Part shown: positions 1 through 64,000 of the stretch, in pieces
Layout of the letters: the number at the start of each line of letters is the position of its first letter
How positions within the stretch are numbered: position 1 is the stretch's first letter
Assembly: GCF_026151205.1 (NCBI RefSeq)
Contig: NC_087082.1
Location: forward strand, 3,254,001 to 3,318,000
Length of the DNA stretch: 64,000 nt
Reading direction: 5' to 3'
From: Bolinopsis microptera
Lineage: Eukaryota > Ctenophora > Tentaculata > Lobata > Bolinopsidae
Position numbers and translations under genes: made by a program
The notes under the pieces: model-generated
The model's database searches: none
What the model was told of the DNA's origin: nothing
Seen by the model: only the letters and a program-made list of their open reading frames with translations

Positions 1-493
1 ACTTCCACTGCTGTAACGGAATCGACCAACCAAGGGTTGGTAAAGGTGATATTAGAGCGTAAGAACCGCACCACGGGGAAACCCTATTTGTAAGTGTTTA
101 TAAGTTAAAATCATGTAACTACATGTTATCACTTTTCGAAATCGGATAGCGGTGTTAATAGTAACAGATCGAGATTGGTAATAGAGATCCGTTAGTTTAT
201 TTCACTAAACAGGATCTATTCTTATCAATATTTTCCTTTACACAGCCACCTAGAGTTAGAGAACGGCAAAAAAGGATTATGCTTCAACGACAGACTCATG
301 AGTAAACTCCAGAAATTAGTAAGTTAATCTATTAACATGTGAATTAGTTTATTATTTGATTGATGTAAATTTACATGTGTAACATTCAACCATTGAATAT
401 GAATAAATAGTTGTATAGGGTATTAGAGTGTAAATATTGTCACTGTTTCAGGTGCGGGAGAGCACACTTAACGAGCTAGTGACGCTAAACTAA
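1..493 (+). CDS. Possible last exons of a truncated plus-strand gene
   Basis: From base 1 one frame is open for 29 codons and meets a good donor (GTAAGTG) at 90. A second short piece follows an acceptor (TTTCAG) at about 446-451 and reads VRESTLNELVTLN then stop at 491-493. An AATAAA polyadenylation signal lies at 632-637, as expected after a terminal exon. The frames join only if the donor at 49 (AAG/GTGATA) is used rather than the one at 90, so the exon-intron structure is uncertain. I do not recognise the product. The window edge cuts the gene; the left neighbour would decide it. Confidence 0.28.
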
Positions 494-950
494 TCCCCCC
501 ACCAGCCTCCTACCAGCCCCCCACAAACACCACCTGGCACAGGCCACAGGGCATTAGTGACTAGCTAGTAGCTGATGATTCATTGTCAGTTATGAATTTT
601 ATTTTATGATATACGTGTTTATTATATCGTCAATAAATGATAAATCTAACAACATCTGATGTTGAACATCAATCAAGTCTCAATGTTATACTTTTATTCA
701 TTTTCGTAATTTATATTCGTTATTATCTTTTAATCCACTATTTTGTTAGCAAGCACATCAAATTTCCTGCCAATTCAATATTCATCGTACATTCTACATC
801 TTAAACTCTTCAAAAACTTGGGATTCAGCCTAAACATGTGATATGAGTTCATAAATACATTTACGTACATTTTATAATAAAAAATCAATTGAAATTTGAA
901 GCTATAGTTACTAGTTGCAAACTGTACCGAACCTTATGTAATATGTTATA
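494..950. other. Intergenic AT-rich stretch
   Basis: AT-rich DNA after the putative terminal exon. The AATAAA at 632-637 is the only signal seen. No ORF or repeat stands out. Confidence 0.4.
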
Positions 951-1093
951 AAGATAGGACTAAATTAATCAGAATGTTATACGAAACAGATCAAAGAAAC
1001 AAAAGTTAGGCTAATGGAATATATTTAATTTAAGCTGCAAGGAGCCTGGGCATATTGTCAGAAATTTTCCAAAGAACAGGCCGTATCCACCAC
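951..1093 (+). repeat. Direct repeat, copy 1 (143 bp)
   Basis: A 143 bp block beginning AAGATAGGACTAAATTAATC recurs at 1975-2117 with a handful of substitutions and no indels. The two copies flank the BED-finger relic and the ORF at 1653-1884, so they may be the ends of one element or traces of a segmental duplication. Confidence 0.7.
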
Positions 1094-1181
1094 TTGTCGT
1101 CTAATTCTACTAGTTACTGTTTGCACTTAGCGTATTTGTAAAGCGTTTTTAACAAGTTAACATTTCATTATTTTAGCGGCC

Positions 1182-1884
1182 ATGGTTGGGAATGAGCGTG
1201 AACGTCAGTCAGGTGTTTGGAAATTTTTCTCTATACTTGCAGAAAAACCACACATAGCAAAATGCTCAGATGATGATTGTGGGAAAGAAGTTCCTATGTG
1301 AAAACCAGATACTGCGAAGAAATCTTTGGGGTTAAAAGTTTAACTAGTGGCGTCTTGTATGTAGACCTCTTATTCGTTATTTTGTATATTAGTTGAGTTT
1401 ATTATTATATACTGAATTATAACAATAATGTTCTTTCCAGGATGAACCTGGGTTTTTATTCATAGCAACTGGAGTCTCAATTGAACATACAAACATTTCA
1501 AACACACTTGCAGGTTTATGAAGAGACAGTTCAGTGGGTCGAAACCCAAGCCACCACATGACACCATAGAAAAGTTATTGCTTATAATGTATAATACAGA
1601 TAGTGGGTAACATCATTTCTTTTCTTAAATAATTTTTGTTTGATTTTGTCAGATCATCTTCTTTCTCGATTTTTTCTTCTCAACGCGAACGTGTAGAAGG
1701 TGTTAGGAACAAGCATCACAGGCTTCTTACAACGGGGGATGACTACATAAAGTTTTACCCCGATATGAGGCCACTGATTAGAAATACTAAAGAGGAAGAA
1801 AATATTTCACACACACCGGGCTTTACCAGTAAACCAATAAACCAAGCATATGAGGGTGGCCAAAAAGATAATTTTATAATATAA
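1182..1884 (+). pseudogene. BED-type zinc-finger transposase or ZBED relic with terminal-exon ORF
   Basis: An ATG at 1182 opens 39 codons with a BED-finger-like pattern (SGVWKFFSILAEKP, then AKCSDDDCGKE), stopped by TGA at 1299-1301; after the stop the same frame stays protein-like for about 15 codons. Further on, a piece at 1441-1513 sits between an acceptor and a donor, and a longer ORF follows an acceptor at 1651-1652, runs to TAA at 1882-1884 and has AATAAA at 1903-1908. BED fingers are typical of hAT transposases and their domesticated relatives. The finger has C-x4-C rather than C-x2-C, no clear His pair and a stop, so I read it as decayed. That the three pieces form one gene is inference; their phases do not join cleanly. 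Confidence 0.35.
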
Positions 1885-1974
1885 GTAGTGTAATATAACT
1901 AAAATAAAGTTTTAAAGTCATTTATCTTATTCTATTTTTTAATATTTTGTGTTCATAAACTCTATCAAATAAAA

Positions 1975-2117
1975 AAGATAGGACTAAATTAATCAGAATG
2001 TTATACAAAACAAATCAAAGGAACAAAAGTTAGGATAATGGAATATATTTAATTTCAGCTGCAAGGAGACTGGGCATATTGTCAGAAATTTTCCAAAGAA
2101 CAGGCCGTATCCACCAC
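1975..2117 (+). repeat. Direct repeat, copy 2 (143 bp)
   Basis: Second copy of the block at 951-1093, ending at the shared GGCCGTATCCACCAC. After this point the two copies diverge completely. Confidence 0.7.
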
Positions 2118-3365
2118 GAGCAGAGATTGACCAGGGAGAGAACATTACCAGAACATCACCAGAACATCACCCGAATTTGCAACGTAATCCGGGATAAACG
2201 CATTCTTCACAGTCAGCTTCAAGTACAAGAGATCCGAACAATTCCATCAATCATGTCGTGATGTCGAATATAAGCGGACCGATGCTTCTATTTCAATGCA
2301 GACATTTTTAGTTGTCGTATTAATTTTTCTCATTAATTTTCTTTTACAACAGCAGCTGAACTAGCGGGAGGAAAGAGGAGGCCGCACCTTATTGTACTGG
2401 ATGCGGTAGTCGATTTATATTCGTACCAATAGTACTGCACTTAATAAAGTGGTGGTATGCGTACCTGGTGGATTTATATAGTACTGAATGAGTTGAGACT
2501 GAGCAACATTCTCGATTTCTAGGACATGGAGTGGAGTGAAGAGCTCCAAGAGCAGACGTACATAGACAGCGGAGACGTTCCACCGGATCGAAAAAAATGG
2601 TCGCGAGCACGGAGGAGTTGTCGATCCTAGTAGTTTATATAAAATCATCATATTAAGTAGTATTATAAATCTTTTAAAATTGGTCGGAGGTTAATATTTC
2701 AATATAATATGTAATATCTTCATACAATTAATTTTTGTAGTTTTTAAACTGTAAAGGAGCATAGTTAATAGTTATCTTGCTGAGTTTTTGGTACTCATTT
2801 CAAAACTATGCATTACCTTAAGCATTTTGGGATGCTCTAAATGAACGTTTATACAAAGACTAGCTGCGCCACTTACCAACTTCCTTTTTGGACCAAACCC
2901 TGCTCATTTTGATTTCTCGAGGAGATTTGTTCCTATAGTTTCGGTGCTCACAGGGATTGTGCCTCCTGGCACATTTGCTTCTACCCAGTTTGCGGACTTC
3001 AAATTCTTCAATAGTGCCCAAACAGGAGTATTTGGTGATATTACGTACTGTTACTGTGTTCGAGTGATGGGGACCGCCATGATTCAAGGAGAGTCGCCGA
3101 TATAGCAGTCGATTCTGCGGCAGGCCTTTTTAGATGTCTCCAAGTCGGCCACCACATTCTACCTGGGTCTACAGTCGTCACTTCATGCTCGCTAAAAAAC
3201 GGCACGTAGGGAGACCATTGCATGACGAAGGATTGGATACGTGTTGTCCCTCTACACTTATCAGAATGGCAAAATATACTGTTCGGGGTCAGTGAAGACG
3301 TTCCTGCTTCAACATATCGTCAGAACTCCAAGAAAGAGAAGGAACTGCCAAGAATGGAGGGACCT
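2118..3365. other. No recognisable gene
   Basis: Only ORFs shorter than about 80 codons, without recognisable domains or consistent splice sites. A stretch at 2340-2640 has more balanced composition but no convincing frame. Confidence 0.4.
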
Positions 3366-3438
3366 GTTAACAACACTAGTGACCTTTTAACAACACTGTT
3401 AATAACACTGTTAACAACACTGTTAATAACACTAGTGA
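3366..3438 (+). repeat. Short minisatellite of a GTTAAYAACACT-type unit
   Basis: About five degenerate units of roughly 15 bp with the core AACACTGTTAA or AACACTAGT. The block is open in one plus frame as LLTTLLITL, within a short ORF (3222-3464) that I do not regard as a gene. Confidence 0.6.
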
Positions 3439-3444
3439 TTCCAG

Positions 3445-3466
3445 GATCAAGAGGATCCTCTTGATC
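3445..3466. repeat. Perfect 22 bp palindrome
   Basis: Eleven-base arms (GATCAAGAGGA and its complement) meet without a loop around a BamHI-like GGATCC centre. No function can be assigned. Confidence 0.75.
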
Positions 3467-3850
3467 AACATCGTCCATCAAGAGGATGGACGTCCTGAAG
3501 AGCCGAGGCGGTGGTCACATTGAGCACCTTCTCTAAATCCACTTTTTTTGCGCTATTTTGCGCTCCTATATCTGGAGCTCATTTCCTTATGACTCTTACC
3601 ACGACTCATTATATGTTGATTGTTCAAGTTGTCTGTGTAAAAACAAACACTTGAATAGCAATAACGAGTAGATAAGAATGAATGTCATTATAACTTGTGG
3701 TTTTATAAAAATCTGGCATTTTATTGTTTCATTTCGAATGCCGATTGGATGCCCTAAGCAATTTCTTTCTTATAATGGACATTGTTTTGCTACGAGGGTA
3801 ATCCCTTTCCTCATTTACTCTATATAATACAAGTTTATCTTGTTTCATTG

Positions 3851-4155
3851 ATTAAATAATAATACTCTAAATTTGATATTTTTGATGCTGAAGAAAAATG
3901 GGAATTTCACAATATACTGCGATTCCACTCATAATGTCACGAATAGTGTCAGAATAGTTTTCAATTCGCCGGTGTCATACCTGGCTTAATCCGAAAAAAA
4001 GTGATAGTAATATCATTGTTCACGCAACAGACTCATCCAAAGGGAAAACTACGATGTTATAACTCTCATCCAGAGGACACGGATATTCAGTCGTTGAATT
4101 TATTTCTAGTACAGAAAGCAAATGTTATAATCCAAGGAGTCATAGTAAGTAAAAG
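3851..4155 (+). repeat. Duplicated block, copy A
   Basis: Sequence from ATTAAATAATAATACTC to about AAGTAAAAGA matches 7806-8230 almost base for base, except that copy B carries an extra ~125 bp at about 7897-8022. A short third piece of the same block (the AATTTATTTCTAGTACAG part) is at 6468-6531. The element family is unknown. Confidence 0.7.
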
Positions 4156-4378
4156 AGTTTCTTCTACTTCGTTTTTAATATTAAATGAGCTAATATGTCG
4201 TAGGGGCAATTGGTCTAATTTATTTGGAGGATTTTTAAAATCAGATGGATTGCACATGAGTACACTCGGAAACAAGTGGCTAGATCAACATCTCTATAAC
4301 TATATGATTGGGGAGTTTTGTTTCCAATCGGAGGTAATCCAAAAAACCCTTTGTGGTAACGAAAGGCCAAACCGGTAA
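4001..4378 (+). pseudogene. ORF with an SGNH-hydrolase-like terminal block
   Basis: A 125-codon frame without a convincing ATG start. Its N-terminal half lies in the duplicated block and looks non-coding. Its C-terminal half contains SDGLHMSTLGNKWLDQHL, resembling the DGxHxSxxG catalytic Asp/His block V of SGNH/GDSL hydrolases, which also occur in retroelement ORF1 proteins and in element-borne ORFs of invertebrates. The earlier GDS and GxND blocks are not present, so at most this is a terminal fragment. Confidence 0.3.
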
Positions 4379-4539
4379 TGGCTTCACAAAAAGCAACAGG
4401 AAAAGCCACACGAGGTTCCACCTGTAAGTCATCACTATCATATAGCTGATAAGCTTTATTTATGATTGGATCTCAATTGAAACTTAATTGAGGGTCAGAT
4501 CAGGAGGGGTGCCCATTCAGACTTCAGTGCATACTGTAA

Positions 4540-4572
4540 ACATAGTACTATTACTATTACTATTACTATTAT
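4540..4572 (+). repeat. ATTACT microsatellite
   Basis: Four to five units of (TATTAC)n beginning at the CATAGTACTATTACTATTAC run. Confidence 0.6.
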
Positions 4573-5594
4573 ATTATGATCTCAGTTAAGCCTTTCGAGT
4601 TTCGTATAAAAGAGTGAGTAGTGACTTAGGCTGTTAGCATGCAACAGTGGCTTTTTGTAGCATAGCCAATAGGAATGTCTTCATAGATAATAATGTACTA
4701 CCAAAATATTCTGCGAGATTAAACCAAAAATCTCTTCAGAAAGAGAAATCCATCCGAGACAGATGTATGGATAGAGCCACACTATCTGAAGTTAGACACA
4801 ATAGGTGCGTCGTCCGGCATACCGGTATTAGCACGAGTTTACTGCACAATACTTTCGAAATTTATTGTTGAACGATAGTTTCTAATAGGGGGAGAGCTTA
4901 ATTTTCTTGTGTAACTTGTTCAGGATATGTTCAGTTGATTTGGGCCATCAGTACTTACCTATTGCGTGCAATATATATAATTTCACATTTTCATACCTTT
5001 AAAATTGTTCCTATCAGTACTTCAGTACTTCAGCTTATAATAAACAATTTGTATTTAAATTTGTTTTCAATTAGCATGTATGTCAAGCCCGGCAAGGCAA
5101 CAAATTAAATATCGGATATATAAGATAAGGTTGGAGTTAACGGCTAAGGAAGTGTTATGGGATAACGGAGGGAGATGCGGTGGCATGGAAAAGGGAGAAT
5201 AACACTAGAGAGGAAGAAGATGATAGAATTTTATACTAAGAATAGAGCGGGAGAATTCTCCCGGGGATGAAAGAGTTTAGCAGGGATAGTGAAGGATTTA
5301 TGGCAGCATGAGGAAGATATAGCGCATAGAGGAAGCTGGAAGAGTTGAGACTTTGAGAGAGGAGATGAGGAGATTGTGGTTTTTGAATAATCTCGATATA
5401 CCGATCTGATTTTCACAAACAATTGTATGCGTTCATTTTTATACAGTTTGTACAATTGTACAATTGTACGGTTCAAACTATATAAATTGAGGAGGATAAA
5501 AGAGGATAAAGTGAGGATACTGCGTTTTATTGCATATCAATTGATAACACTGATTCATTGTTGTATAATAAAGTGTTAGATTATAACCGAAAAT
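4573..5594. other. No recognisable gene
   Basis: AT-rich sequence with short ORFs only. A purine-rich tract runs from about 5150 to 5375, and a self-complementary run of TTGTACAATTGTACAATTG type lies at about 5449-5468. Confidence 0.4.
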
Positions 5595-5620
5595 GTCATT
5601 TTGGCAACTGCCAAAATGAC
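5595..5620. repeat. Perfect hairpin around TTGGCAACTGCCAA
   Basis: Twelve-base arms (GTCATTTTGGCA) with a two-base spacer. Its core, TGGCAACTGCCAAAA, reappears in the tandem units near 16.8, 17.5, 18.2, 18.9, 21.4 and 22.7 kb. Confidence 0.7.
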
Positions 5621-5742
5621 TATACAAAATATCCTCCCACACAATTTTTGGGACGTTCTCTGCTACATTGCAGAGGATAACTTCACAATACTGGGAGGAA
5701 ACTAAAGAGAGAGCCAGAGAAAGGCAAAAGGAGTTCAAAATT

Positions 5743-5987
5743 AGACTCAAATTAGCAGAAATCCCCAGATAATCTGGAGAAAGGGGATTGAACTTAGGGG
5801 ATTTACCCTAAGTAAAGAAAATTGGACCAAGCAAATAGGAGCTGGTAATACTGTCAGGCCGGAGCCTGTATTCATGGGGACACTTAAAGAAGCAAAGATC
5901 AAAGAAGCAGACTTGGAATTTGCTACTACTACTGATAAAACACCTACGACAGTATTATCAAGTAAAGAATTTTATATAAACGTTTAA
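5743..5987 (+). CDS. Uncharacterised exon-like ORF upstream of the RAG1-like fragment
   Basis: One frame is open for about 80 codons with protein-like composition (for example GFTLSKENWTKQIGAG, then KEAKIKEADLEFATTT) and ends at TAA 5985-5987. No ATG lies near its beginning; an internal Met codon is at about 5875. It stands 150 bp upstream of the RAG1/Transib-like ORF and may belong to the same decayed element, but I recognise no domain. Confidence 0.25.
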
Positions 5988-6133
5988 GCTTTTAAATGTG
6001 TTTGCAGATCAGGGTCATTAGAATCAACTGATAAAATCTAGACGAAATAACTATGAGTTTCATGGCATGTAATTTGCGTGCCCTTCGGGGATTAATATTG
6101 ATTATTACAATTATTATATATTTTGAGTAAACA

Positions 6134-6526
6134 TTGACTGGTGTAAAAGCCAGCCCCAAACAAATGCGGCAACCAAACATACAGAACAAAATCCGGAAAC
6201 GTTTAAGGGAAAAGGAAAAGCCGAGGCTGGCCCTTGTGAACAAGCAGGAAAGGCCTGCTCCCCCTCCACGTGGAGGAACCTATAAGCTGATTCTCACCAC
6301 TTACCCTCCCCCTAAGGTAAAGATTTCACCTTCAGTTCACAAACTGCTTGGACACACTTGGGATCTCATTGCCTTAAATGACAACCATGGTTTGGGAACA
6401 GTATCAGAGGGCGGCATCGAAGCTTGCAACAAGCTGTTGCGCCGCTATAGGATCTTAAATGAGCTAATTGAATTTATTTCTAGTACAGAAAGCAAATGTT
6501 ATAATCCAAGAAGTCATAGAAAGTAA
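6134..6526 (+). pseudogene. RAG1/Transib-like transposase C-terminal fragment
   Basis: The 6320-6451 part of this open frame reads KISPSVHKLLGH, a 12-residue spacer, then GLGTVSEGGIEACNKLLRRYR in two adjoining pieces. The order H-K-x-L-x-H, about 20 residues, G-x-x-S-E-G-x-x-E-x-x-N-K-L-x-R-R-[FY]-R is the signature of the end of the RAG1 core and of Transib transposases, where the Glu of the x-x-E-x-x-N-K part is the third acidic catalytic residue of the DDE triad. In vertebrates RAG1 cuts V(D)J signals; in Transib it moves the element. The first two Asp blocks were not found nearby. After RRYR the frame runs into the repeat shared with 4.1 and 8.2 kb, so the gene is broken there. The basic, proline-rich N-terminal half (KEKPRLALVNKQERPAPPP) is unassigned, and a donor-like AAG/GTAAAG lies at the junction. 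It could also be an unrelated element protein with a convergent motif. Confidence 0.45.
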
Positions 6527-6551
6527 AAGATTTTCTTCTACTTCGTTTTTA

Positions 6552-7070
6552 AGATAAAATGAGCTAATATAATTGAGTTTGACTGAAATTGTGTTATCCA
6601 ATGAAAATTACAGGAGTACTAACTTTTATCATAATTAGTTTTTCACACCTATCTAAGGAGGTATGTATAAATACAGCGGATCAATTGTTAACAGATTAAT
6701 CCAGTTTATCCCAATTTTGTTTGTACACCTTTTGTTAGTTTGTAATATACTTGAAGCATGACAAATATAACTGTCATTGGATTACTCTCAAAAATTACCC
6801 TATTGGATGGCTACATGAAAGTAACAATTTGTTAAAACACACCTTTCAAACAGAGTTTTCTTAACTTTCCCATCTGGGACAAAAAATTTTAAAAACTCGC
6901 AAGGCAGATGGAGGGACAAGAGGTTAGTATCTTCATTATTTGGCTATCGTTCCTTATAGAACCACATAGACTAGTTAGTTGAAATCGTGATTTTGTTACT
7001 TACTATTTTCTTTAACCTAGAGCTTGTTGGGTTGCTGAATAGAGTACTTTCTTAACTGTTATGTAAAGTA
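6552..7070. other. No recognisable gene
   Basis: AT-rich sequence. A possible short exon end (KNSQGRWRDKR, then a GTTAGT donor) lies near 6893-6923 but cannot be joined with confidence. Confidence 0.35.
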
Positions 7071-7082
7071 AACTTGTCAGGT

Positions 7083-7235
7083 AACTGGGAGCTATACAAC
7101 GGATGGGAAGTACAAAAACTATCCGACATCAAGGTAGTAGAGTTGGACAGATGTCCAAGGTGTAAGAGTACTGTAAGGAAAGAAGACAACCAAATAAACT
7201 GCGATGGATGTATACCTATAGTGTATAGACGATGA
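7083..7235 (+). CDS. Zinc-ribbon exon, RPA-like (CPRC...CDGC)
   Basis: After an acceptor (CTTGTCAG) at 7073-7080 a frame of about 50 codons opens: NWELYNGWEVQKLSDI, VVELDRCPRCKSTV, then NCDGC, ending TGA 7233-7235. The C-x2-C, about 14 residues, C-x2-C arrangement behind a short beta-rich lead resembles the zinc ribbon in the C-terminal OB fold of replication protein A large subunits and of RPA-like proteins carried by some mobile elements. No OB-fold lead-in was found upstream. It could be a terminal exon of an element-borne or host protein; the family call is weak. Confidence 0.33.
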   Translation, partial: NWELYNGWEVQKLSDIKVVELDRCPRCKSTVRKEDNQINCDGCIPIVYRR

Positions 7236-7560
7236 GGACTTTCCTAGTTTCTTTAACGAAACTGTAAAAATAACCTCGATAGCCTGCAAAAAGTATCATT
7301 ATTCTTCTGGAAGATACTCTGCATGTTGGCAAGTATTAAGCGAACAAGTTGTTCATCACAAGAACAAGTTATCACCAGAAGAAACAAGTTATCTCCAGCA
7401 GAAGAACCAGCTATTGAACATCAGAAGAACCCATCTGACAAAGATAATTCTGTGTTTTGTGGATCTGTATAATCTGTGAAATATAATATATCAGGAATAT
7501 TATATAAGTATACAACCGACTGACCTATACATAATCCTATATAGTTAGTTGGTATTATCT

Positions 7561-7606
7561 ATAATTGATCAGCAATAATACTAGAGTATTATTGCTGATC
7601 AATTAT
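7561..7606. repeat. Perfect 46 bp hairpin (22 bp arms, 2-base loop)
   Basis: Arms beginning ATAATTGATCAGCAATAATA match their complement perfectly across an AG loop. It can form a cruciform. No element terminus was identified around it. Confidence 0.85.
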
Positions 7607-7675
7607 CTCTACATTTATTATATTTATACTTGTAGTTTCATTGTGTCAAGAAGTGAATTCAACAAGAGATTGAGA

Positions 7676-7785
7676 ACCTCCATTATACTGAAGCTCTAGT
7701 TGTGGACACAACAAGAAAATTGAGAATAATCTTGTGCGAGGGTATCTTGTTGTGTCCACAACTAGAGCTTCAGTATAATGGAGGT
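7676..7785. repeat. Perfect inverted repeat, 40 bp arms, 30 bp loop
   Basis: Left arm 7676-7715 (starts ACCTCCATTATACTGAAGCT) and right arm 7746-7785 are exact reverse complements. A transcript would fold into a 40 bp stem of precursor-hairpin size. It abuts copy B of the duplicated block. Confidence 0.85.
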
Positions 7786-7805
7786 ATAGTTTATCTAGTT
7801 TCTTG

Positions 7806-8230
7806 ATTAAATAATAATACTCTAAATTTGATATTTTTGATGCTGAAAAAAAAATGGGAATTTCACAATATACTGCGATTCCACTCATAATGTCACCACT
7901 TACTTTCCAGCAATTCGGAGGAACTGCGGGTTTCAGTTCCTGGTAACCATATAATTTAAACCTAATATGATTTCCAATGAACAAATAAATTATTTATATT
8001 AGGTGGTCAAGAAAGGAAAGTGTCAGAATAGTTCTAATTCGCCGGTGTCATACCTGGCTTAATCCGAAAAAAAGTGATAGTAATATCATTGTTCACGCAA
8101 CAGACTCATCCAAAGGGAAAACTACGATGTTATAACTCTCATCCAGAAGACACGAATATTCAGTCATTGAATTTATTTCTAGTACAGAAAGCAAATGTTA
8201 TAATCCAAGGAGTCATAGAAAGTAAAAGAT
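7806..8230 (+). repeat. Duplicated block, copy B
   Basis: Matches 3851-4155 apart from an extra ~125 bp at about 7897-8022. The extra piece starts and ends next to GTCA/GTGTCA sequence, as an insertion would, or it was lost from copy A. Confidence 0.7.
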
Positions 8231-9114
8231 TTTTGTTCAGTTTGGCTGGAAAAACATAATATGTTCACTTTGGCTGGGGCCCTACAGCTCCTACCCAAGC
8301 TTTCAATAAAAAAGAAAATAAAATTCATTCATCTCCAGATTTTTGAGGTTTCTGACGGGTAAGTGAAAACAGTTGACGAGGTCAAGGAGGCTGTAGCTCA
8401 GGCTTTACTCGATAGTTTTCTTAATATTGTAATGAAGTTGGCAGACACTTTATTGATGGAACGTGTGACAGTGTTTCCTGTCAGAGTCCTCCGTCGAACA
8501 AGGACATCCTCCGTTTCGTTTTGAACCACTAGAAACACCAATCAGCTCATTTCGATGCAATGCTCCTCGAGGGTACCCGTGATGTTCAGGGTATTGCAGT
8601 ACCCTAAAAAGAAAGGACAGTAGTAATGAAGAAAGTGTCCAACAATTCTTACTTCGCTCATCCTGAAGCAATTATTATCGCTAATAATGTAGTAACATCA
8701 CAATATAATATAATGTGCTATTGAGTAATAAGATAAAGAAGAGAAGAGTAACACAGGAAGACCCAATTCAATTTACAAACATTCATTGAGGCTGTTAGTT
8801 CTTATATTACTTTATTATAATTTGGAGATGGCTGTCGTGTTGCGTTCCTTTGCAAAAACAGCAACAGATACAACAGTATATTATATTTTATAGGAAAATG
8901 CGGAGCGTCATTCAACTCTTCCGCTACATTGTCCAGACACAACAGCTCATGCAACCAGGACCCTATTCCCTGTCAGTACAACGTCTGCCAGTACAATGCA
9001 AGGGTGGCAAAAAGTACCTGGTTAGCTATTAATGGTTCAATGGCGGAACTCAAACTGAAACACAGACTGCGGACGTCTAAACAGTTCCTGATATAATGAG
9101 GTATTTGCTACTTG
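8231..9114. other. No recognisable gene
   Basis: Short ORFs on both strands lack domains; a glutamine-rich frame of about 60 codons at 8850-9032 is not convincing. Confidence 0.4.
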
Positions 9115-10487
9115 TTAAGGGGGGGGGGGGGGCCAATGGGTATTTTTTTGTGAAACTTGATTTCGAGATAGCAGTTGACCAACAAACTAAGACCAGTGAC
9201 CGAACTTTTGAGGGGGTCCCAGACCCCAACCGCCAAACGGTGCGCGCAGGGCAGCCACGCCCATATTTGGTCCAAATTAGGCCCAATTTAGCCAAATACC
9301 CTGAACATGCCCAAAACTCAAGTTTATGGTGCTCTACTTGTAGCTAGTGGTCTCTTGAACTCGTATATGAAATTTCATCAAGATTGGACGAAAAATGACT
9401 GAGTTATGAGCCAAAAACCATATGCCCATATTTGGGCATACGCACCAAATTTGGTAGATTTCGTCCCATAAATTGGTCAAATATCAATATTTCTGAATGA
9501 AACTTACTTTATATGAAAGGTAAGCCTAAACTACATATTATCTGTAAGTTATAGCTATATATCTGCTTAAATGTGGATACAAAGGCGAAAAAACCACAAA
9601 AAATGCACTAAATTGCCCATATCTCGGTTCGCGATATTCGCGGAATTGATCTCATTAAAATTGTAACAACTCAATCAGTTTTCAAAATTTTTGCATGAAA
9701 TTTTCGGAATCGACTCGAAATTGCATTTCCACCTTATTTTAAATACGGATTTCTGATTTAGGCCTCCAAAAAAATTTGGCGGCCAAATTCTGAATTTTTG
9801 TGAGATAATTTTGGAATTTGGCCGCCAAATTTTTTTTGAGGCCTAAATAAAAAATCTGTATTTAAAATAAGGTGGAAATGCGATTTCGAGTCGATTCCGA
9901 AAATTTCATGCAAAAATTTTGAAAACTGATTGAGTTGTTACAATTTTAATGAGATCAATTCCGCGAATATCGCGAACCGAGATATGGGCAATTTAGTGCA
10001 TTTTTTGTGGTTTTTTCGCCTTAGTATCCACATTTAAACAAATATAAAGCTATAACTTACAGATAATATGTAGTTTAGGCTTACCTTTCATATAAAGTAA
10101 GTTTCATTCAGAAATATTGATATTTGACCAATTTATGGGACGAAATCTACCAAATTTGGTGCGTATGCCCAAATATGGGCATATGGTTTTTGGCTCATAA
10201 CTCAGTCATTTTTCGTCCAATCTTGATGAAATTTCATATACGAGTTCAAGAGACCACTAGCTACAAGTAGAGCACCATAAACTTGAGTTTTGGGCATGTT
10301 CAGGGTATTTGGCTAAATTGGGCCTAATTTGGACCAAATATGGGCGTGGCTGCCCTGCGCGCACCGTTTGGCGGTTGGGGTCTGGGACCCCCTCAAAAGT
10401 TCGGTCACTGGTCTTAGTTTGTTGGTCAACTGCTATCTCGAAATCAAGTTTCACAAAAAAATATCCATTGGCCCCCCCCCCCCTTAA
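9115..10487. mobile_element. Foldback element 1: near-perfect palindrome with TTAA ends
   Basis: Two arms of about 675 bp (9115-9790 and 9814-10487) are almost exact reverse complements around a 23-base loop. Each outer end is TTAA followed by a homopolymer run (14 G on the left, 12 C on the right), then GGCCAATGG. TTAA is the target duplicated by piggyBac-type transposases, so TTAA may be the target site; family assignment is inference. The arms carry GCCACGCCCATATTT, a motif shared with foldback element 2 and, as GCCACGCCCAT, with the large satellite. Mirrored ORFs in the arms are a by-product of the palindrome. No transposase is encoded, so it is non-autonomous. Confidence 0.85.
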
Positions 10488-10889
10488 GCATTATCGAATC
10501 AAAGTTTGAAAATTTACATTATTTATATCAATCAATGGTTATTTTAAAGAGGGGTTTAAGGAGATGTTCTCAAGGATGGAACAGAATAAGGGGCGGACAT
10601 GGGGAGAGTAATACAACAATCGTTCAGGTACATCTTTAAAAGACAACCTGTGATATAACCTATGATATAACCTGTATAGTGTATATATGTATAGATGAAA
10701 GCAATTTATTATATGATATGATATAACCATATCAGGAAATTCTCTGATTATATAGGCATCTTTGGTATGCAATGAAGAGGTTTTTTCTTCAAACCGATGA
10801 ATGTAACATTTACTGAAATGTAATGTTGACACTTATACGTTCATATAAGTTTAAGTGTGTACTTCTATATAATTACATCGATTTTAGAT
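10488..10889. other. No recognisable gene
   Basis: AT-rich, with several TGATATGATATAACC-like short repeats between 10650 and 10730. Confidence 0.4.
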
Positions 10890-11281
10890 ATGAGTGACAC
10901 TAACAAGCTAACGCCTAACCACGCAGCCATTCTTGCAAATGCTTACAAGGATCGTGAGGATATCTTTTATAACAAAACAAGTGAGTTTTATGAAGTAAAG
11001 CAGAAATCCTTCATATCGACCTCGGGTTTTACTTGGTAAATTTTATAGCACTTCTTGGAAAAAATGTTTTATCACCTTGGGCATTTATCAATTATACAAT
11101 TAGTTGGTTAATCCACTTGCCCTGGGGGTAATTGCTTCAAGCTATTATATTGAAGCTCTTTCTCAAAAATTCTTTAATGCTAAATTACTTTTCCAACTCA
11201 GGGAGTGGTATCAACGCCCGATTCGAAATTATGGTTAATAGGGTGGAGGAGTTGAAGAAGAAATTTGAACGATTTAGCTAA
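10890..11281 (+). CDS. Two-exon gene for a 56-residue charged protein (putative)
   Basis: An ATG at 10890 opens MSDTNKLTPNHAAILANAYK and runs to a consensus donor (CAA/GTGAGT) after 10980. The next acceptor (CCAACTCAG) ends at 11201, and the phases (1 base plus 2 bases) join. The second exon (11202-11281) ends with a charged helix, NRVEELKKKFERFS, then TAA. The result is a small soluble protein with a coiled-coil-like tail. Strong splice signals and a preserved frame support a gene; I know no family. Its style (NAY motif, then a charged helix) recalls the 75-residue ORFs at 17-18.7 kb, but that is only an impression. Confidence 0.38.
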
Positions 11282-11368
11282 ATATCATGGTCATACTCAA
11301 TCACAGAAAGCTTCGAAACTGATGGAAACGATCTCTGATACAGACAACTAATCATATGATTCAACCAG

Positions 11369-11788
11369 GTGCCCCTGAGCAAGCGAGGCTACGGAAACAC
11401 GAGGCCATATGGGCCGGCATGTGCCCCTGGGCACAAACCCCGCCTTCGAACTTCTTTAAACCGGGATATCACCCTCTCGCCAGTCGCCATGCTGTGGCGG
11501 AAAACCCCATACATCCCTGTCCACGCATTCGTGTCCATAGCGGACCAGAACGAGATCAGAAAAGATCTCCTGGGGATCTGGAACCCCAAAAAACTATTGG
11601 AAAGGACTGAGACCATAGAAGCGGTCATGGAGAAGATTGAGAAGTTAATGCAAGAAACCATACAGGGGATAATGGAATTCCTGGTTGAGAATAAGAACGA
11701 CGTTATGTATCGACCCCTCTTTCGGGGGGGAAAATTCAAGATACACAAAGAGGCCATAAGATTGGCCATAAAGCTGACCACTTCATGA
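11369..11788 (+). CDS. Uncharacterised 139-codon exon-like ORF
   Basis: The frame begins directly after an acceptor-like TTCAACCAG and has no ATG at its start, so it looks like a downstream exon. The first half is basic with many Pro and Arg; the second half is helical and charged (LERTETIEAVMEKIEKLM, then IMEFLVENKND) and ends KLTTS, TGA. Base composition is less AT-rich than its surroundings, as expected for coding DNA. No catalytic or binding motif is visible and no upstream exon in matching phase was found. It may be part of an element ORF or a lineage-specific gene. Confidence 0.38.
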   Translation: MPLSKRGYGNTRPYGPACAPGHKPRLRTSLNRDITLSPVAMLWRKTPYIPVHAFVSIADQNEIRKDLLGIWNPKKLLERTETIEAVMEKIEKLMQETIQGIMEFLVENKNDVMYRPLFRGGKFKIHKEAIRLAIKLTTS

Positions 11789-12258
11789 ACTAAATAAAGT
11801 CAAAGAGGACAATGATTTGCTGACCGTAGTTAACTTAAATAATATTTCCACTTTGCTGTGGTGGACCGCCAACAGCAGGTGGGAGTGAGTCCTTTGTGAC
11901 ATATCCCTATATCAAAATAATTTAGTCCTTTGAGACATAATATCGTCTTTATGTTATGATATAACACTATTACTTTATGATATAACACTATTAATTTTAC
12001 TACCTTGGTGCAGTTATCAAAATGCGTCTATTCATTTCTTGAAAAATAAAAACCAAAAACAACATACGATTGCCAATATAGACAATTAAATCGGGTGATA
12101 CAATCCTAACATTATGTAAATGTACCTCAGATATATTGTGTATATGACAATCTTTTATGAAAAATAATGTAGATAACCTACCGAATTTCGGATATACAAT
12201 AGATATTTGAACTGTATTATAATATTTAAAGAATTTTCTACATAAGCCATTATTTCAG

Positions 12259-12433
12259 TCTGGATACCGACAAATTGAAAGCGACACAAAATTTCAAGGC
12301 TGCTCAGAAAGCAGTTTATATGAAAGAAAAGAGGAGACTCAGTGACGAGTTATTGGATAAACTTGACATCACTCCACGATCTAAAAGAAAGTACAAAGTC
12401 AAATACCAAAGTCAAATAGACTTTTGGGGATAA
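12259..12433 (+). CDS. Uncharacterised basic exon
   Basis: After an acceptor (TTATTTCAG, ending 12258) a frame of about 57 codons opens with LDTDKLKATQNFKAAQ and continues KEKRRLSDELLDKLDITP, then RSKRKYKVKY, ending at TAA 12431-12433. The composition is rich in Lys, Asp and Leu, as in a terminal exon of a small basic protein. It lies just upstream of the Tc1/mariner fragment but is not part of it. Confidence 0.3.
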
Positions 12434-12528
12434 GACTTAGCCCACAGGAAGCATAAAGTTCGAATATATCCGATATATTTGTTGTCACCGACCGACAAAA
12501 GGATGCATCTGGTGGACCATCTACGGGA

Positions 12529-12912
12529 GTGACCTTTGAGAACACTGTGGCTATAATAGTAGGATCTGTGGCAGACCACCCCAGGCAATCGACCAGAAGA
12601 CGTTCGGCCAATCTTGACATACCTAGGACGACTTTGCAACGCATTCTGAGGACTGAACTTAAACTGTACCCTTATCGCTGGACAGTTCACCACACTCTAC
12701 AGCCTCAGGATCCACCAGTTAGAGTACGCTTTGCTGACTGGTTCCTTCCGAAAGATGCCACAAACGAAGACTTTATCGGAAACATCTGGTGGACCGACGA
12801 AGCCAAGTTCTGCCGCCACGGTTCCGTTAACAGCCACAAATGTATATTGTATATAACATATGTATGTAAACATTTGTTATATATTTATTATAATATTTAT
12901 TACCGGTTTTGA
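12529..12912 (+). pseudogene. Tc1/mariner-like transposase fragment
   Basis: The frame reads HPRQSTRRRSANLDIPRTTL, a helix-turn-helix typical of IS630/Tc1/mariner transposases, then LKLYPYRWTVHHTLQP, VRVRFADWFL, and WWTDEAKFCRHGSVNSHK. In this family the Asp of the [WF]-[ST]-D-E-A-x-F block is the first catalytic acidic residue; here it is present. Immediately after GSVNSHK the sequence turns into AT repeats, and the second Asp and third acidic residue are missing. About one third of a transposase remains, so the copy is dead. No start Met fits the N terminus, so the 5' end is also lost. Confidence 0.75.
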
Positions 12913-12939
12913 TAGCGATGTCTGTTTTTAACTGACTCA
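12905..12939 (+). repeat. 35 bp direct repeat, copy 1
   Basis: GGTTTTGATAGCGATGTCTG and the next 15 bases recur exactly at 13419-13453. Each copy is preceded by AT-rich TTATATATTTGTTA runs. Confidence 0.7.
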
Positions 12940-13349
12940 ATAAGAGCATCGAAAAAGATAAAAGAGAGAAACGAGAAAGACGAGATGCTACAAAAACGCA
13001 AAGGATTGTAAATAAAATCCATTCTCAAGAAGAAAAACCGTGAGATTGAAGTCCTTATTTAAAATCGCAGAGTTTACCGCAGAGATGGATGATATGAAGT
13101 CAGACAATTTGAAGCTATAGAATTTGTTTTACTAATTCCTGACATCAGGTAGTTGAGGGAATCAAGGAAAAAGTTCCTGTGAGGTTCCGTAGAGACACTC
13201 TTAGAATCTATAGATGCTATAAAAGGGGATCGTTGCTAGCGTCGAAACTGTTTTAACCCTACCTTAGTCAGTTGAAAGTCTGATAGCATATGTTCTGTTT
13301 GATTTGACCAAACTAATGCCTTTCATTGCTTTATAAATGTACCGTTTTA

Positions 13350-13453
13350 TATATGTATCGGATATATCCGATATATTTGTTATATATTTGTTATATATTT
13401 GTTATGATATAAATTACAGGTTTTGATAGCGATGTCTGTTTTTAACTGACTCA
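13350..13453 (+). repeat. TTATATATTTG tandem repeat and 35 bp direct repeat, copy 2
   Basis: A palindrome ATCGGATATATCCGAT at about 13356-13371 leads into three to four units of TATATTTGTTA, followed by the second copy of the 35 bp repeat (13419-13453). The palindrome half GATATATCCGATATATTTGT also occurs near 12465, so parts of one degraded element seem scattered at 12.4-13.45 kb. Confidence 0.6.
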
Positions 13454-14295
13454 TTAAATTTGTAAAGTGTCACCACACTAAAGTTCTAACAATATTTCGT
13501 AAATTTAAAGAAAATAACGAAATAGTTTCGTTTTTATATCAAAATAAATATTGCTGGAGGACTAGGTGTCGAACCAGGGAAATGGAAATCATTAGACTAT
13601 GTAATGGAGTTGGTAAACAAGATCCTGTCTGCACACGTGGGTAAGTACGAAACATACGGAAGGCAGGTCATGTACCTAAGACTACTGAACCATAACTTCA
13701 ATAAGGCCATCAAGTAAGGAGATGGAGAAAGGGAGACACTGTGTCTGAAATTTAATACCCAAATATTTTTCTCCTTTGGTTGATCGAAACGACGAAACAG
13801 AAAGATGAAAATCACGCTTGATAGTACGAGCAGTTAGATCAAGTCAAATAATAATTAGAAGAAATTTTAAAGAAAATTATGAAACCGCCCTGAGGAATTC
13901 CAGATACCGTTAGAACGACTCAAACTAATGGCCGGAACATCAAGAGCCGGAACATAAATAAAGAAATAAGGAAAATCTGCCAAAATCTTAAGCTGTAAAC
14001 GAAAGGAGGGACACGTCACCAGATAAGTCGTATCAATCTGAGTTCGGGAAATGATTCTTACTACAGTAAGTACTTTAAGTAAGTACAGTACACACAAATC
14101 TAAGAAAAAACTTTTCTAGTATTGTTGGTAAATCTAGTGGTGTTCTTCGTGGTTGTTGTCCGTATGGAATTGTTTATATTCGCAAGTTTTTGTCCCTTCC
14201 TGAATCTGTGACGTCATACGTTACCACCTCTATGAAAATCTCCTGTACTTTTGCCTTTTCAGACATGACAGGAATAATAGTTATAATCTTGATAA
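13454..14295. other. No recognisable gene
   Basis: Short ORFs on both strands without domains. A candidate minus-strand frame at 13867-14097 has no support. Confidence 0.4.
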
Positions 14296-14342
14296 TAATA
14301 ATAATACTGATAATCCTGATTTCTTCTAGATCTTCAATAATA
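14296..14342 (+). repeat. 47 bp direct repeat, copy 1
   Basis: AATAATACTGATAATCCTGA and its continuation to TCTTCAATAATA recur at 14845-14891, bracketing the ORF at 14431-14850. Confidence 0.7.
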
Positions 14343-14430
14343 ACTTAAGTATCAAAAACTTGTTATTTGCAACAACTCTGTTCCTGACCAAAGTTGCAAA
14401 GAAAAAACATTAAACAAAATTACAAGAAAA

Positions 14431-14850
14431 ATGGATCCTATTCCACTTGAAGAACGTATTGAAAATTTGAAGACTATGGTTAAACCAATTAGTGAACCAA
14501 AAAATTTCAACTTTATTGATCCTGCAATTTTCATACAAAAGGCAACTGCAAAACATAATGAAATGAAAAAATATCCCCACAGGAGTTTTGATTTGACAGA
14601 TCAAACAAAGCTATCCTTTGATGATCCTTTCTTTAATACCCTCCATTTACAAAGTTTTGTCGCGGTGCACTGCATTGATGAAGCTGAAATTTGGTATCCT
14701 GCTAAAATAATATCTGTTTAGGAAAATAAAAACTGTCCTGATTGTTCCCCATTAGCTGTCTTTCATGGAGACTACATTATTTTTTATCCACATTATTTTC
14801 AGGTTCGATTTATGGCCAAGGTGGCGAACACAAACGATACATTTCAATAA
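14431..14850 (+). pseudogene. Uncharacterised ORF interrupted by one in-frame TAG
   Basis: A frame starts MDPIPLEERIENLKTMVKPI, is protein-like to SFVAVHCIDEAEIWYPAKII, stops at TAG 14719-14721, then stays open for 42 more codons (HGDYIIFYPHYFQVRFMAKV) to TAA at 14848-14850. The W-Y-P-A-K-I-I piece resembles a strand of a Tudor or SH3-like fold, but there is too little to call it. Either the TAG disabled a 139-residue protein, or the first 96 codons are the product, or an intron removes the stop. The 47 bp direct repeats around it suggest insertion or duplication. Confidence 0.35.
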
Positions 14851-14891
14851 TAATACTGATAATCCTGATTTCTTCTAGATCTTCAATAATA
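14845..14891 (+). repeat. 47 bp direct repeat, copy 2
   Basis: Second copy of the block at 14296-14342, overlapping the last bases of the interrupted ORF. Confidence 0.7.
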
Positions 14892-14921
14892 TATTGATTT
14901 TATTAATTAATTTTATCTGAT

Positions 14922-15179
14922 TTGTATAAAACAGGATATAGGAAAGCGGAATTTAGTTTCAAAACATGTGCGACTTCCAAGATAGACGCTAGCAAGTTAA
15001 ACCACACAACTGCTCACCCTATAAATAAATTGATTGGTAGATACATATTTTTAGACAGGTTTCATTTAAAGAATCACCACTCACTTGATAGACACATCTT
15101 AAAGGATTTTGATAATACTAATTTGGAGGGTTTTGTCAACACATTTCATTCAATATTAATTCAACTACATCAAATGTAA
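14922..15179 (+). CDS. Uncharacterised 85-codon ORF, source of part of the 715 bp unit
   Basis: The frame is rich in His, Lys and Phe (NKLIGRYIFLDRFHLKNHHS) and ends at TAA 15177-15179. An acceptor-like AAAACAG lies at its beginning and there is no convincing ATG start. Its 15081-15145 part (TAGACACATCTTA..GGGTTTTGTCAACACA) reappears, slightly shortened, in every copy of the 715 bp tandem unit, so this locus or a relative donated sequence to that array. Confidence 0.25.
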   Translation: MYKTGYRKAEFSFKTCATSKIDASKLNHTTAHPINKLIGRYIFLDRFHLKNHHSLDRHILKDFDNTNLEGFVNTFHSILIQLHQM

Positions 15180-15263
15180 ATGTAGGTACTTAGTCAGAAT
15201 TTTTATTTCATAACGCATAATTGTCATCCAAATATTCATTTCAGTAAGTTCATACAAATCAAC

Positions 15264-15716
15264 ATGGTTGCACCACACTCATCCCAAACGAAGAGGGCTC
15301 ACGATTTGACCCGGGACAAGTTTGTTGCCACAGTTCACAAGATTAACTCAAACAAGCTAACTGCCAAAGAACTTTTTCTTGTGTTCAAGCATGAAAATGG
15401 GGGCAAAGAAGCACAGTGTGCTTCACTATTGATGATAAGAAAGGTCTTCAACAAGAACAACCCTGTTGCTCCGTCATCAAAACTAGCCATGTTAATGGAA
15501 AGGGGGTTAGGCATGCCTAGAGGAAATCTGATCATGAATGTGATCAAGCTTGGCACGGAGCGCAGTATCACAAATATCACGGATATATACATCCGCATTA
15601 AATTTATTACTTATTACACTTGTCACCACAATAATATCATTAATAAAAAGTGGAAGAAGAAAATGGAAACATCGTGTGGTGTAGCTTGTGAAGTAGATGA
15701 GTTGGTTTTTTTGTGA
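15264..15716 (+). CDS. Uncharacterised 150-residue ORF fused to tandem-unit sequence
   Basis: An ATG at 15264 starts MVAPHSSQTKRAHDLTRDKF, then a basic region rich in Lys and Asn (NSNKLTAKELFLVFKHENGG) through MIRKVFNKNNPVAPSSK and LGMPRGNLIMNVIK. From codon ~93 onward the sequence is the same as the start of the 715 bp unit (16,873, 17,592 and 18,306) and probably is not native coding sequence. I recognise no domain. The first 90 residues look like real protein, possibly of a mobile element; the C terminus may be an accident of rearrangement. Confidence 0.33.
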   Translation: MVAPHSSQTKRAHDLTRDKFVATVHKINSNKLTAKELFLVFKHENGGKEAQCASLLMIRKVFNKNNPVAPSSKLAMLMERGLGMPRGNLIMNVIKLGTERSITNITDIYIRIKFITYYTCHHNNIINKKWKKKMETSCGVACEVDELVFL

Positions 15717-16165
15717 AATGGAGTTTAAAACAAGACCCCTCCTACACACGTGGGTCAGTCCTTCACCCCAGAAAGTACCAGAAACATCAGCAATTTTTAT
15801 ACAGCCTTAAGAAAAAAGTTGAAGACGAGATTAGAGTTAGCTTCTTTTGCAACTTTTTACAGTTCAACTGAGTTTGTTTTTCGACGATTTATCTTGTCGT
15901 ATATCCGACAGCTTAATTTATCTATATTCCTTTACAGCCGGTATTATACAAAGCATACTAAAAGGAATCCAATTTTATAAACTCAACATTCCACAAGGAG
16001 TGATATATTGTTACAGGGAACACAACACAAGGCTGCATATTGTTACTTCAACTTAAGTTATTGAGAATAAAATTTTCAATCTGTAGTCAGAAAAGCTGAC
16101 AAAGAATTCCTCCAAATTCAGGGGCGGCATTCGATCGAGAAAATAGAATATTAGTACAACTAGCG
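15717..16165. other. No recognisable gene
   Basis: Two overlapping frames of about 70 codons are open at 15750-16056, but neither shows a domain or splice signal that would support it. Confidence 0.35.
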
Positions 16166-16450
16166 ATGGCCGTCAAATGTGAGGTTTGTGGGTGTGAATA
16201 CGCCCAACAGGCCGGGTTATCCCGCCACAGAACTAGTTCTGGACATGGGAGAAAGACTTATGGACAGTTGTCCCACCATGTCCCACTTGTGGGAACCAGT
16301 TCCTCCGAACTGATGTCAAGAAGAGGCATATGGTTGGCTGTGCCGCCAGGACGGAGGGAAAGAGAGAGGTAAACAAGAAAAAACTTTCCAACTGCATGGC
16401 AGTTGAAACGACACATGGGAAACCACATGAAGATTAGGGTTTATTTTCTT
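16166..16450 (+). pseudogene. Zinc-finger protein relic, three fingers in shifted frames
   Basis: ATG 16166 opens a good C2H2 finger (KCEVCGCEYAQQAGLSRHRT, then SSGH: C-x2-C-x12-H-x5-H). A second finger follows in another frame at about 16277-16342 (CPTCGNQFLRTDVKKRHMVG, then C: C-x2-C-x12-H-x4-C). A third partial finger (FPTAWQLKRHMGNHMK) is at about 16389-16434. Spacing is right for a tandem finger array, so at least one indel has broken the frame between fingers 1 and 2. C2H2 arrays bind DNA; this could be a host gene remnant or an element-borne finger protein. An assembly indel would also give this picture. Confidence 0.5.
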
Positions 16451-17136
16451 ACCAGAAGTCTAGGAAAAAATAGATTTGAACCAGCTGCCTTAAAATCTAA
16501 TTCTGATGCTTTCGAAAATTGTGATGTGGGGTCTCTTATATTTGACCACCTATCAATTAAAACGGGAAAAGCCATCACTGTCGATGTTTTAACATATTGT
16601 TAATATAATAGACAGTACCCATTAAATGATTGTATGATTTATAATAATAAGTTAAATATAGTTAAAATTATTGAACATCATTATTGAATATCACTATTCT
16701 ATAATGTTTAATTCTTAAATTGTTGATTAACCAGCTATCATTCTGCCGAGCGTGGAAGTGTCCAACTAGAACTGGCAACTGCCAAAACTTGAAAGACACA
16801 TCTTAGGGATGTTGATAATACTAATTTAGAGGATTTTGTCAACACACAATCTGTTGAACAATAGAATCACAAGCTTGGCACGGAGCGCAGTATCACAAAT
16901 ATCATGGATATATACACACCCGCATTAAATTTATTACTTATTACACTTGTCACCACAATAATATCATTAATGAAAAGTGGAAGAAGAAAATGGAAACATT
17001 GTGTGGTGTAGCTTGTGAAGTAGATGAGTTGGTTTTTTTGTGTGAAATGGAGTTGTAATTTTCCGTTTACCTTTAAACACCTCCTTTTATTTTATTTTTC
17101 TAACCTTCTATCCCTCTTTTAGTTACATCTTGCTTC

Positions 17137-17364
17137 ATGGCTACTTCGCGAGACCTTTTAAAGGCAGTTTCATCACTTACTAACGCTTACACTGATGACC
17201 TACGCGAATTAGATGACCTGAAGAAAAGACTAAGAAGGGCGGAGAGAACGATTCGGGACCTTAGAGTGGAGATAGAATACATGGCAGAACAGGCAGCGAA
17301 CGTAGAAATACATATTGTTAATACAATAGACACAGTACCCATTGAACGATTTTATGATTTATAA
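17137..17364 (+). CDS. 75-residue coiled-coil protein, copy 1
   Basis: MATSRDLLKAVSSLTNAYTD starts a helix-rich, highly charged peptide whose middle (DDLKKRLRRAERTIRDLRVE) has heptad-like spacing of Leu/Ile, so a coiled coil is likely. It ends IERFYDL and TAA at 17362-17364. A perfect splice acceptor lies 16 bases before the ATG, so a non-coding or short coding 5' exon may exist. The frame is kept in copies 1 and 2 with one residue change (Arg to Thr after RDL). It has no recognised family; it could be a nucleocapsid-like ORF of an element or a lineage-specific gene. Confidence 0.45.
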   Translation: MATSRDLLKAVSSLTNAYTDDLRELDDLKKRLRRAERTIRDLRVEIEYMAEQAANVEIHIVNTIDTVPIERFYDL

Positions 17365-17851
17365 TAATAATTCAAATAGTTAAAATTATTGAACATCATT
17401 ATTGAATATCACTATTCTATAATGTTTAATTCTTAAAGTGTTGATTAACCAGCTATCATTCTGCTGAGCGTGGAAGTGTCCAACTAGAACCGGCAACTGC
17501 CAAAACTTGATAGACACATCTTAGGGATGTTGATAATACTAATTTGGAGGGTTTTGTCAACACACAATCTGTTGAACAATAGAATCACAAGCTTGGCACG
17601 GAGCGCAGTATCACAAATATCACGGATATATACACCCGCATTAAATTTAATACTTATTACACTTGTCACCACAATAATATCATTAATGAAAAGTGGAAGA
17701 AGAAAATGGAAAAATCGTGTGGTGTAGCTTGTGAAATAGATGAGTTGGTTTTTTGTGTGAAATGGAGTTGTAATTTTCCGTTTACCTTTAAACACCTCCT
17801 TTTATTTTATTTTTCTAACCTTCTATCCCTCTTTTAGTTACATCTTGCTTC

Positions 17852-18079
17852 ATGGCTACTTCGCGAGACCTTTTAAAGGCAGTTTCATCACTTACTAACG
17901 CTTACACTGATGACCTACGCGAATTAGATGACCTGAAGAAAAGACTACGAAGGGCGGAGAGAACGATTCGGGACCTTACAGTGGAGATAGAATACATGGC
18001 AGAACAGGCAGCGAACGTAGAAATACATATTGTTAATACAATAGACACAGTACCCATTGAACGATTTTATGATTTATAA
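17852..18079 (+). CDS. 75-residue coiled-coil protein, copy 2
   Basis: Same length and start as copy 1, with RDLTVE in place of RDLRVE; other nucleotide differences (such as CTAAGA to CTACGA) are silent or in flanks. It has the same upstream acceptor and the same IERFYDL end. Preservation of length here, in contrast to copy 3, is weak evidence that it is or recently was translated. Confidence 0.45.
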   Translation: MATSRDLLKAVSSLTNAYTDDLRELDDLKKRLRRAERTIRDLTVEIEYMAEQAANVEIHIVNTIDTVPIERFYDL

Positions 18080-18561
18080 TAATAATTCAAATAGTTAAAA
18101 TTATTGAACATCATTATTGAATATCACTATTCTATAATGTTTAATTCTTAAAGTGTTGATTAACCAGCTATCATTCTGCTGAGCGTGGAAGTGTCCAACT
18201 AGAACTGGCAACTGCCAAAACTTGATAGACACATCTTAGGGATGTTGATAATACTAATTTGGAGGGTTTTGTCAACACACAATCTGTTGAACAATAGAAT
18301 CACAAGCTTGGCACGGAGCGTAGTATCACAAATATCACGGATGTCGCATTAAATTTATTACTTATTACACTTGTCACCACAACAATATCATTAATGACGA
18401 GTGGAAGAAGAAAATGGAAAAATCGTGTGGTGTAGCTTGTGAAATAGATGAGTTGGTTTTTTTGTGTGAAATGGAGTTGTAATTTTCTGTTTACCTTTTA
18501 ACATCTCTCTTTTATTTTATTTTTCTAACCTTCTATCCCTCTTTTAGTTACATCTTGCTTC

Positions 18562-18756
18562 ATGGCTACTTCGCGAGACCTTTTAAAGGCAGTTTCATCA
18601 CTTACTAACGCTTACACTGATGACCTACGCGAATTAGATGACCTGAAGAAAAGACTACGAAGGGCGGAGAGAACGATTCGGGACCTTACAGTGGAGATAG
18701 AATACATGGCAGAACAAGCAGCGAACGTAGAAATACATATATTGTTAATACAATAG
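18562..18756 (+). pseudogene. 75-residue coiled-coil protein, copy 3, frameshifted at the 3' end
   Basis: Identical in protein to copy 2 up to the VEIHI motif. A two-base AT insertion (CATATATTG instead of CATATTG) then shifts the frame, and the ORF ends after ILLIQ, losing the last 14 residues. The coiled-coil part is intact, so the product might still fold. Confidence 0.5.
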
Positions 18757-18879
18757 ACACAGTACCCATTGAACGATTTTATGATTTATAATAATAATTT
18801 AAATAGTTAAAATTATTGAACATCATTATTGAATATCACTATTCTATAATGTTTAATTCTTAAAGTGTTGATTAACCAG

Positions 18880-19395
18880 CTATCATTCTGCTGAGCGTGG
18901 AAGTGTCCAACTAGAACTGGCAACTGCCAAAACGGCGATGTCTACAAGAATTTCGGAAAATGTATTGGAAGGAAAGTTAGGAAGGTTGATGGATCGATAA
19001 AAGTTCTGTTGATCTTCCTTTACACCTCCTTCGGAAGCCAACAATAAACAATTTTTAATTATATATTGTAAAAGTCTTATGAATTTTATTTTATTTTAAT
19101 AATTAATTTTTAAATTTGTTACAAACGCTTCATATAATGCGAGGAAGAAACGTATTGAGACCAGCTTTACTATTGCAATCAGAACAGAAACTGACTGTGG
19201 GAGACGGTTTTTACGGGCAGATAACCTTAGAGAACATACTCTGACACACTAGTGTAATTTGGTAAGCTGGCCAAAACGGTGATGTCTACAAGAATTTTAG
19301 CGGGAAATTTCTTCAAGTTCGAGTCAGGGAGAAAACTGACTGTGAAGATTGACATTTCAAGATTGTACTTGAAAAATGTCATGTTTTGATTTAAG
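18880..19395 (+). pseudogene. Two relic exons of the local duplicated gene family
   Basis: At about 18880-18999 one frame reads YHSAERGSVQLELATAKT, then AMSTRISENVLEGKLG to a TAA. At 19267-19389 another copy reads KTVMSTRILAGNFFKFESGR, then KLTVKIDISRLYLKN to TGA. The second keeps ATTTTAGCG where the copies at 21.4 and 22.7 kb have ATTTAGCG, so it shows the uninterrupted form of the family exon. The two differ after MSTRI and seem to be independent fragments. Confidence 0.4.
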
Positions 19396-19542
19396 CGAGT
19401 TTAAAATATCTGATTCGAAAGCGTTAATTTACAACAACAACAAAAGGTCCTATTGAAAAGGGTGTAAACGGTAGAACGGTTAAGCCACTTTGTCACCGAT
19501 AGCGGATAAGATTTCAAAGCTGCCCAAGCTCAACTTCCAGAA

Positions 19543-19851
19543 ATGGAGGGAGCATCTCACATCCTTAACATCTTGACATGTAAATCCTCACAGAGTAACA
19601 GCAGCTTGACATCCTCACAGAGTAACAGCAGCTTGACATCCTCACAGAGTAACAGCAGCTTGACATCCTCACAGAGTAACAGCAGCTTGACATCCTCACA
19701 GAGTAACAGCAGCTTGACATCCTCACAAAGTAACAGCAGCTTGACATCCTCACAGGGTAACAACATCTTGACATCCTCACAGAGTAACAGCAGCTTGACA
19801 TCCTCACAGAGTAACAGCAGCTTGCGCTTGTCACTACATGGATCTCCTTGA
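19543..19851 (+). CDS. Serine/glutamine-rich repeat ORF
   Basis: An ATG at 19543 starts MEGASHILNILTCK and runs through nine copies of SSQSNSSLT to a TGA. The repeat unit is 27 bp, so it keeps frame. One unit is altered (SSQGNNILT). Such low-complexity ORFs can be true disordered proteins or chance translations of a minisatellite; with no homologue known and all frames partly open, I rate it low. Confidence 0.28.
   Translation: MEGASHILNILTCKSSQSNSSLTSSQSNSSLTSSQSNSSLTSSQSNSSLTSSQSNSSLTSSQSNSSLTSSQGNNILTSSQSNSSLTSSQSNSSLRLSLHGSP
19587..19828 (+). repeat. 27 bp minisatellite, about nine copies
   Basis: The unit TCCTCACAGAGTAACAGCAG plus CTTGACA is repeated head to tail with almost no divergence except one unit near 19755, so recent expansion is likely. 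Because 27 is a multiple of three, both strands show repetitive ORFs. Confidence 0.95.
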
Positions 19852-20299
19852 GGAGGACCTAAGCATTTTACCGAGTTATTATAGAGTGTTCCCGTGCACC
19901 ATGGAGAAAGACTAGACAGAGTCTAAACGGATGTTAGAGTTGAAGCATTCGAGTGTGCACACGCCACGTTATTACGCGAATCATTACCGGGGAAGCTAAA
20001 CAAGGATGATGAGCAGGAACGGTAACTAAACAGACGGTAACTAAGCTTCTGTACAAATTATTGATTATATTGATCAGACTTCCACTGAAAATCATCGTCA
20101 GGCTCTTTCTGACCGAGAACTCTTCTGGATTAACCTGAAAGAACACGCTAATACGAAGAAATCTGACATTACTGTCGGTTTGTTTTGTGCTTGTTCTAAT
20201 GATGTCTTTCTATTCAGATTGAGGAGAAACATCCTGCAAACGTCTCTGCAAAGAGATTTTGCTTAAAATCCATAATCATGAAAATAGGAGCTCCGTGTT

Positions 20300-20480
20300 T
20301 TAACATATTGTTAATACAAGAGACACCGTACCCATTAAACGATTTTATGATTTATAATAATAAGTTAAATTATATAGTTAAAATTATTGAACATCATTAT
20401 TGAATATCACTATTCCATTAAGTTTAATATTTTAAAGTTTTGACTAACCAGACCCTACTTCAGCTATAATTCTGCCGAGC
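20300..20480 (+). repeat. Detached copy of the 715 bp unit spacer
   Basis: The stretch from TTTAACATATTGTTAATACA to CTGCCGAGCGTGGAAG repeats the spacer of the 16.6-18.9 kb array, with an altered middle (TTTTGACTAACCAGACCCTA). It forms the left flank of the 156 bp array. The variant middle is shared with 21.3 and 22.6 kb. Confidence 0.65.
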
Positions 20481-20487
20481 GTGGAAG

Positions 20488-21267
20488 AAAACGAACTAAT
20501 TGGACATTCCAATATAGACTGGAGTACATGGAGTACCAACGAAGAAGACCCGAAAGGGCACAATAGCCGTAACGCCAAGGGTGATGAAGAGGGGGGCCGT
20601 GGCGAGGTCAGGACGCCTAAAAGAGAAGGTATGTTGTTATGAGAAAACGAACTAATTGGACATTCCAATATAGACTGGAGTACATGGAGTACCACCGAAG
20701 AAGACCCGAAAGGGCACAACAGCAGTAACGCCAAGGGTGATGAAGAGGGGGGCCGTGGCGAGGTCAGGACGCCTAAAAGAGAAGGTATGTTGTTATGAGA
20801 AAACGAACTAATTGGACATTCCAATATAGACTGGAGTACATGGAGTACCACCGAAGAAGACCCGAAAGGGCACAACAGCAGTAACGCCAAGGGTGATGAA
20901 GAGGGGGGCCGTGGCGAGGTCAGGACGCCTAAAAGAGAAGGTATGTTGTTATGAGAAAACGAACTAATTGGACATTCCAATATAGACTGGAGTACATGGA
21001 GTACCACCAAAGAAGACCCGAAAGGGCACAATAGCCGTAACGCCAAGGGTGATGAAGAGGGGGGCCGTGGCGAGGTCAGGACGCCTAAAAGAGAAGGTAT
21101 GTTGTTATGAGAAAACGAACTAATTGGACATTCCAATATAGACTGGAGTACATGGAGTACCACCGAAGAAGACCCGAAAGGGCACAATAGCCGTAACGCC
21201 AAGGGTGATGAAGAGGGGGGCCGTGGCGAGGTCAGGACGATTAAAAACTAAGAGGTTAAAGTTGGAG
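20488..21267 (+). repeat. 156 bp tandem repeat, five copies
   Basis: Copies start (AAAACGAACTAATTGG) at 20488, 20644, 20800, 20956 and 21112, with an exact 156 bp period. In the plus strand one frame is open across most of a unit (ELIGHSNIDWSTWSTTEEDP, then GDEEGGRGEVRTPKREG) and ends at a consensus donor, GAAG/GTATGT. So each unit looks like a duplicated exon with its donor, though the 15 bases to the next unit are too few for an intron. The last copy changes after GTCAGGACG. A sixth relative begins the second 1316 bp copy at 22432. Confidence 0.9.
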
Positions 21268-22431
21268 AAGGAGAAGGTATGTTTGCACAAACGTTCATCC
21301 TATTCCATTAATTTTAATTTTTAAAGTTTTGACTAACCAGACCCTACTTCAGCTATAATTCTGCCGAGCGTGGAAGTTTTCAACTGGCAACTGCCAAAAC
21401 GGCGATGTACACAAGAATTTAGCGGGAAATTTCTTTAAGTTCGAGTCAGGGAGAAAAGAAGACGAGAATCGGACTCTGATGATTGACATTTCAAGATTGT
21501 GTAAATGGGACACACGACTTCCATCGCTCCTGATACACTACATAACTTCAATCCTAGATCCTTCTCTCAAAGATTTACGATCCCTGGAAGATTATTTGAA
21601 AAAGGTACGTATACCTAATTCATAATTGACTATCTTTCTTATTTTAGTCTGAAAATAATTCTTTTTAAGTGATAACGGAATCCGACTAAGCAAGTAGATA
21701 ATTTCTGAACCATTTTAACATGTATGTACATTGGGAAAAATGTTTTAAATCCTGTGAGATTGTTAATCTGGGTAATTATGGCCATGAGACCGGAGACGAC
21801 AGTTAGTGCGAAGAAAAAGTTAAATGACAATGTTGGTTTAAACTATCAGATGTGCGACTCGTAGATTAAGATATTGCTGGGTTACCCAGTTATATATTTC
21901 AGGATCAAAATCAATTCCTTGATAATATAGACTTCTAGACAGATACCAGTTACTGTCAACAGTAAAGCTTTACGGCCGGAACGTTTAGAGCTACACCCAC
22001 GGGACAATACCGACGAGAAGAAACAAAGTATAATTACAATAAGCAGTTCTGTTATTAATATTGCTGGTAATGTTCAAACGTTTATTAACACTCTGCTGTT
22101 ATCAAAGCACTCAGACAAGAGCAGCGGAGGAGAAAGGTACTGTACAAGATAAACGTGATAGGTTGGCAGGTAACAAAGTGTTGATACACTAGTGACACTA
22201 CCAAGATGCCTGCACAAACGAACACTCTACATCATGTTTTGAAGAAACAGATTAGATTGGAAAAACTATAGGTTAAATTTGTCGACTACACATATATATT
22301 ATATATTATTTTAAATCGGCAAGGCACAATATTAAACTACCAACTAGATCAGATCTTTTAGAAAGATGATTATTATCGATCATAACCATTTTTTAGAATT
22401 ATGTCCGACAAAGCTAATTTTGTTCGTCAAA
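21116..22431 (+). repeat. 1316 bp tandem duplication, copy 1
   Basis: Everything from ACGAACTAATTGGACATTCC (inside the fifth 156 bp unit) to TTTTGTTCGTCAA is repeated directly in 22432-23747 with only a few differences, so the event is recent. The junction lies at a short CAAACGAAC/AAACGAAC match. Confidence 0.9.
21353..21938 (+). pseudogene. Two-exon local family gene, copy 1 (frameshift in exon)
   Basis: After an acceptor (CCTACTTCAG) a family exon runs 21353-21604 and ends at a strong donor (AAG/GTACGT). The next exon, 21903-21938, reads DQNQFLDNIDF and stops. The first part of the exon reads YNSAERGSFQLATAKTAM in one frame and the rest (AGNFFKFESGRKEDENRTL, then ISRLCKWDTRLPSLLIHYIT and LKDLRSLEDYLKK) in another. 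The break is at AGAATTTAGC, one T shorter than the relative at 19.3 kb. I know no homologue. The splice sites and protein-like composition favour a gene family that has decayed here. Confidence 0.42.
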
Positions 22432-22668
22432 CGAACTAATTGGACATTCCAATATAGACTGGAGTACATGGAGTACCACCGAAGAAGACCCGAAAGGGCA
22501 CAATAGCCGTAACGCCAAGGGTGATGAAGAGGGGGGCCGTGGCGAGGTCAGGACGATTAAAAACTAAGAGGTTAAAGTTGGAGAAGGAGAAGGTATGTTT
22601 GCACAAACGTTCATCCTATTCCATTAATTTTAATTTTTAAAGTTTTGACTAACCAGACCCTACTTCAG

Positions 22669-23254
22669 CTATAATTCTGCCGAGCGTGGAAGTTTTCAAC
22701 TGGCAACTGCCAAAACGGCGATGTACACAAGAATTTAGCGGGAAATTTCTTTAAGTTCGAGTCAGGGAGAAAAGAAGACGAGAATCGGACTCTGATGATT
22801 GACATTTCAAGATTGTGTAAATGGGACACACGACTTCCATCGCTCCTGATACACTACATAACTTCAATCCTAGATCCTTCTCTCAAAGATTTACGATCCC
22901 TGGAAGATTATTTGAAAAAGGTACGTATACCTAATTCATAATTGACTATCTTTCTTATTTTAGTCTGAAAATAATTCTTTTTAAGTGATAACGGAATCCG
23001 ACTAAGCAAGTAGATAATTTCTGAACCATTATAACATGTATGTACATTGGAAAAAATGTTTTAAATCCTGTGAGATTGTTAATCTGGGTAATTATGGCCA
23101 TGAGACCGGAGACGACAGTTAGTGCGAAGAAAAAGTTAAATGACAATGTTGGTTTAAACTATCAGATGTGCGACTCGTAGATTAAGATATTGCTGGGTTA
23201 CCCAGTTATATATTTCAGGATCAAAATCAATTCCTTGATAATATAGACTTCTAG
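22669..23254 (+). pseudogene. Two-exon local family gene, copy 2 (same frameshift)
   Basis: Exons 22669-22920 and 23219-23254 match copy 1 exactly at the splice sites, and it carries the same AGAATTTAGC one-base deletion. The frameshift therefore predates the 1316 bp duplication, or both copies are translated from an internal start such as the Met in RTLMIDISRL. Confidence 0.42.
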
Positions 23255-23277
23255 ACAGATACCAGTTACTGTCAACA

Positions 23278-23472
23278 ATGGATAAAGCTTTACGGCCGGA
23301 ACGTTTAGAGCTACACCCACGGGACAATACCGACGAGAAGAAACAAAGTATAATTACAATAAGCAGTTCTGTTATTAATATTGCTGGTAATGTTCAAACG
23401 TTTATTAACACTCTGCTGTTATCAAAGCACTCAGACAAGAGCAGCGGAGGAGAAAGGTACTGTACAAGATAA
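23278..23472 (+). CDS. 64-residue ORF with start codon present only in this copy
   Basis: ATG 23278 opens MDKALRPERLELHPRDNTDE, then KKQSIITISSSVINIAGNVQ and TFINTLLLSKHSDKSSGGER, ending at TAA. In the first copy (about 21963) the matching place reads CAGTAAAGC instead of CAATGGATAAAGC, so the ATG is missing while the rest of the frame is the same. The peptide has a hydrophobic middle and charged ends. I cannot assign a function. It could be a 5' exon of the next unit or chance. Confidence 0.3.
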   Translation: MDKALRPERLELHPRDNTDEKKQSIITISSSVINIAGNVQTFINTLLLSKHSDKSSGGERYCTR

Positions 23473-23747
23473 ACGTGATAGGTTGGCAGGTAACAAAGTG
23501 TTGATACACTAGTGACACTACCAAGATGCCTGCACAAACGAACACTCTACATCATGTTTTGAAGAAACAGATTAGATTGGAAAAACTATAGGTTAAATTT
23601 GTCGACTACACATATATATTATATATTATTTTAAATCGGCAAGGCACAATATTAAACTACCAACTAGATCAGATCTTTTAGAAAGATGATTATTATCGAT
23701 CATAACCATTTTTTAGAATTATGTCCGACAAAGCTAATTTTGTTCGT

Positions 23748-24322
23748 CAAACTTGTAGTAGGAAGTATCAGACGAAGTGCGGTCTGCAAAAGGTAATACT
23801 CCAGTAACGATCTACTTTTGTCATCTGTGCTTCTGAATCTGAGTTATGCCGCCATTTTGCCACGATAAATGTCTCGTGTACTCAAAGATTCAATTCATAG
23901 CAACTTTTTATTCTTATATCTTACCATCAATTTTTCATGATTCAGCACACTCGAATAAAACATAAGGAGAAGCGGGACTTTATTTGCCTGGAGTGTTCGA
24001 TAGTGTTCCCCGAGAGGCATAGTTAGTAACATAATTACTTTGTACATTGTAGAATAACTTTCTTCCTGCTTGCAATTAGGTATTCCGATATTTGGGCGCT
24101 TTTCGTAGGAAATATCTAACACTGGGGAACTTGATCGAGTAGTGCTCAATTCAACCATCAGTCTGTCAGATGCAGAGACTGCTCGTATGATACTCATGAC
24201 TCATGAGTCACTCGCAAATAAATCAATATCTTTTATTATTTCTTTTATTATTATCGAGAGGAAAATTACATTAAATTCAGGAGAAGTACTAACAGAGACA
24301 TTAAATGAGATTTCCTAAAACC
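23748..24322. other. Region downstream of the Rrp5-like gene; no HAT-repeat exon seen
   Basis: I looked on the minus strand for exons continuing Rrp5 and found none with HAT/TPR character. A minus-strand ORF at 23895-24197 (MSIIRAVSASDRLMVELSTT) is open for 100 codons but has no supporting signal. A 14 bp palindrome TGACTCATGAGTCA of AP-1-site type lies at about 24198-24211. Confidence 0.4.
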
Positions 24323-25514
24323 CTACCTTTGCACTTCTTCCTCTCCTCCCTCTTCTTCCTCCTCCTTCTTGCTTCCTTTCTTCAGGTCAGACAATTTCAT
24401 GCTTAATTCCACCTACAAGGGAAAAAATGAATTAAAAGATTGATTTCAGTATTCATCACAGCGGCAGCGATACTTTTCTTGAAGTCCTCTGAACAATTTA
24501 AGTAAATATTAAAAACAAACCTTAGGATCTGTGTGCAGTACGAATACTTTCACGAGTTTTCCAAGGGGGAACATGGGTTCCCAATTCTTGAGGAAATTAT
24601 CAGACATGTTCTTCATAAGCACCCGTCCTGAAAATGTGGTACAATGACGATTACAGGTAAGAGTATACCACTCTTTAGGTAAAGACGAGTTACAAAAAGC
24701 TTCCCTACAATCAAGAATAGAAAACCATACAGATCACTATTACGTTTTTACACTGATTATACCTGTAACGTTGTATCCGAGGGACACATAAATGCCAGCA
24801 GTAGCTGAAGTGGATCTAACATAGCCGCTGTACACTGAGTCAACCTCAAGATCCGCCGGGTTACTGATAATCTTGTTAGCTGCCTTCCGACCTCCAGCTG
24901 AAAATAAATCGCTTTACTTTTAGTGTTATGAGACCACTTCAGCAGAATACCGCAGAACTCGCGATTCCCGTAAGTATAAAATAATATGTAAAATATTGTA
25001 ATATATGTTAGTACTATATATATGGTTTAAATATATGTGAAATATGACAAATATGATAAAGAAGTTAACGAACTGGCTTTCTTCCAGCGCTGACTGGTCC
25101 TAGATTTCCTGAGAGACAGTGTCATACGTCTGTCCGTGCTAGTGGGAGGGACCACTACTACACACTGCACCAAGTCGTTCTCGTGGTACTTGGACAATGG
25201 GTCTTTAGTGTAGTTATCTTGTGGGGTTTTGGATTTAATTAGAACTAGCGATATTAGGAATTCCCCTCTTGATAATGTTGGTGATTATAAAAATAATCCA
25301 AGTTAAACTATGCTAGTTCCAGTAACGTAGTTCCACTGAGATCGAAAGAAAATGCAACTTAACACCTATTATATTGAAATGACTTTTGACTCACCATTAA
25401 GTTCGGTGAGTGGAGCAATACCAAAGTCCCTGTTTGTAAGCTGCAGTTTTACACCAATACCAGGCAGGGTTCCTTTTACTAGGCACCAGAACTTGGCATC
25501 TGCAGTCAAGGCAC
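24323..25514 (-). CDS. PDCD11: Rrp5-like gene, last five exons (final S1 repeats, acidic end)
   Basis: Exons 25395-25514, 25095-25217, 24763-24897, 24521-24627 and 24323-24412 encode two S1 repeats (VKGTLPGIGVKLQLTNRDFG to MTLSLRKSR; then VYSGYVRSTSATAGIYVSLG to KVFVLHTDPKVELSM) and an acidic tail (KKEEEEEGGEEEVQR) ending at TAG 24323-24325. The donor of exon 25095-25217 is weak (CCA/GTCAGC); CCA/GTTCGT slightly downstream is an alternative in the same phase. The stop overlaps a consensus donor (AAAG/GTAGGG), so the acidic linker may instead continue into further exons, as in relatives where HAT repeats follow. None was seen within the next 24 kb. Confidence 0.8.
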
Positions 25515-28500
25515 CTAGGGAATAAGTAACATTAGCCAAAAAAGCAGCCACTGAATTATTGGATCGATACTATAGAAAAATAACGTTGCCTCATTCATTC
25601 ATACGGTAACGTCTCAGCAGTAAACACCAGTTCTGCCAACTATCACCAAAATACCTCACTCAACAAAATGTCTATTGAAGACAATGTGTGTATAGGTTTG
25701 AACCTCCATATATTATCGACTTATCAACTCCACCTCCAACTAACAAGTACTATGTGAGCTTAAAGCTTAGAGCTTAAGTGCTATGTAAATTGTAAGCTCA
25801 CAGTACATACCGATCTAAGGTGTGCAGTCTCACAGATCCCTGCTCACAACTTCTTGGAGGTGATTGGGGATTTTAACGCTCACCTATCAAAGAGGGACGA
25901 GAATGACTTTGGTTGGTATTTCCATGAGAGAACCAACAGAAATGGGGAGTTGCTTCGGGATACTGCCCTGGAATGTAATCTGGAGATTACAAACACCAGG
26001 TTCAGAAAGAAGCGGGGTAAGATGTGGACTCACCTATCGGATGGAACCCTGAATAAGTCTCAGTTAGACTTTATTCTAGTGAGGAAGAAGTGGAGGAACA
26101 GTGTCAAAAATACTGAAGTCTACAGCTTCTTTAGTACACTGGGTACTGATCATAGACTTGTTTTGTCTAAGATCAAGCTATCTCTTCGACGAGCAAAAAA
26201 GCAACCCAAGAAAACCTGGTATAATTGGGGAGCACTTAAATCGGATGAAGACCTACAGAAGAGATATGCAGTAGAAGTCAAGAATCGGTACTCTGCTCTA
26301 TGCGAGCAAACCGATGAAAGTGAGGTTACGGAACTGTATGGGCATTTTGTTGATGCGATTGCTGATACCAACAAAGCCATACTGCCTAAGAGAGAGAAGA
26401 AGAGACGTGACGATTTCGCGGGTGATCAGCGAGTTCAAAGCGTGCGTACAGCCTTGCAGCAAGCAGAGACTGTCTATCACCGGGATCCTAGTGAAGACAG
26501 TCGACTGTCTGTTAAGCTAATAAAAACGGAACTGGATCAGGTGTACCAGGACATCTTTGAAGAAGATCTAGTTGCCAAGGTTAGAAGGGTCGAAATGGCT
26601 GCAGACAGATGCAAAAACAAAGAAAGTTGGAATGTCATAAATGAGATAACTGGCAGGAAGGCCAAGGGGGCAACTCAAATAAGGGGCAACGGAGCCGAAG
26701 AAAGGAAGAAAAATTGGCTTGGGCATTTCACGAATCTGTTAGGGAGTATACCGGATGTGGAAAACGAGCATCCTAGGATCGAGACTCAATTTGAAGGACT
26801 CAACATCAGTACAGAACCTTTTACTGTGGATGAGCTTAAAGCTGCTAAACACAGGATAAAAGAAGGTAAAGCACCAGGTGATGACGGCATACCACCTGAA
26901 GTCCTCAAAAGATGCGACCTGGATGAAATCGTGCTGTCCTTCTGCAACAAAGCCCTGACAGATGGTATTGCGCCAGATCAGTGGAGGATAAGTAACATCA
27001 TCCCGGTTCCCAAAAAGGGAGACTTGACCAACCCTGGAAACTGGAGGGGGATATCTTTGACTTCTCTCGTAGCTAAGACTCTTAATAGAATGGTGCTTAA
27101 TAGGATCCAGCCGGCTATAGAGGGGGTACTTAGGGACACTCAGAATGGTTTTCGGGAAGGACGGTCCACTACTAGTCACATCTTGGCACTCAGAAGGATT
27201 CTAGAGGGGGCCAGACAGAGAAATTTACCGGTAGCTATGGTGTTTGTTGATTTTAAGAAGGCCTTTGATTCACTTCACCGGGGAATTTTGATGCAAATAC
27301 TAAAGGCCTATGGAATACCGGACAGTATTGTAGATATCATTAATCTTCTCTATGTCAACACGAAGGGCAAAGTTATAACACCAGATGGGGATACCGAGCT
27401 ATTTGATATCCTGGCAGGAGTTCTTCAAGGGGATACACTAGCACCATACTTGTTCATTATAGCCCTTGACTATTGCATGAGACAAGCCTTAAGCAAGCAT
27501 CCTGAAATAGGATTTACCATTAAGCCTTATCGGAGTAGGAGAGTCAAGGCGGAGAAGATAACAGACACTGGTTTTGCAGATGACATTGCTCTGATAGCAG
27601 ATACTGTAAAGGAGGCAGAGATGCTGATGCTAGAGGTAGAAAGAGTTGCTGCTACAGTGGGACTTAAAATGAATGAAGGGAAAACCAAATTCATTACTCA
27701 GAACATCGAGAACCCCGATACCATCAAGTCCCTGGGTAACAACACAATAGAGCACGTGGAAGACTTTACCTATCTTGGTTCTAGAATCAGAGACAGTGAG
27801 AGTGATATCAGGGTTAGGAAAGGAAGAGCATGGGGAGCATGCCACACTCTCAAAAAACTTTGGAAATCTAACCTTAGAAAGTCTATCAAGACCAGAGTGT
27901 TCACAGCACTAGTCGAGTCGGTGCTTCTATACGGTTCTGAGACTTGGACTATGACGAAAAGGCTGGAGAAGATGGTTGATGGTTGCTATACACGAATGTT
28001 AAGAATGGCCCTTAACATCAATCAATATCGAGACCATGTCAGCAACCACAGTCTGTATGGTGATCTTCCTAAAGTCAGCTCCAAGATAACCCAACGAAGG
28101 CTCAGACTTGCAGGTCATGCTCACCGACATCCGGAGCTGACACTGAACAAACTGATCCTCTGGAAGCCGAGTCATGGGCATACTAACAGGGGGCGACCTT
28201 ACCTAACACTACTAGATAACCTAAAAGCAGATACTGGGCTGAAATCAGTAGATGAGATAGCTAGACTGATGGAGGACAGAAAGCTGTGGAGAACTGTTGT
28301 CAATGGATCTCGGGAATACTACCCGCCTTAAGTCAAGTCAAGTCAAGTCACAGTACTAAGTACTAACCAACAAGGGAGAGATCTATCTTGTTATCTCGGG
28401 TACTGAAGACAGTAGCAGTGATACACTGTCCTACAGTGAATCTCTCTGTCCACTTCTCTACCTCCTCCTTGTCAGAAGAGGTCAGTGTGTGCCACAGCCT

Positions 28501-31500
28501 GGCTTCTACTCCTGGACTCAAACCTACGAAGAGAGGATGGTTAGTATAATTGTAGAGTCCTTACGTACAAAAGAGGTATTTAGTCAAAAATAACAACTGA
28601 AATTTATTTGGAGGTACAGGTATAGTTTTTAGAAGCCAAACAGCCGCTGGATCAAACTGCTGAACTTATGTCAGTAGAATTTAAAACATTGAGTTTGAGA
28701 TGTAAAACTTACTTATCCAGAGGAAACCGGAATGGTCTATACATTTCACGTAACCAGTAATCTGCTGCCCCACCACTAGGGAAGATATCAAGTCCTTTGT
28801 TTCATCGACCTAGGTGAAACGAGTAAGAAGATGCAAAAACAAAACGTGGTGAGACCTTTGAAAGCAGAGCAATGTTACAAATGTTTGTATCTTCATAAAT
28901 TGATCTTATTATATAGGTGAAAGTTTTAAAGTTTCAAACGAAAAAAGCTGAATCGTGAAAAATACCTGTTTGTAGAGGAAATAGCTCGTGTTTCTTCAAA
29001 AATGAATATTCATTTTTACATGGTTTGGATCAAATTAAAGTTTGCAGGATAAACCAAGCAATAAACATTGTGGTTCGACCGTGAACTGCGAGTCTATGAG
29101 ACAAGCAGTTCAGCATAGCTGACGTCATCATATTGATGACGTCACAAAGAGTATGCCTATATTTGGGCATCATGCGCAATACCTTCTCGTTATCCTTGAT
29201 TTCCCTGACTTTAGTTGAGTTGATGACAGAGTCACGTAGACTAAACTCCCCCATTGATCTCACGTAGTCAGTCCGAGTTATTGGGAGGTAGCGGTGGGTC
29301 TTGGAATGCCTAAATTTAATTAATTAATAAATTGTTTAATTGTAATTGGTTATTAAGTCTTATAATCGAGTGGATCTCGAAACAGTCGGTACGATATGGA
29401 GTAATCCTAAAAGTGTCAGTCACAATGCTAATTGTCTTTAGTTCAAAAGAGAGATATTCTGCCCGGTTACCAGTAGAACTAACCTGAATCCGATGAGTTT
29501 CACATGTAGACTATCGCCATGTTTGTATTCCTTGAGCGGGTTACTACTAGGTTCAGGCGAATCAGTGACTTCTGTGATGTGTACTCTTCCGTTTACCTGT
29601 TATAAAGATATTTGAAATATTTATTAAACTTCAAAAATTCTGATCTAAGCTCACGAGTACCTAAATAAAACTAGTGCGATTTACAGTACGTCATGATCAT
29701 GACAACCAGACATACAGACATCTGGAATGCAAGGAATTACCATTAACAAATCTGACTTGCTAACTCCAAATACCTTCTGACTAAGCTGAACATTGAGCTG
29801 AAGTTGCTTTACACTCTTAACAGTGACAGTGTAAACTTCTCCTATATTGATATCGTCAAACTTGATAACATGGTCTTCTCTCTTCCTCTTAAGTTGTGGT
29901 TGTGTGGTAACGGTTTCGGGGGTGGGACTCACAAATGAGAGTAACAGTCTCGTACCTGGAGAGTGGGGGCTATAAGTAGTGGTGAGGGTTCCGAGTTTTG
30001 TGCACGGATTGGTTAAATGACAGACCAGTTTCAGCTCCCTTAATTCTGCTCAGTATTGCTCAGTATCCATGTTTTGGGACATGCTTTATCATGTTGGTGA
30101 GATAATGCCAAGAATCTCTAAAAACGTGGCATCAAAGCATCCAAGCGAGGAGAAGGTTTTGTTAGACAAAGTTCGCTTTATATTACAATTGATGGACGTA
30201 ATCTGCGATACATTTGAGAATCGATCTCGGATAATTAGTCACGTAAATATACGAATAGTTTAATGGGATCTTCTTTTATGAAAAGGCGTCATGTTCACGC
30301 TTCGGAATTGACGTCCGGTTTTTATTTTTACACACCCTGGACCAATCTGGTAAGAATGCTCCCTAAACAATACAAAACAAAACTTATAATTATAATCATA
30401 TGATATAGTATATAATATAATCTTTAAGTATAAGCCTTTAACTATAATCTCGTTAATATAGATAAGTGTAAGACAATTACCGCAGTTTGATGTGATATTT
30501 ATCTTTTGTCTTTCGGTGGAATGTATGATGGTGATAAGTCTCACAAATGGCCGCTTACTCGTTGAGATAATTAAGTTTTATAGGCCAAATATTACTATTA
30601 AGAAATATTCCTGATAGAAATTCGTGACCATTACCTTTCAGTTTTGATATTATTTACTTCCTACATTTAGTTTATTTATATAATCTTCGTTTGTAGTTTG
30701 ACCTTGTTCATTGTTGTTCTCAGTATAGCATTTCTACAGAGAAAATATCTCCAGTTAAGGCCCAGATTTCGTGATGAAGTTCGCACTTGGTTTTCTGGAG
30801 ATCCTACTCTTCACTCTGCATACACTCCCAGTATTATCTACAATAACTGAGGTCATCAACCTGACCGCAGAAAGCTGCTCTAACGCAACCACATTCCAGA
30901 AGATACAGGGCTCATTCCAAGCGTACAGCGTGTACATTGACCTGGACGAGGGTATGGACGAGTTTAAACCAATTGTTGTGACCTGTGGACTCAACGCAGC
31001 AGTGCCAGAAGAGTGCAAGGAATTAGTTGAGGGTACAATTGAGAACATTTCAATCTCGATGAACGGCACAATTAAAGATCGCATGTACAACGAATACTAC
31101 AGACCAGACATAAAACAGTTTGGCAGTGCACTTCATTTCGAGCAACACGAGAGAGCAGAAGTTAAGTGCATCACGACTTTAAGCGGAGGAGGTGTACTGG
31201 TTTCAAACGAAAAGATCATCAGCGATATAGACGAGCTCCACCCCTTCATGATATTCCCAGCACAACAGGACGTGACAGTGGGAAACTCCTACACTTTAAC
31301 CTGCAAAACAGATGTGGCAAGAGCGCTGGATGACTTGTCGTGGACGCTGTGGAACGGGGTGGAGGGGTTTGAGACTACAGTGAGTTGCGCTGATGATGAC
31401 AGGTTCACATGTGGAACTGTGAAGAGGACTGCTACCAACCTGCCCGGGTCGGTCTTGACAGTTTCTACCAGTGAGCTGGAGAATAAAGTCATCTCTAATC

Positions 31501-34500
31501 CGATAGAGTTCACGTACCGTTGTAATTCAGCAGTTAACCACACCCACCAACATAAGATGATGGGAGAGGCACGCGTCACTGTACACCCCAAAACGGTATA
31601 AACTTAATGACGAAAATCAATTTTTTAAGGTCTTGACTCAATTAGGCCCTGCATAATATCTGATTAAATTGTGCTATGATAGCTTTCGTTATATGTTCAA
31701 TCTTAAGCTATTGATACTTGTTAGGCAATGTCCAGTATACATTTTACAAAACATAACAGACCTATAGTCTCTAGATAATAAAACTTCCATCTCCTTCAGA
31801 GCAAAGCTATGGGAATAGGACTGGGTGTAACAGCTGGTATTTTAGTGCTAGGTGCTATCATAGCTGCTGCAGTTATCATATTCAAACGATCTAAACTCAC
31901 CACGGTAAGTTATACTATTGTCTATTACAATAGGATTACAGACTGGGTACCTTACATCACGTGACAGGTAATAGTTTTGTGAAGCAACATGAAACTATTT
32001 TTGACGATCATTTTCCGCAGGTTATGATGTACGGCAAGCTGGAAGAAACAGACGCATAGTGAACATCACAGAGCGCCTGCTGCACTGAGACCGCCAATCT
32101 TGAGAGGAATTTAATCGAGCGAGCATAATATTGGACGTTATAATTGTTGTTTCGGCATTTGTTAATTTCTTAATCTTGTCTTATCTTGTCTTATCTTGTC
32201 TGTTAAACGATTGTTTAATAGTTTATCGTGATGTAGATTGTAGAGCCATAAAGAGATTGGACGGTATTGCAGTTATAGTTGTATTTAGTACAATTTGTAT
32301 TTATATTTAGAAATATACTTAATTCAATGTTTTCTATCTATGAAATTGGTGATGATATCAGTGAAACCTGATTATACCCGATCCAAATCAATATTTGATA
32401 ACATTTTATGACTTTTTAAACTAAAATGTGTAATCCTTACTTCCCGAAAACTTAACATTTGTCCAAATACAAATTGAAAACAAACTACAACTATAATGTC
32501 CACGAGATAATAAGTACAGACTGACTGGTCTTACCTTTCTTGTCCCTGCTGATAGTGACTGTTTGTTCATCACCACACTTGACATCCTTGTAACTGCTTC
32601 CTTGATCACTGAGATGAGCTCTGCGGTGCACGTACCCAAACCTTGTAAAGTTAAATGCTGTTAAAGCGAGATACTTATTATCATAAGCTGTAGAACCCTA
32701 AGTATCAGAGGTATATGATATTTCGACAGAAATGTCACAATTCTTCTTGGTACATACAAATATTAACCCAATGATCAAGATCATTAGCTAACATGGTAAC
32801 ATTTGGACTATAAAACATATTTAAGTCACAAACATGGCCTAAACATCAAAAAAACTGATCATAAAGATTTCTGAGATGAAATCACAAAAGCACAAACCTG
32901 TGATCAGCCCCAGGTAAAACAACTACAAAGTAATCTTCAGTCGTTAACACTACAGTGGCAGACATCTCAGCTCCTTTAGTCAACTTCTTCCTCTTTCCCC
33001 TTCCCTCGACACTCTCCACCAGTTCCGGCTCCAGAGACAGATAATACGTTCCTGCACTGTGATCCAAAACAACCCCTTTCCTCTTATCTCCAGCCTTTAG
33101 CTCGCCCTCAGCACAGGTTCTATCAACCATCACTGGCGCTTCTCCAACTTTTACTTCGTACCATTTCTCTGATACGCTCTCAATGTTACATTCCACTATA
33201 GATCCCGCAGGTTGGTCCACGGTATCTGCAAATGTGTCCAGTTCCTTGAAATACCCCTCCAATAGTTTAGATCCTGTTAAAGACGGTTCTGACCCCACGT
33301 CGGAGTGCTTTAAACTGACCAACAAACGCTCCTTTTCCGTATCTATGTTGGTTATCTTGCACATAACCGTCTCTCCTAAACTGTAAACATCTTTGGGGTT
33401 GCTGACGAAATTGTCAGCCAGGCAAGCTTTAGGACACAACCCAACTAAACCGTTACCGATCTCAATAAAACAGCCATAGTCTTGGAAATCCTTGATGTAG
33501 CCCACGATAAAATCTCCCACTGACAGGTCTGAGATTTTGGGCATTTCCTTGAAACTTTTGGCCCAGCAGACGATGGACGATTTGGCGGTAACATTAACCT
33601 TCTTCATTTTCTTGCTGATTACAAGGACTGGTTCAATCTTGGAACCTGGCTGGAGATGTTTGGTTTTCTGATCAGACAGTGTGGCGTAATCTGATAGGTG
33701 GTGGGTTGGGAGGAATGCTTCTTCTTTAGTAGCGTCTAGTTGTACTATAAAGCCCTCGATTACACCTTTAGCACGTGACAGTACCTGCAATAGTGTCATC
33801 AGTGTTTGTAAGGATACAAACAGCATCGGTATGTAGTAAGGATAATGGTAGAGCTGAGTTTAACAGATACGGACAGTCAATTGCCAGCTTTACAGATGGT
33901 TCCACCCTGTGTGATTACGACAGCGCTATAACCCTAACTCATGATAACCTTGTCGTGATATAGTGCTGTCATAACGAAGTGCCGATTTATTTAAGTCTAA
34001 AATGTGAAACAATAGGAAAGAATGTTTATCTTACTGTGCAGGAGTGAATTTGTCCTCGTCTAGCCCATCTGGCGGACTTTTCTTCGCTGTTTTTAGTGTC
34101 AAATTCCTCCAGTAGGTTCAAACTTAGAGACAGCTTCTCTTTCTCTGGGTTCACGTGGACGACTCGGCAAGAAAGAACCTGCAATGAAAGTCATGAGATG
34201 ACACCTACACAGGACTTCTCGGAGAAAGGAAGATGGACAGTATAAAAAAACCCGGTATAGCGGTTAACGTGATCTAGGCTCTAAGTATCTGTACTACTCC
34301 AGTAGCAGGGAGGTGTTGAGTGTGCACTTCACTGCATAGAGTTTTTTGCTACTGAATCGGGTTAAATAGGTCATTGGTAACTCAAATCACCGAGGGGGGG
34401 ATTTTGTGTCGCTAGTCCCAACCCTGTGGAGCCACGCCCATATTTCATATCAGGTGCGTATATGGGTAATATGTATCTCAGCTTCTGAAGGTCTTAGAGA

Positions 34501-37500
34501 CTCAAACTTGAGTTTAAAATGACCGCAATGCACATGTTTATATTAGTACTATGAAGGTCATGAAAGCCCAAAATGCTTATTTTTGGAAAAAATTCAGAAA
34601 AACCGATTTTCACTTGAGCATGAGTAAAAAATCTACTCTAGAAATTTTGTGAAAATCGAGTAAGCAGTTCACTGTCTACAAGATTTCTAAACACAGGGTC
34701 CTCTGTTAGGTCATTCTGAATCAGAATTGATAAAGTAAGCAAATTCTATAGGTAGTTTCAACCTTGTGGAGCCACGCCCATATTTCATATCATGTGCGTA
34801 TATGGGAAATATGTATCTCAGCTTTTAAAGGTCTTAGAGACTCAAAGTTGAGTTTAAAATGACCGCAATGCACATGTTTATATTGGTACTAAGAAGGTCA
34901 CGAAAGACCAAAATGCTTATTTTTGGAAAAAATTCAGAAAAACTGATTTTCACAAGCGAAAAATCTACTCTAGAAGTTAAGTGAAATCGAGTGTGAAGTT
35001 CAGTGTCTACAACGTTTATAAACACAGGATCCTTTGTAAGATCATTCTGAATCAGAATTGATAAGGTACGCAAATTCTATTAGTAGTTTCAACCCTAGGG
35101 TGCAAGACTCCTAAATTACCCCAGGCGCAAATATATGACTTTTCTATCTCGGCTTCTGAACGTAGTAGGGGCCTCTCTTTGAGCTTAAACTAACTACAAT
35201 GGCCACATTTATATACCGACTATAAAGCACAAAGCAACTTAGGGTCTATAGAGCTTAGTTTTTAGAAATTCATTAAAAACTATTTTAACCTTCATTGCAT
35301 CATCTCAAGTCTCTACCCAGCTACCACCAGTACGTTATAATTTTAGATCTTTCTAGCAACCTCTGATATGAATGCTACCTCTTCCTCTATCCAGCTACTA
35401 TACCACCAATTCCAGCTGTTTTCACCTACTTCGGCTACCTCTATTTAGTTACTACCAAGAATCCTCCAACTTCTACTATTTCTAGCAATCTTAGCTTAGG
35501 CTAGTGGACTACTTCTTGCCCTATCTAGCAACCATCAGAAACAGCAAATTTCCTCTTCCTTAATGAGCTGGAAATTGTTGGATGCAGCGGAGGTAGCACT
35601 CATATCAGAGGTTACAAGATCTAAAATTATTATAACTTATGGTGGTAGCTGGGTAGAGTTGACATGGAGTTAGCAGAAAGTAGCTAGAAGTAGATTCTGC
35701 TACATGAGGTTGGATTCAAGTTGATTAGCCACAATAGCCGAGCAGTACTGGAGAGAGCCCCAGAGAGGGAGCTGAAGGCTCACGGCAGCCTAAGATAGCT
35801 GGAAGGAGCTTCTGAAACTGAGTATTTTCGCAGTTATACCAAAATTAAAGTTAGGTGGTATGTGCTGATCCATAAATGTTATCCGAATGTGTTCTTGTTG
35901 AACGTTTTACTGTGCTGCAAATATCTCTAAGACTTTTTTAGCCCGAGATATCATTATTAAGTACATGTTTGATCATGTTACTATCTTATGATGCATGAAG
36001 GTTAAAACAGTTTTTAATGAATTTCTAAAAACTAAGCTCTATAGACCTTATGTTGCTTTATAGTCGGTATATAAATTTGGCCATTGTAGTTGGTTTGAGC
36101 TCAAAGAGAGGCCCCTACAACGTTCAGAAGCCGAGATAGAAAAGCCATATATTTGCGCCTGGGGGTAATTTAGGAGTTTTACACCCTAGGGTTGAAACTA
36201 CTAATAGAATTTGCGTACCTTATCAATTCTGATTCAGAATGATCTTATAAAGGATCCTGTGTTGTAGACACTGAACTTCACACTCGATTTCACTTCTAGA
36301 GTAGATTTTTTGCTTGTGAAAATCAGTTTTTCTGAATTTTTTCCAAAAATAAGCATTTTGGTCTTTCGTGACCTTCTTAGTACCAATATAAACATGTGCA
36401 TTGCGGTCATTTTAAACTCAACTTTGAGTCTCTAAGACCTTCAGAAGCTGAGATAAAAATTTCCCATATACGCACATGATATGAAATATGGGCGTGGCTA
36501 CACAAGGTTTAAACTACCTATAGAATTTGCTTACTTTATCAATTCTGATTCAGAATGACCTAACAGAGGACCCTGTGTTTAGAAATCTTGTAGACAGTGA
36601 ACTGCTTACTCGATTTTCACAAAATTTCTAGAGTAGATTTTTTACTCATGCTCAAGTGAAAATCGGTTTTTCTGAATTTTTTCCAAAAATAAGCATTTTG
36701 GGCGTTCATGACCTTCATAGTACTAATATAAACATGTGCATTGCGGTCATTTTAAACTCAAGTTTGAGTCTCTAAGACCTTCAGAAGCTGAGATACATAT
36801 TACCCATATACGCACCTGATATGAAATATGGGCGTGGCTCCACAGGGTTGGGACTAGCGACACAAAATCCCCCCCTCGGTGATTTGAGTTACCAATGACC
36901 TATTTAACCCGATTCAGTAGCAAAAAACTCTATGCAGTGAAGTGCACACTCAACACCTCCCTGCTACTGGAGTATACCCTCTCAAATCCAATGTCCAACC
37001 TTCCGTTCGTCCCATACTTTTCGCGAATATTCTCTCGCGCCGAGAAAAGCGGGATTCGATGTCGAACTTTTCCCCCCATAATTCGCTAATTCTACACGGA
37101 TCGTGTAATGTATTCGCGTGATGACAAATTTTCAGCGAATACGTCTCCGCGCGTTCCGCTTTAGAATTTAAAATGTGACTGCCCCGGCCGACCACGTTCA
37201 GAAGACGTTTCCCTGAAATGTGTATGCGATTTTGTATGCGATTTGCGCGCCGCACGTACGTTAAAATAATTATATTTGTAGAATTTATGACGGTAACCCT
37301 TCAAAAGTCAAAATAAACTGCTCGTATATTTATAGACACTTATGATATGAATAACTAAATAACACCTTGAACCCAACTTGGAACCACATCCAAGGGCCGC
37401 ACCGACCCCAAAAAAGCTATAATTCAAGTCAAAAATCTTTACTCGGCCCTGTATGTGATTTGTGTTCCGGGGTAGTGGACAGATATTTTAGTGGTTGAAT

Positions 37501-40500
37501 AGCTAGTACATAGTACCTATCCCAAACCATCATAAAAACCAAGTTTTGTTCTCTCAACCCACTCAGGCCATTCCCAGGGGCCACACATAACCCAAAATAG
37601 CTGAAATCCAGGTCAAATCCCATACATACAAATCCAGACTAAGAATCTTTACCCCCGTATGCGATTTATGTTCCGGGGTAGGTGGCCCATATTATAGTAT
37701 AAAAATGGGTACTACCTATCCCAAACCATCATAAAAACCAAGTTTCGACCTCTCAAACCACTCAGGCCACTCCCAGGAGCCACGCCCATCCCAAAATAGC
37801 TGAAATCCAGCAGAAATCCCATACAAATTCAAACTGAGAATCTTTACCCCCGTATGCGATTTATGTTCCGGGGTAGGTGGCCCATGTTTTAGTATAAAAA
37901 TGGGTACTACCTATCCCAAACCTCTCAAACCACTCAGGCCACTCCCAGGGGCCACGCCCATCACAAAATAGCTGAAATACTGGTCAAATCCCATACAAAT
38001 TCAGACTGAGAATCTTTACCCCCGTATGCGATTTATGTTCCGGGGAAGGTGGCCCATGTTTCAGTATAAAAATGGGTACTGCCTATCCCAAACCATCATA
38101 AAAACCAAGTTTCGACCTCTCAACCCACTCAGGCCGCCCCCAGGGGCCACGCCCATCACAAAATTGCTGAAATCCAGCTAAAATCCAGACTGAGAATCTT
38201 TACCCCCGTATGGAATTTATGTTCCGGGGTAGGTGGCCCATGTTTTAGAACAAAAATGGGTAATACCTATCCCAAACCATCATAAAAACTAAGTTTCGAC
38301 CTCTCAAACCACTCAGGCCACTCCCAGGAGCCACGCCCATCCCAAAATAGCTGAAATCTAGCTGAAATCCCATACAAATTCAGACTGAGAATCTTTACCC
38401 CCGTATGCGATTTATGTTCCGGGGTAGGTGGCCCATTTTTTAGTATAAAAATGGGTACTACCTATCCCAAACCATCATAAAAACCAAGTTTCGACCTCTC
38501 AAACCACTCAGGCCGCTCCCAGGGGCCACGCCCATCCCAAAATTGCTGAAATCCAGCTAAAATCCAGACTGAGAATCTTTACCACCGTATGCGATTTATG
38601 TTCCGGGGTAGGTGGCCCATGTTTCAGTATAAAAATGAGTACTACCTATCCCAAACCATCATAAAAACCAAGTTTCGACCCCTCAAACCACTCAGGCCGC
38701 TCCCAGGGGCCACGCCCATCCCAAAATTGCTGAAATCCAGCTAAAATCCAGACTGAGAATCTTTACCCCCGTATGCGATTTATGTTCGAGGGTAGGTGGC
38801 CCATGTTCTAGTATAAAAATGGGTACTACCTATCCCAAACCATCATAAAAACCAAGTTTCGACCCCTCAAACCACTAAGGCCGCTCCCAGGGGCCACGCC
38901 CATCCCAAAACTGCTGAAATCCAGCTAAAATCCAGACTGAGAATCTTTACCCCCGAATTTATGTTCCGGGGTAGGTGGCCCATGTTCTAGTATAAAAATG
39001 GGTACTACCTATCCCAAACCATCATAAAAACCAAGTTTCGACCTCTCAACCCACTCAGGCCGCTCCCAGGGGCCACGCCCATCCCAAAATTGCTGAAATC
39101 CAGCTAAAATCCAGACTGAGAATCTTTACCCCCGTATGCGATTTATGTTCCGGGGTAGGTGGCCCATGTTCTAGTATAAAAATGGGTACTACCTATCCCA
39201 AACCATCATAAAAACCAAGTTTCGACCTCTCAAACCACTCAGGCCACTCCCAGGAGCCACGCCCAATCCAAAATTCTAAAATTGCTGAAATCCAGCTAAA
39301 ATCCAGACTGAGAATCTTTACCCCCGTATGCGTTTTATGTTCCGGGGTAGGTGGGACATGTTTTAGTTTAAAAATGGGTACTACCTATCCCAAACCATAA
39401 TAAAAACCAAGTTTCGACCTCTCAAACCACTCAGGCCGCTCCCAGGGGCCACGCCCATCCCAAAATTGCTGAAATCCAGCTAAAATCAAGACTGAGAATC
39501 TTGACCCCCGTATGCGATTTATGTTCCAGGGTAGGTGGCCCATGTTCTAGTATAAAAATGGGTACTACCTATCCCAAACCATCATAAAAACCAAGTTTCG
39601 ACCTCTCAACCCACTCAGGCCGCTCCCAGGGGCCACGCCCATCCCAAAATTGCTGAAATCCAGCTAAAATCCAGACTGAGAATCTTTACCCCCGTATGCG
39701 ATTTATGTTCCGGGGTAGGTGGCCCATGTTCTAGTATAAAAATGGGTACTACCTATCCCAAACCATCATAAAAACCAAGTTTCGACCTCTCAAACCACTC
39801 AGGCCACTCCCAGGAGCCACGCCCAATCCAAAATTCTAAAATTGCTGAAATCCAGCTAAAATCCAGACTGAGAATCTTTACCCCCGTATGCGATTTATGT
39901 TCCGGGGTAGGTGGGACATGTTTTAGTTTAAAAATGGGTACTACCTATCCCAAACCATCATAAAAACCAATTTTCGACCTCTCAAACCACTCAGGCCGCT
40001 CCCAGGGGCCACGCCCATCCCAAAATTGCTGAAATCCAGCTAAAATCCAGACTGAGAATCTTTACCCCCGTATGCGATTTATGTTCCAGGGTAGGTGGCC
40101 CATGTTCTAGTATAAAAATGGGTACTGCCTATCCCAAACCATCATAAAAACCAAGTTTCGACCTCTCAACCCACTCAAGCCGCTCCCAGGGGCCACGCCC
40201 ATCCCAAAATTGCTGAAATCCAGCTAAAATCAAGACTGAGAATCTTGACCCCCGTATGCGATTTATGTTCCAGGGTAGGTGGCCCATGTTCTAGTATAAA
40301 AATGGGTACTACCTATCCCAAACCATCATAAAAACCAAGTTTCGACCTCTCAACCCACTCAGGCCGCTCCCAGGGGCCACGCCCATCCCAAAATTGCTGA
40401 AATCCAGCTAAAATCCAGACTGAGAATCTTTACCCCCGTATGCGATTTATGTTCCGGGGTAGGTGGCCCATGTTCTAGTATAAAAATGGGTACTACCTAT

Positions 40501-43500
40501 CCCAAACCATCATAAAAACCAAGTTTCGACCTCTCAAACCACTCAGGCCACTCCCAGGAGCCACGCCCAATCCAAAATTCTAAAATTGCTGAAATCCAGC
40601 TAAAATCCAGACTGAGAATCTTTACCCCCGTATGCGATTTATGTTCCGGGGTAGGTGGGACATGTTTTAGTTTAAAAATGGGTACTACCTATCCCAAACC
40701 ATCATAAAAACCAAGTTTCGACCTCTCAAACCACTCAGGCCGCTCCCAGGGGCCACGCCCATCCCAAAATTGCTGAAATCCAGCTAAAATCCAGACTGAG
40801 AATCTTTACCCCCGTATGCGATTTATGTTCCAGGGTAGGTGGCCCATGTTCTAGTATAAAAATGGGTACTGCCTATCCCAAACCATCATAAAAACCAGGT
40901 TTCGACCTCTCAACCCACTCAGGCCGCTCCCAGGGGCCACGCCCATCCCAAAATTGATGAAATCCAGCTAAAATCCAGACTGAGAATCTTTACCCCCGTA
41001 TGCGATTTATGTTCCGGGGTAGGTGGCCCATGTTCTAGTATAAAAATGGGTTCTACCTATCACAAACCATCATAAAAACCAAGTTTCGACCTCTCAAACC
41101 ACTCAGGCCGCTCCCAGGGGCCACGCCAATCCCAAAATTGCTGAAATCCAGCTAAAATACAGACTGAGAATCTTTACCCCCGTATGCGATTTATGTTCCG
41201 GGGTAGGTGGCCCATGTTCTAGTATAAAAATGGGTACTGCCTATCCCAAACCATCATAAAAACCAAGTTTCGACCTCTCAACCCACTCAGGCCGCTCCCA
41301 GGGGCCACGCCCATCCCAAAATTGCTGAAATCCAGCTAAAATCCAGACTGAGAATCTTGACCCCCGTATGCGATTTATGTTCCAGGGTAGGTGGCCCATG
41401 TTCTAGTATAAAAATGGGTACTGCCTATCCCAAACCATCATAAAAATCAAGTTTCGACCTCTCAAACCACTCAGGCCGCTCCCAGGGGCCACGCCCATCC
41501 CAAAATTGCTGAAATCCAGCAAAAATCCAGACTGAGAATCTTTACCCCCGTATGCGATTTATGTTCCGGGGTAGGTGGCCCATGTTCTAGTATAAAAATG
41601 GGTACTACCTATCCCAAACCATCATAAAAACCAAGTTTCGACCTCTCAAACCACTCAGGCCGCTCCCAGGGGCCACGCCCATCACAAAATTGCTGAAATC
41701 CAGCTAAAATACAGACTGAGAATCTTTACCCCCGTATGCGATTTATGTTCCGGGGTAGGTGGCCCATGTTCTAGTATAAAAATGGGTACTACCTATCCCA
41801 AACCATCATAAAAACCAAGTTTCGACCTCTCAAACCACTCAGGCCGCTCCCAGAGGCCACGTTCATCCCAAAATTGCTGAAATCCAGCTAAAATCCAGAC
41901 TGAGAATCTTTACCCCCGTATGCGATTTATGTTCCGGGGAAGGTGGCCCATGTTCTAGTATAAAATGGGTACTGCCTATCCCAAACCATCATAAAAACCA
42001 AGGTTCGACCTCTCAACCCACTCAGGCCGCTCCCAGGGGCCACGCCCATCCCAAAATTGCTGAAATCCAGCTAAAATCCAGACTGAGAATCTTTACCCCC
42101 GTATGCGATTTATGTTCAGGGGTAGGTGGCCCATGTTTTAGTATAAAAATGGGTACTACCTATCCCAAACCATCATAAAAACCAAGTTTCGACCTCTCAA
42201 ACCCCTCAGGCCACACCCAGGAGCCACGCCCATCCCAAAATTGCTGAAATCCAGCTAAAATCAAGACTGAGAATCTTGACCCCCGTATGCGATTTATGTT
42301 CCGGGGTAGGTGGCCCATGTTCTAGTATAAAAATGGGTACTACCTATCCCAAACCATCATAAAAACCAAGTTTCGACCTCTCAAACCACTCAGGCCGCTC
42401 CCAGGGCCAGGGGCCACGCCCATCACAAAATTGCTGAAATCCAGCTAAAATACAGACTGAGAATCTTTACCCCCGTATGCGATTTATGTTCCGGGGTAGG
42501 TGGCCCATGTTCTAGTATAAAAATGGGTACTACCTATCCCAAACCATCATAAAAACCAAGTTTCGACCTCTCAAACCACTCAGGCCGCTCCCAGAGGCCA
42601 CGTTCATCCCAAAATTGCTGAAATCCAGCTAAAATCCAGACTGAGAATCTTTACCCCCGTATGCGATTTATGTTCCGGGGTAGGTGGCCCATGTTCTAGT
42701 ATAAAAATGGGTACTGCCTATCCCAAACCATCATAAAAACCAAGGTTCGACCTCTCAACCCACTCAGGCCGCTCCCAGGGGCCACGCCCATCCCAAAATT
42801 GCTGAAATCCAGCTAAAATCCAGACTGAGAATCTTTACCCCCGTATGCGATTTATGTTCAGGGGTAGGTGGCCCATGTTTTAGTATAAAAATGGGTACTA
42901 CCTATCCCAAACCATCATAAAAACCAAGTTTCGACCTCTCAAACCCCTCAGGCCACTCCCAGGAGCCACGCCCATCCCAAAATAGCTGAAATTGAGCTCA
43001 AATCCCATACAAATTCAGACTGAGAATCTTTACCCCCGTATGCGATTTATGTTCCGGGGTAGGTGGCCCATGTTTTAGTATAAAAATGGGTACTACCTAT
43101 CCCAAACCATCATAAAAACCAAGTTTCGACCTCTCAAACCCCTCAGGCCACTCCCAGGAGCCACGCCCATCCCAAAATAGCTGAAATCGAGCTCAAATCC
43201 CATACAAATTCAGACTGAGAATCTTTACCCCCGTATGCGATTTATGTTCCGGGGTTGGTGGCCCATGTTTTAGTATAAAAATGGGTACTACCTATCCCAA
43301 ACCATCATAAAAACCAAGTTTCGACCTCTCAAACCACTCACGCCACTCCCAGGGGCCACGCCCATCCCAAAATTGCTGAAATCCAGCTAAAATCCAGACT
43401 GAGAATCTTTACCCCCGTATGCGATTTATGTTCCGGGGTAGGTGGCCCATGTTCTAGTATAAAAATGGGTACTACCTATCCCAAACCATCATAAAAACCA

Positions 43501-46500
43501 AGTTTCGACCTCTCAAACCCCTCAGGCCACTCCCAGGAGCCACGCCCATCCCAAAATAGCTGAAATCGAGCTCAAATCCCATACAAATTCAGACTGAGAA
43601 TCTTTACCCCCGTATGCGATTTATGTTCCGGGGTTGGTGGCCCATGTTTTAGTATAAAAATGGGTACTACCTATCCCAAACCATCATAAAAACCAAGTTT
43701 CGACCTCTCAAACCACTCACGCCACTCCCAGGGGCCAAGCCCATCACAAAATAGCTGAAATCATGGTCAAATCCCATACAAATTCAGACTGAGAATCTTT
43801 ACCCCCGTATGCGATTTATGTTCCGGGGTAGGTGGCCCATGTTTCAGTATAAAAATGGGTACTGCCTATCCCAAACCATCATAAAAACCAAGTTTCGACC
43901 TCTCAACCCACTCAGGCCGCTCCCAGGGGCCACGCCCATCCCAAAATTGCTGAAATCCAGCTAAAATCCAGACTGAGAATCTTTACCCCCGTATGCGATT
44001 TATGTTCCGGGGTAGGTGGCCCATGTTTTAGTATAAAAATGGGTACTACCTATCCCAAACCATCATAAAAACCAAGTTTCGACCTCTCAAACCACTCAGG
44101 CCACTCCCAGGAGCCACGCCCATCCCAAAATAGCTCAAATCCAGCTCAAATCCCATACAAATTCAGACTGAGAATCTTTACCCCCGTATGCAATTTATGT
44201 TCCGGGGTAGGTGGCCCATGTTTTAGTATAAAAATGGGTACTGCCTATCCCAAACCATATTAAAAACCAAGTTTCGACCTCTCAACCCACTCAGGCCGCT
44301 CCCAGGGGCCACGCCCATCCCAAAATTGCTGAAATCCAGCTAAAATCCAGACTGAGAATCTTTTCCACCGTATGCGATTTATGTTCCGGGGTAGGTGGCC
44401 CATGTTTCAGTATAAAAATGGGTACTGCCTATCCCAAACCATCATAAAAACCAAGTTTCGACCTCTCAACCCACTCAGGCCGCTCCCAGGGGCCACGCCC
44501 ATCCCAAAATTCCAAAATTGCTGAAATCCAGCTAAAATCCAGACTGAGAATCTTTACCCCCGTATGCGATTTATGTTCCGGGGTAGGTGGCCCATGTTTT
44601 AGTATAAAAATGGGTACTACCTATCCCAAACCATCATAAAAACCAAGTTTCGACCTCTCAAACCACTCAGGCCGCTCCCAGGGGCCACGCCCATCCCAAA
44701 ATTGCTGAAATCCAGCTAAAATCCAGACTGAGAATCTTTACCCCCGTATGCGATTTATGTTTCGGGGTAGGTGGCCCATGTTCTAGTATAAAAATGGGTA
44801 CTGCCTATCCCAAACCATCATAAAAACCAAGTTTCGACCTCTCAAACCACTCAGGCCACTCCCAGGGGCAACGCCCAACCCAAAATAGCTGAAATCCTGG
44901 TCAAATCAAGACTGAGAATCTTTACCCCCGTATGCGATTTATTTTCCGGGGTAGGTGGCCCATGTTTTAGTGTAAAAATGGGTACCTACTACCTATCCCA
45001 AACCATCATAAAAACCAATTTCCGACCTCTCAACTCACTCAGGCCACTCCCAGAGGCTACGCCTATCCCAAAATAGCTGAAATTCAGGTCAAATCAAGAA
45101 TGAGAATCTTTGCACCTGTAGGGGATTTAAGTTCCGGGGTATTCTTTTTGGTATGACTTACTATCACCACTCATTCGAGGAATATGTTAAATCAAAGAAT
45201 ATTCATGTTCATTTTTTTCGAATGAAGGTTCATTATCGCATTTTTTAAATAGTTTTGATAATCAGATCGAGCCAAATTTTATAGGATTGTATTTGGCCAT
45301 TCAAATTACGTTCGATCTGAAAAAATGAGAGTTGTAGCTTCTCAGATGTCCGAGATACGAGGCATAACGAGTTTATTCATTACGTGTGATCAGGTGATTG
45401 GATTACCTGTTCAGGTGATTAGATTGCCCCGTTAAATTGCAAGGGAACCCAATCAAGGTGTCCTATCACATAATCACCCAATCAATTTTGTTAACGAGAT
45501 ACATTCAATGCGTCATTTCAACTCCGATTGACCTCAATTTTTCAGATCAGATGCAACAATTAAATATCTACAGTAATCTGAAATAAATGGGCGTCTAGTA
45601 TGTCTGGAAAGAACAATATAGGTGATTTAATATTATATGGACGTAGGCCGTAGTCTAAATATTCAAATTTTCAAACATTGGCGACGGAATCCTCGAATGA
45701 GTATTTACAGCATGCCATCTGCAAAGTTACAGGTCCATAATATGAAACACGGTGGTGGTGTAAGACCCAACATATGTAACGTTAGTTTTGCCCCAACCCC
45801 TGTAGCTTTTCTGGGTTAGGCGTGGCCCCTGGGAGTGGCCTGAGTGGGTTGGGAGGTCGAAACTTGATTTTTATGATGGTTTGGGATAGGCAGTACCCAT
45901 TTTTATACTAAAACATGGGCCACCTACCCTGGAACATAAATCGCATACGGGGGTAAAGATTCTCAGTCTGGATTTGTATGGGATTTGACCTGGATTTGAG
46001 CTATTTTGGGATGGGCGTGGCCCCTGGGAGTGGCCCCTGGGAGTGGCCTGAGTGGATTGAGAGGTCGAAACTTGGTTTTTATGATGGTTTGGGATAGTCA
46101 GTACCCATTTTTATACTAAAACATGGGCCACCTACCCCGGAACATAAATCGCATACGGGGGTAAAGATTTTCAATCTTGATTTTACCAGGATTTCAGCTA
46201 TTTTGGGATGGGCGTGGCCCCTGGGAGTGGCCTGAGTGGTTTGCGAGGTCGAAACTTGGTTTTTATGATGGTTTGGGATAGGCAGTACCCATTTTTATAA
46301 TAAAACATGGGCCACCTACCCCGGAACATAAATCGCATACGGGGGTAAAGATTCTCAGTCTGGATTTGTATGGGATTTGACCTGGATTTCAGCTATTTTG
46401 GGATGGGCGTGGTCCCTGGGAGTGGCCTAAGTGGTTTGAGAGTTCAAAACTTGGTTTTTATGATGTTTGGGATAGGCAGTACCCATTTTTATACTAAAAC

Positions 46501-49500
46501 ATGGGCCACCTACCCCGGAACATAAATCGCATACGGGGGTAAAGATTTTCAATCTTGATTTTACCAGGATTTCAGCTATTTTGGGATGGGCGTGGCCCCT
46601 GGGAGTGGCCTGAGTGGGTTGGGAGGTCGAAACTTGATTTTTATGATGGTTTGGGATAGGCAGTACCCATTTTTATACTAGAACATGGGCCACCTACCCC
46701 GGAACATAAATCGCATACGGGGGTAAAGATTTTCAATCTTGATTTTACCAGGATTTCAGCTATTTTGGGATGGGCGTGGCCCCTGGGAGTGGCCTGAGTG
46801 GGTTGGGAGGTCGAAACTTGATTTTTATGATGGTTTGGGATAGGCAGTACCCATTTTTATACTAAAACATGGGCCACCTACCCCGGAACATAAATCGCAT
46901 ACGGGGGTAAAGATTTTCAATCTTGATTTTACCAGGATTTCAGCTATTTTGGGATGGGCGTGGCCCCTGGGAGTGGCCTGAGTGGGTTGGAGGTCGAAAC
47001 TTGATTTTTATGATGGTTTGGGATAGGCAGTACCCATTTTTATACTAAAACATGGGCCACCTACCCCGGAACATAAATCGCATACGGGGGTAAAGATTTT
47101 CAATCTTGATTTTACCAGAATTTCAGCTATTTTGGGATGGGCGTGGCCCCTGGGAGTGGCCTGAGTGGGTTGGGAGGTCGAAACTTGATTTTTATGATGG
47201 TTTGGGATAGGCAGGTACCCATTTTTATACTAAAACATGGGCCACCTACCCCGGAACATAAATCGCATACGGGGGTAAAGATTTTCAATCTTGATTTTAC
47301 CAGGATTTCAGCTATTTTGGGATGGGCGTGGCCCCTGGGAGTGGCCTGAGTGGGTTGGGAGGTCGAAACTTGATTTTTATGATGGTTTGGGATAGGCAGT
47401 ACCCATTTTTATACTAAAACATGGGCCACCTACCCCGGAACATAAATCGCATACGGGGGTAAAGATTTTCAATCTTGATTTTACCAGGATTTCAGCTATT
47501 TTGGGATGGGCGTGGCCCCTGGGAGTGGCCTGAGTGGGTTGGGAGGTCGAAACTTGATTTTTATGATGGTTTGGGATAGGCAGTACCCATTTTTATACTA
47601 AAACATGGGCCACCTACCCCGGAACATAAATCGCATACGGGGGTAAAGATTCTCAGTCTGGATTTGTATGGGATTTGACCTGGATTTCAGCTATTTTGGG
47701 ATGGGCGTGGCCCCTGGGAGTGGCCTGAGTGGTTTGCGAGGTCGAAACTTGGTTTTTATGATGGTTTGGGATAGGCAGTACCCATTTTTATACTAAAACA
47801 TGGGCCACCTACCCCGGAACATAAATCGCATACGGGGGTAAAGATTCTCAGTCTGGATTTGTATGGGATTTGACCTGGATTTCAGCTATTTTGGGATGGG
47901 CGTGGTCCCTGGGAGTGGCCTAAGTGGTTTGAGAGGTCAAAACTTGGTTTTTATGATGTTTGGGATAGGCAGTACCCATTTTTATACTAAAACATGGGCC
48001 ACCTACCCCGGAACATAAATCGCATACGGGGGTAAAGATTTTCAATCTTGATTTTACCAGGATTTCAGCTATTTTGGGATGGGCGTGGCCCTGGGAGTGG
48101 CCTGAGTGGGTTGGGAGGTCGAAACTTGATTTTTATGATGGTTTGGGATAGGCAGTACCCATTTTTATACTAAAACATGGGCCACCTACCCCGGAACATA
48201 AATCGCATACGGGGGTAAAGATTTTCAATCTTGATTTTACCAGGATTTCAGCTATTTTGGGATGGGCGTGGCCCCTGGGAGTGGCCTGAGTGGGTTGGGA
48301 GGTCGAAACTTGATTTTTATGATGGTTTGGGATAGGCAGTACCCATTTTTATACTAAAACATGGGCCACCTACCCCGGAACATAAATCGCATACGGGGGT
48401 AAAGATTTTCAATCTTGATTTTACCAGGATTTCAGCTATTTTGGGATGGGTGTGGCCCCTGGGAGTGGCCTGAGTGGGTTGGGAGGTCGAAACTTGATTT
48501 TTATGATGGTTTGGGATAGGCAGTACCCATTTTTATACTAAAACATGGGCCACCTACCCCGGAACATAAATCGCATACGGGGGTAAAGATTCTCAGTCTG
48601 GATTTGTATGGGATTTGACCTGGATTTCAGCTATTTTGGGATGGGCGTGGCCCTGGGAGTGGCCTGAGTGGTTTGCGAGGTCGAAACTTGGTTTTTATGA
48701 TGGTTTGGGATAGGCAGTACCCATTTTTATACTAAAACATGGGCCACCTACCCCGGAACATAAATCGCATACGGGGGTAAAGATTCTCAGTCTGGATTTG
48801 TATGGGATTTGACCTGGATTTCAGCTATTTTGGGATGGGCGTGGTCCCTGGGAGTGGCCTAAGTGGTTTGAGAGGTCAAAACTTGGTTTTTATGATGTTT
48901 GGGATAGGCAGTACCCATTTTTATACTAAAACATGGGCCACCTACCCCGGAACATAAATCGCATACGGGGGGTAAAGATTTTCAATCTTGATTTTACCAG
49001 GATTTCAGCTATTTTGGGATGGGCGTGGCCCCTGGGAGTGGCCTGAGTGGGTTGGGAGGTCGAAACTTGATTTTTATGATGGTTTGGGATAGGCAGTACC
49101 CATTTTTATACTAAAACATGGGCCACCTACCCCGGAACATAAATCGCATACGGGGGTAAAGATTTTCAATCTTGATTTTACCAGGATTTCAGCTATTTTG
49201 GGATGGGCGTGGCCCCTGGGAGTGGCCTGAGTGGGTTGGGAGGTCGAAACTTGATTTTTATGATGGTTTGGGATAGGCAGTACCCATTTTTATACTAAAA
49301 CATGGGCCACCTACCCCGGAACATAAATCGCATACGGGGGTAAAGATTTTCAATCTTGATTTTACCAGGATTTCAGCTATTTTGGGATGGGTGTGGCCCC
49401 TGGGAGTGGCCTGAGTGGGTTGGGAGGTCGAAACTTGATTTTTATGATGGTTTGGGATAGGCAGTACCCATTTTTATACTAAAACATGGGCCACCTACCC

Positions 49501-50887
49501 CGGAACATAAATCGCATACGGGGGTAAAGATTCTCAGTCTGGATTTGTATGGGATTTGACCTGGATTTCAGCTATTTTGGGATGGGCGTGGCCCCTGGGA
49601 GTGGCCTGAGTGGTTTGCGAGGTCGAAACTTGGTTTTTATGATGGTTTGGGATAGGCAGTACCCATTTTTATACTAAAACATGGGCCACCTACCCCGGAA
49701 CATAAATCGCATACGGGGGTAAAGATTCTCAGTCTGGATTTGTATGGGATTTGACCTGGATTTCAGCTATTTTGGGATGGGCGTGGTCCCTGGGAGTGGC
49801 CTAAGTGGTTTGAGAGGTCAAAACTTGGTTTTTATGATGTTTGGGATAGGCAGTACCCATTTTTATACTAAAACATGGGCCACCTACCCCGGAACATAAA
49901 TCGCATACGGGGGGTAAAGATTTTCAATCTTGATTTTACCAGGATTTCAGCTATTTTGGGATGGGCGTGGCCCCTGGGAGTGGCCTGAGTGGGTTGGGAG
50001 GTCGAAACTTGATTTTTATGATGGTTTGGGACAGGTACTAACTATTTAAAACCCTAAACCTGTTCCAAATACCCCGGAACACAAATCGCATACAGGGGTG
50101 AAATCGCATACAAATCGCATACACAAATCAAGGAAACGTGCTCTCACCACGTTTTCTTTGTACAAAGGCGCGAAATTACAGAGAACCGTATTTTATAGAC
50201 TGACCTGCCCGAGTCTGTACAGTTTGCATATATCTGCCTCGGTCATTGGCACGTTGGATATTTCACTTGAGTGTACTAAACCCTGAAATGGTAAGGATTA
50301 ACAATTTAACAACTTTAATCCAAATAACACTGGAGAACAAAAAATTGCATCTCCAGAACACACAATAGAAGATGTTTAAAAAAGTCGTAAACTGTTACTA
50401 AGATCATAATTGAGTAAAATAAAATCGCTCCTCTGCATACCCTGATTTTAGAGGTGAAGTTCATGATGATACCAAACTGTTTGATGGCAGCTATCCAACC
50501 AGTTACTTGTTGGTTCTTTTCAAGTGTCTCGTATCCTGTCACATCTGCCGTACTAGGAACCACAGGTTTTATTACTTCTGGTCGTAGTTTTGAGACAACG
50601 AATAACTTTTAGAAAACGAAAAATGTTAAAGTTGAAAATTTCGTTATTCAGACAAATTAAATCTCACTCTGGTTGATAAACGTCTTGTACCGATCACGGA
50701 TTAGAAATCAACATGATGATCAATAAAGAAACCTGTTTTTGACGACACTCCGTTTCAATGTTAGAGTCAGTCTGCGTTTAGAAGGGTCTACAGTCAGCAC
50801 CTTCGCTTTGACCCTCTGATTCTGTTTAAAACTTGAGAGCTGGGTTCTTGATGTTGATATCAGCCATGTGGATCTTCGGTACAAAAC
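24323..50887 (-). CDS. PDCD11: Rrp5/PDCD11 homologue: S1-repeat ribosome biogenesis factor (partial)
   Basis: Rrp5/PDCD11 is a large nucleolar protein that binds pre-rRNA through many S1 domains and is needed for both small- and large-subunit processing. Sixteen exons join in phase: 50733-50887, 50441-50552, 50205-50282, 34035-34178, 32898-33784, 32535-32641, 29774-29955, 29484-29596, 29183-29309, 28713-28809, 28368-28523, 25395-25514, 25095-25217, 24763-24897, 24521-24627, 24323-24412. They give about 910 residues and ten S1 repeats, the first partial. Family hallmarks include GFVPKIHMADI, VGDFIVGYIKDFQDYGCFIE, KTHRYLPIT and MTLSLRKSR. The order matches repeats ~5-14 of animal PDCD11. The N-terminal repeats and the C-terminal HAT half were not found. 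The gene hosts a nested opposite-strand gene, an antisense LINE and a 16 kb intron of foldback DNA. Confidence 0.88.
25807..28347 (+). mobile_element. 5'-truncated LINE (RTE/CR1-like) with 9 bp target duplication
   Basis: The insertion is bounded by TCACAGTAC at 25798-25806 and again at 28348-28356, a likely target-site duplication. The 3' end has no normal UTR: the ORF stop at 28329-28331 runs straight into (AAGTC)n, a short-repeat tail as in RTE-type elements. There is no poly(A). The element stands in the intron between the Rrp5-like exons at 28368 and 25514, antisense to the gene. The uninterrupted ORF argues for a recent insertion. Confidence 0.8.
25854..28331 (+). CDS. LINE polyprotein: truncated endonuclease plus reverse transcriptase
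   Basis: The frame is open for 826 codons and continues upstream to the insertion boundary without an ATG, so the N terminus is missing. Residues ~1-110 are the C-terminal part of an APE-type endonuclease (VIGDFNAH, QLDFILVRKKW, GTDHRLVLSK). The reverse transcriptase spans ~330-620: KAPGDDGIPPEVLK, NWRGISLTSLVAKTLNRM, QNGFREGRSTTSHILALRRI, FVDFKKAFDSLHRG, GVLQGDTLAPYLF, the catalytic FADDIALIAD, and GLKMNEGKTKF. The C-terminal part (WTMTKRLEKMVDGCYTRMLR, RRLRLAGHAHRHPE) is typical of the same retroelements. Without its endonuclease start and promoter this copy is probably immobile, though the reverse transcriptase looks intact. The clade (RTE, CR1-like or related) needs a tree. Confidence 0.93.
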   Translation: MEVIGDFNAHLSKRDENDFGWYFHERTNRNGELLRDTALECNLEITNTRFRKKRGKMWTHLSDGTLNKSQLDFILVRKKWRNSVKNTEVYSFFSTLGTDHRLVLSKIKLSLRRAKKQPKKTWYNWGALKSDEDLQKRYAVEVKNRYSALCEQTDESEVTELYGHFVDAIADTNKAILPKREKKRRDDFAGDQRVQSVRTALQQAETVYHRDPSEDSRLSVKLIKTELDQVYQDIFEEDLVAKVRRVEMAADRCKNKESWNVINEITGRKAKGATQIRGNGAEERKKNWLGHFTNLLGSIPDVENEHPRIETQFEGLNISTEPFTVDELKAAKHRIKEGKAPGDDGIPPEVLKRCDLDEIVLSFCNKALTDGIAPDQWRISNIIPVPKKGDLTNPGNWRGISLTSLVAKTLNRMVLNRIQPAIEGVLRDTQNGFREGRSTTSHILALRRILEGARQRNLPVAMVFVDFKKAFDSLHRGILMQILKAYGIPDSIVDIINLLYVNTKGKVITPDGDTELFDILAGVLQGDTLAPYLFIIALDYCMRQALSKHPEIGFTIKPYRSRRVKAEKITDTGFADDIALIADTVKEAEMLMLEVERVAATVGLKMNEGKTKFITQNIENPDTIKSLGNNTIEHVEDFTYLGSRIRDSESDIRVRKGRAWGACHTLKKLWKSNLRKSIKTRVFTALVESVLLYGSETWTMTKRLEKMVDGCYTRMLRMALNINQYRDHVSNHSLYGDLPKVSSKITQRRLRLAGHAHRHPELTLNKLILWKPSHGHTNRGRPYLTLLDNLKADTGLKSVDEIARLMEDRKLWRTVVNGSREYYPP
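28368..29955 (-). CDS. PDCD11: Rrp5-like gene, middle five exons
   Basis: Exons 29774-29955, 29484-29596, 29183-29309, 28713-28809 and 28368-28523 finish one S1 repeat (GTRLLLSF) and encode two more (VYTVTVKSVKQLQLNVQL, NGRVHITEV, GFRHSKTHRYLPIT; then VVGQQITGYVKCIDHSGFLW to NKIDLSLV). Introns are short (about 160-450 bp) with GTATTT, GTTAGT, GTATTG and GTAAGT donors. The last donor at 28367 lies only about 11 bases from the end of the inserted LINE, so the insertion narrowly missed the splice site. Confidence 0.85.
29120..29144. repeat. Hairpin of two CRE-like TGACGTCA sites
   Basis: Eleven-base arms TGACGTCATCA face each other across TAT, in a short intron of the Rrp5-like gene. TGACGTCA is the palindromic CREB/ATF site; regulatory use is inference. 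Confidence 0.5.
29956..30773. other. Rrp5-like intron sequence upstream of the nested gene
   Basis: Contains the putative promoter side of the nested Ig-like gene. A plus-strand ORF at 30069-30263 (MFWDMLYHVGEIMPRISK) is protein-like for 64 codons but has no other support. No TATA box is obvious in the 200 bases before 30774. Confidence 0.35.
30774..32059 (+). CDS. Ig-domain type I membrane protein, three exons, nested in Rrp5-like intron
   Basis: Exons 30774-31595, 31800-31904 and 32021-32059 join in phase 0 and give 321 residues. Residues 1-22 are a signal peptide (MKFALGFLEILLFTLHTLPV). Two extracellular domains follow: a degenerate one with C71 and C132, and a clear Ig fold with C177 (YTLTCKTD), W190, C250 (FTYRCNSAV) and an extra Cys pair at 205/213. 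Five N-glycosylation sequons (NLT, NAT, NIS, NGT, NHT) are seen. Exon 2 encodes one transmembrane helix (residues 279-302, GIGLGVTAGILVLGAIIA) and a KRSK stop-transfer; exon 3 adds a 12-residue tail (VMMYGKLEETDA). Without splicing the frame would stop after exon 1 as a secreted form. Such proteins act in adhesion or recognition; no specific family is recognised. The tail has no ITIM-like motif. Confidence 0.82.
32171..32200 (+). repeat. Three units of TTATCTTGTC
   Basis: A 10 bp unit repeated three times, just downstream of the Ig-like stop codon, probably in its 3' UTR. Confidence 0.7.
32535..34178 (-). CDS. PDCD11: Rrp5-like gene, three exons including the 887 bp exon
   Basis: Exon 34035-34178 ends an S1 repeat (VVHVNPEKEKLSLSLNLLEE). 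Exon 32898-33784 carries three complete repeats (GVIEGFIVQLDATKEEAFLP; VGDFIVGYIKDFQDYGCFIE to RLLVSLKHSD; then GSIVECNIESVSEKWYEV) and the start of a fourth. Exon 32535-32641 continues it with FGYVHRAHLSDQGSSYKD. The large exon is flanked by TTGCAG and a GTTTGTG donor. Frames are intact throughout, in contrast to the 50.7 kb exon. Confidence 0.88.
34295..36974. mobile_element. Foldback element 2, nested inverted repeats
   Basis: Outer arms 34295-35303 and 35988-36974 are near-identical reverse complements (outer end TACTCCAGTAGCAGGGAGGT). The ~680 bp spacer contains a second inverted repeat, 35312-35380 against 35591-35657 (TCTACCCAGCTACCACCA). Each outer arm is made of two direct repeats of about 335 bp, each with GAGCCACGCCCATATTTCAT, GTGCGTATATGGG and GTCTTAGAGACTC. 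Long inverted ends built of direct repeats are the design of Foldback/Galileo-type elements. No transposase is encoded. It lies inside the 16 kb Rrp5-like intron, only about 115 bp from the exon ending at 34178. Confidence 0.85.
36975..37206. other. CpG-rich spacer between two foldback elements
   Basis: About 230 bp rich in CG and in TTCGCGAAT-like motifs, unlike both neighbours. Short ORFs here are not convincing. It could be original intron sequence or the outer part of the larger element. Confidence 0.4.
37370..45140 (+). repeat. Satellite array, left arm, ~180 bp monomer, roughly 40 copies
   Basis: Each monomer contains, in order, CCCCCGTATGCGATTTATGT, TCCGGGGTAGGTGGCCCATG, AGTATAAAAATGGGTACTAC, CTATCCCAAACCATCATAAA, TTTCGACCTCTCAAACCACT, GGGGCCACGCCCATCCCAAA and CAGACTGAGAATCTTTA. 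Lengths vary from about 170 to 205 bp, mainly by presence of a TCCCATACAAATT segment. Marked variants (CAATCCAAAATTCTAAAATT; ACGTTCATCCC; CCAAGGTTCGACC) recur about 740 bp apart, so four-monomer higher-order units exist in part of the arm. Confidence 0.95.
45141..45784. other. Non-satellite centre between the two arms
   Basis: About 640 bp. It has a weak inverted symmetry of its own: GATCTGAAAAAATGAGAGTT near 45315 and its diverged complement near 45530-45550, and TGATCAGGTGATTGG against CACATAATCACCCAATC. The middle is therefore probably an older, more diverged foldback core. No gene was seen. Confidence 0.6.
45785..50100 (-). repeat. Satellite array, right arm, inverted, roughly 22 copies
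   Basis: The same monomer as the left arm on the opposite strand, mean length about 190 bp. Two monomer types alternate in blocks: one with TTTTCAATCTTGATTTTACC, and one with TTCTCAGTCTGGATTTGTAT. A rare variant (GGTCCCTGGGAGTGGCCTAA) occurs at about 46410, 47906, 48842 and 49789; the last three are ~940 bp apart, which points to a five-monomer higher-order unit different from that of the left arm. Confidence 0.95.
50205..50887 (-). CDS. PDCD11: Rrp5-like gene, first three visible exons; one carries a frameshift
   Basis: Exon 50733-50887 reads GFVPKIHMADINIKNPALKF, then VKAKVLTVDPSKRRLTLTLK, but the two halves are in different frames: a run of four T (GTTTTAAAC, at about 50825-50831) has one T too many. 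Exon 50441-50552 gives STADVTGYETLEKNQQVTGW, then IKQFGIIMNFTSKIR. Exon 50205-50282 gives GLVHSSEISNVPMTEADICK, then LYRLGQ, which joins perfectly to the exon 16 kb away at 34178. Since all later exons are intact, the extra T is more likely a sequencing error or very recent mutation than old decay. A further degraded S1 exon may lie at about 51075-51150. Confidence 0.8.
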
Positions 50888-51229
50888 CTGCGGTCACGTG
50901 CTCAGTTAGATCGTCGGATTAATAAAATGCTCAGATGATGTGTTATATCTTATCATATAACTCATGAGATGTGTCAAAGGCTGGTTTTGTGGAGCAGAGA
51001 ATTTAATGACAAATTCAATGATACATTAGGTTAAAAGGGCACTACGTGGGCAAATAAAAATAGAGACCTTTCAGAAAAAACCCTGATGTTTCCGAAATAA
51101 CAACCCCCGAAATCCTCAAGTGACTATATAGCCTAAAAAAATGCACCTTTTATATCGGGGACGACAGAAATGGTTTATCTAACTGACTGTCTTAAAGATA
51201 TTGACCTGGGTATTTTATTTTTAAAAATA
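50888..51229. other. Expected position of the next Rrp5-like exon; degraded
   Basis: On the minus strand about 51075-51150 reads AIxSLEDFGGCYFGNIR or, in the next frame, YIVTxGFRG, both reminiscent of the S1 start that should precede GFVPKIHM, but stops and frame changes prevent a clean exon. An acceptor-like TTTTTTTAG lies before it. Low certainty. Confidence 0.2.
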
Positions 51230-51654
51230 TAATGCCGGTGTTTATTATTCGTTTTGCGAACCCACTTGGGGGGGCTACGCTTCATTTAAAAGAAAACAAT
51301 TCTACTTTTTCAAAGAGAAAAACGAAAAAAAAACCGGCCAATACTTTTAATTTGACCAAAAACAATAACAAATTTCAGTGTAATAACTATTCCGGGGTTA
51401 AGTTTAAATTACCAATTACCGGGCCCCGAACCCATGCTCTGGCTTTTTGGGTTTTTCCAGCCTTTTAAAATTAGCTCCCACTTTCCTGTCCCTTTCTTGC
51501 AGCTTCTTTGGGGGACAAATCCCCCTGATTCAAAAGGGAAATGGATAAAAGTGTGATTAAAGTTGCGGGAATAATCAGATTGACGGTACTCATGGTGATA
51601 GCACGAGCAACGAAACACAAAACTTTTTTCGCAGAACGAAATATGCTATCTTCG
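51230..51654. other. Homopolymer-rich low-confidence sequence
   Basis: Contains an unusual density of runs (GGGGGGG, AAAAAAAAA, CCGGGCCCCG, TTTTTGGGTTTTT, GGGGG/CCCCC) unlike the rest of the window. It forms the border between the interpretable gene region and the base-skewed region. A consensus of few, noisy reads would look like this. Confidence 0.45.
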
Positions 51655-54600
51655 AGGGATTTTTAATCTACACCCCACCCAAATTTTACACCTCCCCAAA
51701 GTTTAACATCAAAATTTAAACCACCAATAAATTCCCAGATCTCCCAAATACAACATACCCAACACCACAATATCATAAAAAGATCTATAACCCCCAAATA
51801 TCTACAATCCAACTACCCCACCTTCTTGCTCCCCCCCAACCAGCCCAAACACTTATAAATACAACAAAACATCTAATAATCCCACCCTAAATATACTTAA
51901 CCCTAAAACCAAGAATACTCAACCATAACAATACCTTTTCCCCTATTCAACCAATTCTCTGTTAATGCTAAATTCTACTTAACCACACCGATCAATCACT
52001 TCTCACTTAAACATCTCAATCCAAAAAACCACTAATCTTAAAATCTAAACCCCCAATAATCACACTAATCATCCCAAACCCAAATCATACCAACCAAACC
52101 ATCCTCTAACAACCATTTATATTCACCCCATTTATTATCTATACCACAAAATTCCCCCTCATCAACAACATAACGTACTTTAAAAAACACTACAACTAAT
52201 TGCTCCCAATTTTATACCCAACTTCACACTCCCCTTTACAATCACCACATTATCCATACTAATATGTAATAATTACCCCCCTCACCTCAAATTACCAAAA
52301 AACAACCAAACCGCTTTATACTTCAACCTTATTTAACAAAATATAAAAAAATAACACTTGTACACAAATCTATTCATATACACACAAAAATTTTCACATA
52401 AAACTTTTCAATTTTCCATTATGTTTTCTTAAGTTGCTGTGAAAAAAAGCACCCCCTTTTGGCACACTTTTCCCTATTTGAGCGCGCCTTACTTACCAAT
52501 CACTACTCTTATTCTTATATTTTATATTCTGACCAACACAAAAAATATAGATATATAACCCCCTCTATAATTTCTACTACTGATAACCAAAAAAACACCA
52601 TTACCAATACCCCCCTTAAAATTCTCATATTTCCAATTCCTTTACCATATACTTTTTTTCCCCCCACCTTTTATTTTTGGCGATCGTTTTTATAACATCG
52701 TTGGTCCAATTACTAAAATTATAATCTACAATATTTAATATACATAAACTAAATACCGATCCACACGATAAAATTTTCTACCACTAGCAAATTAAATTTA
52801 TAGTAAGAAGTAAAAAAAAATTCTTACACTAACAATAATATTATAAGATACACTACTTACTTTGTGTTCTTTAAACATTATATTTCTCACCCCTCCTCTC
52901 CAACTTATTTGTGCTATAAATGGCGTACTCCCCCCCCCCCCTCCTCCTACCAAATATAAATTAGATGATAAAATATGATCATACATAAAAAACAAAAATT
53001 GTTATTATAGCAGACGTAGAACGTATTTTGCTAGTACCTTATTAGTGGTGTTGTTTTTTTTTATTATTATATATTTCATACAATATACAAACACTACTCA
53101 ATTGTACATTGCGCCACCGCCACTGTTTTTACGTCTTTTTGTTCATACTGTATGGTTTCTAATTATTATCATCAAGTCTATCCTCCTCTTTTTGTAGGAA
53201 AATTGTTTCTTAGCTATTAATTACTAATAATCATGAAATTCTAATCAATGTTTTAGCTCATAACAAAGTCAACTCTTTAAAAATTTCCATGATAGTGTAA
53301 ATTGTAAATTAGTAGTAGCACTTTTGCATTGGAATGTTTGAATGTTGCGTAGTTTGAATTAATCTTTAATTTTAAATATAAATACAGAAATAGTTGAGTA
53401 GTAAAAATTTCACAATACTTTTCACATCAAAATATTATAATTATGATATTCATTATATATATTTATTTCACACTAATATTAACAATTGAAAAAAAACAAT
53501 TATCCTAAAATAATATTCATTCATCCTTTCCAACCTCTCAAATAAATAAACCTTTTAAACTCATAATAACACACATACCAAAGATAGATAGTAGATAGAG
53601 AAATCCTACAAACCTCAAAATTCAAATTAAACCCAATTATATACCTTTTCCAAACACAAACAACTACACACAACAAAATATAGATAAAAAAAACCCACAA
53701 CAAACCTAACACCACATAACCCAACCAAAACAACCATCTACACTAACTACATCCTTCTCATAAAAACAACCTCACCAAAAATTAATATATTTATTTACTC
53801 AAAAAAAAATTACCAAAAACTCAATTCAATCAAATAATACCACATCACATATTAAAATCATTAATCTTCTATAATAAAATATTTTCAAACTCTCTAATAC
53901 CTTACACCTAATTCCACTAACCACCTCTATAAATAAATCTATAATTTTTTAATAATTAACTACACTTTATTTAAAAAATTTATCCAAATTCTTTCCCGTT
54001 CTTAAACATCAAACATTCCTTCCTATATATAAATTTTGTACAATATAAATCACCATAATATATAAAACTCCCCAAAAAATAAACTCAAAACTATCCTTAT
54101 CTCTCTCCTAAAAAACAATTACATACATACTCCTACTCTCCAAAATATAAATCACCTCCAACATCTAAAATTATTTCCCTATACAACTTCTTTTATCACC
54201 CAACTCTATACATCTTTTACACTCAATTTTTCTCTTTTAATTTCTATCATAATCATAATCTTTATCATCTAATAAAATATAAAAACAATGAAAACTTAAC
54301 TCAAACATATCTTCCATCCAATCTCAATACCAATAAAACAATTTCCTAACATAAATTAACACAAACTCCAAATACTAATTTCTTAATAAACCCTTACATT
54401 CCTCAAACTCATATCCTCCTCTAATAATCATCATACTCAACACTCCCTTCCCAACCTCAACTAAACAACTAAAACATAAAAAAACAATTATAAATCTCAT
54501 CCTAGCCCTTTAATCATAAACCTCTCACCCTTATTTTTACTTAAATCAATATAAATATATTTTCTTTTTTTCACCACTCAAATTATCTCAAAACCTATAT

Positions 54601-56088
54601 ACAGCACACTCTTAATCCCTACCAAATCCACACTATCTCACAACATATCTTCCTAATCCATCCAACCACTAACTTACTACAAAAATCCTCAATCCAACAA
54701 ACCTCAACAATACCCCCCCATCAAAAAATATAACAATATAAAAACATAAAACCTCCACATAACAAACTAATCTTCCAAAAAATCTTCCCAATCCCCTTAA
54801 TAAACCCCCCCCTAAAATATAACAACTATCATTCCTCCAAATTACACTTATCAACATATATAAACCCAAATACATGCTTCTATATTCTTTCCTCACTTCA
54901 CCATCCTTACACCACTAACTTATTCAACCAAACTAACCAAAATCATCACACACTAACATCCAATAACACACTCACAAAACCTCCCCTTCTCACATTCAAT
55001 ATACTTACCTACCCATTCCTTTTTTATCCCTACTAAACTTTATACACTACCCCAAAAATAAAACAAAAATGAGTAGGAGGACTAAACTATTGCTCTCGAA
55101 TTGATTAACACCACCACACATACCCCTCTAGCCCACACATAAAAACAAAACATCAATTCCATCAAAATTTCTCATACATTCTATCTAAATATAAATAAAA
55201 ATCAGACAATAAAATTTCTAAAATAATTAAACACACCTGTCTTATTTTATAATTCATAATCTTAAAAAATTACTAAAAATCTACACCAAAACTATAATAT
55301 CTTCATCAAACCATTTTATCAACCAAACCACTCATAAAAATCTTCTATTATCCCCAATCAATTTAAATAATATAACTTTCCCCATAATCACTATAAATTT
55401 ACCTCTAACTACAACAAAATACTTTAATCTTAAAATAATAAATAACATTCATTGAAGAGAATTAATTTAATTATTCCTCTCTTTAGAATTTAATACACTA
55501 TACTTTACTACTCTCTTATAATACCCTATATACCTTCTTTTTTTGCTTTTTGTAACCAAAACCTTCAAAATACCTATAAACCCTACCCTACCTTATTGTT
55601 TGAATATAGATTTATCAAACTCTAAATTTAATCGCGCTCAACATTAACAAATTCGGTAAATCTTATACTACTTCCTCAACAACTCCATAAACCATCTTAT
55701 ACAAGATACAAACTACCACCATAAAATTAAACAATCCAAAACCTTATACCAATATATTTTTCGCCTAACCAATTATATCTGCGCTAAATATTCCCATTCA
55801 ATTTACATTCATTACATATATTCTTCAACCTCTTCTGTATTATTGAAAACTCTTTAACCCCAACTTATTCAAAAAAAAACGAACTTCACCAAATCACAAA
55901 CCTAACCAACAGAAAACTAACAAATTTAAAAACACTAACGAATAGGACATTTTCCACAAATCAGGTTCAAATTCTTTTACATTACCAAACTTATATCTCA
56001 CCCACAAAAATACTAAACTAAAACTAATCTCTCAAAACACCTATACAAACTCAAAACAACTCATCTTACTCCCCTTTCACAAATTGCT
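51655..56088. other. 4.4 kb block almost without G on the plus strand
   Basis: The plus strand is A+C+T only for long stretches. By hand count 51661-52380 has about 14 G in 720 bases; 54605-54875 has none in 271 bases; 51991-52174 has none in 184 bases. C stays common, so the loss is of G, with A in excess of T. Short islands of ordinary composition interrupt it at about 52432-52500, 52985-53330, 55070-55110, 55450-55490 and 55540-55660. There is no periodicity by eye and no credible ORF. On the minus strand it is G+T rich. Confidence 0.85.
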
Positions 56089-56286
56089 TCTTGTCGTGAA
56101 AAAATCACTATAGCTCTATCACAAAAGTCGCTAACCTTAAGTGTGGTTGTAGAGGTGATAGATTTTTAAATACGTTGGCGTTGTGTGTCCAAAAGATTCT
56201 TTCGACGTCTGATTGAGACGTCGTATGCAACGGACTAATTGAAAGATAAAGGCTAGTGAATTTTATATTAGGCCCCAAAAATAATT

Positions 56287-56535
56287 TTGGGTAAAATTGT
56301 AAAATTAAGATGTCCAAATTGTGTCTCTGGGAGCAATTTAAATTTAGTCGAGACGGACATTTTGTTTGAACACGGAAGTGTTTATCTATTTATTTTGGAG
56401 TTAAGGTGTAGGGTTTGTGCCGTTAAGCGACGTTTGACCATGAAAGATATAGGATTTGAGAGTATAGAAGTGTTGATTACTGAGGACCAGGGTAATATGT
56501 GTTATAAAGCATATAAATACAGATTTTGCGCATGA
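56287..56535 (+). CDS. Weak ORF with two CxxC pairs
   Basis: A frame without an ATG start reads KLRCPNCVSGSNLNLVE, then FILELRCRVCAVKRRL, and ends at TGA. Two C-x2-C knuckles about 35 residues apart could form a zinc ribbon, but C-poor sequence makes TGT/TGC codons common on this strand, so it may be chance. It begins about 200 bp right of the composition switch. Confidence 0.15.
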   Translation: MGKIVKLRCPNCVSGSNLNLVETDILFEHGSVYLFILELRCRVCAVKRRLTMKDIGFESIEVLITEDQGNMCYKAYKYRFCA

Positions 56536-59500
56536 CAGGCTGAGTCTGGCAGTAAGTGTTGATTGTTACATAGCATGTACGTGTATTGCGTCGGCGGTCG
56601 AGGCGCGTATATGCTTACTGGGTGCGCTTTCACATTTCCATGTGCTTTCGGATGCAGCTCGCTTGTTTCACATCACTGCAGCGAAAGGGCTTAGCTCTGG
56701 ATAGAGCAAGGGCCGCTCAGCATGTCATTCCGCGAATTTTTTATGTTTATAAATATATAGTGGGGGAGGGTAGTTGCAGGAAGAGGGCTATGGTATAGAG
56801 CTTTGATTGAGATGTGATCTTAATGTTGCTCTGTAAAGAAGATTTAGCAAGGAATGTATGTTTGCGCTGGGTCGGAAGCTAGGAAGAGCAATTAACGTCT
56901 AGTAATTCGTTTCTAATTTGACGAAATTATTGATTTGTATTTTCGTCGTACTATTTTTTATATTTGGTTTGGAATGGAATATTTTGAAAATTGTTAATGA
57001 TTTTGATAGTAAATGTTCTCTTTGCAGCTGGGTGGCAGTGGTGCATGCCTTTCTAAGAGGGGTTGTGTTGGTTTGCGATAACATAATTTATGGCTATTAG
57101 CAAGTGTGTATCGGATTGCGTAGACACACGTTGAGGGACTTCTTTAAATGGTGTTTGGTGAACTCGTAAAATGCATTGTTCATTAGGGAGGTAGGAGTAA
57201 CTCGGCAGGTTTTTGTAGTTACTAAATACGATAATTATGGGTTGTAGAAATTTGTAGTATATTGGATTTTTGCTTAAAGAAAATTTGTAGTAGTGATGCG
57301 AGGCAGCAGTGCGGGCTGTATTTGATTTTGGAGTCTCATAAGTGAATGACGATTAGGGTAGGAGTGAATAATATTTGGGCCGGAGTGTTTGCGAATTCTA
57401 TTATTATGATTATAGTGAGGTCGCCGGTAAGACGTGATTCAAAGAAAATGGGGCAAAAACAAAAGATGTTGTTGAGCAGTAAGTATTATATTGGTGATTT
57501 CGGATATGATTATTGTAAAGCATCATCATGGTTGCAGGTTATTGTAATGTGTGACTGTGAGATTCATGTGTTATAATTCTCTTAGATTCGCGGGGAAACT
57601 TTATGCACTGTAGAGCGTTTGATAACATTAGTTAAAAATTAGTACATTCGTCTTTACGTTATGAAAACGTAAGATTTATCGGAAAAGTCGTATAACTGAT
57701 ATCATATATAGTATAAATCTAACTTTGACTATTGATGATATGAATACACCTGTTCAGTGTTAATAAGTTGAGATCGTGGGTGTTATGTGAGATTCTTCAT
57801 ACTTCTCTTCCGCGTCGCGTCATCATTTTTCGTGTTGGAGAAGTAAAATTTGGTCAAGGTATTGGTATGCGGATAGGATGCAGTTTATTACATCATTTAT
57901 ATGCAGCGAAGGGGCACTAGAAATTTCGACGCGGGTATTAGAACGACACGGTTATTTATTATTTGGATAAAATAGAAACGTTGTTTAGATTTACGAATTG
58001 TGACATACTTTTCAATAGAGAGGGGGATCAAAAATAAAATCATCATTGATATGATTATAGTTAAGATATTAAATACTAAGGTAGAAGAGAGGAGAGTAGA
58101 TGAGATGAGATGTGAGTAATCGAACTCTTTTTCCCAGACACCTACGCGAATATTTACTGAAGATTTGAAAATATACCGCTTCTGTCATAGTTTATAAAAT
58201 GTCACTTTGAAAATGGTCAAGAGAGGAAAATTAACATTTTTAATTTTTCTCAAAAGTTGGAGGGGGTGATCTTTTAAAAGTTGATAATACGAGTGTAATG
58301 ATCGATTCAGCGATAAGTTATTATTATTTCATACAAGTTTATATGATGGATCTAAAGTCTCAAGCGAAGGTTGCCAGTTTGATTTGTGATGAAATAATGT
58401 GTTAATGTATTTAATTATGAAAAATCAAGAAATAGTTAGATTAAAGGAAAATCAAAGAATCAATTGTAATATGAATGTCAATAATAGCTGCTAAACTTAA
58501 ATTCATTTTGGGTTTGGAAGATTTTCTGTACAATTTATAAATGAGAATTAATCAACAAATATTAATTTTAAAATGCAATGAAATATTTAGTCAAACACGA
58601 TATTATATATTAAAATAGAAAATAAAATTCCAGACATTTTTCAAATATCGATTTCAATGCAGATTGGGTTGGAACAACGATTAAAAAAATGAAATCATAA
58701 ATAAGCATGTAAAGACTGATATATGAAACTACTATTTATTTATATTATCGAGTTTCGCGAAAGTTAATTTAGAGTGAAGTTTTTGTGTACTATGGAATTA
58801 GTTAATTAAACACATATGAGAGATCAGGCAATAATTCGCGCAAATCGGAATTATATAATGAGTATGTTTATATATGTGCTTTAGGATGTTTTTTTATTGA
58901 TTCGGTAGTGTATTTTAGTCTTTGTATTAGCAAAATCTAATCTGATTGATGATATTTGAAAAAATGTCCGTTATGATTTTTAGTTATTTATATGTTTTAA
59001 TATTTATGTGGTTGAAAATATTTCGATTCGTTTAGTTTAATATTTGGGTTGATAATTTCGATATAGAAGTTGTGTACGAAAAGTGGCTTCCCAAAACGTA
59101 AAGAGAGGATATGAAGTTTGTGCAAGGTATTTAATCCTCATTTCATATTTAATTGATTCTTTGAGGTTTTTGTTTAATCTAATATTTTTGATTTATATAT
59201 TTAACGAATTAATTTAGACGCAGTTATTTTATTTCAAAATAAACTGATACACTTCGGTTTAGACTGTAGATCATGATATAAATATTGTTAGAAGGGAAGA
59301 TTATAATAATGTTGATCGTGTACGTCGTTAGACTCGGTATTATCAGGTTTTTACTAGATAGGGGCGTGCCGACGTTTTTTTGAGAGAAATTTGTGTGTGT
59401 GGTTGTAGTGGAGATTTGTTTCTCTATGGACATTTTTAAAGTGGTCGTTTGAATTAGGAATCTATAGGTTTGAGAGAGATGAGTGGGAAATAGTATTTCA

Positions 59501-59718
59501 ATAGGTTATTAAGTATTCGGCTTTCGAAAATTAGGAGATCTTTGGTCTGTTTTTCACAAATCTCTTTCAGATAGTCTCACGGTCTGAAAGATGATTCTTT
59601 TTTCTGTACTTTATGATATTTAATTATCTTTGATGCAGTACTGCAGTATTAATTATGATGTTTTTGTCTTATTGTCCCTGTCAATGTGTAGGAGGGTTGT
59701 AGTCAATATTTCGTAAGA

Positions 59719-59931
59719 ATGGCACAACGGTGTTGCTATTTATTAAATAGTATTAATAACGTGTCGTTGTTTAATACCGGTTTCTTAAAATTAGAGTGGC
59801 TTGTTGATATGAATGATGAAGATAGAAACCGGTATTACACATACAATATGTGGAAAAGTTGCTGGATTGCAAACAACAAAATAACGAAACAAATAGTAAA
59901 ATTAGTTACGCAGTTTCGAAAAGTTATTTAA
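59719..59931 (+). CDS. Weak 70-codon ORF with ATG
   Basis: ATG 59719 opens MAQRCCYLLNSINNVSLF, then LEWLVDMNDEDRNRYYTY and SCWIANNKITKQIVKL, ending at TAA. Its composition is more protein-like than its neighbours. No domain, splice site or polyadenylation signal supports it. Confidence 0.17.
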   Translation: MAQRCCYLLNSINNVSLFNTGFLKLEWLVDMNDEDRNRYYTYNMWKSCWIANNKITKQIVKLVTQFRKVI

Positions 59932-60000
59932 ACACTGGAAACAGTGTAGTTATATCATAATATTCCAAGTTAGTAATACTTTTGTTATAGGTTAAGCGAT

Positions 60001-61259
60001 GTTTTTCGGAGTAAATTCTGGTCTTTATAAAGTTAAGAGTAAGTTTGTAATGTTACGCTAAATTGTGTTTCTGATTGGTGGATTACAGTGCGATTAAGTT
60101 CCGATCTGAAAGGTGTTTTTTATAAAACATGTCGTACAGCTCACACATTACAATAACCTGCAACCAAATGATGAGGCTAGAGAATGCTATCCAATCAGAT
60201 ATTATGTTCAGTCAAGCAACTCATTTGCGTATTATCAATTTTCATTTGTATCAGTCCTTTTTGGGGACTGGCTATTATTTATATTAGAGATTCGGCGGAA
60301 TGACAGGTGATCGCCAGCCGAGACCCAATAATATACGTGTGACCTAATTGATTTATAGTTCGGGGAAAAGTACATAATCGGCATGTTCGTGCGGGAAACG
60401 TGAGGAATTTATATAAAAAATCATTTCCAACAAAATTATAAACTTAATTTTTTGGTTAATAACTACCAGAGGTGGTTTAGATAGATGTCGGCGTCTTGGA
60501 TGTGGAACAAAACTATTTTACGAGTATCACGTTAACCGATTTATAGAAGCGTCTGTAATGTGTTCGTAGCGCGATGCGAAAATCTTGTACTGGCGCGAAA
60601 AAATTATGTTTATGCAACACCCACAGTTCGTTAGCGGTGGTGCCATTGACTGTTATGTAAGCAAAGTATGAAGTTAATAAAAAGTAGTGTATAGAGAACG
60701 AATTTTTCAAAATGATATTCAGGAACGACGACCGCGATCTAGAGCCCGCTCTCTCGGGCTTGACTGAAAATTATTACCAATCCAATCGAAATTCCGTCAA
60801 CTACGACATTACGTGAATTAATTTGTTTTGGAGGGTTTGACGCGCCGGCCATAGATTCTGCTATCGTAGTTACGAGAAGATATGGACAGGTTGATCGTAT
60901 CAATTGTCTAACAAAGCTCTGCTTGCAGTAGGTCTGGGGAAGGCTATTATGTTTATAACATAATACAGATATCGGCGGTAATGAGGCTGAGCGCGGCTAT
61001 GCTTACTTCAGAGTATGGAGTTGGTTGCGTGTTGTTGAACCAAGGCGCTTGAGTGGGCGAAAGACAGGTTGGTGAAAGCGGACCAGTAGAGTATAGCGGA
61101 GACGCCAGGGGATATAGTAATGGCTATGTGAATAAAGCATTACTGGGCGGCTAGCTTTATACGAAACTCTTTATTTATATGTTTAATGGAACATAAAAAT
61201 CTGGGGTCTTAGGACCAAAGATTCTTATTATCCAAAATTTCTTTATGGTTAACGTGGTC
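60001..61259. other. No recognisable gene
   Basis: CG-containing mixed sequence; only short ORFs. GATCTAGAGCCCGCTCTC near 60735 and ACGCGCCGGCC near 60840 are local GC-rich spots. Confidence 0.35.
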
Positions 61260-61345
61260 CTTAAGATTAACCGCGCAAGGAAACTACGGGTGGGGTATAT
61301 CTCAAAAGTAAAAATAGCTAGAATTGCGGTCATTCAAAAAATGTT
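61260..61345 (+). repeat. Diverged direct repeat, copy 1
   Basis: GGAAACTACGGGTGGGGTAT, TCTCAAAAGTAAAAATAGCTA and ATTCAAAAAATGTTT correspond to GGAAACTACGTTGGGTATAT, CTCCCAAGTAAAATAAATAG and CAACAAAATGTGT at 61925-62003. A second matching pair (GTAATTGATGTGAACACGCG against GTCAATGATGTGACGGCGCG) lies at 61534 and 62150, so the full units are about 650 bp and strongly diverged. Confidence 0.5.
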
Positions 61346-61924
61346 TACGTTACCTCTCTCGCGATCTCGCCGGCGCGCGCATACCCATAGCGCGACATTT
61401 GGAAGCTCTGATTTTCATACTAAATCAAAAAGTTTTTTCTCTCTCGCGCGCACGTCTCTCTTCACTCCTGATCAAGTTTTTTAAACTATGGAGTCATTGT
61501 TACCTGGTCTACTAGTTCAATGAGCGTTGGAAAGGTAATTGATGTGAACACGCGCACACGTGTGAAGAAACTTCTCAACTAGAGCAGCAGGGGTAAGGTT
61601 TTTGGGTTTGTGATAGAGCTGACGAGTTTATCGTACAGAAAATGCAGAAGAACGATTGAAGGGGGGTTGAGAAGTTTGGTGTGGTGAGGTAAGGGGGAGT
61701 TTTGCGATATAAGAATAATAATTCGGGGTAAATGATTAAAGTTTTTAAAAGTAGATTTGAGGGCTGAAAAGGATGCGTTTTTATACCATAGAAGTCCTTT
61801 CTGTTGGCAAAAATTTACTTTTTGATCTTTTAAAATTGAAATAGATCTTCGACTCTCGGCTGCGTCGACGTCCTCAGAGGGATTGTCAAAGTTAAGTTTT
61901 TAAACTGAACGGCAAATTATTTTT

Positions 61925-62003
61925 AACGCGCGTAGGTTGGAGGAAACTACGTTGGGTATATCTCCCAAGTAAAATAAATAGAATTCCGGTTTTCAACAAA
62001 ATG
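61925..62003 (+). repeat. Diverged direct repeat, copy 2
   Basis: Partner of 61260-61345. The divergence looks like many single-base indels as well as substitutions, which could be age or poor consensus quality. Confidence 0.5.
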
Positions 62004-62818
62004 TGTCTGTAAATTAAAGTTGGTCCCGGAGCAATTTGGGACAATTAGATTTTCAATTACCAACGTAGTTATGGGTATAAATTATAAGCTTTTAAACCTA
62101 CGAATTAATGTGTTTTTGTCATTGATATAGGCTCAATGCCAGCGTGCGAAGGTCAATGATGTGACGGCGCGACGCCAAACGTGTGTTGAAATTATATTAT
62201 CAGCAGTCGGGTACGTATTTGTTGTTATAAATGAAACCAAAGCGCATGCATTACTCTACCACTCTTACATTATTTACAGTTAATAACACGTAATCAGGTC
62301 TTAGTAGGCCTCTAGAAACCTAAACCTATATTGCTTACTAACTAAATCTTTAACAAAAGATATGCTGCAACCTAACTAACGATGAGTGATGAGGTGAGAT
62401 GTGTGATGTTCTTATCGGATAAAATCTTGCTGAGTGATTCTCTATATCTTTCAGGGGAGATTTTATATTTCAGGTGAGGTGATTCGGAATAGGTATAAAA
62501 ACCTGATAGCACGTATTGTTTCCTGAGGGGGCTTTAGAAAATCTCGATAACGCCTGATAGAGTTCTAAAGTACGCTGGTAAATCTTTCTGTAATACTTTT
62601 GGGCAGATAGATTCACTCGTTGATAATTTAGGCATAAATACCCCGTTCCCACCTCCAATAATTATAAAAACCGAAGCTATTACAATTGAACTTATCAATT
62701 TCGAACATAATATAATTTAAATCCAATATTTTAGCTTATTTGGTTCCTACGCTCGCATAGTAAATATAACTCATGAGTCGTAGTTGAATTTAATGTTTTA
62801 TATAGATAGAGAGAGAGA

Positions 62819-62942
62819 CCACCAAATTTTACTAGTCTATTCTAAACTTACGGGTTTCAGCCTGTGCTCTCTCTTCTCTCTCCACTATAATAGTAGATCC
62901 ATGGGTTGATCTCGAAAGGGCTATTTTAAAATTTGGTGGGAG
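62819..62942. repeat. Inverted repeat CCACCAAATTTTA / TAAAATTTGGTGG
   Basis: Thirteen-base arms (about 62819-62831 and 62927-62940) enclose about 95 bases that also contain GAGAGAGAGA opposite CTCTCTTCTCTCTC, so a longer imperfect stem is possible. Confidence 0.5.
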
Positions 62943-64000
62943 CGAAATAGTTGGGATACGGATGTTATTATATTAGTCATGTCAGATCGCTACAAATAAT
63001 TTGTATCCCGTGAAGCGCATTGTTAGTACGTCGTTCATTTGGATCGCGATTTTACCGCGCACTCGATCTGGCCAACCCCAATAAAACGTACGACGAAATC
63101 TAGCGTATAGCTCATGTGTCTTAAAGTTTGTTACCCCCCCCGTTTTGATTTGTTATTGCAGGACTATTGTATTGGTTTCAAACATTTCATACGTGAAATA
63201 AACATATTCTGTTAAACTAGATTTTTCATAATTCGAGGCAAAAGATAGTATAGACATTTTTTAGAATGAATTAAATAAAGTGTTTATATGCTTAGAGAGT
63301 AGTGTGACTAACATTATAATTCTATTTCGAATTCATCATATTAAATTGAGTCCTCGGGGCTTGAAGGATCGAGGGAATGTTGTTGCTTTTTTTTTCAACC
63401 GTCTCTATAGGGTGTCATTGTGTCAGTTGTTTGATCTCACTGAGAAGTACTTATTTAGAGTCTGCCCTCCCAGCCACACTCCCTACTAGCCTCGGACCTC
63501 CATAAGAAGCTCACTCCACTTAGATCATATGGCTATCTATCTCTGTAAGACATGAGAACCTGTAGACAATGTTCCATCTTCGCATATGACACCAAATATA
63601 TTTTGTGACTGGGAATCTAAAAAGGAGGCAAGCATAGGTGGGTAATTTCTCTTTTTAGCTAGGTGAATATTCCTACAAGCGAGCAAACTAACTTCATGGC
63701 AACATGTCTAATGCGGTTTCATTCACTTTAACCAGCATCGTCTCCCGATGAAATTTAATTCTGACTATATCATAACCACATTGATAATATCAAGAAAACA
63801 AGTGCATTTTACGTTTTGGGAGACGCTCATCGATGAAAAAGTAAAAGGGCAAGAAATAAAAAATCAATAGTGCGTACTTCAAGATGCAATAACTCTTGCG
63901 ATATGATTCAGAAATCTATAAACTCCTATAAATACCTATAATAATACATCAAAAATACATTAAATTTTATTTTCTCCAACCACTTAACCTTTATAAACCC
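62943..64000. other. No recognisable gene
   Basis: Mixed composition with AT-rich end. A 69-codon plus ORF at 63280-63489 has no support. Confidence 0.4.

Follow-up and report, generated by a model that had tools for sequence, protein, structure and literature searches.

We are all but certain that the strange stretch studied here, in which a nearly G-free arm abruptly gives way to a C-poor one, is a sequencing and assembly artefact, an uncorrected and miscalled long read kept in a contig of Bolinopsis microptera. The window is the whole 64,000-nucleotide stretch of DNA that was analysed; coordinates preceded by W start at its first base and run on past 64000 along the same contig (C11), and C1 is a second contig of the same genome. 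Raw-read errors fill about 54 kb of C11, W~51,000-104,800, and the G-free stretch can be decoded to ordinary DNA that is present elsewhere in the genome, on C1. The composition switch is real in the assembled letters, not in the organism. The original prediction had suspected an artefact of poorly called reads, and it was right.

Base composition and layout of the stretch

Base counts agree with the description of about 4.4 kb with almost no G left of the switch: the most G-poor 4400-base stretch anywhere in the window, which starts at 51659, has 3.7% G. In the clean part (W1-37000) the 4400-base value never falls below 17.5%, and the lowest reached in 200 first-order Markov simulations of that part is 17.1%. 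The 271-base G-free run at 54605-54875 is present, though a run of 314 bases (53684-53997) is the longest in this arm; the maximum across 200 such simulations is 70 bases. The left arm is G-poor as predicted, yet not uniformly so, as it contains stretches of ordinary G content (for example 53001-53500, with 10-12% G). To the right, G exceeds C as had been claimed: between 56251 and 60000, cut into 15 steps of 250 bases, all steps but one have 7.6-12.8% C, the exception being 56501-56750 (20.0%), and G is at 12.4-28.4%. The composition pattern is confirmed, but it extends past 60 kb, with a second, longer G-poor arm beyond the window at W77851-85930, which includes a G-free run of 932 bases, and a third starting about W98040. 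The features within the window are as follows.

50139..50990, minus strand: last clean consensus, closely matching the upper part of the copy at C11:3071721-3070152 (reverse), supported by alignment identity bins
50991..51677, minus strand: noisy border, the indel-rich continuation of this match and the end of clean assembly, supported by identity bins
51678..56090, plus strand: G-free arm, C1:5600619-5607162 in the cipher A to C, C lost, G to T, T to A (level-shifted base calls)
52860..53340, plus strand: island of ordinary calls within the shifted arm, about C1:5602.1-5602.5k forward
56142..58761, plus strand: outward half of the C-poor arm, C1:5606910-5609804 with 47% of C lost, from the alignment
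58762..58777, no strand: fold-back point; the contig aligns to C1 forward as far as W58761 and in reverse from W58778
58778..64000, minus strand: return half of the C-poor arm, the reverse strand of C1 from 5609865 down, reaching C1:5595178 at W70073, beyond the window

The homopolymer-rich border had been distrusted, and clean consensus does end there, identity falling from 86-100% (nine bins to W~51,034) to 65-85% (the last eight). Taken in bins of 100 columns, the last clean consensus reads 93, 86 and 93%, then 98-100% in five bins and 93% in the bin from W50935; six of the eight bins from W51035 have 10-12 gaps per 100 columns. The region C11:3062-3077k was rejected as a template for the G-free arm: within W45,000-131,000 it matches only W50139-51689, and the cipher pointed to C1.

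A one-step letter map in the G-free arms

In the G-free state, the calls for ordinary DNA are all moved by one place along a scale of four steps: G is called T, T is called A, A is called C, and C mostly goes uncalled. When seven blocks of the G-free arms are compared with C1 under a scoring that favours the cipher, G becomes T in 94.4% of cases, T becomes A in 91.0% and A becomes C in 66.0%, C is lost in 81.2%, and G becomes A in only 0.6%. Under this map both G-free arms run collinear with C1 (12 of the 15 C1-forward matches), and it collects 4073 bits over both arms versus 516 for the runner-up among 54 map and orientation tests, 31 of which gave none. The window's arm alone contributes 1157 of these bits, the next-best map reaching 182 for this arm, which within W51678-55799 matches C1 in five collinear blocks (E 7e-9 to 2e-167). 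The island of ordinary calls rests on a match of W53223-53340 to C1:5602379-5602507 (E 5e-13); the 200-base chunks at W52860 and W53060 have their best matching positions in collinear order with it. The two G-free arms also align to one another, at 65% identity over 2.7 kb.

A single fixed letter map explains independent G-free stretches. In a blind search of 256 letter maps in four orientations, two satellite stretches both chose the same map, in the orientation predicted by their context, with scores of 190 and 184, that is 164 and 160 over the mean of four shuffles. Under the cipher W98060-98200 scores 93 and W88350-89040 scores 209, versus control maxima of 46 and 173, respectively (30 controls each). 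A G-deleted or G-replaced satellite had been tried as an explanation of the G-free satellite and was rejected (best z 2.9 in seven G-free stretches); the full map search then resolved two of these seven, or parts of them. In W98.7-101.5k the decoded parts are W98668-98715 and W98900-99500 only, and W102.44-102.95k is not among the decoded stretches. Seven cipher matches at W100221-100950 lie off the expected path, in AC-rich sequence, and in the low-G patch W63895-64290 neither the plain nor the shifted model exceeded controls.

The contig passes twice over C1:5606910-5607675, which is plain in pass 1 (27.0% G; the plain model scores 952, the shifted one -144) and enciphered in pass 2 (0.7% G; the plain model scores 126, the shifted one 663). 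Since one and the same piece of DNA lacks G in only one of its two passes, the bias is a property of the read and not of a DNA strand, a promoter or an origin.

Repeated passes, error profile and platform

In the C-poor arm, DNA that is cleanly assembled at C1:5595178-5609865 is folded back on itself. In pass 1, W56142-58761 matches C1 forward and W58778-70073 matches it in reverse, in several blocks; in pass 2, W86073-87849 is forward and W87836-98655 reverse, again in several blocks, with the fold (W87836-87849) at the same C1 place. The circuit repeats with a period near 29.04 kb. Such successive forward and reverse copies of one insert are what an unsplit PacBio (missed-adapter) read would give. 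An adapter was recognised at one turn: the reverse SMRTbell adapter stripped of its C's matches W74503-74538 with a score of 27 of 33, where 60 shuffles never exceeded 21 and the clean 50 kb gave 16-18. This match sits at the centre (~74.5 kb) of a second palindrome, W72059-72955/W76942-76002. At W58.77k and W87.84k, the two folds, no adapter could be made out, and the SMRTbell adapter with up to three mismatches was found nowhere in the genome assembly. A plain-adapter match at W85.82-85.88k (24 versus at most 21 in six shuffles) lies in low-complexity AG-rich sequence and is not claimed. C1 is an imperfect template, as the read is without C1:5596177-5598282 and about C1:5604455-5606307 and enters satellite where C1 does not, so it comes from a different haplotype or from an unassembled paralogue.

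In the C-poor state, base calling is normal apart from a heavy loss of C. In six C-poor segments aligned to C1, 33-47% of C is deleted while only 1.2-3.8% is read as T; the three return segments of the first unit lose 33-41% of C and keep 86-96% of G. The arms have more deleted than inserted bases, and the six segments show 2.45-2.97 gap openings per mismatch, a ratio that depends on the scoring and is 0.59-0.88 in the four longest blocks under BLAST scoring. The outward half, 78% identical to C1, has 133 mismatches and 395 gap openings, or 300 and 253 under BLAST scoring. Satellite scored alike has 0.04-0.48 gap openings per mismatch in 11 clean stretches versus 1.24-1.59 in three noisy ones, with C losses of 0-1% versus 30-39%. 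Over W50139-51689 the noisy border, unlike the arms, lost G (8%) more than C (3%). An indel-dominated profile of this kind is what a raw, unsplit PacBio read would show.

We infer that the platform was PacBio and that the read is reversed relative to the contig. The sequence itself runs along one molecule forward, folds back, returns and then repeats the circuit. We take the brightness order of the PacBio dyes to be C>A>T>G, an order for which no source was found in the literature searched. On the read strand, the cipher (C to A, A to T, T to G, G lost) would then be a slip one step down this order, and base loss climbs toward its dim end in both the C-poor and the G-free states. As the signal sank, the dimmest base, G, may have dropped out first, giving the C-poor arm, after which the caller may have slipped by one whole level and so produced the G-free arm. 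The adapter, too, was read without its C's; its detection would therefore have failed, so that the circular read stayed unsplit and the assembler presumably placed it beside a satellite region.

The same artefact might instead have been read in contig orientation, with a signal brightened by one level (G to T, T to A, A to C, C off scale). Since the order C>A>T>G reads the same after reverse complementation, dimming and brightening cannot be told apart by the cipher alone. However, the unshifted state loses contig C (33-47%), which fits if G, the dimmest base, drops out on the minus strand, whereas brightening would need a selective loss of the brightest base; we therefore regard it as improbable, if the most serious competitor. 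A nanopore read with wrongly scaled current is less probable still. Nanopore signal depends on several neighbouring bases, and mis-scaling should not yield a nearly context-free letter cipher; the SMRTbell-like adapter at a palindrome centre also speaks against it, as do the repeated circuits of one molecule, which are the expectation for a circular template. In its favour are the excess of deleted over inserted bases in the arms and the fold-back artefacts that PMC12870357 reports for nanopore reads.

Biological readings, related artefacts and meaning

Divergent transcription in the germline, for instance at a bidirectional piRNA-type cluster, with deamination of the exposed strand had been proposed, as had a fixed replication origin; with a central promoter or an origin at 56.09 kb, either is now very improbable. 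Transcription-associated strand asymmetry is a G+T excess on the non-template strand, and the geometry of the two arms is alike, both outward strands being G+T-rich. However, deamination predicts G to A on the left and C to T on the right, whereas true G is called T, not A, and C is deleted far more often than converted. The bias consists of deletion and a letter shift rather than transitions, and the same substitution counts exclude the proposed C-to-T conversion of the minus strand. Maps replacing only G (by A, C or T) never exceed 337 bits for the two arms together and, among the rows listed, give 0 for the window's arm; the cipher gives 4073 over both arms. Three-letter alignments testing G-to-A conversion or plain G loss under lenient scoring gave about equal scores for reversed controls, and model-based alignments allowing G to A were no better than controls for the window's left arm against C1 or C11:3062001-3077000, and gave z of -0.95 to 1.72 for four short G-free pieces against plain copies (30 controls each). 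Nor does the switch keep to a single place in the DNA, since the shift affects C1:5606910-5607675 in pass 2 but not in pass 1, which argues against transcription and origin alike. A genuine old repeat family, inverted and duplicated, whose copies strand-biased mutation or RIP-like editing drove apart, can be dismissed almost entirely: the arms are homologous to each other (62-69%) and to C1 (63-83%), but they have 2.5-3 gap openings per mismatch versus 0.04-0.48 in clean satellite of the same window scored alike, and no known mutation process yields a base-for-base cipher that is 94% and 91% faithful for two of the letters. Rfam at gathering thresholds reported nothing in the window.

The miscalled PacBio read that we favour resembles known unsplit reads in its palindromic passes of one insert, its adapter at a turn and its raw error rates; it differs from them in that the adapter is disguised by loss of C and that part of the sequence is in a systematic letter cipher, not random noise. 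Fold-back artefacts as treated in the Breakinator paper (PMC12870357) are found in reads, whereas here the fold-back is built into a chromosome-scale contig, twice. Artificial palindromes are shared with long reads obtained after whole-genome amplification, as the Pacasus paper describes (PMC6218980), but the period near 29 kb points here to repeated circuits of one template, so that amplification is not needed as an explanation.

Such a failure can escape ordinary checks, because the letters look odd but orderly and only a letter-map test exposes the ordinary DNA beneath. Screening for long runs without one base, and then trying the one-step map, is a cheap check of assembly quality. It is conceivable, though we would not count on it, that whole-level base-call slips of amplitude-coded single-molecule reads persist in finished assemblies as decodable ciphers and recur in other public genomes, possibly masked as low complexity or taken for extreme strand skew, where a simple letter-map test could find and label them. 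In B. microptera about 54 kb of chromosome is false sequence, so that any annotation of genes, repeats, skew or small-RNA signals in it would be wrong.

Composition, limits and errors of the corrupt insert

The abrupt change in base composition at ~56.09 kb is confirmed as an observation, yet it is no genuine feature of the genome; it stems from slipped base calling in a raw read that was left unsplit. In the G-free arm, left of the switch, G falls to 3.7% across the 4400 bases starting at 51659 (versus at least 17.1% in 200 Markov simulations), and the longest run without G is 314 bases (53684–53997; simulated maximum 70). The 271-base run without G and the C depletion right of the switch (the C-poor arm), both described in the original prediction, are present in our base counts. 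Along the window's own contig (C11; the window is C11:3254001–3318000 of the host assembly G000, 264.65 Mb in 232 contigs), numbered beyond 64000 as C11 position minus 3,254,000 (W), a second G-poor arm lies at W77851–85930, with a 932-base G-free run and again less C than G afterwards, and a third G-poor stretch starts at about W98040.

On the left, W50139–51689 matches C11:3071721–3070152. As far as about W51,034 the identity is 86–100% (nine bins); in the eight bins past that point it is 65–85%, six of which have 10–12 gaps per 100 columns. Clean sequence ends here, at the homopolymer-rich border noticed earlier. On the right, noisy satellite (W103291–104560) and a satellite-edge element extend to about W104.8k, beyond which the ordinary composition suggests that all sequence is clean. 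Because the insert starts near, and ends within, satellite or satellite-edge sequence, the satellite probably caused the misassembly. This 184-base satellite forms two clean arrays in the window (37997–45141 and 46025–50099), in opposite orientations and with a ~0.9-kb element between them; a noisy copy of the element, at W104.4–104.8k, matches many contigs at 74–82%.

The insert carries raw-read errors. Six segments show 2.45–2.97 gap openings per mismatch, a scoring-dependent ratio (0.59–0.88 for the four longest blocks under BLAST scoring); true C is kept at 44.7–58.8%, deleted at 33.1–46.8% and called T at 1.2–3.8%, and G is kept at 85.8–96.1%. The satellite, scored like these segments, served as internal control: 11 stretches of the clean arrays in the window gave 0.04–0.48 gap openings per mismatch and a C loss of 0–1%, and three stretches inside the insert 1.24–1.59 and 30–39%. 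In one noisy stretch the satellite spacing peaks at 162 (165 and 176 by a tandem-repeat finder), and 162 is 184 minus 40% of the 55 C's in the unit.

Fold-back circuits and their template

A genome-wide comparison, in which 40 of 71 candidates were scored, gave matches of the right arm to C1:5606919–5609804 at 75% (C1 being another contig of the same genome, where this DNA is assembled cleanly), C1:5608641–5609865 on the opposite strand at 76%, a C11 site 30 kb further on at 69% and its own inverted sequence at 67%. The C-poor arm is a fold-back, in a read that traverses C1 DNA in circuits:

W56142–58761, C1 forward: outward half of circuit 1, equal to C1:5606910–5609804 (piecewise mapping)
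W58778–70073, C1 reverse: return half of circuit 1, descending from 5609865 to 5595178 as several blocks separated by gaps
W86073–87849, C1 forward: outward half of circuit 2 (piecewise mapping)
W87836–98655, C1 reverse: return half of circuit 2 (piecewise mapping)

The arms of both circuits pair at 29.04-kb spacing (W53403/W82440 and W57228/W86265). The template is C1:5595–5610k or a close relative. In both circuits it lacks C1:5596177–5598282 and about C1:5604455–5606307, two stretches of 1.9–2.1 kb, and it runs on into satellite, and is therefore another haplotype or an unassembled paralogue; the two stretches are candidate polymorphic insertions, or a sign of paralogous origin of the read. 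The C1 template region also holds open frames resembling reverse transcriptases, as judged by eye only. About 250 bases at window 56150–56403 have dozens of matches on many contigs (71–79%), often paired or in runs ~670–730 bases apart, and probably represent a dispersed, locally tandem repeat family seen via the corrupt insert.

A letter cipher in the G-free arms

Models in which G becomes A, is lost, or becomes A, C or T gave no convincing alignment of the G-free arms to anything. Two G-free stretches where satellite was expected by position were tested in four orientations with all 256 maps that turn each letter into A, C, T or nothing; every map gives the same result as one other, namely its complement in reverse order. 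Both stretches picked the same map, in the orientation that their context predicts: A to C, C lost, G to T and T to A, with scores of 190 and 184, exceeding the mean of four shuffled units by 164 and 160. Rewritten by this cipher, C1 aligns in five collinear blocks with the window's arm (within W51678–55799, C1:5600619–5607162) and with the second arm in seven (within W79294–85798, C1:5598306–5607675), one of which repeats a local duplication. Both C1-reverse matches (W98076–98199 and W98668–98715) fall at the expected place of the third shifted stretch; seven others (three C1-forward, four from the control region C11:3062–3077k) lie in AC-rich sequence at W100.2–101.0k and look like chance. 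Among 54 map and orientation tests on the two arms, the cipher scored 4073 bits and the next 516, and 31 gave none. In seven of the 12 arm blocks, under scoring that favoured the cipher, G is called T at 94.4%, T is called A at 91.0%, A is called C at 66.0% and lost at 26.2%, C is lost at 81.2% and G is kept at 0.2%.

The same DNA occurs in both states: C1:5606910–5607675 is plain (ordinary calls with heavy C loss) at W56142–56833 (27.0% G; plain model 952 versus shifted -144) and shifted (in cipher) at W85186–85798 of the second circuit (0.7% G; shifted 663 versus plain 126), and islands of ordinary calls within shifted arms (W53223–53340, W81930–82003) match C1 directly at the collinear position. 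The state is therefore a property of the read at a moment, not of the DNA. For low-G pieces at W98060–98200 and W88350–89040, only the shifted model scores above 30 controls; for the low-G patch W63895–64290, in the return half, neither model does.

Proposed mechanism and the clean part of the window

The palindrome W72059–72955/W76942–76002 has at its centre (~74.5 kb) a reverse complement of the SMRTbell adapter that lacks its C's: this matches W74503–74538 at 27/33, compared with at most 21 in 60 shuffles and 16–18 across the clean 50 kb. Seen from the minus strand, the cipher turns C into A, A into T and T into G and drops G. The four dyes of recent PacBio chemistry are ordered by brightness C>A>T>G, an order stated in none of the titles and abstract openings of open papers found, and a fall of one step on it would give exactly this cipher. 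Minus-strand loss is G 33–47%, T 6–10%, A 2–7% and C 2–8% in the plain state, and G 81%, T 26%, A 7% and C 5% in the shifted state (T now bottom; scoring favoured the cipher), and the rates in both states agree with a one-step drop on this order. With G lost, the splitter would also have missed the adapter, and this would account for a read that spans more than one circuit and stayed unsplit. The fold at C1:5609.8k showed no recognisable adapter; the molecule may have a self-closed end or a genuine palindrome there. Known read artefacts include missed adapters and long low-quality segments (PMC6977585) as well as fold-backs (PMC12870357). The titles and abstract openings retrieved, on related questions, mention no assembly in which the letters are shifted by a whole level, and we claim no priority.

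In the clean part of the window, a 13-base motif array (16667–20414) recurs at 16667, 17385, 18100 and 18812, about every 715 bases, then at 20383, which suggests a larger tandem repeat. At 32882–33859 an open frame resembling an exon lies on the minus strand; it has an S1 RNA-binding domain (E 2.5e-17) as well as an RRP5 S1 match below threshold, and would mark gene-bearing sequence left of the fault. An 855-amino-acid open frame at 25764–28331 carries a reverse transcriptase domain (Pfam RVT_1, E 2e-32); since 42 of the 43 matches listed, itself included, are at 94–100% (40 of 314 candidates scored), this family has probably been active recently.
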